From Fistulifera solaris (lineage: Eukaryota > Bacillariophyta > Bacillariophyceae > Naviculales > Stauroneidaceae), in contig AP026157.1 of the NCBI GenBank assembly GCA_030295235.1, positions 372,001-436,000 on the forward strand: a stretch of 64,000 bases of DNA. Direction: 5' to 3'. The stretch's first letter is position 1. The number at the start of each line of letters is the position of its first letter. A model generated the notes under the pieces. The model saw only the letters and a program-made list of their open reading frames with translations. It searched no databases and was not told where the DNA came from. Both the position numbers and the translations under genes were made by a program. This document shows, piece by piece, positions 1 through 64,000 of this stretch.

Positions 1-276
1 AAAAGGTTGCATGCATTTTTCGCGCGAGCATAATTAAACAGAATCATAGTGTCGAAGTCAACAAAGATCTCTAAAAAGATCCGATATCAGGGCAAGAAAA
101 AGATCCTCTTACATTTTCAAAACATCACCGAACCGCATATTTTCAATTAGCTCGACCAGGTAAACAGATTTACAAATAATATCGCTGTGAACATTTTCGT
201 GGCTATCGAACTAACAAACTTCTTTCCCACTCGTTTCGTTCAGACAGTTCAGTGCTCTCTCTATTCGAATCCAATC

Positions 277-903
277 ATGAAGTTTCTTATCTCGAAAATT
301 GTCCTCGTGTTTTCCATCCTTACGACCGCTACGGCGACAATTGAGGTCGAAGCCGCCCCTGAACCAATGACATTTGCAGAAAAACTAGCGTTGATTGAAG
401 GCGATGGTAACCGTCGGTCGATGCGAGAGCTTCAAGCATCTCTGACGTACAAGGGTAATATTTGCAGCACGGAGACGCAAATGATGATGTTCTGCAGCAC
501 TCGAGACTCGGACTGCCGCTCCAGTGACTGGGACTACTGGCGATTGAATTTGCAAGCCGGCACGACCTACACCATCGAAGTGGACCGTGTTACGTGCTCC
601 ATGGATCCTGCTCTCAGTTTGTTTCAGGGAGTCGGGACTACCTTGCCTGAGGATTGTTTCTATATAGAACAAAGCACGGAAACGCTAACTTTTGTTGCCG
701 AATCGGACGACAATGATCCAGAACCCGCTTTTTGTCTTGAACAATCGTCGCCCTTTTCCGATCCCAAAATCACTGTCACTCCCGACACGACTGGGCCGTT
801 CACTTTGGCTGTCATTAATTTCGCCTCAAACATCGAACTCTGCACTGGAGCTGTGGGTTATCAGTATAAGGTGATCATCAATCCATCTCCTTCGTGCAGT
901 TAA
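277..903 (+). CDS. Secreted PPC-domain-like protein, 208 aa
   Basis: The ATG at 277 opens with a clear signal peptide (MKFLISKIVLVFSILTTATA), so I prefer it to the upstream in-frame GTG at 187. The mature protein has about nine cysteines. It carries a pattern resembling the bacterial pre-peptidase C-terminal (PPC) beta-sandwich: LQAGTTYTIEVDRV, then DPALSLFQG, an acidic DD segment, and finally GPFTLAVINFAS. No catalytic domain is attached, so the protein is probably an extracellular or wall-associated binding module. It could equally be an unrelated beta-sandwich. It stands alone, about 600 bp upstream of a glycosyltransferase on the same strand. The ORF and signal peptide are seen directly; the PPC assignment is inference from pattern only. 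Confidence 0.6.
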   Translation: MKFLISKIVLVFSILTTATATIEVEAAPEPMTFAEKLALIEGDGNRRSMRELQASLTYKGNICSTETQMMMFCSTRDSDCRSSDWDYWRLNLQAGTTYTIEVDRVTCSMDPALSLFQGVGTTLPEDCFYIEQSTETLTFVAESDDNDPEPAFCLEQSSPFSDPKITVTPDTTGPFTLAVINFASNIELCTGAVGYQYKVIINPSPSCS

Positions 904-1502
904 TGAGCAGAGCGAACAGTGGCCGACAGTTAGTACTCTTTGCAATGCGATATTCGCTCCTTCCGGCAAGGTATGATTCCAACTTTTAAGATGCGATAAG
1001 ATCGAATACTTAACGATTTCACAAATAATCATCTTGTTCGCCTCGTATCGGAGGATTAGCACTGTTTCATTGTGATGAACGAGTGAATGTGGTTCGAAGA
1101 TGCGCGGTGTCTCAACATCCACAGAAACTCTGTTTGACTTTTATAGATTTGCAGAAAATCTGTACAGCGGCTGCTTCCGGCGCGGCTTCGACATTATTTC
1201 AGTCACGTTCTCGACTGAATGTTTCGTCGTCCGTTCGTCTACACGCCAAGCGAATAAAATAGGCCGTGTTTTTTTTCGCGTTTTTGGTTTTGATGATGAT
1301 GCGGTCACATCGCGCATTACTTGGCATAATAACAAGGATGAGCTTTTGCTGTCGTTCGAGTGAAGCAAATTGCGAAACAAGTCAAGCGCAACAAACGGAC
1401 GGGTAATGACAAAGAAGAGTTAACAATTACTTTAGAAACAATCAACTCGGCGAAAGGAGTTTTGTCATTCTATTTCTTTTCTCTTTCGAACATATTCTGA
1501 CA
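904..1502. other. Intergenic, nothing recognised
   Basis: About 600 bp between two same-strand genes. The short ORFs here have no recognisable features. The segment should hold the promoter of the glycosyltransferase, but I see no clear element. Confidence 0.5.
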
Positions 1503-2752
1503 ATGACGAGTGAATCATCAACGACGGCGGAAGTTCCTTCACGTAACCGCCGTTCCGCTTTGTATTTCCTAATAACTGTATGTATATGGTCGTTCTTCTT
1601 TCTCGTACAAGAACGAGAGAGTTTGACCCTGTTAGCGTCGTCCTTACAAGGACGTTCTTCACTACAACAAGTTGAAACAAGCAGAAATTACATTCGTAAC
1701 ATTGACGAGAGCTATTACAGTCGCAACAGCACAAGGAACAATGAAACCATTCACATATTATTCGGTCTCAAAGGAAAAGACCCAGCGTTTCTGGCGGAAT
1801 TTCAAGTCGCACTCAAAAATGTGTTATTGCAAGCTCCGCTCGATCAACCCATGCACATTCATATAATGGCCGATGAAGAAGCGTATCAAGCTATTACAAT
1901 CAAATCAAAACAACCCACCGATCCACTGCGCATCTTTGTGCCGTCGTTGCATCAAAAGTGGATGTCTTTGCAACCTATACAACTCCATATCTACAATGTC
2001 CAACAATTGCTCGAACAAGTATGGACGCCCTTTCTGAAAGACAAATTTCAGTCCTTTTCGTTTCAAAGCATGACGGGGCATCATACCGTTGGAGCATTCT
2101 TTCGTCTCTTGGCGCATCACATTTTATTACCACACGATCCTTCGATTCAGTATGTCATTTATTTGGATCCCGATGTTCTCTTTTTGGCAAACGTACAAGC
2201 GGCGTGGCAAGAACGACCCATTCACAATCCCGATATACTGTTTGCGTGGGGTGCCAGCATGTGTTCGGGGTTTTTGTTGTTAAATGTGCAACGCTTACAT
2301 GTCTTTTGGGAACTCTCCGATACCTTGGATTTACAAAAGTCGCCAAACAATACAAACAATCGCCCAACGATCAATTGTTTTTGCGGGCCATGAATGTCAC
2401 ACATCCCGACCAGGTAGTATTGTTGCCACCGGCGTGGGATATCAACATTGCCGATGGAATTTGGAAAATGGCCAAAACGATAGTGCAGGAACGACCCCAA
2501 ATCGGTATGATGCATTTCAATGGCGGACCCCACCGGACACCACCGGAACCGTATTATAAAGTCCACGACTTTTTGACCAAACCCGAATTGGTCGAGACCT
2601 GGGGTGTGGCCTTGTATTATGCCCGAATGCCGTGGACGTGGGCGCGGTATTTTGCCGAAAGTCAAATTCCCGCGCATCGTCCGGCGTATCCGCTGCAAGT
2701 GCATCTGCATCCGACCAGTTGTCCGGAAGGAAACTGTACGGCGAGTCCATAG
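1503..2752 (+). CDS. GT8-like Golgi glycosyltransferase, one frame break
   Basis: Type II membrane protein: a short basic N-terminus, a hydrophobic anchor at residues ~19-35 (YFLITVCIWSFFFLV), then a lumenal catalytic domain. Family GT8/LARGE-like features are HIHIMADEEAYQAI, the DxD metal site in YVIYLDPDVLFLAN, and CSGFLLLNVQRL. The second half (QLFLRAMNVTHPDQVVLLPP, then GMMHFNGGPH) continues in the +1 frame. The switch coincides with the A-run 2335-2338, which is one base short for continuity; the continuous product would be ~416 aa. Because both halves stay conserved, I read this as a sequencing indel. It converges on the aminotransferase with about 40 bp between the stops. Donor and acceptor sugars cannot be told from sequence. 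Confidence 0.75.
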
Positions 2753-2791
2753 AACTGTCGATGTGATTATAGAATTTTATACTTTATTTGC

Positions 2792-4354
2792 TTATGCGCG
2801 ATTCTGTTTCCATTGCACCAATCGACGACCCATTTCGTTCATGGCTTCGACACCACCATGGGGCCACGTGTAGACTATACGAAACATACCCGGCTTTTCA
2901 CCGTGAAAGCTTTCTCCCAATGTCAACAACACATTGGCCTCATGGTACAGCTCCATCCACAATTCGCGCTCGGTTTGATTCGGACGCAAATACGCAGAAA
3001 AGTCGGCCCACGCAAAGAGCGTTCCTTGGGTGCCTTCATACACCGAAACATCAATTCGTGCTAAAGCCTCTTTCGCGGCCACGAACACTTCGTACAATCG
3101 TTTTTGATTTTCCGCCAAATACCAATCTCTCCATTCTTTGTCTTCTAAGAGTTGCGTGAACGCCCATTGGGTCAACTGTGAAACACCATTGTAATACGAC
3201 AACATCCCCATGGCCTCGTACAAGGCCGTATTGTGCGTCATTAACGTTCCGACCCGCAACCCACTGGCCCCCCAATCTTTCGAAAGACCGGCCACAATGT
3301 GTACGCGATCTCCCAAATAGTGCGTAGCGTTGGTATCTTGGTTCTTTTGCCACATGATTTCGGCCGCACTCGTGACGTGAACTCCGGGAAAGACGGAATT
3401 GCCATAAATTTCGTCCGAGACCACGTGCAAATCGTGTTCCAACGCCCAATCGATCATCAACTGCATAGCTTCTTTGGAGTACACGGCCCCCGTGGGATTG
3501 TGCGGTTGACACAGCAGAAGAATGCGGGGAGTATGACCCGCTTGTTGGGAAGCGTGATACGCCCGTTCGAGATCGTGACGCGTCGGTTCATAATTCGTCG
3601 CCGAAACAGTCGGGATGAGTTGCAGATGCAAATGACCATGAATCCCAAAATCACCCGGAAACGCCGCATAAATAGGTCCATTCACCAAGACTCCTTCGTC
3701 GGCTTCCGCCAAGGTCCACGATAAAACATCGAGAATGGCACCAGCTCCACTGCCTACCACGAGCGCATCGGGACGAACGGGGACGCCGTTCATCCACGAA
3801 TCTTCCATCATGTGCGCCAATGCTTGCCGGAAGGTACTGTGACCATGAAAGTCATCATAGTCAAAGACCCATTCCGGTATCGAGGTATTTTGCATGGAAG
3901 CTTGCAGTTTTTGTGACAATTCTGGATAGAGGAGACGATTTTCGGCCATTAACAGAATCAACTTGCCGTCGGGGTTGTCGACAGGATGATATTCATTCGC
4001 TTTGGCGTCCATGAATACGGCAATATCATCACGCACTAAAGGAATAATGGCGCGCGACGACAAATGCTGCGGGCCTTTGGTGGGTAAATGGTGTGTTGAT
4101 GTGTGATGCCTGTGATGATGATGCGGCGATGCATGAGAGAGTACATCAACGGCGGTCGTCGTTGATGATTCCTTAGTGCCGATCCATGTCGAACAAGCCA
4201 GAATTATTAGCACGAGAGCGATACTCAAGAGACTGTACGACGACCATCGTTGACTTGCGGCTTGGATGGGGGCGAAGGATTGCGTGTGTTCGTTGTCGAG
4301 AATATCGTCATTTTGTGTTATACGAATCGATTGATACGAATTTGTTGTTTTCAT
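2792..4354 (-). CDS. ACC-synthase-like PLP aminotransferase, membrane-anchored, 520 aa
   Basis: Fold-type I PLP enzyme, class I/II aminotransferase of the 1-aminocyclopropane-1-carboxylate synthase-like group. Seen in order: YDDFHGHSTFRQALAHMM (compare the F-x-D-Y-H-G region of ACC synthases), CQPHNPTGAVYSK, VSDEIYGNSVF, and the Schiff-base lysine in GLSKDWGASGLRVG. The first ATG is at 4354; the frame runs to a TTG at 4402, which I do not use. An N-terminal hydrophobic segment (YSLLSIALVLIILACSTWI, residues ~39-57) and a following His/Ser-rich linker suggest a membrane-anchored enzyme. Whether it makes ACC, and so ethylene precursor, or is a general aminotransferase or alkylcysteine lyase cannot be decided here. 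Confidence 0.85.
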   Translation of the reverse strand: MKTTNSYQSIRITQNDDILDNEHTQSFAPIQAASQRWSSYSLLSIALVLIILACSTWIGTKESSTTTAVDVLSHASPHHHHRHHTSTHHLPTKGPQHLSSRAIIPLVRDDIAVFMDAKANEYHPVDNPDGKLILLMAENRLLYPELSQKLQASMQNTSIPEWVFDYDDFHGHSTFRQALAHMMEDSWMNGVPVRPDALVVGSGAGAILDVLSWTLAEADEGVLVNGPIYAAFPGDFGIHGHLHLQLIPTVSATNYEPTRHDLERAYHASQQAGHTPRILLLCQPHNPTGAVYSKEAMQLMIDWALEHDLHVVSDEIYGNSVFPGVHVTSAAEIMWQKNQDTNATHYLGDRVHIVAGLSKDWGASGLRVGTLMTHNTALYEAMGMLSYYNGVSQLTQWAFTQLLEDKEWRDWYLAENQKRLYEVFVAAKEALARIDVSVYEGTQGTLFAWADFSAYLRPNQTERELWMELYHEANVLLTLGESFHGEKPGMFRIVYTWPHGGVEAMNEMGRRLVQWKQNRA

Positions 4355-5270
4355 GGTGAAGCTGCGATTGCTGTGAAGAGTTATAGTGTTATGTAGGTCC
4401 AAGGAACGGAAAAACCATTAGCATAGCATGGATTTTTCGAAAATAAGAGGCGCGCATACCTCGAAACAAAATCTTCCGAAAAAAAGAAAAGCCGCGACGC
4501 GACGATCGAGAGCGGGAGGAATAAGATCGAAGATGTTCGTGGTTTTACTATCCCATAAAGTGTATGCGAAGTTTTCTCGTGATTGGATTTGCTGTCACGA
4601 GCTAGATCATAGAGGGGTTCGTCGAACTCAAGAAGATCAATAATTTACTAATCTACTCAAATTTTTTCATCACTATGTAAATGCTTTATCACAACGTAAA
4701 GCTCATAGCTGGACTGACAGGATATAGCCAAATTTCGTGTCTCGTATTGTTCCTGTAACATTGAAAGAACCTTCGTTCCATCGTCATTCCTTCCCATTTT
4801 CCCCACGTGTACACCACATGAGCCGTCTTTTTCGCTCATGATGTAATAATTTAGAGAGCTGCTGCATTCGTCAAAAACTGCAACGTTTTACGGAGTTTTT
4901 TTTGACGACTAGTTCCATCCAAAAGGGACTCCTCATGACTGAAAGACGGTTTCCAGTCTTGGTGAAAACGGACAACACTTCTTTGTCGGTATAGTAATTA
5001 AGGCTTCAAAAAGGCTATTCGCGGAGTGTAAGTCCGTACAGGAAAAGACCGAAAGAGGCCCTTCTAACGTCTTCGCGGAGTTTTGGAACACATTGCAGAT
5101 TGGTTTGTTGACATGCAACTCTCTTTCATCGTGTTCTCATAATTCATCATTATCATTCCTTCGAACCACATCGAAGAAATACAAAATAACCAAACTATCC
5201 TTCACAATCAATTGATTCATTCAATTTTATCTTCATTTGTAACAGCAGCATTAACTAACAACATTAGAGA
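4355..5270. other. Intergenic, contains dispersed palindromic repeat
   Basis: About 900 bp between divergent genes. A short ORF at 4428-4643 is not convincing. At 4932-4962 lies one copy of the dispersed GACTG...CAGTC palindrome, followed by the associated block ending in TATAGTAA. Confidence 0.5.
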
Positions 5271-5649
5271 ATGACAACAACAAGCGAACAAGACGAGATT
5301 CTCGCAACGCCGGAAGAAATTCGAACACTTTTGGCGAACGATGACACGGTTATTTTGGATGTTCGTGGACCGGAAGAAATCTTAGAGACGGGTTATTGGA
5401 AGACGAAACGTCCGAGTGATGGACATCCGCATCGATGGATTCAATTGGCCTGTTCACGAACGGACGCGCCGTTGCTGGAACTGACGATGGATTCTCTACT
5501 CGACGCGAAAGATCAACCCATATTGATTCATTGCAAAAGCGGAAAACGCGCGGGCTTGGCCAAGCGTGTGTTGGAAAAAAGCAGGTTACACGAATGTATG
5601 GAATGCGGGTGGTTGGAGTGATGTTGAGCCCTTTGTTGTGAAAGAATAA
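5271..5649 (+). CDS. Rhodanese-like protein, one frame break
   Basis: Single rhodanese domain of ~125 aa without targeting peptide. It has TVILDVRGPEEI near the N-terminus and the active-site loop HCKSGKRAGLAK with the catalytic Cys. The last ~25 residues, matching the paralogue at 15 kb (GYTNVWNAGGWSDVEPF), lie in the +1 frame. The switch is at the A-run 5575-5580, one base longer than continuity needs. Without it the frame ends at 5649 rather than 5621. The family transfers sulfane sulfur to thiophilic acceptors. The neighbouring cysteine-desulfurase-like gene converges on it, which fits sulfur or selenium handling but does not prove it. Confidence 0.75.
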
Positions 5650-5780
5650 TCGAGAATGTAGGAATAGATTTTTTCATTAAGTGTAAATAAATAAATTGAA
5701 TGGATCAAAAGACTAAACAACTTCGTATACAGGCTATAAATTCATACACATGAAATATTTTTCCATCCTTTTCTCTTGTA

Positions 5781-7088
5781 TTACACCACTTTATTGTTCG
5801 CCACCCACTGCTCTTTCACGGCCGCAATCAAAATGGCCGCAGCTTGTTCGACTTCTGATTTGGTGGTCGTATGCGATACGGACAGTCGAATCGTTCCCAA
5901 GGCAAACTCGGTCGGTACTTTCATCGCTAGTAAGACTGCGGAGACTTGTGCCTGCGGTGTATGACACGAAGCTCCGGCACTGGCGGCCACACGATCACCG
6001 ACCGCTTGCAACAACGCACCGGCTTGTACATTTTTGATTCCGACCGAAAGTGTATTCGGTAATCGCCACGCCGGATCGGTTGGTCCATTCGCTTTCACAT
6101 TATCGACACCCAATCCGTCCGTTAACAGTTGCAACAACAACGTCCGCATCGCTTCCATGTGTTGGGCACGTTGTTGCCATTCTTGTGATGCCAATGCACA
6201 CGCGGTTCCGAATCCGACCAAATACGGGACATTTTCCGTCCCACCCCGACGTCCGTATTCTTGTCCACCACCCCACAACAAATTGACTTCTTGTTGCAAA
6301 CAACCGGGACGGACGTACAAACAACCCACGCCTTTGGGTGCGCCCATTTTGTGTCCGACCAATGTGATCATATCGGGTCCATTTTCACCAAACAGCATAC
6401 TGACTCTACCCGCCGCTTGTGCGGCATCCGTATGAAACAAAATGTCGTGTTGACGACAATATTGCGCAATTTCTTGGATTGGTTGCACCGCCCCCGTTTC
6501 ATTGTTGGCGTATTGAATCGTCACCAAGCACGTGGATTTCGTTATCGCCTGTAGGACTTGATTCGCATCGACGCGGCCTTCTTGATTCACAGGCACATAC
6601 GTGACACGACAGCGTCCTAAATTCTGTAAATGTTCCAAATAATGCGCAATCGCGGGATGTTCGACGTTGGTGGTAACAATGTGCGGTGGAACTTGCGTGG
6701 CATTCTGTAAGGCCAACGCAATGGCCCAATTGTCGGCTTCGGTACCACTGGCCGTAAACCACACCGCCGACAAGGGCGTCGCCGCAGAAGTAGGATCTTC
6801 TAGACCCAACAACTGCAAGACTTGTTGTCTCGCTTTCTGAATAGAAGCCGCCGGAACTTGTCCCGCCCAATGATTCGTACTACTCGGATTCCCAAATTCT
6901 TTGGTGAAAAAAGGAATCATGGCTTGATAGACGCGGTCATCGATTGGTGTCGTCGCATTGGAGTCGAAATAAATGCGCGGTTGCTGTTTGTGTTTTTTGC
7001 TGACAATCAAATGGGCGACAAAGGCGGTAGCGACAAACGCAACGGTTGTTGTCGGCCACGAAAGCAGTGACTGCTGTAATGACTGCAT
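5781..7088 (-). CDS. Selenocysteine lyase / cysteine desulfurase-like enzyme, 435 aa
   Basis: Class V aminotransferase (NifS/IscS/SCLY family), PLP-dependent, removing S or Se from Cys/Sec. Seen: IYFDSNATTPIDDRVYQAM, EFGNPSSTNHWAG, FHTDAAQAAGR, the PLP lysine in TLVGHKMGAPKGVG, and GGGQEYGRRGGTENV. The catalytic Cys loop is ASAGASCHTP followed by VLLAMKVPTEFALGTIRLSV. That is closer to animal selenocysteine lyase (AS-x-GAACHS...VLL) than to IscS (SSGSACTS). An N-terminal hydrophobic stretch (residues ~10-30, TTTVAFVATAFVAHLIVSKK) suggests a membrane anchor, unusual for the family. The ATG at 7088 is the only reasonable start. The catalytic fold is secure; the SCLY subgroup is inferred. Confidence 0.85.
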   Translation of the reverse strand: MQSLQQSLLSWPTTTVAFVATAFVAHLIVSKKHKQQPRIYFDSNATTPIDDRVYQAMIPFFTKEFGNPSSTNHWAGQVPAASIQKARQQVLQLLGLEDPTSAATPLSAVWFTASGTEADNWAIALALQNATQVPPHIVTTNVEHPAIAHYLEHLQNLGRCRVTYVPVNQEGRVDANQVLQAITKSTCLVTIQYANNETGAVQPIQEIAQYCRQHDILFHTDAAQAAGRVSMLFGENGPDMITLVGHKMGAPKGVGCLYVRPGCLQQEVNLLWGGGQEYGRRGGTENVPYLVGFGTACALASQEWQQRAQHMEAMRTLLLQLLTDGLGVDNVKANGPTDPAWRLPNTLSVGIKNVQAGALLQAVGDRVAASAGASCHTPQAQVSAVLLAMKVPTEFALGTIRLSVSHTTTKSEVEQAAAILIAAVKEQWVANNKVV

Positions 7089-7595
7089 TTGTTATAAGAT
7101 TAAGCAGAATGGATAAGCAATCAGCAGTGTTTATTCTTGGAAAAGGAATGAAGAAGACTCGTCGAATGCAACTTCAGCGTGTTTCTTTTTTTTTGTTGCG
7201 CGTGCAACGTCGCGGTCCCGGGTAACTGGGTCCCTGATGTGACGCCAGCTTCCAGCGGTAGAGCACGAAAGACCCCTGTATGGGTTCTCGGCGGCTTCGT
7301 GTAAAGAACAAAAGAGTGTCGTCAATGGGCTTGTTCGATTCTTCATGCGTAATAAAGGATTGCGAAACACAGCAGTTGGGACTAAGAGTTGGAAGGACAA
7401 ACGTATCTACTATCATACAAAATGTAGGCTACATTATCCAAGACTGCGTTTCAATCATGATTCAAGATTCGTTCGAACGACGCTGTTATATTACCTCTTG
7501 TCCATCAGCTTTGACAAATCAAGAACGATCAGTGCGAATCCATCTCAAACAGTCGTATACTATATTCTCTAAAAATGAAACTACACGTATGCTAA
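7089..7595. other. Intergenic between two minus-strand genes
   Basis: About 500 bp covering the 5' side of the lyase-like gene and the 3' side of the bZIP-PAS gene. A GC-rich patch at ~7200-7310 has a D-arm-like string (CCAGCGGTAGAGCAC) but no matching T-arm, so no tRNA is called. Confidence 0.4.
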
Positions 7596-9196
7596 TCAAC
7601 GCCCATCGGTTTCGTCACTTTCACTTTCTTCTCCACTGCTGTTGCCACTGTCACTGATGCGGGTGGCGTCACCACGCTTGCGGCGTTTCGGTGCTTTGTC
7701 TCTCGTGGTAGTGTCATCCACCCGCAAATTGTCCAAGGGTCGTATCGAACACACGCATTCGGGTCGTTCGCCGGCAAAGTGCACCACGCCATTGAGAGAG
7801 ACGCGTTTGTTGGTGTTGCTCTTGTCGACAAGTTCCAGTTCCCATACGCCCGTACCCAATTGGACTGTATCGGACACATCCTCTCGGGCCGCCAAGGAAT
7901 CCATAAAAGCGGCTTTCAGTATACGCACACTCTCGGGTGACAAACGATCCCAAAACGACGTTCCTTCCAGTTCCGAAGCAGTAAACGAAAGAAATCGTTC
8001 CACGGATTCCGAAACAAACCACAGCTTGCCCGACGAATCAAAGACAACTACCAAGTCCGGAATAGACCGCAGAATTTGTTCTTTACGCCGTAATCCATCA
8101 TTCTCTTCTTTTAACTCTTCAATAAATTGTTTCTTGCGCTTCCGACTCAACTGGGCCGATTTCCGATTCGCGGCCCGCTTCATCTGCTTCTTGCCCTCGG
8201 GTTCATCGTCCGAGGCATCCGGATCGTTGGTTGTTGGTAACGAATTCACCGACGCTTGAAGGTTGTTGGGAAGTGGAGGAGGCATATTGTTGGACGATAA
8301 CGAAGAGAGCAAGTTCGGTGATGTTTGGGAACGCGGAAGGACTTGCGACTTAGTCGACCGACTCGCATCCTCTGTGGAACGAAAAAGACAAGTGCAACCG
8401 AGAGAACGTGAGTGACGTGGATTGTGAAAAAGCAACGCATCATCCAATCAAAACAAAACAAGCAAACACGTCATGCAGGTCGAAAGTACTTTTGCTTCAA
8501 CATCAACTGGCTGATAAGTTGCACCTTCTGTGTACACTCCAGCAGCTACACGATATTCGGTATGGAAAATACTGTACTCCGCGCACTCTCCAGTCATCGC
8601 AACGAGCTCGATCGATCGAGGACGCAATGCACCATGGTAGACCCCTTGCTGACTTGCGGAACAACACATCGTCGTCTTTGTTCACCTAAACAGGATATTT
8701 CGAACAAGTATGAAAAGTACCTACCTGCGGCAGCTGCCGTACGACCCGAAAGAAGCATTTGCAACGCCTGATTCGGAAACGGCACAAACGGATTCGCGCT
8801 CGGCAAGGCTTGTCCCGCGTTCGCCAGGAAATGAAGCAAATCCAACTGTGAATTGTTGTTGTTATTTGTGGCAAAGTTCATTCCATTCAGTCCTTGTAAC
8901 AGTGTCGCCATGGCGGTAGGATTGATGCCGGAACTCAACGCTTGTGACAATAATTGTGGATTGATGGTGGTTTGTGATACTTGTTGTTGTTGTTGTTGAT
9001 GTTGTTGTTGCAGAGCAGCAGTCAGATTGACAATCGATTGCAAGTCGATTGATGAAGATGATGCATGATTTCCCTCGGAAGTGGATGACCCATTGTTGCT
9101 GTTGTTGTTGCTGTTATTCGTGTCGTTGCTGTTGTTTCGGTGAGAAGAAGCCGAGGCCAGCGCTGCCAAGGCTTCCAATCCCTTGTTGTTGTTCAT
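7596..9196 (-). CDS. bZIP-PAS transcription factor, 2 exons, ~415 aa
   Basis: Exon 1 is 9196-8725 and exon 2 is 8371-7596. The intron 8724-8372 has a GTAGGT donor and a CCACAG acceptor, and the phase matches (GCA G|AG GAT). The N-terminus is Asn/Ser-rich with a poly-Gln tract (~8950-9020) and no targeting signal. Exon 2 holds an acidic patch (DDEPEGKK), then the bZIP basic region ANRKSAQLSRKRKKQ with the N-x7-R spacing, a short zipper (ELKEENDGLRRKEQIL) and a PAS domain (IPDLVVVFDSSGKLWFVS onward). The LOV flavin-binding Cys motif of aureochromes is absent, so this is a bZIP-PAS rather than a blue-light aureochrome. The ATG at 9196 begins MNNNKGLEALAAL. A longer in-frame start at 9328 is possible. 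Confidence 0.82.
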
Positions 9197-10021
9197 GTTT
9201 ACACTTCTTGTTCTTTTCAAGGCTTTGTAGATTGTGAGGGAAAGAAGAAGAGAGATGTTCGAATGAGTTGCAGTGAGAATGCATGTGTGTGTTGGAGTTG
9301 CCGCGGAAAGAGTGCAGTTTTGCTGCACGATGATTATTTACGGCAAGCAACAAAGCCAACGCGGCGTAACAAAACGCACGTCGGCGTCGGCTTACGTCAG
9401 CACATTACCATCTGACTTTGTGTTTCTTTTCTGTCTTCACTATGAAACAGAGTGTACTCCGAAGCAGATGGAGTGTATTCGTCGAATGGCCAAACAGATG
9501 GCGTTCTACTCAATGATTGGATCGTGATGACCCAAAGAAAACAAGATGGCGGAAGTGCCGAAGATGACGTGTGTGACGTCGATCATGCCATGGAATCACG
9601 ACACGACGCGAAGCCTTGTTTTGTGTATCCGTCTAACAGTAGAACGGGAATACGGAATACGACACACCGGTTCTTCCATCTGACACTTTCTTGAGGTGAC
9701 GAGTTCCGCCGGACGGGTTCGTTTTTCTTCATCCGAACTCCGCGCGCACACAACCGCAACGAGAACGGATGGCATCATTTCACTTCTTGTACTGTAGCAA
9801 TAGATGAAGGATACTCTAGTTGATGCTGCCACCGTTAGCATTCGTTCCGTTGTCTAAGTTGACTTTTATTTGAGAAGCCTGAAAAAATGAGAAGCGACAT
9901 CAAGTCAAATAAATACAGCATACGAAAAAAAGATCATGTCGTTCGCTTCCTTCATTTCTTCCTCATTCTTTCATTTTTTGATTTGAACCACTAAATTGAT
10001 TTATTAATATTAAACAACAAA
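9197..10021. other. Divergent intergenic region (bZIP-PAS / TLDc)
   Basis: About 825 bp between two divergently transcribed genes, so it should hold both promoters. No convincing coding sequence. It contains the ACGT-core motifs listed separately. Confidence 0.5.
9394..9579. promoter_or_regulatory. Cluster of ACGT-core (CRE/CCRE-like) sites
   Basis: The divergent promoter region between the bZIP-PAS gene and the TLDc gene contains ACGTCA at 9394-9399 and TGACGT at 9565-9570 and 9574-9579, the last two 9 bp apart. TGACGT and ACGTCA are the CO2/cAMP-responsive element cores described in the diatom Phaeodactylum and are generic bZIP targets. Six-base motifs occur by chance, so this is a weak call; the close pairing upstream of a bZIP gene is what makes it worth noting. 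Confidence 0.3.
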
Positions 10022-11648
10022 ATGACACGTCCTCTCGTCAATGAAGAAGGCTCTCCTTTCTTTGCCGATCTTACGACATTGCATACCTTACAAGAACGCT
10101 ATCCCTTTACCGCAGCCGAATTGGAGATTCTCGTCCGTTGTCACGAGCTTGCCGAGGAGCAGTCGTTTCTGGTGAAGTTAGCCACCGCTTCACCCTATTC
10201 GGTCTTTTTTCTTCCCGATTATACCGCCGTCGATCGAGTGACTTGGTTGGAAGAACATGTGTTGCCCGCCGGCTTTTCTCATCAACTACAATCCGCCTTA
10301 GTAGAACAAGATGCAGCTCCTACTTCTTCGCTGGAACAATTTCTCGAGGGGATTGCAAATACGGGACGAAATGGTCCCCAAGAATCACTTCGTGTCTTGT
10401 ATCGGTGTGTGGAAGGTTCGATTGATCCCGAGGCGGCCGTCGCGGATCTCGTTGTGCGGTTGGCCTTGGCCACACAATTGTGGCATCGTCCGGAAGTGCC
10501 CGAGACCGACGGCTACGTGCAAGAGTTTCAAGAATATTATCATCCGACCATTCATCGAATCACGGACCATTTGAGAAACTTTACGAATCAAAAACACGAA
10601 CAGCGAAAGGAAACCAAGAGTAGTCATATCACGAGCTTGACGGAACGTATTTTCCTCGAATGGGCGGAAGAAACGTTTCCGTTGCTGTATCTCACTTTGA
10701 CGGATCTGGTGGAAAGTCTTTTGTTTCATGGATTACATGCGAATGTCGAGGAAGAAACATCGACGATGCGCGCCAAGATTGCTTTGCCAGAACTGAATCT
10801 GCCCAGCGAAATCTTCACACCCAGTATCGTCATGCCGTTGGCATGGATGGATCCAGCGTTGTCCGGAAAAGTAAGTTTTGTTTTGTTTTTGTGCCGGTCC
10901 TTTTCGACATCTTGTTTTCCTTACCGCCTACCTCCTTTCACCTTAGTTTTACCGATTGTATTCGTCCTTTCACGATGGGCAGTCGTTCAATCGTTTGGAA
11001 TACGCTATATTGGGCTACGAAGGTCCGACCTGTGTCATGATTCACACCACTGCGAATGCTGTCTTGGGTGTCTTTACCAACGCACGTTGGCGTGCCTGTC
11101 GCGATACATCCGGTCATACGAGTGATGAAGCATTCCTGTTTACGTGCCAGCCCGCTTGGAACGTGTATCGTTTGTGCCATAAAGGAGAAAAGCAGCACCT
11201 GTGGTACTTGTACTCACAGGAACTCGACAGCAGTAATAAGAATATCACGGCACCGGAAGGGTTGGGCTGGGGCGGTACGAGTGACATGCCCCGCTTGTGG
11301 ATCCCTGCGTCGCTGGAACGGTGCCATGCGGGTGGATGGGATAAAACGTATCAACCAGGTCCATTGTTGCCAGACGAATGCTGCGAACGATTTGAAATCC
11401 AGTATTTGGAAGTTTGGGCCGTCGGTGGCGAGGAGCGGATCGAACAAGGACTGGCGAAGCAAGCCATGTTTCGACAACAAACCAAGGAAGCCTTGCAGCA
11501 GGCTCGCGTCGTACTGGACAAGCGGGAGTTTGTAAATGATTTACAGCAAATGCCATTGACCAAAGTGTTTCAACATCAAGCTCTGAGCCGTGGAAGACAC
11601 GATTTTGTTTTGGATGAAAAACATGGCGGGTACAAGATTGAGGAGTAA
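10022..11648 (+). CDS. TLDc-domain protein, 2 exons, ~504 aa
   Basis: Exon 1 is 10022-10870 and exon 2 is 10983-11648; the phase-0 intron runs from GTAAGT to GGGCAG. The N-terminal ~250 residues are helical (TLQERYPFTAAELEILVRCH resembles the EF-hand-like start of mEAK-7/TLDC1-type proteins). The C-terminal half is a TLDc domain: SGK|SFNRLEYAILGYEGPTCV spanning the splice junction, NAVLGVFTNARW, EAFLFTCQPAWNVYRL, GLGWGGTSDMPRLWIPASL, and IQYLEVWAVGG. TLDc proteins bind V-ATPase or act in oxidative-stress protection; the mEAK-7 branch is lysosomal and linked to TOR signalling. The domain is clear; the mEAK-7 relationship is tentative. It converges with the patatin gene with about 130 bp between stops. 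Confidence 0.8.
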
Positions 11649-11782
11649 GTCTTGTTGAGGGAGGCGACCAATGCGACTTTATATTCACTGCATCAAATGC
11701 ATGCTGAAAACAATATTTCATGTTTAACATTAAACGCTAGCTAGCTAGTTAATACATCAACGTACGCATCGTGCTGCGCATA

Positions 11783-14306
11783 CTATTCTGCTTTTGGGTG
11801 TGGTTTTGGCTGCAGTTTGTCCACCAGAAAGTCCCAGACATTTGGATTGTGCTTGTTCGATGCGGTGTCCTTTGTCGAATTGTTTCGATTAGACTCGGTT
11901 GACTTTTGGGTGCCGGCGTCTTCAGGGCTCTTCTGCTCCTGCTGAGCCTTTAATAACTCCTGCAACTGTCTCAGTTGCTCTCTCAACTGTTGATTCTCTT
12001 CTTGCAAATGTTGCAATGGGCTCTGCATCGTGAATGAGGAATTGCCATTCGGAAGACTTGACGGCTCTTCGAGAGGCCGTCCAATAATTCGGACACTTCG
12101 ACCCTGATTGCTGGAAAGCAGCGCACTACTACTCGCGATCGAATCTACATCGTCGTAAAACAAGTATTCCATTTGATGAGCAGGGATACGTTCTTCCAAT
12201 CGTTTCAAGCAATCGTCCAGAGCACGTTCCATCCGAATCATATCACGAATGGCATTCAAATGCGGCCAAGCAGCTATCTGTCCATACTTCAAATAGTTTT
12301 CCATTTCCGCTTCGGTGGGATTGGCCAGCACCTTCAATCCGATCGTTTGCATCGTAGTAAACCGGGGGACGATGGTCAAGTTGCCGTGGTACTTTTGTTG
12401 AAAGACTTTTGATATGTCTTGTCCAAAGATATGTGGAAACAATCCCAACCGACTGAGTTTCAGCACGCGACCTCGAATATCCCATTCCGCCGTTTGAAAC
12501 AACCGCCAGTACAAACTCCGGGCATTGGGATGATGTGCCTTGTTCAGCAAGGGGACAATGTGAAAGTTCGTTTGCGACACAATAAATGAACTGACCGCAA
12601 ATAGAGTCGCAATGCGCTGAAACGGTAGATCCGCTTGCACACTTCCATCGATCCATTCGACACCATCCACTTCAAAGGGTTCCAATTCGCCCGTCGAATA
12701 GTTCTTTGAAATCAGTTTCGTGGGCGCCATGACACCCGGTAACGCACAACTGGCTCCGACGGCACTGGCAATGGTCACATGCGGTGTCGAGATGTGATTG
12801 AGCAACAGACGTTGGGCCGTGCGACCGTTCGCACGACTCGCGCTCACCGTGATGCAAACATGCTTTCCGGTGCGTTCAAAGGCTTCTTCAAAGGTAATGT
12901 TACCATAATAGAATTCACACGTCCGTCGGAATTCGGCACTATCGACGAGTAACTTGTGTTTGAGCCAGTACGAAGCCATTTCCAATAGTGATGGAAACCA
13001 TCGTATGTTTTCCTTTTTCATACGTCCATTCGACATGTAATCCGTCGAGACATTGGCCACGCAAACATGATCCAAGAGTTCTTCTTGCGTCTTGATGGCG
13101 CACATCTGAATGAATGAAGAGGAAAACAGTGTGTAAGAAGTTCACGTCACAATTACTTGTGCAATCATTTCATTTTCAACGCACCGCCGCCAGAATACTG
13201 CCACCCGACGTCCCCGATACGACTTTAATATCTTGGTACAATTTGGATTCGATGAGTGCACGGATCAGTCCCATATGATACATCGCCTGCGCACCTCCAC
13301 CGGACAACATCAAGGCGGTCCGCCCCATATTTTGTTTCATTTTCTTGACCAACAACAATCGTTCGGCCATGACGGACGTCGTATCACTAATAGTTGTCGT
13401 CGTCTCTTCGGGTGCACTGACGGCCGGCAACGGCGCTTCCGCCAAATAATCCAACGCCTGATCGACTTGTTCGTAATAGGCCCGAATGACTTGTCGGGTG
13501 GGTACCGACAACCCGTACGATCCGGTATCGGCAATGCTGCGGGCATTCTCGACGGCCAAATCATCCAAATTCAAATAATTGCGTTTCACGACCGAACTCA
13601 GTAAATAAGAAAAGGCTTTCCAGTGTTCCGCGTTGGTGGGATTCTGTTGAAAGGCCAACCGGGCTTGTTCGAGTTTGGAGGTGATTGTTGTTAGTAATTG
13701 TGCCGTCGATTCTCCCAATTCTTCCGCGACACAGGGATCGTCCGTCGCCGTCGTATTCGCCGGAAAGGACCGTGACCGGGGATATCGTTTCTTTGTACTA
13801 GCGTTGTTCGTGTTGGGAAAGAGGTCTTGTTCGGAATTATGTCGCGGTAAAGCCGTATCATGCGATGATAATGAAGAGGATGATGCTACGGGCATGACTT
13901 TGGGATGAATGCGTATTTTCAAAAAGTTTTCGTACGTTCCTGCTTCTTGTAACGATTGTCTCCAATATTGACGTCGGGATTTGCCCTTGTGATGGCGTTC
14001 CCACCAGACCCAATGCAAGACAGCGTGACGCATCACCGCGTACGTCTTTAACAGAGACAAACCGAAAATATCAAAGGCAATCATACTGAATTGATACACG
14101 GCATAGGCTGTTTGGACGATTCCTAACAATATGGAAGTGCACAACCAGAAAATCCACGTCCCGGCTGTCACAAAGAACATGACAAACGACAATAAGACGG
14201 GCCAAAAGATCAACAACAGAGCGGTCATGGCCCACCACCAATTGTTACTTTGATTCCATTTTTCCAGAAACGCCAACGAAGGACTCCACGAGGAAAAGAG
14301 TTCCAT
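11783..14306 (-). CDS. SDP1/TGL-like patatin triacylglycerol lipase, 2 exons, ~814 aa
   Basis: Exon 1 is 14306-13185 and exon 2 is 13105-11783; the 79-nt intron has donor GTGCGT and acceptor TTCAG, phase 0. The N-terminus has several hydrophobic segments (ALLLIFWPVLLSFVMFFV and following), then the RHAVLHWVWWERHHKGKSRR region typical of SDP1/Tgl3-5 proteins. The patatin domain shows the oxyanion hole ALMLSGGGAQAMYHMGLI, the nucleophile Ser in VVSGTSGGS just before the splice site, and the catalytic Asp in WIDGSVQADLPF. The C-terminus has a Gln/Leu coiled coil (LREQLRQLQELLKAQQEQK). Role by family: hydrolysis of storage triacylglycerol at lipid droplets, feeding beta-oxidation. No frame break is seen. 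Confidence 0.87.
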
Positions 14307-15050
14307 TGTTGTTGTTGTTGTAGTGTGAGACGACGACTGACTCTCTCCTCTTTCTCAGCACAAGTTCGGACCTTTTTCAATAATAACAGGAACATGAGAA
14401 ATAAAAAAGGAGCGATGCGAGAATGCGGTCCTCCGTTCACTTCTTCGGTTCCTACAGTACTCTTGGACGGTATTCTCGACAATGGACACTGATACAACAA
14501 GTAGCCGGGCTGACACCGGCCCGTCAAGCGCGCTGACACTCTTGTCCGTTGTTCTAGAGAAAGAACGACTGCGCGCGCCAGTCGGTTCGTGACACAAATC
14601 CAGTCGTGGAAGCATTGCCTCCACCTACACTTTGGGGCTATACTCAAATTCCCAGGAACCATCCGGTAATGGAACGACACAAGATTGGTGATGAAATCAT
14701 GAATGATCAACCAATATAATCAGATAACTGTCCTATGGAACTTGTCCTTGATTGTCTGCAGTGGAAAAAACGTTTTTGGTTGCCGTTGTTATTATCCTTT
14801 TCGTAAACTGGCTCATGACTGAAATCCAGTCGTGACGCCGTTCCGTACGACTCGACTATCCCCACTAGTACTCCCAATAGGAAATGGTGGTCTTTCCACT
14901 GATGATTTCACAAACAGAAGACCAAGCCTGTTTGGATGGATCCTAGAGATGATCCAGCTTTCCAGAACCTATTCCTGGGAGACACGGGAACGCACCTCTG
15001 CTTGGTACATTTTTCTACGGAGAGCCTACGTGAGTGTACACTTTTACTAA
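14307..15050. other. Intergenic with two copies of the dispersed palindrome
   Basis: About 740 bp between the patatin start and the rhodanese stop. It carries palindrome copies at 14586-14610 and 14812-14836. No coding sequence supported. Confidence 0.5.
14812..14836. repeat. Dispersed palindrome, best copy
   Basis: Consensus GACTGNAATNCAGTC flanked by (C)TCATG or TCGTG and (C/T)(A/G)TGR. Other copies: 4932-4962, 14586-14610, 24290-24313, 31007-31031, 31501-31526, 45055-45076, 52329-52352 and partial ones near 35522 and 38511. All lie outside coding sequence. Confidence 0.65.
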
Positions 15051-15590
15051 TTAATTCTTTTCCACAAACGACTCCAAGGCCGCAAAACCTCCCGCATTGA
15101 CGACATTGGTGTATCCCAGTTCCTCCAAGACGTGTTTCGCCATGGCCGCCCGTTTTCCCGCCGCACAATGCACCAAGATGGGTGCCGATTTGTCTCGTAA
15201 CAAGTTGGAGGCCGTCATTTGAAGCAATGTCGCATCCGTCGGTGTACACGGAATGGTGACCCATTGCTGTTTGGCTGTTTGGAGATAACCGGACGCTTGA
15301 ATTTCGTCCGCCCGACGGACATCCAAAATGACCGTTTTTTCATTCTGCAAAAGTGTTTGAATTTCGTCCGGTGTGGCATAAGAATCACTGCTGCTAGTAC
15401 TAAAGAAGAAGAAGTGACGATGTTGCGACATGGTGGCGGCTGGAACAAAGGACGAGGCGGACTGCGCAAACAGAGTTGTCGTTGCAGCGACGGTCAAGAG
15501 AGGAGATGTCATCATGCGAACCATTTGTTTGTTGTTGTTGTAATGAAAAGCACGAAAATGACGACAAGAACGAAGGAACGAGTTCTTCAT
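15051..15590 (-). CDS. Rhodanese, probably plastid-targeted, up to 179 aa
   Basis: Single-exon rhodanese domain: ILVHCAAGKRAAMAKHVLEE contains the catalytic Cys loop and GYTNVVNAGGFAALESFV closes the fold. It is paralogous to the rhodanese at 5.3 kb. Unlike that copy it has an N-terminal extension with a hydrophobic signal (TSPLLTVAATTTLFAQ) ending in SASSFVPA. That resembles the diatom ASAFAP motif, where Phe follows the signal-peptidase site of plastid bipartite presequences. Translation could start at the first Met or at Met23/26, which would place the signal peptide better. Targeting is inferred; the enzyme family is seen. Confidence 0.8.
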   Translation of the reverse strand: MKNSFLRSCRHFRAFHYNNNKQMVRMMTSPLLTVAATTTLFAQSASSFVPAATMSQHRHFFFFSTSSSDSYATPDEIQTLLQNEKTVILDVRRADEIQASGYLQTAKQQWVTIPCTPTDATLLQMTASNLLRDKSAPILVHCAAGKRAAMAKHVLEELGYTNVVNAGGFAALESFVEKN

Positions 15591-15965
15591 GGAAGATGAT
15601 AATGCTTTTTTGAGTGAGATTCACTCGATCGAATGATTCTTAATGAGCCGAGTGAAATGAGAAAAATACAAAGCCCGCCGCTGTTTTTGTCGCAAGAGGC
15701 CTTTTCCTCGATCTTTTCGGATTTCGGATCCTAAAAACGAGCCGGCGTACAGACGACTGTTGATACGTCATCGCAGGATTTCGACGTAGGTAGAAACCAT
15801 ACGAGTCAAACTTGACTAAATGAGTCTTACAACGCCACATCGTTGAAGTCGTCTTGCGTGCGATCTTCGCGACGTTGGTTGGCTCGATTGCAAATTGCAA
15901 CAAACGACAGTTGCTTTATCATCCTCTCTCGTTTATTTTTGTATTCCTTTTCAAACTACACCAAA
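15591..15965. other. Divergent promoter region (rhodanese / LHC)
   Basis: 375 bp between divergently oriented starts of the plastid-type rhodanese and the light-harvesting gene. It must contain both promoters. No clear TATA box or other element. Confidence 0.4.
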
Positions 15966-16711
15966 ATGAAGACTGCTGCATTGTTGTTGTCGCTGGGTTG
16001 CGTCAGTGCCTTTCAAGGACCTTCTTTGAACAGTAAAACGTCGGCGTTGCCGGCGACGGCGGCCGAAATCGCTTCCTTGCCCGGCATTAGTAACGAGTGC
16101 GGTAACCGAGTGGTGCGTTAGTTAGAGAAGATGTGCTGGTGTATTGGCTGTTCTTTGTATAAGTGTGGGTCTAGTTCGTGTCGTTGAATTGAGAAGAGTT
16201 GAATGTCGTTTTTTTTCTTTGTATTTGTAGCTCTCACTCACTCACACATACCTTTTCTCTTTTTCAAACTCGACAGTTCGATCCCCTCGAACTCGGACAA
16301 TGGGCCGATGCCGAGTTCTTGCGCAAAGCCGAACTTTCGAATGGTCGTTCCGCCATGTTGGCCAATGTCGGATGGTTCTGGCCCAAGATTGTCGGTACGT
16401 TCGATTCGGACGATGTCACTACGACAGATCCCATTGATGCCATTCTACAGGCGGATCCCCAATGGTGGGCCCAATTCCTTCTATTGTGTGGTGTCATTGA
16501 AGGTGTCAAGTACCGTGCCGAATTGGAAGGCAAGAGTTACACAGGAGATGGGCCGGCTGCCATTGATTGGGCCAAGCAGTGGGACAAGTTGGATAAGACC
16601 AAAAAAGCCGAGATGCGTTTGAAGGAATTGAAGAATGGACGTTTGGCCATGATTGGTTTCGCTTCCTATGTGGCGGCTTACTTTATTCCGGGATCGGTGC
16701 CGGCGCTTTAA
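15966..16711 (+). CDS. Fucoxanthin-chlorophyll a/c-type light-harvesting protein, 2 exons, 193 aa
   Basis: Exon 1 is 15966-16112 and exon 2 is 16277-16711; the phase-0 intron has donor GTGCGT and acceptor GACAG. The N-terminus (MKTAALLLSLGCVSAFQGPS) is a signal peptide followed by an ASAFAP-like plastid-import site with Phe at +1. The mature protein has the FDPLELG start, LHC helix 1 motif FLRKAELSNGRSAMLANVGW, a middle helix (WWAQFLLLCGVIEGVKYR) and helix 3 motif RLKELKNGRLAMIGFASYV. The ExxNGR residues that ligate chlorophyll and form the inter-helix salt bridge are present. It acts in thylakoid antenna. It belongs to the diatom FCP/LHC superfamily; I do not assign a subgroup. Confidence 0.9.
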
Positions 16712-16957
16712 AATTATAGTCTCGATAGGATGAAGATCGTAGACACCGAATCAAAATAAAACGAGACGTTTTCGAATGACAATGTCCAATTTCTAGGCTT
16801 CTTCTTCGACTATATATATTCCGTGTTAGTGGCCGTTTTACTTGTTTTGGTGATCACACCCGCAAACATGATCATTACTATTCATTGTCATTGTTTACCA
16901 AGCAGGGCTACGTTACTCATACAACGCTAAACGAGTTTACAAACTTCTGTGGTTTTG

Positions 16958-17489
16958 TTATTCCTCCGTACAAACAAAACAGTCATGAAAGACTCCAAAA
17001 TCGATACCATCACTACTTTGAATCGGTCCTGTCCCTTCGCCATCTACTGCGTAGAAACCATCGGGGCATGTTTTCGCCTTTGCGGCATCAAAGATAATGG
17101 TACATCCCAAAAAGTCAGAATCATAGATTATCCCAATGGCATCTGGATGATCGACAGCCACTTTTCACACTCGTCAAAGTAAAGATCCTGCTTGAAACAC
17201 GAGGGGAAGTTATTTCCCTCCGCGTCAACGCAATTGCCATATCCAAAGAAGGTGGAGCAAGAGCGCGAGCTTTTGGTTGCTCCACAGAAGATGGCTTCCA
17301 ACGAGAAAAGGGACGGATCAACTCCCACCGCCGGCATCACGTCTTTCCAAGTGAACGAGGAGTCGTCGTCAAGTCGAGAGTGAGTAATGCTAGGCGTCGA
17401 AGATAAAATTATACGAAATCTCGGGACTCGAGGAACTCACCAAGAACTACAGATAAGAGAAAGAACCATGCATACTTCATCATTGTCAT
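16958..17489 (-). CDS. Small secreted 8-Cys family, copy A, ~144 aa, one frame break
   Basis: Exon 1 is 17489-17441 (signal peptide MTMMKYAWFFLLSVVL, or starting at 17483). The intron is 17440-17343 with donor GTGAGT. Exon 2 is 17342-16958. The intron is phase 1 and falls directly after the signal sequence, as in copies B, C and D. Shared features are RSCSTFFGYGNC, NFPSC, DECE, AIGIIYDSDFLGC, TCPDGF, GEGTGPI and the terminal DCFVC. The N- and C-terminal halves of exon 2 are in different frames. The switch sits at the T-run 17162-17165, one base short for continuity with the paralogues. Function unknown; secreted, probably disulfide-rich and extracellular. Confidence 0.65.
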
Positions 17490-18097
17490 ATTATTGTTGG
17501 AAGATTGTTGCAACAACGTAAATATAGTTGTGAGGAGAAGCAGAAGTTCCGATGATTCTTCCATTTTCCTGATTCGGAAGTTCGCTAAAAGGTGTTTGCG
17601 GGATAGTTTGCGCTTTGAGTTCAAGGTACGGTACCGGTACCGGTACTGTATTGTAGCGTACTAGTATTCGGAACTCCGAACTCGGAAGCTTAGGCCTTAT
17701 GAACTTCGGACTTCGGAGTGGCAACAGCGCTTTTTCTGAGAACTCGGAAGCACGCGAACGCGGAACACTGCAAGTTGCAGTACACTACATGTCCTCAGCA
17801 TGTTCTTTACGTTCTGACCTTGCAAGGTTTTGGGTTTTGGGTCACGTCAGTCCCATTATAGATCCCATTCATGAATGGTTCTCATATACGGAGTATTGAG
17901 TATTGTGAGAACTGCGCCCTGGGTGCTTGTCGGAAGTCTCTCCGTAACATACTATACAGTTTACGCTTATATAGTAATTATTTCAACGGAAACATTTGTA
18001 CTCTACTCAATTGTACAACATTTCGCGACAAATTCCGATACACGTTTTATGCTATAAGCTTAAATGCCGTTTGTCTCTAAGTAATTTTTTGTCATTA

Positions 18098-18256
18098 TAG
18101 AGAGAAATTTTCTCTATAGAGAGAAATTCTCTCTGTAGAGAGAAATAGGGAGAACATTTCTCTTTAAGGGAGAAAATTTCTCTCTAAGGGAGAAATCGAG
18201 AGAAAATCTCTCTCTAAGAGAAAAATTTTCTCACTTCAGAGAGAAATTTTCATTAT
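18098..18256. repeat. GAGAGAAA/TTTCTCTC palindromic block, copy 1
   Basis: About 160 bp of alternating AGAGAGAAA and TTTCTCTCT, forming many overlapping inverted repeats. The right-hand ~90 bp (ending CTCACTTCAGAGAGAA) recurs almost unchanged in copy 2, about 850 bp away in the same orientation. Confidence 0.75.
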
Positions 18257-18962
18257 GGAGTAAGACGATTTCTGTTTAGAGTTTTCCTCTGTTGAACGAA
18301 TTTTATGTACTTGTACTGTACAATGTGGGCGTCGGGCGTCGTTGTCGTTCGCGTCGGTGCATTACTTTTCTGCTTGACAAGTATCGAAAGAGGTTTCTTT
18401 TCAAAAGAGTAATTCATATCAACTCAAAACCTATTATCTAACGCTTTTGATTAATGGCAAGAATGAGAGACCAAAGGATTAAGAGGGAAATCTCTGAATG
18501 ATCTGAGATGCGGCCGTGGCGTGCTGGAAACTCAACAAGCCCGGGAAAACGAAGCAGCCCCAGACCGCGGAAATTTGCCAGACTCTTCAGTCAGCATGGA
18601 AAAGACAAACTGTGTCCAATGAGCCGCGGATCAAATATGTTTTCACAGTAAAAACAAAAGGGAAATTGAAAATGGAGCGCACCAAACACGCCGAGCCAAA
18701 AATGGCACTCGGCCTGCACACGCCATTCGTCTTTCCAAAGCTAAGCCCCATTGTTCCTGTTGACGAGGTCAATTGATGACTAGCTATCGGGGACAAATTA
18801 CATTTTAGTAATTAGAAATGCTTGTCTCGCTGCACCGTCTTTTGTTTTTGCGTTGGTTGTTTTGTGCGATAACGGTTGTTCGTTGTGTGTTGAGGTCTCT
18901 TCATCGTCGATTTTTAACCTTAATTAGACTACACAAAGAAGTGAACGAAAGCATAGAAAAAA

Positions 18963-19112
18963 TATCTCTCTACAGAGAGAACTTTCTCTCTAAAGAGAAA
19001 AAGGGAGAAATATCTCTTTTAAGGGAGAAAATTTCTCTCTAAGAGAGAAATCGAGAGAAAATCTCTCTCTAAAGAGAGAAATTTTCTCACTTCAGAGAGA
19101 ATTTTTCTCTCT
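18963..19112. repeat. GAGAGAAA/TTTCTCTC palindromic block, copy 2
   Basis: Same composition and the same right-hand block as the copy at 18.1-18.26 kb, direct orientation. The two copies bracket about 700 bp without a recognisable gene. Confidence 0.75.
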
Positions 19113-19807
19113 GGCAAAAAACACATTACTTGTTTTGCGTTATGAGCGAACATACCGTTTCGGTTGCTAAAGATAATATTTATCGTTGAAACCAAGTTTC
19201 GTTCATAGATATTTAGGAATCGATACGACATCGAAACCATAGATAATCGGAACCGCTCGGAGTGAGTAATTTCCGTCAAGCTCCCTGATCCCTGATCATC
19301 TTATGACCTTAGTATAAATTATACTCAGTATTTACCATTCAAATGCATTCCTTGTGAGTCAAGTCAGAAGCCAGTTAGACGTCGTCAAGACTCAATGACC
19401 CTTCGTAGCAAATTTTAAACCAGTACCCCTTACTTTTTCGGATGATTGTTTATTTGAGAGTAAAGAATTATGACAAGGTAAAAGTCCGTGACTCAAAGAT
19501 CGGACAGATCTCTTTGTAGCCGACGTCATCAAGAAAAACGGAAACTGCTAAAACCACCAGCATGGTATGTTTTATTTGCTGATGACTGATGACGAAAGAT
19601 GACGATTTATTGTGAACAAGTCCTCATGTTACAATGAAATCGATGATGCGCCTTATTTTATCGGGTGGGACATGACCGAAAAACGTCAGCGATTGCAGCC
19701 ATACATCGACTTCAAGACTAGGACGAGTCAAAGACGACGACTTTTGGTAATCGGGAGACTATCGCAACTGCTTCTTAACCTATCTTTTTTCCGTCTAGCC
19801 CATCTTC

Positions 19808-20323
19808 TCAAGTACAAGCGTAACACTCGACATTATTCGTGAAGTAATCATCACTCGCCACAATCGGACCCGTCCCGACATCATCCAAAACCGCCGTGAA
19901 GCCGATTTGACACATGTTCCATGCGACCGATTCATTTTCGAGTAACACAAAACAGTCCTGTGTTGCGGAATCGTATTCGTATCCCACGACCTCCATTTGT
20001 TCCGAGGCCGCTTTCTGACATTCGATTCGAGTCATATTCGTGTTGGCGGAGCAGTACGGGTACGATTGACCAATGCGGTCGATACAATAGCCATCTCCGA
20101 CTTTGGAAGAACACGAGCGTAATGGCATATTGTCCGTTTCTGAGATGGAGCCACAGGAGAGGGCATCTAGAGAGAAGAGCGAAAGGTCAATTGCGAGGAT
20201 CGGCGCTGCTCCAAGAGAAAGGCATTGTCAGAACAGAAGAGAATACAACGACACATTAATTCGTTACGAAGGCAACATACCGAAGCTCAAAGAGAGCAAG
20301 CAAATATTAGTTTGCGATTTCAT
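19808..20323 (-). CDS. Small secreted 8-Cys family, copy B, 133 aa
   Basis: Exon 1 is 20323-20281 (MKSQTNICLLSLSF, signal peptide). The intron is 20280-20167 (donor GTATGT, acceptor CTCTAG). Exon 2 is 20166-19808 and is intact. Phase-1 intron after the signal sequence, with G|AT making Asp at the junction. Family signature: RSCSSKVGDGYC, SYPYC, IECQKAA, VVGYEYDSATQDC, MCQIGF, VGTGPI, VECYAC. The protein is acidic and ends exactly at the CYAC motif plus Thr. No known domain is recognised. Eight cysteines shared with the paralogues imply up to four disulfides. Likely extracellular; function unknown. Confidence 0.75.
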
Positions 20324-21877
20324 GGTGGCTTACTCAAATCAATTGTAATGCAGCCGAAGCGACTTTTTATGAGCGTTGGAAAGAGCATCCTCTTTTCGTT
20401 CATTGGCGATTTCTCTTCCCGCTTTCAACGAAAAGGCGAGCTAAGCATAGAGAAGTTGTCGACGAACGGGTTGTCGTATTTATCACACAAGAATGATTGC
20501 TGTTTTATGTTATGTTCGAATGCTGCTGCTGTTTACTTGGTTGGCGTTGATCGCATCGCGCAAGCAATAAAATAATACTCCGTACAAGTTGCGCCGCGTG
20601 ACTGATTGTTTCGTGAAACAGTCACTCGGACGAACACGTGGCTCATTTTTTAGTACCGGGAAAAAGGTATTCTACACTTCACATCATATTCGAGTACCGC
20701 ATTCCAGCGAAGGCTCTGGAACGCGTCGTTCGCACAAATATTTTGTTGCACGCAGTAATGCAGTAGGGTTCACGATAAGCGGGACAAAGAGGGACTGAGT
20801 ATCGTTGAGTCAGGACCTGACTACACTTTAGTATACAGTATCAAAAATGCAACACAAACACAACAAGACGACGAAATACTGTAATAATAAGCAGCAAAAA
20901 GACATGATGATTCATATTCTCTTCCTTTTCTGCTTCTAACATGTAGTCACTTCTCACCAGTATCATTTTAATTGCTGAACAGCAAAATACTGACGGGCGG
21001 CTGTTGTTAGTTGTCGCCCCGTTCCCAAGCGCCGACTAAATAAAGCTACGAAAAGAAAGACGACTCTTTGCGTTGCCGTGACGGTTTCTGCTGTTTTTGA
21101 AATTCCAACTACATTAATACACGCCACCGCATCACAAGATCAACTTGACTACTGATGTTATTATCGGTCCTTCGACACGCGGGCTGTATTTTTGTCGCGC
21201 ATTGTCGGTGTCGGCGTTCCCAACAATGCGTCTTGATGAATTCGATCCTCGACGTTTATTTTTTTTTACAAGTTATGATGATTTGTGAAACACACACGGC
21301 GATTCGGGATATAATTTTTGTCTTGATAATACGCGCTCGGCAATCTGAAATATTCTTGCGTTTTGCTTCTTCAGAGGCGGTGATTCGACATTACCCAGAA
21401 GTTGGCAACGATCCCCGACCGTAGCATCAGCATTCATCGTGAATGTCGTCCACTTGGGCTTTTTTCACGAATCATTCGGCGCATTGTGGAAGCGTAGCGA
21501 TGACGACTGTGGAGCAGAATTATCCCGGATAGACAGCGAATCATCAGTCATGATGATAATCGACTCCGCCTGTGCTATTGTGAATGATCAAGGAAAAGAT
21601 TATGTTGCGTTTAAAAACCAATAACCAGCATTTTGTCGAAGCACGGATCCGGTCGCTTCGCTCTTGTGGCGATACCATCTACAGTCTATCCAAGCGACAA
21701 GACGTTTTGAGAAAAAGTTTAATTTCTGTGAATCGGCAACTGTTTGAATTGACAATTGACGTGCGTACGATAACGATGTCGACTTAACAAATGACAGGCT
21801 ATAAATAATAGCTATCTTTGAGAAAATTCACTGCCTATAAAAAGATAGTTTGACAATGAGGAACTGATTTCCAAGGC
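20324..21877. other. Gene-poor region
   Basis: About 1.55 kb upstream of copy B and downstream of copy C. Small ORFs are not supported. It has a TACTCCGTA motif at 20576-20584. Nothing else recognised. Confidence 0.45.
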
Positions 21878-22411
21878 TCACTCGTCAATGCATTTGTAGC
21901 ACACTTCGTCGCTGTTGGCAATGTCCTGTATTCCAGTGACCGGGCCCGTGCCTTGAAGGGATGCATCGTTCACCTTCTGGTAGCCACCCGGGCACGTGAA
22001 CTCAAAGGTAGCATCGTAGAACAAGCCGCATCCCACCACGCCACTCCACGCACCATAAGAAAGCCCCACCGAATTGATCTCGGCAGTGGCAGCGAGCTGG
22101 CAGTCTTCCAACGTTCCGCCCACGGTGTAGCAATTGGGATACACCGATCCGGAACCAGTACAAAGACCATTACCGACAAAGGTGGTACACGTGCGAGTGC
22201 TGTCAGGGGGAACCACCGGTTCATCTCCTCCACCAAAGAGCCGGTCGCAGATGCCCTGTTGTTCTCGCGAGAAAAGAGATTCGTTCACCGCCCCAGCGGA
22301 TCCTGCACGCGTCGAGAATGTGAGATATTGGTGATGACGAGGATGATTGACATGAAGGACAAGTATCTTACCGAGAAACAAAGACAGAAGGTGGAACGTT
22401 GTACGCAGCAT
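21878..22411 (-). CDS. Small secreted 8-Cys family, copy C, 154 aa
   Basis: Exon 1 is 22411-22372 (MLRTTFHLLSLFL, signal peptide). The 69-nt intron is 22371-22303 (donor GTAAGA, acceptor GTGCAG). Exon 2 is 22302-21878. The intron is again phase 1 right after the signal sequence. The Cys domain reads RTCTTFVGNGLC, VYPNC, LEDCQLAA, SVGLSYGAWSGVVGC, FTCPGGY, GTGPV, VCYKC. This copy has an extra ~25-residue linker before the domain (SLFSREQQGICDRLFGGG) with one extra Cys. Same family as copies A, B and D; function unknown. The ORF extends further upstream, but the splice signals and paralogues support the start at 22411. Confidence 0.75.
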   Translation of the reverse strand: MLRTTFHLLSLFLGKILVLHVNHPRHHQYLTFSTRAGSAGAVNESLFSREQQGICDRLFGGGDEPVVPPDSTRTCTTFVGNGLCTGSGSVYPNCYTVGGTLEDCQLAATAEINSVGLSYGAWSGVVGCGLFYDATFEFTCPGGYQKVNDASLQGTGPVTGIQDIANSDEVCYKCIDE

Positions 22412-23375
22412 CGTAAAATTTTGGGAGATATTGGTGTCAAGGTGTAGAAAGTAACTAGAAAGTGAAAAAAGTGACAGCAAACAATAATAAACGCCAATAT
22501 TTGTTGGTTGTGCTTGTGACTTTCGTTGGATGATGGATCTTTTTGGTAAAGTAGTAAAGAAGTCATTACAGACTAGCTAGTGCCTTGCCCTACGGATGAT
22601 GCAGAGCAGAATTGCAAAAGATGAAAATTGTGAGCTAGAATGATTTAGTCTAGGTCGAGATCGAAAATGACTAGCTGGTCACTGGTTGACGATCCAGGAC
22701 CAGATCGGGACCAATTTGAGACTCCATGATCAAATAGCGATAGAAAACAATAGAGAATCCGGGATTATTCCAATAGCCTCGCTAGTTCTGCTCAAGATAG
22801 ACTTCGCCGAACCTAGGCCGAAAATGACTAGCTCGAGTCATGAAGGTCTGACGTCGTCGGCGGAGGAAGAAGATCAATAAGAACCCGGATGTATGACGTC
22901 ACGGAGAACCCGAAGAAGGATAGGGGTTACTGTGTGCCCAAGACAGCTAGAGGATCGTCAATGGTCATTGTTTTCCTACTTTGTATCAGCTGAATTGTAG
23001 AGAATGTCATTTTTATCATTATTTGTGTCCATCTGAACTTTGAACTTCAATAAGCAAAGGCGATACAAGATACGTTAAGATGACAATACTTTTTGGCAGT
23101 ATAGCCGGGCTACGCCCAATCTAAACTAAAAACTCTTCGTCACGGTTTGACCGATACATTGAGTAGTAGTTGGGAAAACTAAGAATACCTTCGTCTTCCT
23201 GGTTTGTACGCCGGACGCTGGTAGGGTTAGCTTAGGTCGGAGCGAGAGCTAAAGAGAGAAGAGAGCAACAGAGAACAGAGAGACTCTGATTGTTGAAGCT
23301 TGCATTATGTTTGTGCATTATGCAAAGAGTTACGTCGTGCTTCGTGCTGTCGTGCTGTGATCGATCACCGGAATA

Positions 23376-23950
23376 CCTTTCGATCATCGCATCGCTGAAT
23401 GTCGACCGCTGAGCCGCTGAGCAAAGCTATTTTCTTGGGCCTAGCATGATTGGACCTTTAATTTGGATGGAACAATCAGCTCACGGGTCGTGTGTGTGTG
23501 TCAACCTGGCTCCAACGGGCGATGCCAGACCAGAGATATCAACCCTCACGGGGACGTCTGCAATCTGACAACATAGACCCATCTAGCCTCTTTACTACTA
23601 AATTGATTATACTACATTACTACGGAATCCGAACGCCCATCTCCCAGCAGAAAGCAGATCTTCAACCCAGTAGAAGCGTTGTGTAAACGGCGGAAATTAA
23701 AGCAGAACACCACATTTGCCACGTGTGATGGTGGTGGCGAGGGACGATTCGATATCAGTTTCTTTCGCCCGACTCGAACTCCAACCCCCGAAGACGAAAG
23801 CCTTGGGGTTACCACTGGGCCACGGAGTGACCCCTCACGGGTCGTCAGTCGTCAGGAACGGGTCAAAGGTTCCGCCGCCCATGCGAATGGCAAAATCTAC
23901 AACTCAATAAACGTCATGGTCAACTTTCCTATTGCTATCGTCACGATTCT
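23376..23950. repeat. Diverged duplicate segment, left copy
   Basis: Shares with 24478-24690, in the same order: GCATCGCTGAATGTCG, a CAAAGCTA...TTTCTTGGG block, GATGGAACAATCA, a GGGTCGTCAG...GGAACGG block, and CTACAACTCAATAA followed by CGTCATGGTCA. The left copy carries an extra insert of about 250 bp. Confidence 0.6.
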
Positions 23951-24477
23951 AGACGCATTCGAACAAAAAGTTGAATTCTTTGTATAAAAGCAGTGGAACA
24001 AATCTTTTCTTACGGCCAACAAACAATGTCCCATGTCCCATACTTTTTCTAAGGCTTAGCAAGAATTCTCATGCCGGTACGTCCGTTGCATCAACCCTTT
24101 TGTACATGCAGCCTGCAGTGCGAGATTTTTTGTCTTGTTCGCGTTTGATTATAGTCCCATTACAATATTAGATCGAAAACTAATTATGCTTTCACCTTGG
24201 AATTTCGCGCAATTGCGATTTCAGCCGCCAATGCTCGCCCCCCTGACCTTCATGTTTTTACTATGATGCAAACAGTAAGTTCTACGAATCCACGACTGGA
24301 TTCCAGTCATGAGAATGCCGCAATCCTTCATTTTCGCGTTTGGTTATAGCCTCATTACATTCATAGACTTAATAATGCTAAACATGAGCTAACTACTTTC
24401 AATCTCAAGGATGGTGTGCGTGATTTGTGAGCTTGTTTGTTTCCGTTGGAACAGATAGACCTACTGTCTACGGAATA

Positions 24478-24690
24478 TCTTCTTTTCAATCGCATCGCTG
24501 AATGTCGTGCAAAGCTACTGTATTTCTTGGGATTTAATGTCTTTCATGATTAGACACTTGATGGAACAATCAAATCACGTTCATCGGGTCGTCAGGAACG
24601 GACAAAGGTCCCGCCTTGACGCATGGGCAATACCTACAACTCAATAAGCGTCATGGTCATCTCTTTTCTAATAATTCTATCGTCAGGACT
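24478..24690. repeat. Diverged duplicate segment, right copy
   Basis: Shorter partner of the segment at 23.38-23.95 kb, same orientation, with block-wise identity separated by diverged spacers. Not recognised as a known element. Confidence 0.6.
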
Positions 24691-24998
24691 CGCAGGACGG
24701 ATTGAAACTAAAACGTTGATTCTTGAAAGAGCAGTGGAAGTGGAACATCTGCGGCCCACACAAAAAATGGCCCATCCTCGTTTTATCTATCTAGCTACAA
24801 GGTACTACGGACTTGACTACTTGTATACGGAGTAAATAATAATATTCTGATGTCAGTATGTCCGTCGCTCGTTACTGAGACGATGAAAGCGAAAACGCGA
24901 CGACGGCGCACACAGCAAAACAAAAACGAAATCTGTTGGAGCAAAGAAAATGTACATTGAATTCATTTTCTACTCTCGAAAACTTGACAAAAAGAGAG

Positions 24999-25787
24999 AT
25001 GACAGATCGTAGCAAAAAGACACGATGGGGATCGTCCGCCGAGACGAGCAACAACTCGTCCATCAGCGACGAAGCGGCGCTGCAAGCACTGTTGTCGTCC
25101 GCACAAGCGCACAAAGACCAGCGTCAACGAGAAACGGAGGCGGCACGACGACGCTTTGACGAGAAACGAAAGAAACGTCCGCGCGAAGAAACCAGCAAGA
25201 CGAACGGAAATGAAGCCAAAGACGATTACTACGGACCAGCCAGCCGTGCGACAAAGGACGACAATTCACACAGCGACAACAAGAACGACGAGGATGCTCC
25301 GATCGACAAGCAAAAAGCGAATTTCGGGTTATCCGGTGCATTGACGAAAGATTCTCGTACCGGTAATGTGTACAAGGGAGTGTTACTGAAATTTCAAGAG
25401 CCACCAGAAGCTCGAACACCTAATACATTGTGGAGATTCTATGTCTTTAAAGAAAACAATCCAGATCCCATTGAAACCTTGCATGTCTCGAAACAAAGTG
25501 CGTTTCTGATTGGTCGGAATGCGGAGATTGCGGACATTGTAGTACATCATCCTTCGTGCAGTTCCCAACACGCAGTGCTGCAATATCGGGCCCTGCCGCG
25601 AGAGGATGGCCGTTTGCACTGTCAGCCCTACTTGTTGGACCTCGAATCGACCAACGGGACGTTTTTGAATGGGGTACGGATCGATGCGGCGCGGTATTAT
25701 CAGCTAAAAAAGGGGGATGTCCTGAAATTTGGGGCGTCGACGCGGGAATATGTGTTACTGACGGCGAATACGAAAAGTGTCAAGTAG
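24999..25787 (+). CDS. SNIP1/Pml1-like FHA-domain protein, 262 aa
   Basis: The ATG at 24999 (MTDRSKKTRWGSS) is the first proper start. The N-terminal ~120 residues are charged and disordered with RR/KK clusters (RRRFDEKRKKRPREE), as in splicing-associated proteins. The C-terminal FHA domain runs from LWRFYVFKENNPDPIETLHV through FLIGRNAEIADIVVHHPSCS and QHAVLQYR to LLDLESTNGTFLNG and LKKGDVLKFGASTREYVLL. The conserved FHA residues (GR, SxxH, NGT-x-N) are present. This order matches SNIP1 (animals), DAWDLE (plants) and Pml1 (yeast), which bind phosphothreonine and act in mRNA splicing/retention or small-RNA biogenesis in the nucleus. Orthology is inferred from architecture. Confidence 0.85.
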   Translation: MTDRSKKTRWGSSAETSNNSSISDEAALQALLSSAQAHKDQRQRETEAARRRFDEKRKKRPREETSKTNGNEAKDDYYGPASRATKDDNSHSDNKNDEDAPIDKQKANFGLSGALTKDSRTGNVYKGVLLKFQEPPEARTPNTLWRFYVFKENNPDPIETLHVSKQSAFLIGRNAEIADIVVHHPSCSSQHAVLQYRALPREDGRLHCQPYLLDLESTNGTFLNGVRIDAARYYQLKKGDVLKFGASTREYVLLTANTKSVK

Positions 25788-26348
25788 GAATATTGCCGCT
25801 GTGTTGAGTAAATGATCGCTTGACGACGAATAATCAAAGCGAAAATTCGATGATCAAGTGTACGGAACGATTGATTGACCCAACCATGAGGGATCTCTCC
25901 GCAAACGAGTCTCTGATTATTAGAATGGTGATGCTGTAGCCTCTACCGTCGGTTGCTCACAGCTTAGATAGATACGGTGAAAGTGAAATATCTCCCTGCT
26001 GTGTAACTGAGGTTGGACTGCATCCTTTCGTAGGTAAAGCAAGAACATAGAAATGTCACGACTGAGAATTTGGGTCACGATTACTTCATTCTTGGGGCAC
26101 ATGACGTTTTCGAATTATTTTGAAATTTCTTCATCATCATCGTGTAGCGACGCGGTCGACGATCATAATATGATGTGAAAGATTAAGCGCATTATTAAAT
26201 TAAATTATTACCCTGAAGTTGGTCAAACAATAAAATACAGCTTTTGAATCTGACTTGAAAAGCTTTGTTTGACGTTGCCGATCGTCAAGTATACCAGTTG
26301 ATTTTGCTCTTTCACCTAGACCAATTTTTCCCTCACCTTCCGATCATC
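25788..26348. other. Intergenic, nothing recognised
   Basis: 560 bp between the FHA gene and copy D of the Cys-rich family. No gene or repeat recognised. Confidence 0.4.
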
Positions 26349-26861
26349 ATGCGCGCTTCTTCCTTCTTCTTTTCCTGCATTTTCGGTAAGCTATTATCTT
26401 ACTGCAAGTCTATCTCCTACCATACATGTCAATTTTATTTACTCATTCGTTTTGGTAAAGGATATCCTGCAATGAGTTAGGGAATACAAGATTCCCTCTT
26501 GGTGCGCGATGAAATCTTGTGTGGAAATAATAGAGGAGACGACAACACTCGCTCGTGTTCGAATCAGGTTGGACTGGGTCTTTGTTTGGATGGTCAGATG
26601 AATTACTACCCCAACTGTTTCGCGGTCGGTGTCACAATCAACGATTGTGAGCAGGTAGCGACCAGCCAGAGGAATGCGATTGGCTGGGAATATTTTCGCG
26701 ATGAAAATGTGTGCAATATATTGTTTGATGCCACTGCAGCATTCAGTTGTCCAGCCAAATTTAATAAAAATGATGATCCAGCATTGGAAGGAAAGGGCCC
26801 CATTGATGATAGTGACGATGATACGCAATTCGGGGAGATTTGCTACGCATGTAGCAATTAG
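26349..26861 (+). CDS. Small secreted 8-Cys family, copy D, 135 aa
   Basis: Exon 1 is 26349-26385 (MRASSFFFSCIF, short signal peptide). The intron is 26386-26490 (donor GTAAGC, acceptor ACAAG). Exon 2 is 26491-26861. The junction codon G|AT gives Asp, exactly as in copies A and B. Family signature: RSCSNQVGLGLC, YYPNC, INDCEQVA, AIGWEYFRDENVC, FSCPAKF, EGKGPI, ICYAC. It is the only copy on the plus strand. The signal peptide is short, and a longer one from an upstream start was not found. No frame break. Function unknown. Confidence 0.72.
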
Positions 26862-27097
26862 GTCTGTTAAAATTTAAAGTCAGTATAAGCGTAAATAAAA
26901 CAACTGCGTAGTACAGGACAGCTTTGCCCTGTTGTATTCGTCGCTTCTCTGCGGCAATTCGCATAGGCAATGCACCATTGCGCAAATCTGCATCTAACTA
27001 CATCATGAATATCGCTCAGCGAGTTCGGGGCAAATGATGCTGAACCCAATACTTTTAAAGTCGAACACTATTGTAAATAAAAAAAGCTCGCCAAACA

Positions 27098-28810
27098 TCA
27101 AAACGGAAGTTGTGAAGTCGAGTACACTCCAGCCAAGGCGAACTCTTCGTCTTTGACGGTAATGTTTCCTGACCACATGTCGTCATCGTCGTCGAAATCG
27201 CCTGCCCTGGCCGCCGCAATTATAGCTCCGGGGGTAGCATCGACAAAAGCGGACCGACCGAAGTGATGACTGTCAATACTTCCCAGGGATAATGGAGCAG
27301 TACTGCCATCGAAGGATGCTTGCCGTAAAGTCGTTGTTCCTGAAGGCAACAAATGGACCTCTTTATCCGACAAGTGCGACGCTGTGTCGTGTGTATGATG
27401 GTCGTCACCGTAGCCTATCGAGCTGTATGTACTCGTCTCAGCGGTGGTATTCAATGACTTGTTCATTGCTTTGTATCTGGGGATTGTGATGGTGCTTGGT
27501 GTTGGAATATTCGAGAAATGTAATCCAACTCTCTGACTGGATGGGTGCGATGTGCCGTTGACTTTTTCATTCTCAATTTGCTCCACCCACTCCACAAAGG
27601 AACTTTCATCGTCGCCTTGACCACTACCAAACACAAACTCAGCACTCGCTGGCGTCCCGTGCTCTTTCTGGAACCGTTTTATGCGGCGTTGGTAGGCACT
27701 CCCTCCCAGAAAATTCATCTGAGACGACGACACTTCGTTCGTCCACACAGCACGAGGCGTGGTAGTCGCGGCTTGGTATCGAACGCTGCTGGATGGTTCG
27801 CCACGTATATCAGAGTTAATCGGACTGTGAAATTGACGCGTCGACGCTATTGAATATGCTCTGCTGCGGCGTTCGCGACTTCTTTGTGCCTGTTCCTCCA
27901 CCTGTAACGATGCAAACAAATGTTGTACTTCTGGTAGGGTTTCCTGTTGCGCAGTATGTCGCTGTAGCTCCGTTTGCTCCAACCGTTGAACGATACGGGG
28001 CGTAATATTTCTCGTATCATGCAATGTGTTTTCGAATGGATCGTCCTGGTCGGTCTTCCACTTTATGGGCTCTTCTTGATCCTGCTCAACGCTACTAAAC
28101 GTGTTTTTTGACGAATTGAGAGCACGGGGCGTTGTTCGATCTTGATTCGACTGATACCTCTGTTTAGGCGATATGCGTCGATGAAGATCGCTAATCATTT
28201 GTGCTTGATCTACTTCGTCTTCGGAAGGATTGCGTTTGTATTTTTGACAAATGAGCTTCCGTAGCACAGGGAGACGTCTGTGATATGAAGTAGAGTTATC
28301 CATTTCTGATGTCGTGTTATCGTTTTCAACAGAAATCTCGTTGCTGTTGCCTGTCTGCTTACTACAAACAAGTTTCTGCAGAGGGAGAGTGCGTGTTTGT
28401 GGAGACCCCGATTCGTTTTGGTCTTTTCGCTGTTGCGAAGCATGCGCCTCAAAGTCATTAACCGAGGTAGGAGAGCGCTGCCGCGATGAAGAAGTCGAAA
28501 TTGGTGTCAGTGGCTGTGTGCGGGTAGGACTGACCGAAGCAGAAGTCGTTTTATCGTTCTTTGAGGTCGGTGTAAATTGTCGCATGTGGTTCTTCTTCGG
28601 CTGCTGCTTCACTGTAAGTAATCCTAATTTCTCTGTTTCAGGTTCGGGCTCGGCAGTTGATTCATTCAAAATCAGTTCAAAGCCGGTTTCCGTTGCAGCA
28701 CAAGTGTCCAAATCATCAGCGAAACAATAAACGACAAGAATCTCGTTTCCGCGAGAGGGCGGAGAGGAGGAATGTTGTTGTGTTACGGCCTCCACTTTTC
28801 GCGATGTCAT
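27098..28810 (-). CDS. Disordered hypothetical protein, 570 aa
   Basis: Intact single-exon ORF from ATG 28810. No known domain recognised. The N-terminus has a short ordered-looking patch (NEILVVYCFADDLDTCA), followed by long Ser/Thr/Gln/Arg-rich low-complexity sequence with many SP/TP sites (TPISTSSSRQRSPTS, TPRALNSS, TPRIVQRL). A short helical stretch (LFASLQVEEQAQRSRERRSR) and a C-terminal acidic patch (FDDDDDMWSG) follow. The many S/TP motifs suggest a phosphoregulated scaffold, but that is only a guess. The length of the open frame and its codon regularity support a real gene. Confidence 0.6.
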   Translation of the reverse strand: MTSRKVEAVTQQHSSSPPSRGNEILVVYCFADDLDTCAATETGFELILNESTAEPEPETEKLGLLTVKQQPKKNHMRQFTPTSKNDKTTSASVSPTRTQPLTPISTSSSRQRSPTSVNDFEAHASQQRKDQNESGSPQTRTLPLQKLVCSKQTGNSNEISVENDNTTSEMDNSTSYHRRLPVLRKLICQKYKRNPSEDEVDQAQMISDLHRRISPKQRYQSNQDRTTPRALNSSKNTFSSVEQDQEEPIKWKTDQDDPFENTLHDTRNITPRIVQRLEQTELQRHTAQQETLPEVQHLFASLQVEEQAQRSRERRSRAYSIASTRQFHSPINSDIRGEPSSSVRYQAATTTPRAVWTNEVSSSQMNFLGGSAYQRRIKRFQKEHGTPASAEFVFGSGQGDDESSFVEWVEQIENEKVNGTSHPSSQRVGLHFSNIPTPSTITIPRYKAMNKSLNTTAETSTYSSIGYGDDHHTHDTASHLSDKEVHLLPSGTTTLRQASFDGSTAPLSLGSIDSHHFGRSAFVDATPGAIIAAARAGDFDDDDDMWSGNITVKDEEFALAGVYSTSQLPF

Positions 28811-29583
28811 TCTGTTCCGTTTTAATGCTTGACAAAGTGATGCTTTTAAAAAGCAAGCGATTAGTAAATTAGAAAACTAGAATGAGAAAGATTTTATTCT
28901 AAATATTCTCATCGCCGTCTTTTTTCGTGTTACGGCGTCGCGCTTTTGCAGTTATTATGAAGGTGAAAAAAGCGGGACTCGAAATATAATTCCAGTGCCG
29001 TAAACCAACACTCTGTTTGATAGTGGAAATTCAAGGTGTCGATCCTCGTATTTTTTCGACGTGAAAATAAAAGAATTTTTTAACAAGTAGTTCAGAATCA
29101 TCATTGTTGCGACTTTATCTACCCGTAATTAAATTTATATTCGCAGTTGAATGACAATGGACGGATGCGAGAGATGCAAAACGGAACATTTTGTTTCGAT
29201 TCTTGGCTGGCGTAAACCAACACTCCGTTTAATAGTGAAATTTCAAGGATTCACAAAAAATGGCTAGAATGTACTATGACCAAATGCGACACCATCGAAA
29301 TGGTGCTTGCGAACAAGGTGCTGTTAGCTTCGATAAAAGTGTTGGCCTTAGTCTGGTTGCTGCTGTTCAGTCGAAGTGTGGATTTCCTCATGGTTGCAAT
29401 AATGTCATTCGATGGATTAAAATCATCTATTCCAGAAATTCTGTACTCTACACAGACTTTCTGTAAGATCCGATCTCCCAAACTACGTAATAAGTAATGA
29501 AGGCTTTTAAATGTTCCAAAGTGAAAGAAACTCGACTGATTAAAAGAACAGTCCAAGCAAAGAGTCTTATAAGCGAAATCCGG
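28811..29583. other. Intergenic with two short dispersed repeat units
   Basis: About 770 bp. It carries two copies of a GTAAACCAACACTC...ATAGTG block near 28995-29035 and 29212-29250. This block accompanies the dispersed palindrome elsewhere in the window. No gene supported. Confidence 0.5.
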
Positions 29584-30912
29584 CTATGGGCATGTTGAGT
29601 CTATGCCTATTATTTCACGATACGGGACGAGACGCCGTCGCTTGCGCTTGCGCTGAATGGACCGGAAATCAGAGTTCCTGTAGATTGGTGACGTTGTCGC
29701 TGGTCGAGACACGCCTAATCCTAATCGGACAACCGTAGGGTCCCTTAAAAGTAACAAATGCAAGCAGGCCAAATCGCCGTTCGCTTGAATCATGGCTTCC
29801 ACTCGAACGTCGTGAGAGCCGGCCATCGGTTGTTGACACGACCCCTCCAAGTTTTTATAAATCTGATTCAATCGTACGTGACACTCAATCAAATATATGC
29901 TGGCGCTGCTTCCCGGGCACCAATTTGTCAGAGTAAGGTCCGTGATGTTACGATTCTGTTGCAGTACTTGCAACCAACTGCCAAAAATATCTTTGGAATA
30001 TTTCTTCTCGGTGAACACTTGCGTTACAGACTCAACGGAAGGGTGCTGCCGTAAAGCTTCAGTCACCGTGCGGCACAGAACCGTTTCCGAAACGTTGATT
30101 TCTTGCAGACGAATGCTAGTCAAGGACGAATTTGATTTCAATGCATCTACCAGTAGAATATCCCATTGATCCAGCTGATCGTTGAGCGGAGAGTCGTCAT
30201 ATTCAGTGACCAGATGCACTTTGTTTAACGTCAGTGATAGGAGTGTTGTTGAATTCGCTACAAAATTCGTCAACATATCCAGACTCGTAATTTGCATGTT
30301 GGTCAACTCCATGGATTGCAATTGCGGCATTCGTGGAATTTCCAGTAAAAGTCCCAAATCTTGTTTTCGGTCTGCGGTTTCATGAAAATAATCGTGCGTA
30401 TTGCAGAACGATATCTTCTTAAGTGACGAAAATGCTGTGGTGCTCGGTAAAAGACGCAAGAAGGATCGCTGATTCTCTAAAAATGGTTCGATATTATCCC
30501 AACAGTGCAATATCAGTTCTTCTAAATTCGGTCGTTCCTTCAAGATAATTTGAAATGTAGAAAACGGCACATGTCGAAACGAAATATCCACCATTCGAAG
30601 ATTGCGAAGCTTCATGAGCGGCCGTAAGAAACGGGCCAACCCTGCAAAGTATTCCGCCGTATAGCGCTCTTCCCCCACATTGACAAATAGATCCGTGATG
30701 GAGGTATTCCTTTCAATTACCGCACGCAGTTGTTTCTCTTGCTCAACAAGGCTTGGATGGTAGCAATCTCCCCGCAGGTTGCGGAGACGTCGTTTTTCGT
30801 TCTTGTAATGAACGTAATGTTTAATGATATCGATTTCTTTCTCCTCATTCTCTCGCACTATTTGCAGCAGCGAGGATCCGTTTGTATCTTCTGGGAAGGA
30901 AACAGACATCAT
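29584..30912 (-). CDS. Leucine-rich-repeat-like protein, 442 aa
   Basis: Intact ORF from ATG 30912. A charged helical N-terminus (ENEEKEIDIIKHYVHYKNEK) is followed by spaced LRR-type strands: MKLRNLRMVDISF, RPNLEELILHC, FSSLKKISFC, MPQLQSMELTNMQITSLD, STTLLSLTLNKVHL, NSSLTSIRLQEINV, HPSVESVTQ and NRNITDLTLTN. Spacing is irregular, close to the ribonuclease-inhibitor type common in diatom proteins. The C-terminus is basic (SIQRKRKRRRLVPYR), a possible nuclear signal. No enzymatic domain. Such proteins are usually interaction scaffolds; no partner can be named. Confidence 0.68.
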   Translation of the reverse strand: MMSVSFPEDTNGSSLLQIVRENEEKEIDIIKHYVHYKNEKRRLRNLRGDCYHPSLVEQEKQLRAVIERNTSITDLFVNVGEERYTAEYFAGLARFLRPLMKLRNLRMVDISFRHVPFSTFQIILKERPNLEELILHCWDNIEPFLENQRSFLRLLPSTTAFSSLKKISFCNTHDYFHETADRKQDLGLLLEIPRMPQLQSMELTNMQITSLDMLTNFVANSTTLLSLTLNKVHLVTEYDDSPLNDQLDQWDILLVDALKSNSSLTSIRLQEINVSETVLCRTVTEALRQHPSVESVTQVFTEKKYSKDIFGSWLQVLQQNRNITDLTLTNWCPGSSASIYLIECHVRLNQIYKNLEGSCQQPMAGSHDVRVEAMIQANGDLACLHLLLLRDPTVVRLGLGVSRPATTSPIYRNSDFRSIQRKRKRRRLVPYREIIGIDSTCP

Positions 30913-32708
30913 GAAGTATACAATTATGATCGAACAACTATCCTGTCAATAATGGAAAGTTGCAGCAAAAAATGGTGGCGATGACGACGAGATTTACGAT
31001 GAACGACTCGTGACTGCAATGCAGTCGTGGCTGTCCGTTAACCAACACTTTGGTTCTACAGTAACTTGACGCGGTAACTATGAGCTGCGATTTTGGTCAT
31101 AAAAATTACAGATTCATGTCGTGATGCTGTTGCAGGTAATTAAATTAAAATAGTGACCCTTTAACGCTATTTTCTTTTAGTAAAGTCGGAACAAATCTAT
31201 TTATAATGGGCCGAGGCTGTGTGTGTGTCCGTCCGTCACGGGTTAGAACCTTTTTGCCGCTTTTTTCCAGTTTTTCTTGGTCGAGTGGTTTTGACCCATT
31301 TCGGCTTGCGAACCCGCGAATCGCCAACATCACGTCCCGCCGACGGTTCAATCACTCTTTTGCTTTTCTCTTTTCCACGGGGAACGAGCCCCCCGTTTGC
31401 GGGAAGGGCGAGAACGACAAAAGCTCCCCGCAGAATAGCCCGCCGCAGGCGGCTAGTTATTTTTTTTAAAAAGGAGGGTTGAGCCATTTTCAAGATACAA
31501 TGCGTGACTTAAAATGCAGTCTTGGTAAAGTTGATGGACACTTCGGGCCTATAGTAAAAAACGAGAAACAGCGATACGCAATTGTTTTTCTACAAAAGTA
31601 TGGAGTCTGCATAGACTACTGGACTACTGGATGCCGCTGAAGGTAATTAGGTCGTCATAAGCTAGGTTTGACCCATTGAAGGTAACGGATTAGATGAAAA
31701 TCAATGATTGTGTTGATTGTTGAGCAGCTTTCCAAGTTTTTGGGCGAGACCATTTTGGGCGAGGCATCCTCAGCGAGTCGGCGAGACGGCGGCAAGTGTT
31801 CGAAAGGAATGATTGACTTATATACTTTTCATGTGCCCAGCAGTCAGAATCTGCGCATTAAGATTCTCTAGTCTCTAGTCCCATGTTTCGTCAATGCGGT
31901 TCGAAGTACATTTGTCAACGATTTGGATCAAGCATTTTTGCTGACTAATGCACGCATCTCTTGTAATACAGTAAAGTCAACAATGAGTTGCAGATGCAAG
32001 GAAACACAGCTAGAGCAATCACTTTCCTGTCCACTTTTTTCTATCAAAAAGTTAACTCTGATTCGTGAAATGACATAGCGGCGCAGAGATCTGGATTCCT
32101 TCACGTGCTCCTTCACGTGCTAGAAGAAGCTGCTTCGCACTGGCACGTGTCGCGTGCTGTCAAAAAGCAATAACCTCTCTCGACTATCAATGCGAACAAT
32201 CGTTTCGGAAAAAGAGGATGGGGTCGTTTGTCGTTTGCATCTTTATTGCATCCGCGAAAACAGTATCGTTGTTGTTAGCTTGTCCGTGTGCATCTCTGAC
32301 CCGACGATTCAAGATCATATATTCCATTCCATTTTATTTCAGATATTTAGGTCTATGTATTCTTCTCACAAGATATTTTCAATAAGTAAAAAACAACATA
32401 GGCATGTCAAATTACGATTACTATCAAAATTCTCCACGTGTCAAGGATCGTTATCATTTTCCTCCAATAGCCCCCAGTTCTACTCTACAATTAACTGTAG
32501 GCCATTCAGTTCCGAATTTCGTGCTCGCCACCAACAAAAATGAGGTGGAAAAATCCGGGAAAAAAAAAAAGATCAGTTTGAAATTGCATCTGGTTCATCA
32601 TCATCCTTCTTGAATACCTTTCTTAGCAAAAGGCCATCCTTCCAATCCTCTTTCTATTCAATAATAGTAGAAAGTCCTTGAAGTTTCACAGAGTCGCTCG
32701 CCTGCAGA
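30913..32708. other. Intergenic, 1.8 kb
   Basis: Contains palindrome copies at 31007-31031 and 31501-31526 and a GC-rich patch at ~31.2-31.48 kb with open frames on both strands. A short ATG ORF at 32404-32613 (MSNYDYYQNSPRVKDRYHFP) ends in a poly-Lys run. None is supported as a gene. Confidence 0.45.
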
Positions 32709-34179
32709 ATGATTTCATTGCTCGTGTCGAGTTGCCTTTGCATGTCCGCGTGGGCATCTTCCGCTTACGTGAAACTCGACAACGATGTATTCACAGAAAA
32801 AGCACCCAAGCGTCCGATTACTAACAATGTTTTTAAAATGTCCGAAGATTCCATGGTCACTTCGACATTACAAAATGTTGTGGGCGGAGCTCCTTCCGCG
32901 TCGGGTGATTTTCCATACAATGTTCTGTTTTCTTCCCCCACTGCAGTTTGTGCGGGCGTTTTGATTCATCCTGATATCATCTTGACGACTGTCTCGTGTA
33001 CGGCAGCCGAAACCAGTGATGCACGGATTGGTGGTATTAATACGGAAACGGGGGTCGTTATTTCGGTGGCCGAAACCGTCGAACATCCCGATTACGATGC
33101 AGCGACTGCGGAAAATGATTTGCGCATCGTGCGACTTTCCACCACGACCAATATTACGCCCGTCCCACTCGCCACGACCGTTCCGGCAGTGGCTTCTTCG
33201 GTGACCGCTATTGGGTTTGGCGTGACGGCGGAAGATGGAACGGCGTCGACGACATTGCGAGATGTCGATATTACCGTATTAGATTTCATCAACTGTGAGA
33301 ACTTCTTAGATGCTACGGTATTTCCTGCCAGTCAGATTTGTGCTGGAAATCTCGCCGACGGTCGAGGACATTGCGATCAAGATGAGGGTGGAGCATTGTT
33401 AGCTGGTTCAACACTCGTCGGCTTGTTTAGTTTCAATGAAGCGTGTGGAGAAGCCGATGAGCCTTCCGTTTACACCAACATTGTCGCGTATTTGGATTTC
33501 ATTGAAGCCACCATCTGTGATATCAGCACGGTACCACCGGAAGACTGTGAATCGGCGGCACCGACCGTGTCGCCCGCACCTTCCGTCTCTTCGGCTCCTT
33601 CCAGTCCTCCCACGTCTTCGGTGGTACCCACAGTGGCTCCGCAAGTCACTACATCACCGCAACCGACCACCACCTCCCAACCCAGCGGCGAAAGTGGTCC
33701 TTCCCTGGTACCCACTTCCATGATGATATCCGAGACTCCGGGTGTCACGACAGAACCCACGATCACGGTAGCACCTACGTTGACACCCAGTACGCATCCA
33801 CCGTCCGACAGTAGCGGCAAAGGCAAAGGGAAAGGTAAAGGGAAAAAGGGCAAAAAAAGGCAAGAAAAGCAAAAAGGGAAAAGGAAGTTCTTCGTACAGT
33901 GGCAAAGGAAAAGGAAAGGGCAACTATTACGATTCGTACGATAGTAGCGGCAAAGGAAAAGGCAAAGGAGGAAAAGGTGACTCCTACGATTCTTACCATA
34001 GTAGTGGCAAGGGCAAAGGCAAAAAAGGCAAGGGCGGTTCGGATAGCTCGGATAGGTCGGACAGTAGTGTGGACCTTCAGGGCCGAAACGAAGCCGTTCC
34101 CCCTGTACAAGCTGACCCGCCAACAACGCCGTCGAAGACGCCGTCGTCGTCGATTTGGAAACAAGTAGTGGCTGTGTAG
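32709..34179 (+). CDS. Secreted trypsin-fold pseudoprotease with Gly-Lys tail, ~489 aa
   Basis: Signal peptide (MISLLVSSCLCMSAWASSA), then an S1-type domain from NVVGGAPSASGDFPYNVLF to YTNIVAYLDFI. The catalytic residues are largely replaced. The expected TAAHC is TTVSC, and the expected GDSGGPL is QDEGGALL (Ser to Glu). The Asp is kept in ENDLRIVRL. So it is probably inactive and may act in binding. A Pro/Ser/Thr linker follows (SSAPSSPPTSS, TTSPQPTTTSQPS), then a (GK)n tail. The tail is interrupted at the A-run 33852-33858, one base longer than continuity needs. Continuous, it reads GKGKGNYYDSYDSSGKGKGK and ends at 34179 instead of 33944. Gly-Lys/Ser-Tyr tails recall silica- or wall-associated diatom proteins (inference). 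Confidence 0.72.
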
Positions 34180-35809
34180 TTGTTTATGCGTTAAAATAAT
34201 TTTTTATGTTTGTATCGTTTCTAGCTGTTGATCAATGGTTCATCTTTTACGTCATGCATCTTTGTCAAATCATGTTCCGCGTTTTTGGAAAAAAAAAGTT
34301 TTCTAAAGTGTACTTGCTTTCTTTTGCTCGGGTGCCAACTGAGATGTATCAAGTGATGTATCAAGTTGCTCTTATGAATTTGCGATAACAGCGTCCTTTT
34401 CATTCTTTCTCTGGCTTCATTAGAACGTAAAACTACATGAATAGAACGGCTGATGATTCACCTTCTGCTTCATATCCTCTACGGCCCTTGCGAGTAAACA
34501 GCAAGAAGCATAAATGATTAAAGCTTCAACAAGAAAATATCGGGCATTCCAGCTCCCACTTATGGTGTCGAGAGCAAGTTTACTCCTCGTTCTCTCGTCT
34601 CCATTGAATGAAGTAAATCACTTGAGCTCATTTCTCAAGATCCGTATCGATCAGGAGGAGGTACAGCAAAAGAAAGGGATTTACAAGAACCGAAAAGTAC
34701 TCGTAAACAAAGGTAGCTTCCCGTGTGAAAACATCATTTTAAATTTGTTCTCAGTACAAGTATTTATTTTTAATGCGATGTGTGCAACAGGATGTTTTCA
34801 CGTGACCCAAAAATTTGGGATTGTGTTGTTTTTACGTAGCCCGAAAATCTGGGAGAGTGCTGTTTTCACGTCCCCCGAAAGTCTGGGCATGTGCTGTTTT
34901 CACGTCCCCCGAAAATCTGGGCATGTCCTGTTTTCACGTGCCCCGAAAATCTGCGCATGTGCTGTTTTCACGTCCCCGAAAATCTGGGCGAGTGATGTTT
35001 TCACGTCCCCCGAAAATCTGGGGGAGTGTCGTTTTCACGTCCCCCGAAAATCTGCGCATGTGCTGTTTTGACGGTCCCAGAAAATCTGGGCGAGTGCTGT
35101 TTTCACGTCCCCCGAAAATCTGCGCTTGTGCTGTTTTGACGGACCCAGAAAATCTGGGGGAGTACTGTTTTGACGGACCCAGAAAATCTGGGCGAGTGCT
35201 GTTTTCACTGCCCCCGGAAATCTGGGGATGTGTCGTTTTCACGTCGCCCGAAAATCTTGGCAGTGCTGGCTTCACGTCCCCCGAAAATCTGGGCGTGTAA
35301 TATTTTCACATCTTCCAAAAAATCCGGGGTAGTGGTATTGTCGAACCGTTTGGTTCGTGTTTTACTCTTTTTCTTCTAATGAGCGCTCATCGGTTTGTAT
35401 CATGTTGCTCGAGATGAATCTCAATGATAATTGTCTTTTCATTGCTTGTTTCGTGTTATTGGAACAAGACAACTTCTTTATGCACAAGCTGAATACGAAG
35501 TATTCATATTATTTGCGTGGAATGGATTCAGTCATGAGTCATGTGTCATGTGTCATCTACCGTTGACACAATGACTATACTGTCAATCGCACTTGTATAA
35601 CAAAAAACGTGAAAACCAATTGTTTATAGGCTTTGCTGTAGGTTACTTTTTCCTATACGGGGCTAAAAAATTATCACGCGTGAGAGAGCGGAGAAAAAAC
35701 AGCCTCCGAGGCGACACATTCTGCTGCGCTCACGTCTTCTCGTTCTTTCACAACAACAAATAATGGCTTCTCATTCTCAATCTCCCGTCTTTTCCAAAAT
35801 GATGCAAAC
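34180..35809. other. Intergenic, contains 34-bp satellite
   Basis: About 1.6 kb. The 34-bp tandem array at 34.79-35.34 kb is listed separately; open frames through it are by-products of the repeat. A half copy of the dispersed palindrome is at 35522-35540. Confidence 0.5.
34792..35338 (+). repeat. 34-bp tandem satellite, ~16 copies
   Basis: Unit of about 34 bp built around TTTTCACGTCCCCCGAAAAT followed by CTGGGC(A/G)(T/A)GTGCTG. Central units are most alike and the outermost units are degenerate, as expected for homogenisation by unequal exchange. Several units carry the palindrome CCCAGAAAATCTGGG. Because 34 is not a multiple of 3, reading frames cycle through the array on both strands and give spurious ORFs. 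Confidence 0.9.
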
Positions 35810-37869
35810 ATGTTGACTTCTTCTTTGATTCTTTTGTGCTTCGTTTGCGTCCTTTTTCGTTCCTGTGACGCATTACCTGTGAAACAAGAAGATGCCGACC
35901 TTTCGAAAGAAGAGCACTGTCGCTTGTATTGCGAAGAATATAGCGCTATTTGTCCTCAAATCGATATCCAATCGAGAGCCCGCCGCAGTGAACAAGCCCA
36001 ATTGAGTCAGCCTCTTTCTTTGGAAAAGTGTGTAGCCGATTGTGTCAACAAAGCGAAATTCCGCTTCAACGGCACGCCGCAAGATTTCATGAATCGGAAT
36101 ACCATTCAATGTCGACGCAATCATTTGCATATGCAATTACAAGAACAGAATTTAGCCACCAGTGATCATTGTTTACACGCCATGTTTGCGGGAAAAGAAC
36201 GATGCAACTCCATTTTGCCTTCGACCGTGTATTATTACGGACTCATGCGTGTGGGGAAACTCTATTTTGAGGATCCGTATTATGAACCGAAAACAACACT
36301 GCTGTTGAGTTACGGATTAGGATTGTATTACGAAGGAGCGATGCGGGGTCGTTTGCAAACGCGGATGCCGTATTTTGAAGTGCCCCGTCAAGGTGTGACT
36401 TGTCCAGCAGCCGCAAGAAAGTATCGGAGTGCCGATGGAACCTGCAATCATGTCACAATGCCGCGGATGGGAGCCGTGAATACACCATTGATTTCGACAT
36501 TAGAACCATCACCACCTCGCACTCTACCTCCGGTGAAAGATGTGGCCGCCATACTGCGGCGGCCGGAGAATCCGTCGACGGTCGCACCGTTCAATCAAAT
36601 TGCCGTGGCGTGGATCCAAATGATGACACACGATTGGTTTCAACACGATCCTACGAATCCTGACAGTAAAATGAATCGCGTGACGCATTGGTGGGATGCG
36701 TCGCAATTGTACGGAAGTACGCTTACGCAACAAAGGGCCGTCCGCGTTCCCAACACGGGAAAGTTGCGGCTCGACAAACACCAGGAACTGAATTACACGA
36801 GCACCGGCATTCCCATTACTGGATTTGCGGACAACTGGTGGGCTGGTTTGCATATGATGCATACACTCTTTGTTCGAGAACACAATTGGTTGGCGGATCA
36901 ATTCGAACTTCAATATCCGGGAGTGTATACGGCCAACGACAAATTTCAATTGACACGGTTGTGTCTGTCGGCTCTTTGGCCAAAATTCATACCATCGAAT
37001 GGACCCCCACGTTGCTGGACAATCCCGTGGCAGCACTAGGACTGCATACCAACTGGCGGGGTGTCGATGCCATTTTGGAGTATGGGACACAATTTGAACT
37101 GCAATTGGCGTACCGGATTGTGGGGGGAGATCAATCGGTGCCGCATGCGGGAAATGGAACCACACGGGAGACTATGTACAATACGACCTTTGCCATGACG
37201 GAAGAGTTTGTTGCCGTGTATCGCATGCACCCTTTGCTTCCGGATGACATGGAGATTGAAGGAATAACTTTGACATTGAATGATCTATCGTTCGTGGATG
37301 CCCGCAAATTGACCAAATCCGTGAAAACAACACAAACACTGCTGCAGGCGTTTGGGACAACGCCGGCGAATACGCTGTCGCTACAAAATTATCCCCGTCA
37401 ATTGTATGGTTTGGAGAAGCCGGGAATGTCACAACCCATTAACTTGGCAGAAATCGATTTACAGCGCGATAGGGAACGAAATTTGCCGCGGTACAATGAC
37501 ATGCGCCGGCAGTTACTGCTGAAACCGTACAAGCGACTCGAGGATTTGACCGACGACGAAACAGAACTCAATTTATTGAAGAGTGTGTACCAGGATATCG
37601 ACCAAGTCGATTTGATGGTAGGGTGTCTCGTGGATAAAGATCGCCCGTACGGGTTTGCTTTTGGTATTGTCCCGTTTCACGTTTTTCTGGTGATGGCTTC
37701 GCGACGCATTCTGAACGATCGGTTTTTCATGGAAGACTTCAATGCAAAGGTGTATACGGACTTTGGATACAACTACGTACAGTCAGGGTCTCTGAAGCAA
37801 GTGATGGTTCGCCATTTTCCGGAATTAAATGATCAGATACCCGACAATCCATTCATGAATTGGACTTGA
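35810..37869 (+). CDS. Alpha-dioxygenase-like haem peroxidase, ~686 aa, one frame break
   Basis: Signal peptide (MLTSSLILLCFVCVLFRSCD), a Cys-rich N-terminal segment, then an animal-haem-peroxidase fold of the alpha-DOX/COX group. Matches to plant alpha-dioxygenases in order: FNQIAVAWIQMMTHDWFQHD (distal His), MNRVTHWWDASQLYGS, NWWAGLHMMHTLFVREHN, AKIHTIEWTPTLLDNP and EEFVAVYRMHPLLPD. The last contains the catalytic Tyr and the proximal haem His in the Y-x-x-H arrangement known from COX. Alpha-DOX oxygenates fatty acids at C-2, starting alpha-oxidation and oxylipin production. The frame changes at the T-run 36975-36977, one base short for continuity. Substrate is inferred from family only. 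Confidence 0.83.
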
Positions 37870-38611
37870 AAAATCTTTTAGCGTTAGTGATGAGAAGTCA
37901 AGAGTGTTTAAAGTGCGCGTCTCGTTATCGAGCTCGATGAAAAGAAATCCACCTGATGCTACTGAGGTTGGTTTCGCCCCGAATCGCAACCGCAATGCCT
38001 AAATCACTGCAGCTGAGAACGCGTTCTTAACACTCATGTGAAGATGGGATTCTCGATTCTCGGAGGCCAAAATGAATATACCTGGTATGAATGCCTAATA
38101 CCACCACCAGAAACGGACTTGTCTATTGATGGTGGAGCAGTCACCCGCCGAAATGCCGACATCAAGTTACTTTATAGGATTGCTAAGGCGTTGTGATCAT
38201 ACATCAGACAACGAACCCCATGTATTGACAGCATGAGTCGATGATGTGATCAAGCGTTGCTAGAAGCTAAGACATGATAATAGAAGCAACTAAAAGGGAT
38301 AATTATTAAGGAGTACTCCGTATCATTGATGGGGAGCCCCGTTTACATTTCAGTCTATAGTAATTTTGGGAAAACGTTTTGCAAGCCTTTTTTACATCAC
38401 GAGTCAATGCGAGCATTGAAATAATCAAGCCAAGCAGAATTCGCTAGTAGACAAAGAACTTAGTCAGAAACTTAGCTAGATTATTAAATCTCGAACGGAA
38501 ACATAACTTTGATTCATGACTGAAATTGAATTATGATGAAAACGGACACAAATAAGCGTTGAGTTATAGTGAGTTTCGACTAAATCGCTGCATTCATCTT
38601 TCACCCCAAGA
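37870..38611. other. Intergenic before the 52-bp satellite
   Basis: About 740 bp without a gene. TACTCCGTA lies at 38314-38322. A half palindrome at ~38511-38525 and a TATAGT-containing block belong to the dispersed repeat family. Confidence 0.45.
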
Positions 38612-41350
38612 GGTTCCAGAATTTCTGGAACAACCACAAAATCTCTGTTTGACCCCAAACTTCTGGAACGCCAAACGAATCTCTATTTGAGCGAAAACAC
38701 CGATTCCAGAATTTCTGGAACAGCCACAGAATCTCTGTTTGACCATAATCACCAAATCCAGAATTTCTGGAATTACCACAGAAGCTCTGTTTGACACAAA
38801 TAACCAATTCCAGAATTTCTGAAACTACCACAGAAGCTCTGTTTGACCCAAATCACAAATCACCAATTCCGGAATTTCTGGAACTACCACAGAAGCTCTG
38901 TTTGACAGAAATCATCAATTCCAGAATTTCTGGAACAACCACAGAATCTCGGTTGGACCGAAATCTACCGATTCAAGAATATCTGGAACTACCACAGAAT
39001 CTCTGTTTCTGTTTGACCCAAATGGTCAATTCCAGAATTTCTGGAACTACCACAGAAGCTCTGTTTGACGCAAATGGTCGATTCCATAATTTCTGGAACT
39101 ACCACAGAAGCTCTCTTGGACCGAAATCTACCGATTCCAGAATATCTGGAATTACCACAGAAGCTCTGTTGGACCTAATTCACCGATTCCAAAATATCTG
39201 AACAACCACAGAAGCTCTGTTTGACCCAAATCATCGATTCCAGAATATCTGGAACTACCCCAGAAGCTCTGTTTGACCGAAATCATCGAATTTAGAGTTT
39301 CTGGAATTACCACAGAAGCTCTTTTTGACCCAAATCACGTATCCAGAATATCTGGAACTACCACCGAATCTCTGTTGGACCGAAATCACTGATGATTCCA
39401 AGATATCTGGAACTACCACAGAAGCTCTGTTTGACCCAAATCACCAATTCCAGAATTTCTGGAACTACCACAGAAGCTCTGTTTGACCCAAATCACCAAT
39501 TCCAGAATTTCTGGAATTACCACAGAAGCTCTGTTTGACCATAATCACCTAATCCAGAATTTCTGGAATTACCACAGAAGCTCTGTTTGACCCAAATCAT
39601 CGATTCCAGAATTTCTGGAATTACCACAGAATCTCTGTTGGACCGAAATCACCGATTCCAGAATATCTGGAACTACCACAGAAGCTCTGTTTGACCGAAA
39701 TTGAATTTCTGGAATTACCATAGAAGCTCTGTTTGACACAAATAACCTATTCCAGAATTTCTGGAAATACCACAGAAGCTCTGTTTGACCCAAATCATCG
39801 ATTCCAGAATTTTTGGAATTACCACAGAATCTCTGTTGGACCGAAATCACCACTTCCAGAATTTCTGCAATTACCACAGAAGCTTTGTTTGACTCAAAAA
39901 TTACTTATTCTCTTCCAGAATTTCTGGAACTACCACAGAAGCTCTGTTTGACAGAAATCATCAATTCCAGAATTTCTGGAATTACCACAGAATCTCTGTT
40001 TGACCGAAATTAGCTATTCCAGAATATCTGGAACTACCACAGAAGCTCTGTTTGACCCAAATCACAAATCACCAATTCCGGAATTTCTGGAACTATCACA
40101 GAAGCTCTGTTTGACACAAATAACCTATTCCAGAATTTCTGGAAATACCACAGAAGCTCTGTTTGACCATAATCACCTAATCCAGAATTTCTGAAATTAC
40201 CACAGAAGCTCTGTTTGACCCAAATCATCGATTCCAGAATTTCTGCAATTACCACAGAAGCTTTGTTTGACTCAAAAATAACTTTTTCTCTTCCAGAATT
40301 TCTGGAACTACCACAGAAGCTCTGTTTGACAGAAATCAGCAATTCCAGAATTTCTGGAACTACCACAGAAGCTCTGTTTGACCCAAATCACAAATCACCA
40401 ATTCCGGAATTTCTGGAACTATCACAGAAGCTCTGTTTGACACAAATAACCTATTCCAGAATTTCTGGAAATACCACAGAAGCTCTGTTTGACCCAAATC
40501 ATCGATTCCAGAATTTCTGGAATTACCACAGAATCTCTGTTTGACCGAAATCACCGATTCCAGAATATCTGGAACTACCACAGAAGCTCTGTTCGACCCA
40601 AATTGAATTTCTGGAACTACCACAGAAGCTCTGTTGGACCGAAATCACCTCTTCCAGAATTTCTGAGATTACCACAGAAGCTCTGTTTGACTCAAAAATT
40701 ACTCATTCTCTTCCAGAATTTCTGAAATTACCACAGAAGCTCTGTTTGACCCAAATCACAAATCACCAATTCCGGAATTTCTGGAATTACCATAGAAGCT
40801 CTGTTTCACACAAATAACCTATTCCAGAATTTCTGGAAATACCACAGAAGCTCTGTTTGACCCAAATCATCGATTCCAGAATTTCTGGAATTACCACAGA
40901 ATCTCTGTTGGACCGAAATCACCTCTTCCAGAATTTCTGAAATTACCACAGAAGCTTTGTTTGACTCAAAAATTACTTATTCTCTTCCAGAATTTCTGGA
41001 ACTACCACAGAAGCTCTGTTTGACAGAAATCATCAATTCCAGAATTTCTGGAATTACCACAGAATCTCTGTTTGACCGAAATCACCGATTCCAGAATATC
41101 TGGAACTACCACAGAAGCTCTGTTTGACTCAAATCACAAATCACCAATTCCGGAATTTCTGGAACTATCACAGAAGCTCTGTTTGACACAAATAACCTAT
41201 TCCAGAATTTCTGGAAATACCACAGAAGCTCTGTTTGACCCAAATCATCGATTCCAGAATTTCTGGAATTACCACAGAATCTCTGTTGGACCGAAATCAC
41301 CTCTTCCAGAATTTCTGAAATTACCACAGAAGCTCTGTTTGACTCAAAAA
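38612..41350 (+). repeat. ~52-bp palindromic satellite, ~50 copies
   Basis: Monomer of about 52 bp. It has a near-palindrome TTCCAGAATTTCTGGAA, then (A)CTACCACAGAAGCTCTG (a second near-palindrome, CAGAAGCTCTG), then TTTGACCCAAATCACCA. Spacers vary slightly between monomers. A distinctive spacer (GACTCAAAAATTACTTATT) recurs near 39893, 40270, 40691, 40969 and 41341, giving higher-order units of roughly 280-420 bp. There are no unique spacers, so it is not a CRISPR. Many ORFs on both strands arise from the repeat and are not genes. Confidence 0.93.
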
Positions 41351-41448
41351 TTACTTATTGTTTCGCATCTTTTGGAACGATTAACCGCAGGTACTGTTGC
41401 AACAACAAAATCACTTTTTTTTCTTGTTTTTAGCAATTACATGGCATC

Positions 41449-42011
41449 ATGAACGATACGAAGGATGAAATACGACGGCAGATTTTCTTTGATCCGCCGA
41501 CCATCGAGGACGCCCTCAAAAATTATACGAGTTGGTTCGTAGCACAAAATCAAGCGGCTACCCTCGAGGTTCTTTCATTGACGCGGATGCTTTCCAAGTG
41601 CATCAATCAGCATACTTTGGATACGAACAATAGGCAGGAAATGATTCTCGCCTCTGTTTGGAATCCTGTGCAGCAAGATGAAAGTCGAAAGGTGACGCAA
41701 ACGTTCGGGCGAGTGGCTTTACAAGCCATTTGGAAGCACTTAAATCTTGTGTCATCGCGTAGAAAATCTGAAATAAACGCCGATCCCGAAGCAGACGACG
41801 AAGATCTTGCTGACTCCTTCTTCAACTTGTTTGAATCGGCGCTTTTGCTTCGCTAGAAGAGGATTCATTCGCTCGCTTAATATGGAATACCGATCGAGGC
41901 AAGGAAGAACTCACCCGACGAGCAGCTCAAAGAAGAGCGGATGCTGCGCAACGTGAGATCGTTAGAAAGGATGAGACTCAGCGACTCTCGCATATTGAGG
42001 AAATCGATTGA
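41449..42011 (+). CDS. Hypothetical coiled-coil protein, ~187 aa, one frame break
   Basis: Begins 100 bp after the end of the 52-bp satellite. The first part reads IRRQIFFDPPTIEDALKNYT and TLEVLSLTRMLSKCINQHTL, mainly helical. The tail (LEEDSFARLIWNTDRGKEEL, then RRAAQRRADAAQREIVRKD) is a charged coiled coil lying in another frame. The switch is at the T-run 41843-41846, one base short for continuity; with it the frame ends at 42011 rather than 41856. A possible splice acceptor (TTTTTAG at 41427-41433) lies just upstream, so an upstream exon cannot be excluded. No family recognised. Confidence 0.5.
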
Positions 42012-42070
42012 AGACGTCGTATTTAGTTCATAAATTTCAAGTAATGATAGCTATTAAAGGCGCTTTCTGA

Positions 42071-44731
42071 TCATACTTCCGACACATCAACCTTCTTTTC
42101 GTCCGACAATCCTTGTGCATTTTTGCCCCGAGACCCTCCATTTTGCACATCCAAAAAAGCGAATCGTTCTCGTCGGATTCTACGCCAGTGTTTCTTGCTA
42201 GCTTTTATTTCTTTTTGACGCTTCTCTTCTTCTTCCCGTTCTTTCTTATTGGGATCTACAATCAAATTAAACGCCTCCTGCGGTGCACTCATGAGCGAGT
42301 CCCATAAACTCTGACTCGCCTGTGTCTTTTCTTGATTGCGAAGGAGTTCCGCGGCTTTCACTTTGATCATAATCTCATTGGCTTCGTTGTGTTTTCCTTG
42401 TGCCTTGAGTGACTGAGTCAAGTATTTGTACAAATTCACAGTTTCGTGATGATCGGGTCCAATGTCAGGAGATTCGATTCGCAATCGAATCAGATGCTTG
42501 AAAATAAGTTCCGCCCAAACATCCAGGCCGTGCTTTAGAAAGATACCGGCTTCGGCAAAATAATCCAGGATTTGCTTTTCGTGATACCACTCCAAATTGT
42601 CCAGCGGAGTGTTCGCCACCGCTTCTTCAGCCATGACTATCAGCTCCGCCATGGTCTTGCGGTCCAGTCCATCCAAGGCATCAAATGGATCGTCAAACGT
42701 ATCTGTCTTGTACTCCAAACAGTGGCGATAATGCCGGAAACCCTCGACGCCACAAACCGTCCACATGGGCCAGATGTGGACCTGAATTTCACAAATGTGT
42801 TCTTTAATCTCCACATTGATGATACAGTCACGGTATCCGCCCGGTTTGGCGTCGTAGGCGGATTTTAATGATGACATTTTGACACGGCGGATCCAAGGGC
42901 CAAACGAATCACGTGCCAGTTCGAGCAGTGCCAAGAAACTGGGAAAATCCTTCACAACCAACAAGGCTCGACAGTAATCCGTTACTTTTAATAAATCGCC
43001 CTTGTACTTTTTCTCCGCTTTTCGAATGGCAGCATCGGCTTCTTTGATTGGTCCTACACCCACTTCTTCCATGCCCAAATTACCCGCTAATGCTTTGCAG
43101 ATTTCCACCAAAGTTGGTAGCACGGTCTCCGCTTTTTTGATCATGGAACGAGCCAAATCTGGGCTAGTCATTGTTTCATATTCCGGCAGCTTCTTTTGTG
43201 TCACTTCTTTGTCATGTTTTTCGTAGCCAGCATCTCCTGGATCATTGAGGCCCATCATACTGTTCAAATATGGATACACCGGATCGAGTTGCAATCGACG
43301 AAAGACCTCATCATACTTGTTGCGATCACGTAGTAAGCTACAAACCATGCGATAAAAGTCCCAAGAGTCTTTAATGATAGCGCGGCGCTTGGCAATGGCC
43401 TCGAGAGCTTCATCGTCGTCTTCGCCAGCATAGGCCCCGGCATGAACTCGTTGCGTCGTGTAGTAAATACCACCCGCGCCGCCACCATGTTTCTTTCCAC
43501 CCGGTAGTGCCCCAGCGCGAATCAGATTGTGCGAGTAGCCTGCCAAATTAAGATACTGATCCTCAAACTCGTCTAGTTCGTCTTCATTCAGTTTTTCCTT
43601 CATCCATTGGTTCCGTGACTGCAATGATGAACAACACGATCCAAGTGCTTGTCAGCATAGTTCTCAGAGTAGAAAATGACTATTTCTCTCTTTGATTTCA
43701 CAATACGCACCTTCGAGTTTTTATTCCTGTTCTTGGCCAACATAAGGTTCATGGCTTCCCACCACGCGGTCGCCGTGCGTTGCTCGCACGCCACCAAAGT
43801 CCCTACGCGGCCGTCCTCACCCACCACTTCGAGACCACGACGCGAACGATCCGGACTCGGCCGCGCCTGCACAATGCGCAGTTCTCGGATCAATTGGGTA
43901 CGATCCGTGCGCGTATGAGGTTCCGACATGAGACTGAGTTGCTGCGTCGATGTATCCAGACGATAAATGAGAATGCCTTCGGGGACACGATTGTACCGAT
44001 TCTTTTCCGATACTCTTTTTCTTTTGTCGAATCTTTTCTCGTTTTGTTTTAGCGTGTTCCTGGCGTGCCTTTTCGGCCGCCGCTTTTTGTGCGCGATACT
44101 CGATCATGGGATCGCTTGTCGTGACGGCTCCAGTGTCAGACTGCTTTCCGCAGCAGAACCACCCTTTCTTTGTTTGGGGCGCATCGACTTGTACAACGGC
44201 GGAAGGATTGGGACGTTCCGGCGGCGTCATGCGTGCACGCATCGTGTCGGTCGTTTTAATGCTGGAATCGTCCAGAAATTCATTCAAAAGGGCCACTGAC
44301 GCTTGTAATTCGATAGCATTCTGACCTTCGCCGTCTTTGGGAGGCCATGAATAAGCAGGATCGACAAAAGCCGCCTCGAGAATGGTTCCTGACGGGAAAG
44401 TGAGCGACAGAGAAGTCTCATCGGCGGCACTCTGTCGTTTTTGACCGTCCAAAACGGGTGGCGGATTGTTTCTGGTGCTTTTGGCGCTCGTTATTCTACT
44501 GGAAGTTCTCTCCAATAGATTGCTTTCTACGACCGAAATTTCATCTGCACTTTTCGTACACTCGTCATTATCTTGAGATGCAACTTGAAACACGCGAACT
44601 TGATCTGGCTCTACTTGCTGAATTTCTTCTTCGTCGTCCGACGCATCGTCGACCGATTCCTTGACAATCTTGGTCGATTTTCCGAGAAATAATTCCGTCA
44701 CCGAATCGAAAATGGAAGGTTCCGCAGCCAT
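42071..44731 (-). CDS. PH plus RelA/SpoT-like protein, 2 exons, ~855 aa, one frame break
   Basis: Exon 1 is 44731-43711 and exon 2 is 43618-42071; the 92-nt phase-0 intron has donor GTGCGT and acceptor TTGCAG. Exon 1 encodes a disordered region, a CC motif (KKGWFCCGKQ), a basic coiled coil and a PH-like domain (VPEGILIYRLDTSTQQLSL to TATAWWEAMNLML). The PH part is in another frame, with the switch at the T-run 44016-44020, one base longer than continuity needs. Exon 2 has a RelA/SpoT synthetase-like nucleotidyltransferase region (KVTDYCRALLVVKDFPSFL, KPGGYRDCIINVEI, HICEIQVHIWPMW). A TPR/kinesin-light-chain-like region (HHETVNLYKYLTQSLKAQGK) and a basic tail follow. Whether it makes (p)ppGpp or is a degenerate NTase is open. 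Confidence 0.72.
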
Positions 44732-46881
44732 CGTTTGTGTCGCTGAATTGAGTGTAAAGTAAGTGAAAGCTAAAAGAACGTATTAGCGTTGCCGCACAAC
44801 CAAATGCGGAAAGCATCCATGAAGCGCAATAGGCCGATGAATGAATTGAAAAGATAGGGGCAGTCTATGTATCCGTTGGCCTTGCTAAGTAATCTCGATT
44901 ACATAGTAAAGCATTGGACGTTCAACGGTTTGTCACTTGTAAGTGAATGATGGAGTGAAGTGCCGCATGACAAAAAATACTAAGTATAAAATTAGTCACG
45001 AGTACGATTGTCGCAGCATCAATGCATTTGTCCAATGTGTTGCCGAAAATTTAGTGTGACTGAAAATCAGTCAAGGGGTTGAAAATTTAGGTTAAACATT
45101 TTCTCTCTCAATTACGCTAACAAAAAGGCCGTTTGATACTGTTTGTCATTCGTCGATCAACAAATATAGCGTACCTCACGGTCGACTCAAATATTATAAG
45201 CAACTTTGTTCCGAAAAAAAGCAATTGACGCTCACGAAATTATTAGATGTAAAGGCCCGACCTAGAATTCTAAGTTACTCTGCAATGCACGATCTACCAT
45301 TCGATGTTTGCGTCAACAATCCGAACCTGATATCATTTTTCATGTGGTCTTGGGGAGCACTGTTTGACGTCTTACTCCTGCCAAGAGGCTCCTGCGCTTG
45401 TATGCAAGGATCAAGCATCAAACACCGAGCTCTATGCAAACTAAAGAATAAGAGATTTATTAGGCTATTGATTACGGAGTCACGTATTTATCTTGTTAGT
45501 TTATCGTTTATAACACATCTTAGTCGTAGAGTGAAACGGAAAATGAAGAGGAAAATGAACGGGGCCTAAAACTAAAACACAACGTGACACGTTACTCATG
45601 TTTGAAATATTGCGGTGCTTATCTCGTACCACCTAAGATTTTCGCCCTTCTCGAATACTCCGTACTTCGTAATGAACAATGAACACCGACCGCGCTGTTC
45701 GCTCTTCCAAGAGAAAACCATCATGGTCACGATGTCGCGAAGATGATGATTTTTGATTCGCGGAAATAAGATGCGACAGAGACACGATCTGGAGTCTTTC
45801 TTGAATGCACTACACTTTCATGTCGAATCACTCGGAAGCCCGAAACCTCTAGAATCGGAAGCCAAGGTTTCATTCGTTTGTCTTTTGTTATGCTTCGCAG
45901 TCCCGCGTATAACTCGCCTTAAGAGATCGCATTTCGTGTGTCTCAGGTCCCAGGGAGGAATAGAGGGTTTGTTTCTTGCCCACGCAGTCTGTGAACAAAA
46001 TGTACATTCTACACCTCACCGAGGCTTGCACCGAGGTTCCGCTTCCGCAGACGTCTTCGCAGAAAGACTCCAAGCGGCACGACTGCAATTCACAAGATGC
46101 ATAAATGCATAAATAAAAAACGGCAGGCAATAGGCAATTAAAAATTTATGGTTTTAATCCCTCTTAGTTATGAGTTATGCAAATAAGGAGGGCCAAGACT
46201 ACGGGTGATCTTGTACAATATGCTTGAACATATCATGTGAATGTCGTGTTCCTCAAAACTAAGTCCGCACTCCGCAAAACGAAAGAAATGCCAGGTCCCA
46301 CTGGATGGTCGAAATCGACAGAATACGGAATATAATAAGTTCTCATCCAGCTTCAGTAGAGAAAGGAGAAGAAGGAATTTATCGGCGATCTCCGCGTTCA
46401 CCGATCACTGTATTCAGTATTCACTCTTCTGATCGTCAAAGCGGCCACTCTACTTTTCTCTATTGTTAAAAAATGGAAGCACCTGCGTTATGCGCTGGAC
46501 TCACGATGTGTCTTGTCTACGTCGCTTGCCGTATTTGGAATCGTAGAATAACTAGCAACAACACTTGATAGTTTTAGTTATTTCTAAACTTCAGTTAGTC
46601 CGATCTCCCGTGTAGAAACATTATTGAAGTTTAGGGAAACCTGTCTTTCAGTGTCTCACTTTCCGGACCAAAAGACTAAGCCCTTTCTTCTACTGGATTC
46701 GGTTTTGGTGTTTTTGCGTTTCTGCACAGTTGACTCTTTCTGCTTCTCTACAACGACATTCCCACACGAATTCAACCAACTTTTTTCACCCGAAACATCA
46801 CACAAAATACAAAAAATTATCAACGACTCCATTCATTTCCTTTTTTCATCAGCATACCGAAGCAAGTTGCTACAATTCAAC
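44732..46881. other. Divergent intergenic region, 2.15 kb
   Basis: Lies between divergently transcribed genes. Palindrome copy at 45055-45076, TACTCCGTA at 45656-45664 and a TACGGAGT near 45474. An ORF at 45225-45569 has no supportive features. Confidence 0.45.
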
Positions 46882-47403
46882 ATGACATCCTTCCTCTACT
46901 CATCACACGAAGATCAAGAAGTCGGATCCTTCTTCTGTCAAGCTCCTCCGGAGAAGATTGAAAGCACACGAAAGCTCAACGGTGATTCTTTCCCTCGTAG
47001 ACCCGTGACGATGAGCAAGCTGGATTCTCTCACCAAGCCACCAAGATGTCAGACTCCTCGACTGCTGATAACGCCTTACAGTGACGATGTCTTTGACGAT
47101 GAGAACGATGATAACATTTCTACAGAAATTACCGAACCGGAAGCAACACCGTGGCTGTTTCGACCGATCGCCCCACCCGATGACTCGGCGGAGTACGATC
47201 TCAACGAGCACGATACATTTCAGCACGTTGAAGAAGAAGACGAGATGTGGGATGCGTTTTTGACCGGAATACCTATGGAAATTGAAGTTGATCCAAGGTA
47301 TTGTATCGAAGAGGTGGACGAACAAGATAATCTCGATCGAATGCTGATTGCACTGCACGCACAAAGTCAGCAGCTGATAGATATGCCTAGGCGAAAATAT
47401 TAG
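46882..47403 (+). CDS. Small acidic hypothetical protein, 173 aa
   Basis: The ATG at 46882 (MTSFLYSSHEDQEVGSFF) is preferred. The frame is open further upstream, but that part looks like UTR translation. Very acidic: DDVFDDENDDNISTEITEPE, EHDTFQHVEEEDEMWDAFL, and EVDEQDNLDRMLIALHA. It has SP/TP-like sites and no membrane segment or known domain. Short linear motifs such as MWDAFL resemble transactivation-type acidic/aromatic motifs, but that is speculation. A real gene is plausible from the clean open frame and composition. Confidence 0.5.
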   Translation: MTSFLYSSHEDQEVGSFFCQAPPEKIESTRKLNGDSFPRRPVTMSKLDSLTKPPRCQTPRLLITPYSDDVFDDENDDNISTEITEPEATPWLFRPIAPPDDSAEYDLNEHDTFQHVEEEDEMWDAFLTGIPMEIEVDPRYCIEEVDEQDNLDRMLIALHAQSQQLIDMPRRKY

Positions 47404-48963
47404 AAGCCAGGCACATGTGTTTAATCTGCAGCGCTATTCGGCTTTTGTACATTTCATAAATTTATAAAGTTAGTTTTGCTTTTCTTAGCTGATTCTCTAT
47501 TTCGCGAGGAACGTTGTTAATCGTCCGCTCATGATATGCTGCGACAATGTCTACTTTCGAGGGTCAAAGTTACAACGATACGAATCGAGAGCAATAGCTA
47601 TGCTGGGTGATGAATTATTTTGACGTTAGCGCAAGAGCTCTCTTCCGAATAGAACCTATCTCGCTCTCGAACCGTCTACTCTTTTAGATCGTCGGCAAAA
47701 GATGAATACTCAGGCAAATCGGAAAGCTCAGTGAGGTTAATACTTCAAAACAGCTAAATCGTAGCTTCTCGTTTCGACGACGTCGCTTGAAGGACTGTGA
47801 ATCATTTCATTCTCAAACAAGAACTTCCGTTTAAATTGTCGCGAATACCATTCTTTTTATTCCAGTCGATGATAGATGCAACTTTGGTCTCTCCTTACAT
47901 CACATTGTGTCGGTTGAAAACCTGTTGGCTCTATTCAATTGCAGCGATAGCAATCACGACACTCGACGCACGCATGAGCATAGTCGATAGCACAAAATTT
48001 TCTGAAAAGAATCAATTTGCTTTTTGTCAAATCGTTGCGTAAAACAGTGGTTGACTCCATTTCTTGAATTAAACATGATTTCTTATTCGTCTGTCTCCTA
48101 GCAGGCGAATGAGGCGATGCGAAGCGAAAAAATAGGTGCATTATCTTGCTTGCTGATTGCATTCCTAAAAACAAATTTTATAGTCTTTTGCGATCCTCGA
48201 CACTCATTTAAGTATCAAAAATATCCCTTTTATTTCGTTGAAAAGAGAATCAGAATTATAGCAGCGTTCTAAAACGCTCTTTGGGTTCGGCAGCGCTCAT
48301 CCGCTTCATCGATCGAACAGAGAACCTACTACGTTGCTTTTGCTTTCTTGAAGAAAGGACTGTTGCACCAACCAAGCAGTGTGTCGCAATGAGTTGTTAC
48401 TTTTCCTTACTAACAAAGAAATAAGTTTGTTGGTTGATAAGAGAAGGAAGCGCATTCGACAACAACATTATCAGCAGCACCGGGCACCGCAGACACGTTG
48501 CGGTGTAATCGGCGCGGACAATCGTGATTCGAGACATAAACCAGTCTTGTCGAAAAGTAATCTACACATTAGTCTATAGTACCACGTCATTCACCCACTC
48601 GAAAGGATAGTGCGAACCTACTAACATGATCAGCGCGTTACAAATGATGCTGAAAACGATCGAAATGAACTAAGAATAAAGGCTGCTCGTATCAAGCTAT
48701 GAAAAGAGCAAGAATTAGACAATAGTACTATGGGCAGTTGCTCGGATGAATTCATTCAAACAACCAACGTTCCGCGTGTGAGAGCGAGATCCGGTTCTCG
48801 ATACAAAGACAAATGTTTTAGTCAGTTCATTTCTGATGCGTTTGCTACTAAGGCATAAAAGACAACAGCGCAGCACATGCTACGTTTCCAAGCCACGCCG
48901 CAATCAGCAACGATCATCGCGAGTCTCGAATCAGATTTTAGAACAACTCAGATCACCAGTCAT
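47404..48963. other. Convergent intergenic region
   Basis: About 1.56 kb between the ends of two convergent genes. Short ORFs only, none supported. No repeats recognised. Confidence 0.45.
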
Positions 48964-51095
48964 CTACAGATTTGGCGCCACCACGCGTATCACTTCTATT
49001 TCGCTGTCGTCGTCATCATCATCATCATCATCATCGACCTTTTCGTCATGCAGTGGAGGCACTTTGTGCATCGAATCACGATTCTCGACAGGAATATCCA
49101 GGCTTCCCATGATAGACGACAGAGTGAGAGGATCCGTCCAGATTTCCTGGTTGCGGTGAAGCTCCAAATCGCGTTCTACTCCCGGTGCAATGTCAGGAAG
49201 CGGCCCAAGTGAAGCTGACTCCGTTGTCGCCTCGTTAGCATCAACGTCCTGGACCGCTGACGTTTTTAGGGACTCGCAGTGCGCCCGAACCTTTCCAAGG
49301 TCGATTTTAATTCTTCATTACTTGTCCACAACATAAAGTATTTTCGTTCCGTAGGGCACCGACACATGAAATGACTGTGACGCAAGCAGCTCACTTTCGA
49401 CTGACTACACTGGCACGCCACTGCCGAAGAAAAGCATACGTGTTTGCAGAAATGACACAAGCGTCGATCATCGTAACTGGCACTCTTTTCGTCAAGTTGG
49501 TCTAAACTGTTGCGAGGAAGCGCAATGACATCTGACACATCACGCACGCCATCATCGCTTAGCTTTTTGCGCAAACGGAGCTCTTCTTCAACAACACGCT
49601 CCAATTCATTCAATAAACGACGGCAGGTTGAGTAGGATTTCACGTCTTCGAGATGATTGGCCATTGTAAAGGTCAGACGGTCCTGCGAGAATACAGCTGG
49701 CCGTCTAAAGGAGCGATAGCGTTCGTTCGCTTCAGAACCATAAGAAATCCAATCAGGAGTTGCAAAGTTCACAGCTTCGCCTACATTCGGGCCAAGACTA
49801 AAGCCAGAATGAAACGCTCTAGGAAACGTAACCTATTACATGAATGATAACAAGGTGAGCCGAGACAGTGTGACATGGATGCGACCCAAACATTGCTTAC
49901 TCACAACAAATTCTCCCTCGTACTGTAATAGCTTACTGACCACCACGTCTGCATGTTGAAGGAGCCGTGGACTAAACATGGTAGTAATGTGATGAAGCAA
50001 ATCCGGATCATCTCTCATTTTCATGGAAAGATAGTTCTTGAAGACACGCTCGAGACCTTCCGCCGCCTTCTTCTCCCCTGGAACACCGTACCACTGCTTG
50101 GGTGCGCCTTTGTGGTGATAGTTGATGCTGTACATGTAGTTATCTTCATTGTGCCAGCAAAATGTCGTAAACAACGAACCAAAATACATCCACGGGCAAT
50201 TGACACCATTGATACCGACTTTGACATACCGCAAAACGCTTCCCGGTGCACTCGGAATATTGTTGAGATTCCACCACGTCTCTTTGTAATAATCTTCCGT
50301 TCCAAATTTCGGTTCCGGCAAATGCATCTTTTCGGCGTTTCGGGTTCCGTGCACACTCCGGCCTCGTTCCGACAGCGGAAAGCCCGATCCAAAGTCATGC
50401 GTATCGACATCGTTCCCGTATTCAACCGCCACTTCTTTCGTGTGCGTCTCAACAACATCCCAGTAATCCCGCTCTAAGTTATCCGGTGTAAATTGTCGAC
50501 GACCTTCGCTCGTGTGACGAGCCAACAAGTCATGATCCGGATAGTGTGTATTCTTCCACGCTTTCGTGCGTTCACTCGAAACCTGCAAATACTCCTTCGC
50601 GGCGTAATCATTGCCATCCCCGAAGCTAACACCTTCTTGCAATCGATGCAGCATTTGCAATTTCGTAGCGAACGTTTTCGGATTTCGATCAATATCAATG
50701 CCTGTAGCGGGGAAACGCGATAGATAAGAGAGAAAGAACTTGAGAGACGAAGAAAGTAGAAATAAAAATAAATGCCTCTCTCACCTGTGAAACTTACCAA
50801 AATAGCGAGAAGGATTCCATCCTTTCGGAGGCACGATCTTACAAATACCGTAACGTTCCGCGACTCCCTGTATCTTGGCAATATAATCCAGCGGATTGCC
50901 TTCCATTTCTTCGACTGTAGGAAAGAAGGCGGGAGCCCACGGAATATGGAGTTTCCCTTGCCGCGTGCGATCGAGTTTGGAATTTTGGATGGCTTGCGCC
51001 AAATAGCGTTCTTCCGTCGCGGTCGCAAATTGAAAGTAACTCGGAGGACGCCTTCGGCGACGCTTTGCGGCGCGGTGATTCGCGGTGCTGCTCAT
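48964..51095 (-). CDS. Compact KDM5-type JmjC histone demethylase, 3 exons, ~654 aa
   Basis: Exon 1 is 51095-50798 with JmjN (WAPAFFPTVEEMEGNPLDYI, YGICKIVPPKGW). Exon 2 is 50701-49905 with most of JmjC, including the HxE iron ligands in FCWHNEDNYMYSINYHHKG and KQWYGVPGEKKAAEGLE. Exon 3 starts at 49832 with VTFPRAFHSGF (third iron-ligand His) and carries the C5HC2 zinc finger (LCHFCKHVCFSSAVACQCS to HFMCRCP). Introns: 50797-50702 (GTAAGT) and 49904-49833 (GTGAGT). The order JmjN-JmjC-C5HC2 without ARID or PHD fits a reduced KDM5/JARID1, which removes methyl groups from H3K4. The frame changes at the G-run 49269-49271, one base short for continuity. The tail then includes a poly-Asp tract from a CAT/GAT microsatellite near 49.02 kb. 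Confidence 0.85.
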
Positions 51096-52362
51096 TCTAG
51101 TGAGTTTTTGTTTTATGAAATCAGTAGGATAATAAATGAATTACAAAGGTCGAATAGACATGCAAAGTTGATATCCCAAATGCAAAAAGACTTTAGCGAC
51201 AACTATGACAGGTCCGGCGAAATACGCGTGCAAGTGTGGACTTTTTGCGGCTTCCATTATTTCACCGCCAAAGTCCGCACTGTGTCCGCATGATTGACTA
51301 TGCAGGAAAGTGTTGCTTCTCTCGGAAAAGAATGGCCGTGCGGTATTCGCACAAATCCCAAATCATCCGAACCGAACTTTGGCCAAACGGACAGACGGCA
51401 AATGAAGTCGGACGTCGGCCGGACGCCTCGGACGACGACAGGCAAACCAAAAACACCCTCTTCAGAATTTCTGGATGAATCACCGAATGTCTGTAATCTG
51501 GAACTTCCACCAAACCTCTGTGTGAAGCGAAACTTCGACGTGTAGAAAATCTCTCTGTAACGCAAAACAACAAATCCAGATTTTCTGGAACATACACAGA
51601 AATTCTGAATGAATAAAAACACCCATGGTCCAGAATTTCTGGACCAGGCACAATTTTGTGCAACACGAAGATAAACAGTTCCAGAAATTCGGGAACGTCC
51701 ACCAAATCTCTTTGTGTTGCAAATCAACGATTCCAGAATATCTGGAACGTGCAGAAATTGAACTGTGACGCGAATCAACAATTCCAGATTTTCTGGAATA
51801 TACACAGAAATTCTGAATGATTAAAACAACGATGGTCCAGAATTTCTGGACCAGGCACAATTTTGTGCAAGACGAAAATAAACAGTTCCAGAAATTCGGG
51901 AACGTCCACCAAATCTCTTTGTGACGCAAATCCACGATTCCAGAATATCTGGATCGTGCAGAAAAATCTCTCTGTGACGCGAATCAACAATTCCAGATTT
52001 TCTGGAACATACATAGAAATTCTGAATGATTAAAAATACCGATGGTCCAGAATTTCTGGACCAGGCACAATTTTGTGCAACACGAAGATGAACAGTTCCA
52101 GAAACTCGGGAACGTCGACCAAATCTCTTTGTGACGCAAATCCACGATTCCAGAATATCTGGATCGTGCAGAAAATCTCTCTGTGACGCGAATCAACAAT
52201 TCCAGATTTTCTGGACCAGGCACAATTTTGTGCAACACGAAGATAAACAATTCCAAACTCTCGTTTACAAAATCTCTGTTCCATAAAAAGCACTTTTTCC
52301 AGAATTTCTGGAATTTACTCTTGACTGACTCATGACTTAAATGCAGTTATTGCGAAAATCTC
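51096..52362. other. Intergenic, mostly satellite
   Basis: Upstream of the KDM5-type gene. The tandem array at 51.46-52.32 kb is listed separately. A palindrome-like copy lies at 52329-52352, just before the pseudouridine synthase. Confidence 0.5.
51460..52318 (+). repeat. Second satellite, ~208-bp higher-order unit of four ~52-bp monomers
   Basis: Four monomer types alternate: TTCCAGAATTTCTGGACC (followed by AGGCACAATTTTGTGCAA), TTCCAGAAATTCGGGAACG, TTCCAGAATATCTGGATCG and TTCCAGATTTTCTGGAACA. The TGGTCCAGAATTTCTGG monomer recurs at ~51628, ~51835 and ~52044, a period of about 208 bp. Same orientation, monomer length and palindromic core as the 38.6-41.35 kb array, but clearly diverged in spacers. 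Confidence 0.9.
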
Positions 52363-53315
52363 ATGTTCTGCCTTTACTGCTGCCAACCACAAACACAAAC
52401 GCAAAGAAATATGTTATCGATCAATTTAACCATAACATCATTGCTCCTACTTCTGTTAAAACTGCAATCAATTAACAGTTTACATATCCCTATTATTTAC
52501 GAGTCAAAAGATTTCTTGGCGATCAACAAACCATCGGGAATTCCTTATCATTCGACGACCGACGAATTGGGCATCGTAGCACTCGTTCGACAGCAATACA
52601 ATCAAGAACATCCGACAGCGCGATTATACAGTGTTCATCGACTGGATCGAGTGACATCGGGCATCTTGTTGTTGGCGAAAACTCCAGAGGCGGCTCGAGA
52701 ATTAACCCGCTTGTTTCGAGAAAAGAATATTGTCAAATATTATACGGCACTCTCGTATCACAAAGCGACACAGAAAAAGCAGGGATGGATCCAAGGAGGA
52801 ATGGAACGCGGGCGACGCAAGTCGTGGATGTTAGTGCGCGAGTAGTGTTTGCTCAAACGCGATTCTTTAGTGCGGGCTTGGGGCAGTTGAGTGCTGCGGA
52901 TGGTTTGGCTCCATTATCTCTATCCAATTCGAAGGAAACCGCACCTTTGGCACCCCGTACCTTGTTGCTGTTGCGACCGTACACCGGAAAAACGCATCAG
53001 TTGCGTGTCGCTGCAAAAAGTGTTGGCTTACCGCTCGCGGGCGATCCCGTCTACAAGGATCGCTACGATTCATCGGCGACACTAGATCGAACCTATTTGC
53101 ATGCGACTGCTTTGGAGATTCCTGCGTCAAAAGATGATACTTCTATATGTTTCCCAGAAAGCATATCATTGTGGTGCCCGCCGCCGTTTGCACACTTTTG
53201 GCAGAACGAGAAAGAGTTCAACGAGGTTCTACAACGTTTGGTGGACAAGCATTGCGAGTCGGCAGAGCTGCGTGCTCTTTGTCGCGGGCCGTATCACGAA
53301 GAGATCTCGCCATGA
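52363..53315 (+). CDS. RluA-family pseudouridine synthase, ~317 aa, one frame break
   Basis: Converts uridine to pseudouridine in RNA. The N-terminus is hydrophobic (MLSINLTITSLLLLLLKLQS, from an internal Met at 52411), so it may be organelle- or ER-targeted. Domain motifs: FLAINKPSGIPYHST, the catalytic Asp in YSVHRLDRVTSGILLLAKT, and FREKNIVKYYTALS. In the second part, LRPYTGKTHQLRVAAKSVG and LPLAGDPVYKDRY. The frame changes at about 52838-52846, where one base is missing for continuity; here no clear homopolymer is involved. Both halves remain typical of the family. RNA substrate unknown. Confidence 0.8.
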
Positions 53316-54012
53316 AAGGAAATACATCTGAACTGTTACTTTGGTGCTCAGCCGACAGGATCTTTGGAACAGGCATTTCGAAATTTGTGAAAAAGCTCGG
53401 CGTTTGGGAAGTACTTTAGTGATGGCCAGTCGGAGTAGAGGCTACTAGAGGTTTGTCGGTGGTCGGCGGCCGTTCCGCTTGTTATAGCTAAAACACGTGT
53501 TGATGATGGGGTCACGATTGCACGGAAAGTTCTTGGTTCGAATGGCCGATCCATCGGCGGAGCACATCAAGAGAGGACGAGAAAATCACTCTCGGTTCGT
53601 GGCTAGATTGCGCAAAACCACTGTGACGTCATTTTGAGTCGTGAAGTGCTGTCACGCTTACACTCCGAGTACTTTGATACCCTCTTTGTGTACTCAACGA
53701 TTCCCGCGGTGTCTGTCGGTACGGCGCCTTTCTCGTGCCCTTAATTATTGAATACTTATGGATAGGCACGGATCTCCACACAGAAAGTACCAACGAGAGC
53801 GAGCCGACTACAGTAACTATGGTACAAATCCAATCGAACCTTTCGAACGGATATCGGAGACAATTCCGGTGAACCTTGAGCGCACTTTGAGAAATTTCTC
53901 GTTTCACTAAAAGCGTCCGTTCCTTCCTTCATTTGTGCTCACCTCCTTTGAGGCAGTATTGTTTGATTGAATGGAACATCACCTCTGACACCATCACCCC
54001 ATTGATCCAATC
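53316..54012. other. Intergenic, nothing recognised
   Basis: About 700 bp between two plus-strand genes. ORFs on the minus strand are not supported. Confidence 0.45.
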
Positions 54013-54657
54013 ATGAAGTTTCCAACGCAACCCCGTAAAAGCCAAAAGCGGCAACAACGAACAGCCAAACCAGAACAGCCACGACGAGAAGACGAAGAAA
54101 TCATCAGTATTTCGTATTCGGATATGTACACGAGTTCCACTGTGGGTGAGCCCGCTTACGATATGGAGGCAGTGCAAGAAACATCCGAACCACAGTCCTC
54201 GATGATGGTGTTTTCTACACTTCATCCGGAGGACACCCCTACCGTAACATCGTTCCCTACCGACGTCCAGAGTATCATTCGCCATCAGCGTTGCACTACA
54301 GAAGAGTTCGAAGTTGTGTTTCGACAAGTTGGAGAAGACTTTACTCCGAAACAAAAGAGTCAGATGCGATTGTTTCAACTACTGACTTCGCCGACGCAGT
54401 CGAGCAATTCTTCCCATGCTCCCAAGAGCGATGAAGACGAACTGGAAACGAGTTGCTTTGGTTCTCCGTGGGAACTTACGGTCTGGACGATTTCAGCTAT
54501 TCTGGTGATTAGCGTGACGGTGATTCTTTGTGCTTTACTTTACAATCGTCGCATCGGTGACGATGCTCCCGTGACGGCTGTCCCCTTTTCGGCTTCCACG
54601 ATACCTCCGCAATGGACTTCAGACGCTTTGAATGTGACGACGACACCGAGTCCATGA
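54013..54657 (+). CDS. Single-pass membrane protein, 214 aa
   Basis: Intact ORF from ATG 54013. A basic N-terminus (KFPTQPRKSQKRQQRTAKPE) and a Ser/Thr-rich acidic region (DEEIISISYSDMYTSSTVGE) are followed by a helical patch (TTEEFEVVFRQVGEDFTPKQ). A single transmembrane segment near the C-terminus (LTVWTISAILVISVTVILCALLY, residues ~155-177) is followed by a Thr/Pro-rich end. No signal peptide, so probably a type II or tail-anchored topology with the long N-terminus in the cytosol. The next gene has the same layout; see the finding on the pair. Function unknown. Confidence 0.6.
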   Translation: MKFPTQPRKSQKRQQRTAKPEQPRREDEEIISISYSDMYTSSTVGEPAYDMEAVQETSEPQSSMMVFSTLHPEDTPTVTSFPTDVQSIIRHQRCTTEEFEVVFRQVGEDFTPKQKSQMRLFQLLTSPTQSSNSSHAPKSDEDELETSCFGSPWELTVWTISAILVISVTVILCALLYNRRIGDDAPVTAVPFSASTIPPQWTSDALNVTTTPSP

Positions 54658-55136
54658 AATTTCTGTATGTTTCTATGTATTGTTTCGGAACCTCTGGTCA
54701 GCTACGGAGGTCTGCATGGATTGATTGTTTATTTTTCTAGAAAGGGGTTTATTGTGAGCCCGCGAACTTCACTGAATCTTTTCGCGCGCAAAATCTGCGC
54801 CAAAAAGTGAAGATTTTAGCTCTTTTCTTTCTATAGTAATATTTTAGTTAGACGTTGTTCCAGATTTCTCTTTTCAACGGCTATTTATCTGTTAAATACA
54901 GATACTCTTTGAAGTGTGTTGTGCACGAATAGACGCGTCGCGGGCGCGCACCCAAAGGCCCTGAATTTTCAAAAGCCAAGAAAGCAGAAAGCTGCCGCCC
55001 ACCAAGAAAAAAAATGACTTGAAGCAACAACGCAAAAAGCTTTCCCCGTGCTATCGTTGTCTTTTCTCTCTTTCAAAGCATTGATTTTCGACCGGTTTAC
55101 TTGTCCTTTATCAACGCACTTTACTTATAGATACGA
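54658..55136. other. Intergenic, nothing recognised
   Basis: 479 bp between two similar membrane-protein genes on the same strand. No element recognised. Confidence 0.4.
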
Positions 55137-56202
55137 ATGACAAATCGACAAACGGCGTTGCCTCTATTTGACGAGCCGACCTTGTCGGATATTTACATGA
55201 GCGACATGGAAGACGACGACGACGATGACTTGAGTGACGATTCGATAGCGAGCTCTGCCGTGTTTCCTGTACAACGGATGTCGCAACAGAATGATGTGTT
55301 GATTGCGGAACTGCCAGCGAAAAGTCTATCCATGATAAAAACCGTGCCAAGTCCGATGAAAACAAGGAATCGCCACCATCGCTCGCGAAGATCACGTCAT
55401 CGTCGACAACAACCGAGTCCTGGAGAAGATCCACCGGGATACGAAGCTTCGAGCACATTGGATTTGACACGCTTTATTTATACGTTACCGGATGTACATG
55501 AAGAAGAACCTTCCAAGGCATCGACGATGCCCAAGGACCCAAAATTCAGTGAATCCACCAACCCGTATGTGCAGCAACGGCGCCTTCATTTGTGTGTCAT
55601 TTTCCTGACTTTCCTGTTCTTGTTGCTGGGGATTACGGTCGCCGTTATCGGTTCGACCATCTATCAAGAAGAGGAAGTCCCAACGGCCACTTCCGCCAGT
55701 GCCGCTCTCGAACAGGAAGATGGTGGTAGTTTACCCGCCGTGCCCATTGATCTCCCGGATAATCTTTTTTAGCGTTCGTCCTCCGTCACTGTCGCCGTCT
55801 CGTGGGGGTACTACATTTCCTTCGGCATTGAAAGATACCATTGCACTAACCGCCATGCCTACGTTGCGTGTATCCGAAGTAACTCCACCCATGGCGCCTC
55901 CTAGTATGCGGCCAACAATACGACCGACTCGAACACCCACCATTCAATCCACAGACCCACCTTCGTCGCCGCCGATCTTGGAACCTTTGGAAGTGCAAGT
56001 GTCTCCACCGTCGCGACCACCCACACGCTCATCTTTGACGGCCCGTCCGACACCGGTTCGATCGTTCGCTCCGACCCCCAGACGCGTTGAGTGGACGCCA
56101 GCGCCCGTAGAAGAGACGTTTGAACCCACGGTACCCGCCAAGAAACCAAAAGGAGAAAAAACGGCAATAAGGTTTAGTAGGATATGCTTTCTTTGTTTCT
56201 AG
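55137..56202 (+). CDS. Single-pass membrane protein with Pro/Thr-rich ectodomain, ~354 aa, one frame break
   Basis: Cytosolic-looking N-terminus with an acidic patch (SDIYMSDMEDDDDDDLSDDS) and a basic cluster (RNRHHRSRRSRHRRQQ). A transmembrane segment (LHLCVIFLTFLFLLLGITVAVIG, residues ~147-169) follows, then a Pro/Thr/Ser-rich extracellular part (PPMAPPSMRPTIRPTRTPTI, PPSRPPTRSSLTARPTP). The ectodomain is in the +1 frame; the switch is at the T-run 55765-55770, one base longer than continuity needs. Without it the frame ends at 56202 rather than 55772. Composition suggests an O-glycosylated, wall-facing stalk. No family recognised. Confidence 0.55.
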
Positions 56203-56578
56203 ACTCATCATTGCGGAAAATGATTGCCCATTTGAAGTCGAACGTCACAACCGCTTTATCACCATGGTTACTGCTCATCGGAGAATGCCTTTGTTGACGA
56301 TTCAGCCGTTCTGGAGCTTCCTCCTTGTTTGTGGCTCAAATTTTGGAATCTCGTGTGTGCCAATTTCGGGATCATGTGTGTGCAATTTTCAGGCTCGATT
56401 AACTATTACGACATGCTATCCATTCACTAAAGATTCGCTATGACAGAAGTGCTTCGTCGAAAACGAATGCTACCAAGTACCCACAAAATTTCGATTGCAG
56501 CAATGGCTGAAGCCTGGCTTTCATTATCAGCCGAAGGAGACGTCCTGCTGATTATGTTAACTGTTTCTATTTTTAATT
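56203..56578. other. Convergent intergenic region
   Basis: 376 bp between the ends of two convergent genes. Nothing recognised. Confidence 0.4.
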
Positions 56579-58153
56579 TTATTTTGGCCAGTATTGCCCG
56601 TTCAATACTTCATATGCGTACTCTTTTCCGTAATACTCACTTTTGAATTTCACGATGGTGGGTTCGATGGGATCTCCATAATAAGCAACTGAGAACACCT
56701 GTCTATATGTACGTGGCCAATATGTGGTCCCCCACTTAAATCTTCCATCAGAGTAATAAATTTTGAGGGACAAACGTTGAGTAGATGTTGGAGATGTTTT
56801 GAAACATCTCGTTGTTACATGGAACCATAACATTCGACTGTTGACGGGCGAAGGTAGAATGACAATACTTTCAATGATGCCCGGCTCCGATTGATCGACT
56901 ACATGAGTTCCCATATCATAGTCGGAGAGCATGCCTGGAACAGTGGCCCCTGTCACTGTAGCTACCGTTGAAAAGTCAAAAGTAGGAAAAATAGAGGCTT
57001 GCAAGTTCCAGCGAGTTGCTGTAAATGGCTGTGGTGGCGTAATCTCCTTGCAAAGCTCTCCGACAGCATTAATAGCAGTTTCTATCACCGTACATGCTTT
57101 TTCGGCCTTATCGAGGGCCCTCCTGCAGGCAGCCGCAATGAGAATTCCTTCTCCCGTAGGTCCAGCTGCCAGCAAGTCGATAGCTGCCCCGATTGCTACG
57201 CATGTTGTAGTTTTAAAGGTTTCAAGTTCAAGTGCGGTGCAAGTGAGGTCCACGACGTCAAGAGCAAGTTCGCAAACTTCCTCCACAGCTGTTGTATCGT
57301 CTTCCGTCTGGACATTGATCCAGAAATAATATTTGCCATTGGAGGGTGTACCCCACACGCAACCGTCTTTTGTGTAAGATTGTGAGTCTTCTGAGAGTTC
57401 GTAACAAAGACGAAGATTTGCGTCGGTGTACGGTTCACCACACTTGATGATTTGAAGCACGACACGTCGATAACCAGATGAAGTATCAGCGCTTCTAACA
57501 ACACTGTCTTCCAACACCTCGAATTCGAGTGTATCCCCTTCCTTGGCATCGCTCGGACTTTGAGAAACAAATCCATCAGGTTGCAAATTCACCGTCAAGT
57601 CAGCGGTACGCGAAGTGATGTTCGACGACGAAACTCGATTCGGGCCTTCCGTGTTCAACGATGTTGCGTATCGCGTACCGTTGATCTCCACTGCAATATC
57701 AGCCTCGTTAAGAGAAGTCCAGTTAATATCCAGGATGAAATCTTCCGCGGTGTTTGAAACTCTGCCAATGCGTCCGCTCTCATCAACACGCAAATTCACT
57801 AAGTCGGAATCGCCGCCGACAAAGAAATCAGTGACCGTGCTTGCGGTGCCGTTGGTGTTCTTCGTTCCGTGAATCTCAATCTTATCTCCCTCGTATGTTG
57901 TCGAAAGTATCTTGCTTCCTGGACCTGAATCGAAAGTAAAGTCGTTAACATCGATCTTCTCTTCCTTCTCTTCCTTGTCGCGAGGACCCTTGAAAAAGTA
58001 GCTACGATCTAAGAAGATGGAGTCCGCCGCTGCATTCGTTGAGTAAGCCGAAAACTGCGCGACCCCTTTCAACACAAGCAGCGCAGTAGTTACGACCCCG
58101 AACAGGAGCGCAAAGCGGCCTGCATTGTAGAACTCACGTGTCGTGTTTGTCAT
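56579..58153 (-). CDS. Membrane-anchored orphan protein, 524 aa
   Basis: Intact ORF from ATG 58153. An N-terminal hydrophobic segment (FALLFGVVTTALLVLKGVAQ, residues ~13-32) acts as signal anchor. Next come a charged linker (RDKEEKEEKIDVNDF) and a beta-rich region with N-glycosylation-type sites (NGTAS, NWTS, NITS). A Cys-rich section then runs from IKCGEPYTD through a helical stretch (CELALDVVDLTCTALELETF, ACRRALDKAEKACTVIETAI). The C-terminal beta-rich domain has many aromatics (WPRTYRQVFSVAYYGDP). I recognise no family. It is probably a type II surface or lumenal protein. Absence of any frame break over 1.5 kb supports a functional gene. Confidence 0.6.
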   Translation of the reverse strand: MTNTTREFYNAGRFALLFGVVTTALLVLKGVAQFSAYSTNAAADSIFLDRSYFFKGPRDKEEKEEKIDVNDFTFDSGPGSKILSTTYEGDKIEIHGTKNTNGTASTVTDFFVGGDSDLVNLRVDESGRIGRVSNTAEDFILDINWTSLNEADIAVEINGTRYATSLNTEGPNRVSSSNITSRTADLTVNLQPDGFVSQSPSDAKEGDTLEFEVLEDSVVRSADTSSGYRRVVLQIIKCGEPYTDANLRLCYELSEDSQSYTKDGCVWGTPSNGKYYFWINVQTEDDTTAVEEVCELALDVVDLTCTALELETFKTTTCVAIGAAIDLLAAGPTGEGILIAAACRRALDKAEKACTVIETAINAVGELCKEITPPQPFTATRWNLQASIFPTFDFSTVATVTGATVPGMLSDYDMGTHVVDQSEPGIIESIVILPSPVNSRMLWFHVTTRCFKTSPTSTQRLSLKIYYSDGRFKWGTTYWPRTYRQVFSVAYYGDPIEPTIVKFKSEYYGKEYAYEVLNGQYWPK

Positions 58154-59330
58154 CGTGATTATTTAGCGTTAGGAGCGGTGTTTGAGAGTAAAAAGAGGAA
58201 ATAAACTTGCACAATGAGCACTGATATTGTTTTTGCGATGAATGAAATAATGAAATGCACATTGCGCTGTACGAGTAAGGTTACGTAGTAGTAACCTTAA
58301 ACCTTACAGGGTACATCGGCTTTTGTAGCTTGCCTACAGAAGACACCACAGTACTGTAAAACAATACTACGGAGTACGTACTACGAGTAAGACATTCAGT
58401 CACGGACGTCGTGGACTTACCAGTTATCCGGGTTCTCCTCTGTCGATAAATTTCCTTAGCAGAGCTACGTGAAATTACATAGACATTCGAAGCGTTGGAT
58501 CATTCGTTCCATCATCGTTTTGTTTTCAAATCGTGGGCGACTCTTGCGTTCTGCTACGATACGAAGCAATTACGGTGGGCATCATGAAAGGGCTAGTCTA
58601 TTGTTTCACGCTTTGCAATTTTGCAGGCGAGACGTGTGAGTATCAGTCAAGGATACATCATCATCTTCTTTTGCATCGCTGAAGAACGCTAACCTTATCC
58701 ATTAACTGTTATCGGCCCCTCGTTTTTCTCCTGCATCGTCGTCCACTTTTATGACATCGAAAGAACGAAGCAAACACCTCTTCTTCTTATGCTCCTCTTA
58801 TCTGATTAATTGTTAAGTAAGCAAACGCAGGGTATTGACAGGTTGGAGTGTGAGCGTTGCAGCATCCACCGAGCGGGGAAAAGATCTTAAGTACGATATC
58901 ATCACGGCTTAAAAACTAACTGACAGAGAGTACCATTTATTCGAGAAAGCATGGAGAAAGATGATATTTTCGTCTCTCAATAATAAGAGATTATTCTATC
59001 GAAGAAATATCACGATGCGGTGCGCAGCAATTCAGTCAGAAGTCAAGCTAATAATTATCAGAGAGGACACCGCGACCGAGTGCCTAAACAGCAATCCGTT
59101 TTAAAGTTTTGTTCAAGAGTCGAACGAGAGTTATTGATAGATTGAGTCACGAGTTACGATTCAACGTATGACGGACTTACGTCAGTGTATTGGCGAGCAA
59201 TCTTGTTCGAACGTAAGAAGTAGGATGATAATTATATAGTGTGTTGTGAGTTACCGATTGGCTTTGTTATCGAAGTTGATCTTGTTATTGCGGTTATTCA
59301 TTGGATAATCGCTCAGAGGAACATTTATCT
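58154..59330. other. Intergenic, probably including the 5' LTR of the copia element
   Basis: About 1.2 kb with no gene. TACGGAGTA lies at 58368-58376. The stretch just before ~59335 should be the left LTR of the retroelement, but its start cannot be fixed because the right LTR is outside the window. Confidence 0.4.
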
Positions 59331-59334
59331 TCGC

Positions 59335-62300
59335 TGGTTATGAGCCCAGATCACGCCGATTGGATTTGATTCGATTGAAATGCGTGAATCTGAGTGTGTT
59401 GAAGTCATTCTCTCTGGTGGATGACTGATAGAGGAGAAGAAGAGGAAAGCCTTCCATCGTTGCAGGAAGAAGAAGAGGAGCCCGACAGGCTTCATTTGAA
59501 CGTTTTCTGGCAAGGAGAAAGAGATTCGGATTCGGATTCGGAGTCGGAAGAAGAAGAAAAGGATTCGGATTCGGAGTCGGAAGAAGAAGAAGAAAAGATG
59601 GCCGACGACGATAATTTGGACTATTTGAGCCAGAAACTCGGAGTTGCTCTGCGAGCGACCGACCGTACCACCCAGGAAGTTAAGAAGAAGAAACCTTTGG
59701 TCGGAAGCTAAGGATCGAGAAAGTATGAAGCCGAAGGAGAAGTCCCAGCTGCATGAAATTGCTACGGCGGGCATCGAAGCGAAGTTCGAGATCATGGATT
59801 CGATCAATTTGAATGATGGAGAAGCGGTTGCGACTCTGTCGAAGGCATACCGTGTTGATTTACGCATCGCTGAAGTTAGATGCGGTGGCGAACGTCGACA
59901 TGGATGATGTTTTTCAGATTCCGTCGGAGTTTGTGGCGCACCCGGATTTTTTCGGTGCCGATTCCGACCGCACGCAGCGAAATAGTGAATTTGTTTACTG
60001 GATATTACAAGTTGGATATGGATACTATCAAGAAAGCTTGTGATTTCTACGCGGTGCGAGGTGCAGATTGGCAGGTCGAGAATTTGCAATGGACTGGGGA
60101 ATTGATCCTCAACTGTTGCTCGCCCGACTTGCGAACTCGGATTGAGACACAGGCCCAGAGTGTACCCTCACGGAAGAGGCGGCCTACCAGAGCGGGCCGG
60201 TCTACTTTAAGATGATGATGGATTACGTTATCGTGCGTGATTCGTCGGCTATCCGAGGGCTTATCAGTCAGTTCGAGTCGATTACGGTTAAGAACTTTCC
60301 GGGAGAAAATGTGCGCGACTATAATACGGTTGCAGTGGGCGTTTACAATATGCTCGCAAATTCGATGAACTTGTCGGCCAATGCGGCGATTCGGATATGG
60401 CGAAGCTTGTGAAGCGTGGATTGATCGCGAGCTCTACGCCGGAGTTTAATAGCGATTTGACAGCCCATTCGGTGCTATTGGGACGCGATTGTACCGTTGA
60501 GGCGTTGACCGATAAAGCCAACGAGTTGTATTCTGGCTTGTTGGGAGCGAGTCTTTGGGTTGCTGGCGACGGAAAGCAAAGCGACTCGGGATTCTTTGCC
60601 GGGAACTGCTACGAGTGCGGTGAGAAGGGACACAAGTCTGTCGATTGTCCGAAGAAGAAGAAGGATGGCGATGGAAATAACAACTCGGGCAACCGTGGTT
60701 CGGGCAATGGTCGTGGAAATGGCCGTGGTGGACGCGGGGGCCGAGGTGGAGGTCGTGGTGGTCGTGGCGGACGCGGTGGTGGAAGAAGCGGAGGCGATTC
60801 GAACGGTTCGAATGACAAGAAAGAAAAGGATCCCTTCAGTACCCCGCCCAAGAAAGGCGAAAGTCACACGAAGACCATCAATGGAAAGACTTACCATTGG
60901 TGTGGACGGTGCAATCGTTGGGTCGATCACGACACCGACCAGCATCGAGCGATGTTAGCGTTAAAAGCGAGCGAAACTTCGGATACCAAGTCGTCTGACA
61001 AGTCGGATGACAAGAAGGAGTCCGGAAACTTCGCAGGGCGTTTGACGCCAGCGTTTTTAATGGGCCGCTTCAGTGGCTTTCTGGACCACTGGAGCAGATG
61101 GCCCAAACTCTCCAGAATTGGAAAGGAGTTTATGAAGACAAGCTTCCGAAGCAAGCTCGGGATTATTGGGCTGTTACTTTGGTTGCTTATGGTTGGAGTT
61201 ATGATTTTCGAAGCGATTGTCGATGGTTCGTGTTCGGCGTCGATTGTTTTGATGGAAATGCCACTTCGCTTGCATTTTATGGCGGAGGGTGTGTTAGGAT
61301 TTGGTTCTGTTGCCCCAGTTTGGTTTGACGTTACCGCGCAGACCGATTGTGCGCGACAGAGAGAGAGTTGGAAAGAAGAAGCGGCGTCGTAAACACGTGG
61401 TTTCGCAGGAGCAAGACTCGGGAGTCAAAACGCGTCACGAAAACGTCCTGGATTTCTAGGAGACGAGATTTCTGAGTGGATTAAAGGATGGGCAGATATA
61501 CCCGTTCGCTATGTTCCTACGATTCCTGAGATGTTCGATGAAGCGTGCCGTGCCAATCCTGAATTTTTGGATCTCCTCTGTGGTTTTGGTCGATTCAAAT
61601 GGCTACGGTGCCTCTCGTTGACAGAAAATCTGGCATTGACAGAAAATCTGGGTACATGCTTAGCGACACTCAAGCCGCTTGCGTACAACAATCTAAGCCC
61701 TGTTGATGGATGTGTTCAATTACAGAGCGTCTACTTTGGTGCAATGAATGATATCGCCCTATTGTGTTCGATACTGGCGCCTCAACTGGTGTTACCCCAC
61801 ATCGCGATGATTTTATTGATTTCACTCCAGTGATTCGTCTTTGACCGGGATCGCTCAGCAAGCACGAAGTTTGTGGTTCGGGTACTGTATCCTGGACGGT
61901 TCGAGATGATACTGGACAAGAGCATGAATTGAAAACGCGGGCTCTTTATGTGCCTGACGCTCAAGTTCGTCTCTTTAGTCCACAAGTGCATTTGCAGATC
62001 GAAGCTAGAGGGGGTCGTGGTGAATTTCGGAGTCACGGAAAAGGGTTCTGTCTTTCGATTTCCTTTTACGAAGAAGTCGTTGACGTTCCATGCGACACAT
62101 GACCGACTTCCACGTTTAGCGACGGATGCTGTTGAAGACCTCTCTGCGTTTCCGAGTTTTACGCCGCCTCAGGTTGCTGTGGAAGAAAATGTTCATCTTT
62201 CACCGGGGCAGTGCGAGTTGAAACTGTTACACGATCGTTTGGGACACTTTAATTTCCCTTGGATTCAGCGACTCACGCGAGTTCGCGAGGGGGATAGAGT

Positions 62301-64000
62301 GCAGGAGCCCATTTTGCGAACAAAATACAAGTCTACGTCCTCTTGTGCGCCGCCAATCTGTGCTTCGTGTCAGTTTGGCAAGGCAAAACGAAAGGCTATT
62401 GGAACGGAAAACAAGTCGAAAGTCCCAGAGAGAGACGGTTCGTTGAAAGAAGGTATCTTGACGCCAGGTCAGATGGTATCGACGGATCAGTACGTGTCAA
62501 GTGTGTCGGGTCGACGATCGCATACTTACGGGAAAGAGCAAGAGCAAGACAAGTTCAAGTGTGGGACAATCTTTGTGGATACGCTACGACGTACCTGTAT
62601 GTCGAAAATCAAGTGTCCACGTCGTCAACGGAAACTATTCAATCAAAACATATGTTCGAGAGAGCTTCGTTCGTATGGAGTTGAAGTCAAGGAGTACCGC
62701 GCAGATTTAGGAGTGTTCAAGTCGCAGGAATTTCTGAAGGATTTGGAGTTGCAAGGACAGCGAATCCATTTCTCCGGTGTCGGTGCACACCATCAGAACG
62801 GAATTGCAGAGAACGCGATCCAAACTGTGACAGAAAGCGCGAGGACGATGCTACTGCACGCGATGATTCACTGGCCAAGCGAAACGTTGGTGGACTTATG
62901 GCCATTTGCGGTAGACTATGCGGTGTACTTATGGAACAGGTTACCGAAGCAGGATTCGGGACTTGCACCGGTCGAGCTACTGTCTGGAGTTACGATGGAT
63001 ATGAGTGTACTTCAGCGAATGAGAGTGTTTGGATGTCCGTGCTACGTTCTGGATACTAGGATTCAAGACGGAAAGAAATTACCGAAGTGGAAGCCGAAAA
63101 GTCGAAGAGGTCAGTTCTTGGGAATGTCGAAGCGACACGCAAGTACAATTGGGCTTATTAGGAATTTGAGAACGGGAGCGGTTTCGCCACAGTTTCACGT
63201 GGTGTACAATGACAAGTTCACGACGATTCCGTTGATTCCGAAACCTGATGTCGAAGAGCCCGAACCAAAGGATTGGGAAGAGTTACTTACGTTTAGCCGA
63301 GATAAAGTTGAACCCGAGGATGGACAAGAATTACCTTTGCTACACGAGGATTGGTTGACTGACGAAGAAAAGAAACAGAGAGAGTTGTTAATTCGACGAC
63401 AAACACAAGAGAGAAACTTGGCTCCGGGACCTCGCCATCGAGAACCGAGAGTCGAGCGAATCAGATTCATGCGGATCAAGATCAAGATGAAGTTCCTATG
63501 TTTGCTCCAGAGAGAGATGATAGTGATGATGAGGATGTGGAAGAACCTGCTCCTCGTCGAAGTGAGAGACCGCTGACGTTGGAATCGCGAAGTATTACGG
63601 TTCCGATTTCGTAAATCGGCCTGTTAGTCGTGGAAGATTTTATGGGCCCGGCGATGACAACATTGAAGAAGTTTATATTGCTGAGCGCGATATGACGAAA
63701 TTCGGAAAGGAGACCGAGTCTGAGCTGATAGAGAAAGTACAGAAAGAGTTTGGTCTTCCGTCGGAGAATGAAGCTTTTCTGGCGAGTCTGGATTTTGATG
63801 GGGACATCTTGTCGCGGGAAATTGGGGTGCGCATGCTTTGTTGATGCGATCGAACGTCGATGAGGACGGATTGCTCGATGATTTGCATCCTTTGGCGTTT
63901 GCTGCGAAAGCGAACAACGAAGACACTCCGAATTACCACCAAGCGATGAATGGACCGAATAGTGAGGGCTATCGTCAAGCGATGGTCAAAGAGATCGAGT
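59335..64000 (+). mobile_element. Ty1/copia LTR retrotransposon (CoDi-like), fossil, truncated by window end
   Basis: Parts in order: a putative primer-binding site at 59335-59350 (TGGTTATGAGCCCAGA, complementary to the anticodon arm of a Met tRNA); gag from about 59.4 kb with Glu/Asp-rich start; a CCHC knuckle (CYECGEKGHKSVDC) near 60.6 kb followed by an RGG-rich stretch; a protease-type D-T-G site near 61.77 kb; a gag-pre-integrase and zinc-binding region near 62.2-62.37 kb; and the integrase core, including GVGAHHQNGIAENAIQ near 62.8 kb. Reverse transcriptase/RNase H and the right LTR would lie beyond 64 kb. The gag-before-integrase order fits Ty1/copia. It is broken, with roughly five or more interruptions. 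Long well-kept frames suggest a fairly recent insertion, but with one LTR in view age cannot be measured. Confidence 0.85.

Follow-up and report, generated by a model that had tools for sequence, protein, structure and literature searches.

Results

Four related loci in the window

The window analysed here is a 64,000-nt stretch of contig AP026157.1 from Fistulifera solaris, a diatom that makes oil and is used in biotechnology. This genome is allodiploid, and two published guide-RNA sites match it twice each. Four related loci lie in the window, three on the minus strand and one on the plus strand (Table 1), as the first-pass annotation had it.

Table 1. Predicted gene models and domain matches in the window
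Feature	Position	Strand	Details
Gene 1	16958..17489	-	exon 1 17489-17441; predicted intron 17440-17343 (98 nt); exon 2 17342-16958
Gene 1, predicted PAN-like domain, N-terminal piece	17134..17268	-	profile match E 4.7e-6
Gene 1, predicted PAN-like domain, C-terminal piece	16970..17164	-	other frame; profile match E 5.9e-8
Gene 2	19808..20323	-	exon 1 20323-20281; predicted intron 20280-20206 (75 nt); exon 2 20205-19808
Gene 2, predicted PAN-like domain, 8 Cys	19814..20122	-	profile match E 4.7e-24
Gene 3	21878..22411	-	exon 1 22411-22372; predicted intron 22371-22303 (69 nt); exon 2 22302-21878
Gene 3, predicted PAN-like domain, 8 Cys	21890..22198	-	profile match E 3.6e-18
Gene 4	26349..26861	+	exon 1 26349-26385; predicted intron 26386-26490 (105 nt); exon 2 26491-26861
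Gene 4, predicted PAN-like domain, 8 Cys	26547..26852	+	profile match E 4.8e-25

Exon 1 has 16, 14, 13 and 12 complete codons and a single extra base in genes 1 to 4, respectively, in agreement with the 12–16 codons originally proposed. One Cys-rich domain per gene had also been described; four domains are indeed present, but that of gene 1 is broken by a frameshift, leaving two overlapping frames. Gene 1 lacks a counterpart in the collinear part of C43, the homoeologous contig. Genes 2 and 3 have homoeologues on C43, with protein identities of 86 and 72 percent and dN/dS values of 0.125 and 0.175; comparison of gene 4 with its homoeologue gives a dN/dS of 0.250.

Judging from the DNA sequence, a phase-1 intron likely follows the short signal-peptide exon in all four genes. 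The first-pass annotation put these introns at 69–114 nt. Those predicted here are in phase 1 and span 69–105 nt, but the phase for gene 1 is a matter of choice and the acceptor of gene 4 is shifted. A phase-blind intron score ranks the modelled introns of genes 2, 3 and 4 first; for gene 1, it puts a phase-2 intron first, and we picked the phase-1 model. In gene 4, the acceptor common to it and its homoeologue (26460) leads to an in-frame TAG, where the homoeologue has TGG. An open frame needs the acceptor 30 nt downstream (26490), and this is the sole open model found. Donor and acceptor borders coincide in all three homoeologous pairs aligned, and the introns of these pairs contain indels whose lengths are not divisible by three. 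Genome-wide, phase-1 introns rank top in 35 of 43 gene models (4 each for phases 0 and 2; a further locus, of 44, yielded no model), with exact acceptors less certain.

A multigene family in both subgenomes

With gene 2 as the tblastn query, 35 places match at E <= 0.001 (best paralogue, E 8e-13), so the family is real beyond chance. About 46 loci, broken copies counted, are spread over both subgenomes, a lower bound like all of our locus counts, which come from tblastn with single proteins. The encoded proteins contain one to four domains, the genome holds several clusters of family loci, and several copies are broken. Signal-peptide-like exon 1 sequences in most models, the number of loci and the clusters bear out the idea of a multigene family whose products are predicted to be extracellular. 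Among eukaryotes, the search covered the F. solaris genome itself; tblastn found no relatives in viral contigs with two queries, or in bacterial or archaeal contigs with one. Among the papers listed in our literature searches, no title or abstract opening describes this domain in a diatom.

The eight Cys of the domain are nearly invariant across the family, and most one-domain proteins have one additional Cys just ahead of it. The 8-Cys label given earlier thus fits the domain, but not the proteins of genes 2, 3 and 4, which hold nine Cys after the signal peptide, one of them pre-domain. Similarly, Cys order is kept but spacing is less rigid than claimed: Cys4 and Cys5 are separated by 20 residues in locus L005 versus 30 in L012. 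GTGP and CYxC are the C-terminal signatures of the domain. In many members, the linker reads LF-x-R-x-L, followed by a Cys. The motif LF.R occurs in 22 of 44 linkers (shuffled mean 0.9, maximum 5) and R-x-L in 25 of 44 (shuffled mean 12.0, maximum 20), where shuffling took no account of descent and the 50-residue stretches analysed may include translated intron. Strict R-x-L is absent from the exon-2 linker in all four window genes. Linker Cys are seen in 20/21 one-domain loci versus 1/5 multi-domain loci (Fisher p 0.0016), a post hoc comparison of hand-trimmed linkers from loci related by descent, covering 42 of 44 linkers (C29 and C30:5k omitted) and placing three broken loci in the one-domain class and one locus interrupted by TAG in the two-domain class. 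C13/C14 run counter to this pattern.

Library searches and predicted fold

Searches of Pfam, NCBIfam and PDB sequences gave no credible match for the domain, and no well-known annotated domain scored above any curated threshold. The Pfam PAN families match none of three window proteins, 36 members, the consensus and four more sequences, while WSC (PF01822) has no match in the F. solaris genome, the members or the consensus. Pfam hits to the 36 members were weak and unrelated (best, DUF2025, E 0.019), and PDB profile searches returned four weak matches each, including LEAFY and UTP10 (best E 0.03 and 0.1), which we judged to be chance. The PAN_4 profile finds no match in the F. solaris genome; control genomes also gave no PAN_4 match. 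So the domain, first described as unrecognised, is so with respect to the sequence libraries searched, but its fold class appears recognisable as PAN/apple-like.

Alignment A3 contains 50 rows from 60 profile matches. It omits nine broken or truncated pieces (two of gene 1, two of C42:79k, the second domain of C42:266k, C30:5k, C31, C12:78k and C23) and the odd row C24:90k, and retains three rows in which the final two Cys are missing. Using A3, AlphaFold2 modelled the gene 4 protein with a pLDDT of 91.8 and a pTM of 0.83, in the order strand, strand, helix (42-51), strand, strand, strand. A run with three window sequences alone (pLDDT 41.6) was discarded. Of the best 50 of 169 Foldseek rows in PDB (E <= 10), 47 belong to what we take to be proteins with PAN/apple modules; isolated PAN domains among the matches listed include 2hgf, 3hms, 3hmr and 1hky. 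Among the best 50 of 156 rows in BFVD, 21 are named PAN or apple. No Foldseek match reaches E 0.001, the best being 0.29 in PDB and 0.035 in BFVD, and query-normalised TM-scores among the matches listed are 0.22–0.40 and 0.14–0.46, respectively.

For comparison, we searched 398 genomes from a different phylum for PAN_4, of which 55 matched, and a set of 41 domains (39 distinct) was drawn from bacterial genomes. Alignment of the family to this set by hhalign gives a score of 19.5 and P 0.0018, with a probability of only 14.8 percent. None of 200 column-shuffled PAN profiles reached that score (mean 9.7, maximum 18.4), and the reversed profile scored 11.5. The alignment pairs helix Cys with helix Cys and hairpin Cys with hairpin Cys; the helix and hairpin-strand columns, Cys in 50/50 family rows, align to the outer core pair of PAN_4. 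At positions +4 and +10 from the helix Cys, all 41 PAN_4 (PF14295) domains have Cys. The family has Ala at +4 in 48 of 50 rows and no Cys at +10 (A 22, V 9, S 9, I 5, Q 3, R 2).

Homoeologues and paralogues

Median dN/dS between homoeologues is 0.13 for the family (16 pairs) and 0.12 for neighbouring ORFs (24), some of which share sequence with an ORF on the opposite strand and might not be real genes. Values fall below 0.3 in 15 of the 16 pairs, the exception being C11/C12 near 1.3 Mb (0.679). All 21 homoeologous domain pairs are sisters in the domain tree; therefore, the paralogues predate the subgenome split. Because the family resembles its neighbours in dN/dS and its paralogues are older than that split, it is not fast-evolving, contrary to the first-pass annotation, and we reject that view on the homoeologue values, those of genes 2, 3 and 4 included. 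Nor does the family look to be expanding, as was also proposed, given the age of the paralogues and the broken copies.

Discussion

We conclude that these loci probably encode small secreted F. solaris proteins built on a divergent PAN/apple-like module. The family would be PAN-like without being a member of any PAN Pfam family. As in PAN/apple domains (Pfam PAN_1, PAN_4 and kin; HGF N-domain, factor XI, TgMIC4), strands and helix follow a like order in the model, one Cys lies in the helix and another in the hairpin, and aromatics are common at +13 and +15 past the helix Cys. The PAN/apple fold itself consists of an antiparallel sheet and one helix that packs against a hairpin. Unlike those domains, the family has additional Cys at both ends, the C-terminal GTGP and CYxC, and no inner Cys pair. 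With fair support from the aligned columns, that inner pair is predicted to have been replaced by small residues, mostly Ala. Fair support likewise attaches to two predictions, that PAN-like strands are arranged around one helix, and that the helix Cys and the next hairpin-strand Cys occupy the position of the outer PAN core pair.

It is also conceivable, but unlikely, that this is an unrelated 8-Cys secreted domain with a fold of its own, its helix-plus-hairpin core resembling PAN by convergence. The lack of any single significant Foldseek match, of an HMM match and of the inner Cys pair would be in line with this; yet one fold class dominates the Foldseek lists, and the profile alignment lands on the helix and hairpin with a score that no shuffle attained. 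A different proposal, compatible with the PAN-like fold but distinct in place and role, is that the proteins enter the silica deposition vesicle, are cut at R-x-L and are retained in or on the silica coat. Such a frustule role is a minority possibility in our estimation. The excess of R-x-L over shuffled linkers and the acidic pI of the domain (median 4.6) speak for it, and published work calls R-x-L typical of biosilica proteins in diatoms (PMC5525289) and mentions it as a site where cleavage may occur (PMC9650480), but the window genes lack the strict motif, and no frustulin hexapeptide appears in the 50 domain rows. Quite improbable, in our view, is a set of signal or defence proteins diversified by selection. 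Small, secreted, Cys-rich and clustered proteins with strongly diverged paralogues would suit it, as would the C11/C12 pair, but the remaining homoeologous pairs are constrained and the paralogues are old.

Known secreted proteins offer partial parallels to the PAN-like family. CEGDCD is a variant of a frustulin hexapeptide. Exact-letter searches for CQGDCD, CEGDCD and VPGCSG found none in 50 domain rows, and no transmembrane-like stretch was seen in these rows, leaving frustulin and transmembrane readings of them unsupported. The frustulins of the same species, likewise secreted and Cys-rich, are described with ACR hexapeptides CQGDCD and VPGCSG, whose non-Cys residues vary (PMC4712521). Silicanin-1 and other RXL biosilica proteins have a signal peptide, then R-x-L, as do many family members, and a Cys-containing luminal part; Sin1 is described as combining a transmembrane helix with an NQ-rich region that contains 18 Cys (PMC5525289), neither of which is present in the family domains (50 rows). 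In oomycetes, CBEL and its kin are secreted stramenopile proteins that combine CBM1 with PAN/Apple, some in two copies (PMC3532174). PAN/apple-type modules in secreted stramenopile proteins would thus be common to both, but the family proteins scanned against Pfam have no cellulose-binding module. PMC3532174 reports none for two other diatoms.

How might the PAN-like proteins work? Each would carry one to four modules and enter the secretory pathway, with possible cleavage of the linker in members that have R-x-L. The module may reside on the cell surface, in the frustule coat or in extracellular polymer, and, by analogy to PAN modules elsewhere, it could bind glycans or proteins, in an adhesive or glycan-binding function. 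In one-domain proteins, the linker Cys may confer two-fold valency through an interchain disulfide, while most multi-domain members, which have no linker Cys, would use tandem modules instead. Speculatively, and with low confidence, the family may be an unnamed diatom branch of PAN that lost the inner disulfide and gains avidity through linker-Cys dimers or 2–4 tandem modules, an old surface-lectin repertoire kept in both subgenomes for attaching to substrates, recognising cells or assembling the frustule coat. If the PAN-like reading itself is correct, it would give about 46 loci, with a domain absent from the libraries that we searched, a fold class, a likely role in binding and a profile to search with. 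The family would also illustrate a PAN-type domain retaining its fold despite loss of a core disulfide, and its members would be testable candidates for roles in adhesion, recognition and the assembly of the wall coat in diatoms.

Gene structure in the window and its homoeologue

The assembly that holds the window comprises 51.7 Mb in 61 contigs. Fistulifera solaris is described as an allodiploid diatom with homoeologous chromosomes in pairs (PMC5935921), and two published guide-RNA target sites for its genes (PMC13276009) each occur exactly twice, once per contig of the pairs C38/C39 and C7/C8. Judged by collinearity, the homoeologue of the window, which occupies positions 372001–436000 of contig C42, is contig C43. 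The 70 kb of C43 compared runs collinear with the window's initial ~55 kb, with ~69–87% identity. One tract exceeds this range and includes an ORF of low dS (see table), possibly reflecting subgenome exchange or gene conversion.

The four loci proposed in the first-pass annotation are real, and its gene models are nearly right. In each, exon 1 spans 12–16 codons with a phase-1 end, as claimed; what needed correction is gene 1, which is broken, the acceptor of gene 4 and the Cys count. Sequence models give introns of 98, 75, 69 and 105 nt for genes 1, 2, 3 and 4, that of gene 1 being our own choice at a site where a phase-blind score favours a phase-2 intron. Alignment of genes 2, 3 and 4 with their homoeologues shows that both donor and acceptor borders are kept and that the introns carry indels that would disrupt the frame if translated. 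In gene 4, the acceptor common to the homoeologue leads to an in-frame TAG, and an acceptor 30 nt downstream is needed. The domain of gene 1 is interrupted, and on C43 the interval flanked by the neighbouring genes lacks a corresponding gene. Across the 44 family loci scored, a phase-1 intron ranked first in 35 of the 43 modelled. Genes 2–4 each carry nine Cys after the signal peptide, eight within the domain and one preceding it.

Features of the window (w) and of family loci (L) on other contig stretches
Feature	Coordinates	Strand	Observation
Gene 1	w 16958–17489	−	
Gene 2	w 19808–20323	−	
Gene 3	w 21878–22411	−	
Gene 4	w 26349–26861	+	
Similar stretches between genes 1 and 2	w 18090–18250, 18960–19115		abundant short inverted repeats resembling ctctctagagagaaa
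Secreted-looking ORF	w 151–903		signal-peptide-like stretch, then RELQ; two related C43 stretches near 270 and 275.5 kb; matched ORF pair dS 1.35
Repeat array	w 38693–41338		long open frames, e.g. PEFLELPQKLCLTQ or opposite-strand reading; related copies on C43 near 302.7 kb
Repeat array	w 34877–35096		long open frames, as above; related copies on C43 near 322 kb
Repeat array	w 51257–52346		long open frames, as above
High-identity tract	w 52410–55157		93% identity to C43; compared C43 stretch ends here
ORF within that tract	w 54012		dS only 0.07 versus C43
Copia-like ORFs	w 60325–63576		resemble gag (zinc knuckle) and integrase, judged by eye
Two-domain member	L012:4379–5209 (C42:266379–267209)		one in-frame TAG separates the domains
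Extra-Cys subfamily (C24, C32/C33)	L036:2494–2805, L036:5854–6183, L038:3198–3518, L037:3043–3363		CxC near domain start, CCRC near end

Family size and evolution

Six single-protein searches of the genome, followed by an iterated profile over the resulting loci, yielded 60 matches, pieces of broken copies included, which we tally as 46 loci on C1/C2, C11/C12, C13/C14, C23/C24, C27/C29, C30/C31, C32/C33, C36/C37, C40/C41 and C42/C43. Most loci encode one domain; two domains are found on C11/C12 near 1.3 Mb, C13/C14, C30 and C42:266k, and four in a single pair, C27/C29. Each of the eight Cys columns holds Cys in 47–50 rows of the 50-row domain alignment. Birth and death of copies within the family are suggested by several that are broken or cut short: gene 1, C42:79k, C42:266k, C12:78k, C30:5k and C31:43k.

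In the domain tree, all homoeologous domain pairs (21/21) are sisters, and the paralogues therefore predate the divergence of the subgenomes. Genes 3 and 4 group with members on C30, C40, C41 and C42:266k (support 0.84); gene 2 is placed elsewhere. The fast evolution originally proposed is not borne out. Homoeologue dN/dS has a median of 0.13 (range 0.03–0.68, n=16 pairs), against 0.12 for neighbouring ORFs (n=24), so the family is mostly under ordinary purifying selection. The two-domain homoeologues L026 (C11 near 1.302 Mb) and L025 (C12 near 1.232 Mb) give the family maximum, 0.679, far above the rest, and selection on this pair may be relaxed or diversifying.

Comparison with PAN modules

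Pfam returned nothing credible for the window proteins, 36 members or the consensus, and neither NCBIfam nor PDB sequences gave a credible match. With the 50 family rows as input, structure prediction gives a confident model (pLDDT 91.8, pTM 0.83), whereas the three window rows alone give a pLDDT of 41.6. Foldseek found no match with E < 0.001. Among the 50 PDB matches listed, 47 are by our count proteins with PAN/apple modules, long chains being counted as whole proteins; for most of the 47, PAN content was assigned by protein identity. They include the HGF N-domain, factor XI, TgMIC4, AMA1, plasminogen, an Eimeria PAN module, S-receptor kinases and a Colletotrichum copper oxidase. PAN or apple is also named in 21 of the 50 viral-structure matches listed. 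Query-normalised TM-scores are at most 0.46 among the matches listed. These matches, with the model and the profile comparison below, support a predicted PAN-like fold.

For an independent test we assembled a PAN_4 reference of 41 domains from bacterial genomes (55 of 398 genomes matched). The profile–profile alignment with the family covers the helix and hairpin (P 0.0018), with a low probability of 14.8 percent; none of 200 column-shuffled PAN profiles equalled the real PAN_4 score. The helix Cys and strand Cys, aligned to the outer pair of the PAN core, are kept in all 50 family rows. At helix Cys +4 and +10, PAN_4 has Cys in 41/41 rows, whereas the family has Ala at +4 (48/50) and small residues at +10 in most rows. 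This absence of the inner Cys pair offers a candidate reason for the failure of the HMMs on the family. Since the inner pair is missing and the Pfam searches gave no match, we call the family PAN-like and do not assign it to PAN_4 or another PAN family.

In the extra-Cys subfamily, one additional Cys lies beside the first and one beside the last conserved Cys, as expected, by our interpretation, if the first and last strands lay side by side; a copy on C23 has the first, its sequence being cut before the second.

The family is real, old, divergent and multigene; its fold class is recognisable, and none of the libraries searched has a label for it.

The linker and a possible role

Many members carry LF-x-R-x-L and then Cys between signal peptide and domain. 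LF.R occurs in 22 of 44 linkers (shuffled mean 0.9) and R.L in 25 of 44 (shuffled mean 12.0), in shuffles that ignore common descent and on stretches that may hold translated intron. According to PMC5525289, diatom proteins associated with biosilica typically carry R-x-L following the signal peptide, and PMC9650480 describes R-x-L as a possible cleavage site. A strict R-x-L is absent from the linkers of all four window genes; genes 1–3 retain LF, and all four retain the linker Cys. This Cys is present in 20 of 21 one-domain loci versus 1 of 5 multi-domain loci, in a post hoc comparison of linkers trimmed by hand. A precedent is factor XI: this protein has apple domains and forms dimers through an interchain disulfide.

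Computation reveals conserved gene structure, an architecture secreted by sequence, and mostly purifying selection. The label PAN-like weakens any claim of membership, and would leave intact the claim that these proteins work like PAN modules. Oomycete CBEL, in the account of PMC3532174, has PAN/apple modules alongside cellulose-binding modules and binds glycoproteins through galactose-type motifs, a functional analogy among stramenopiles and no proof of membership. The family proteins would most likely bind glycans or proteins outside the cell, and their valency would come from dimerisation or from tandem modules.
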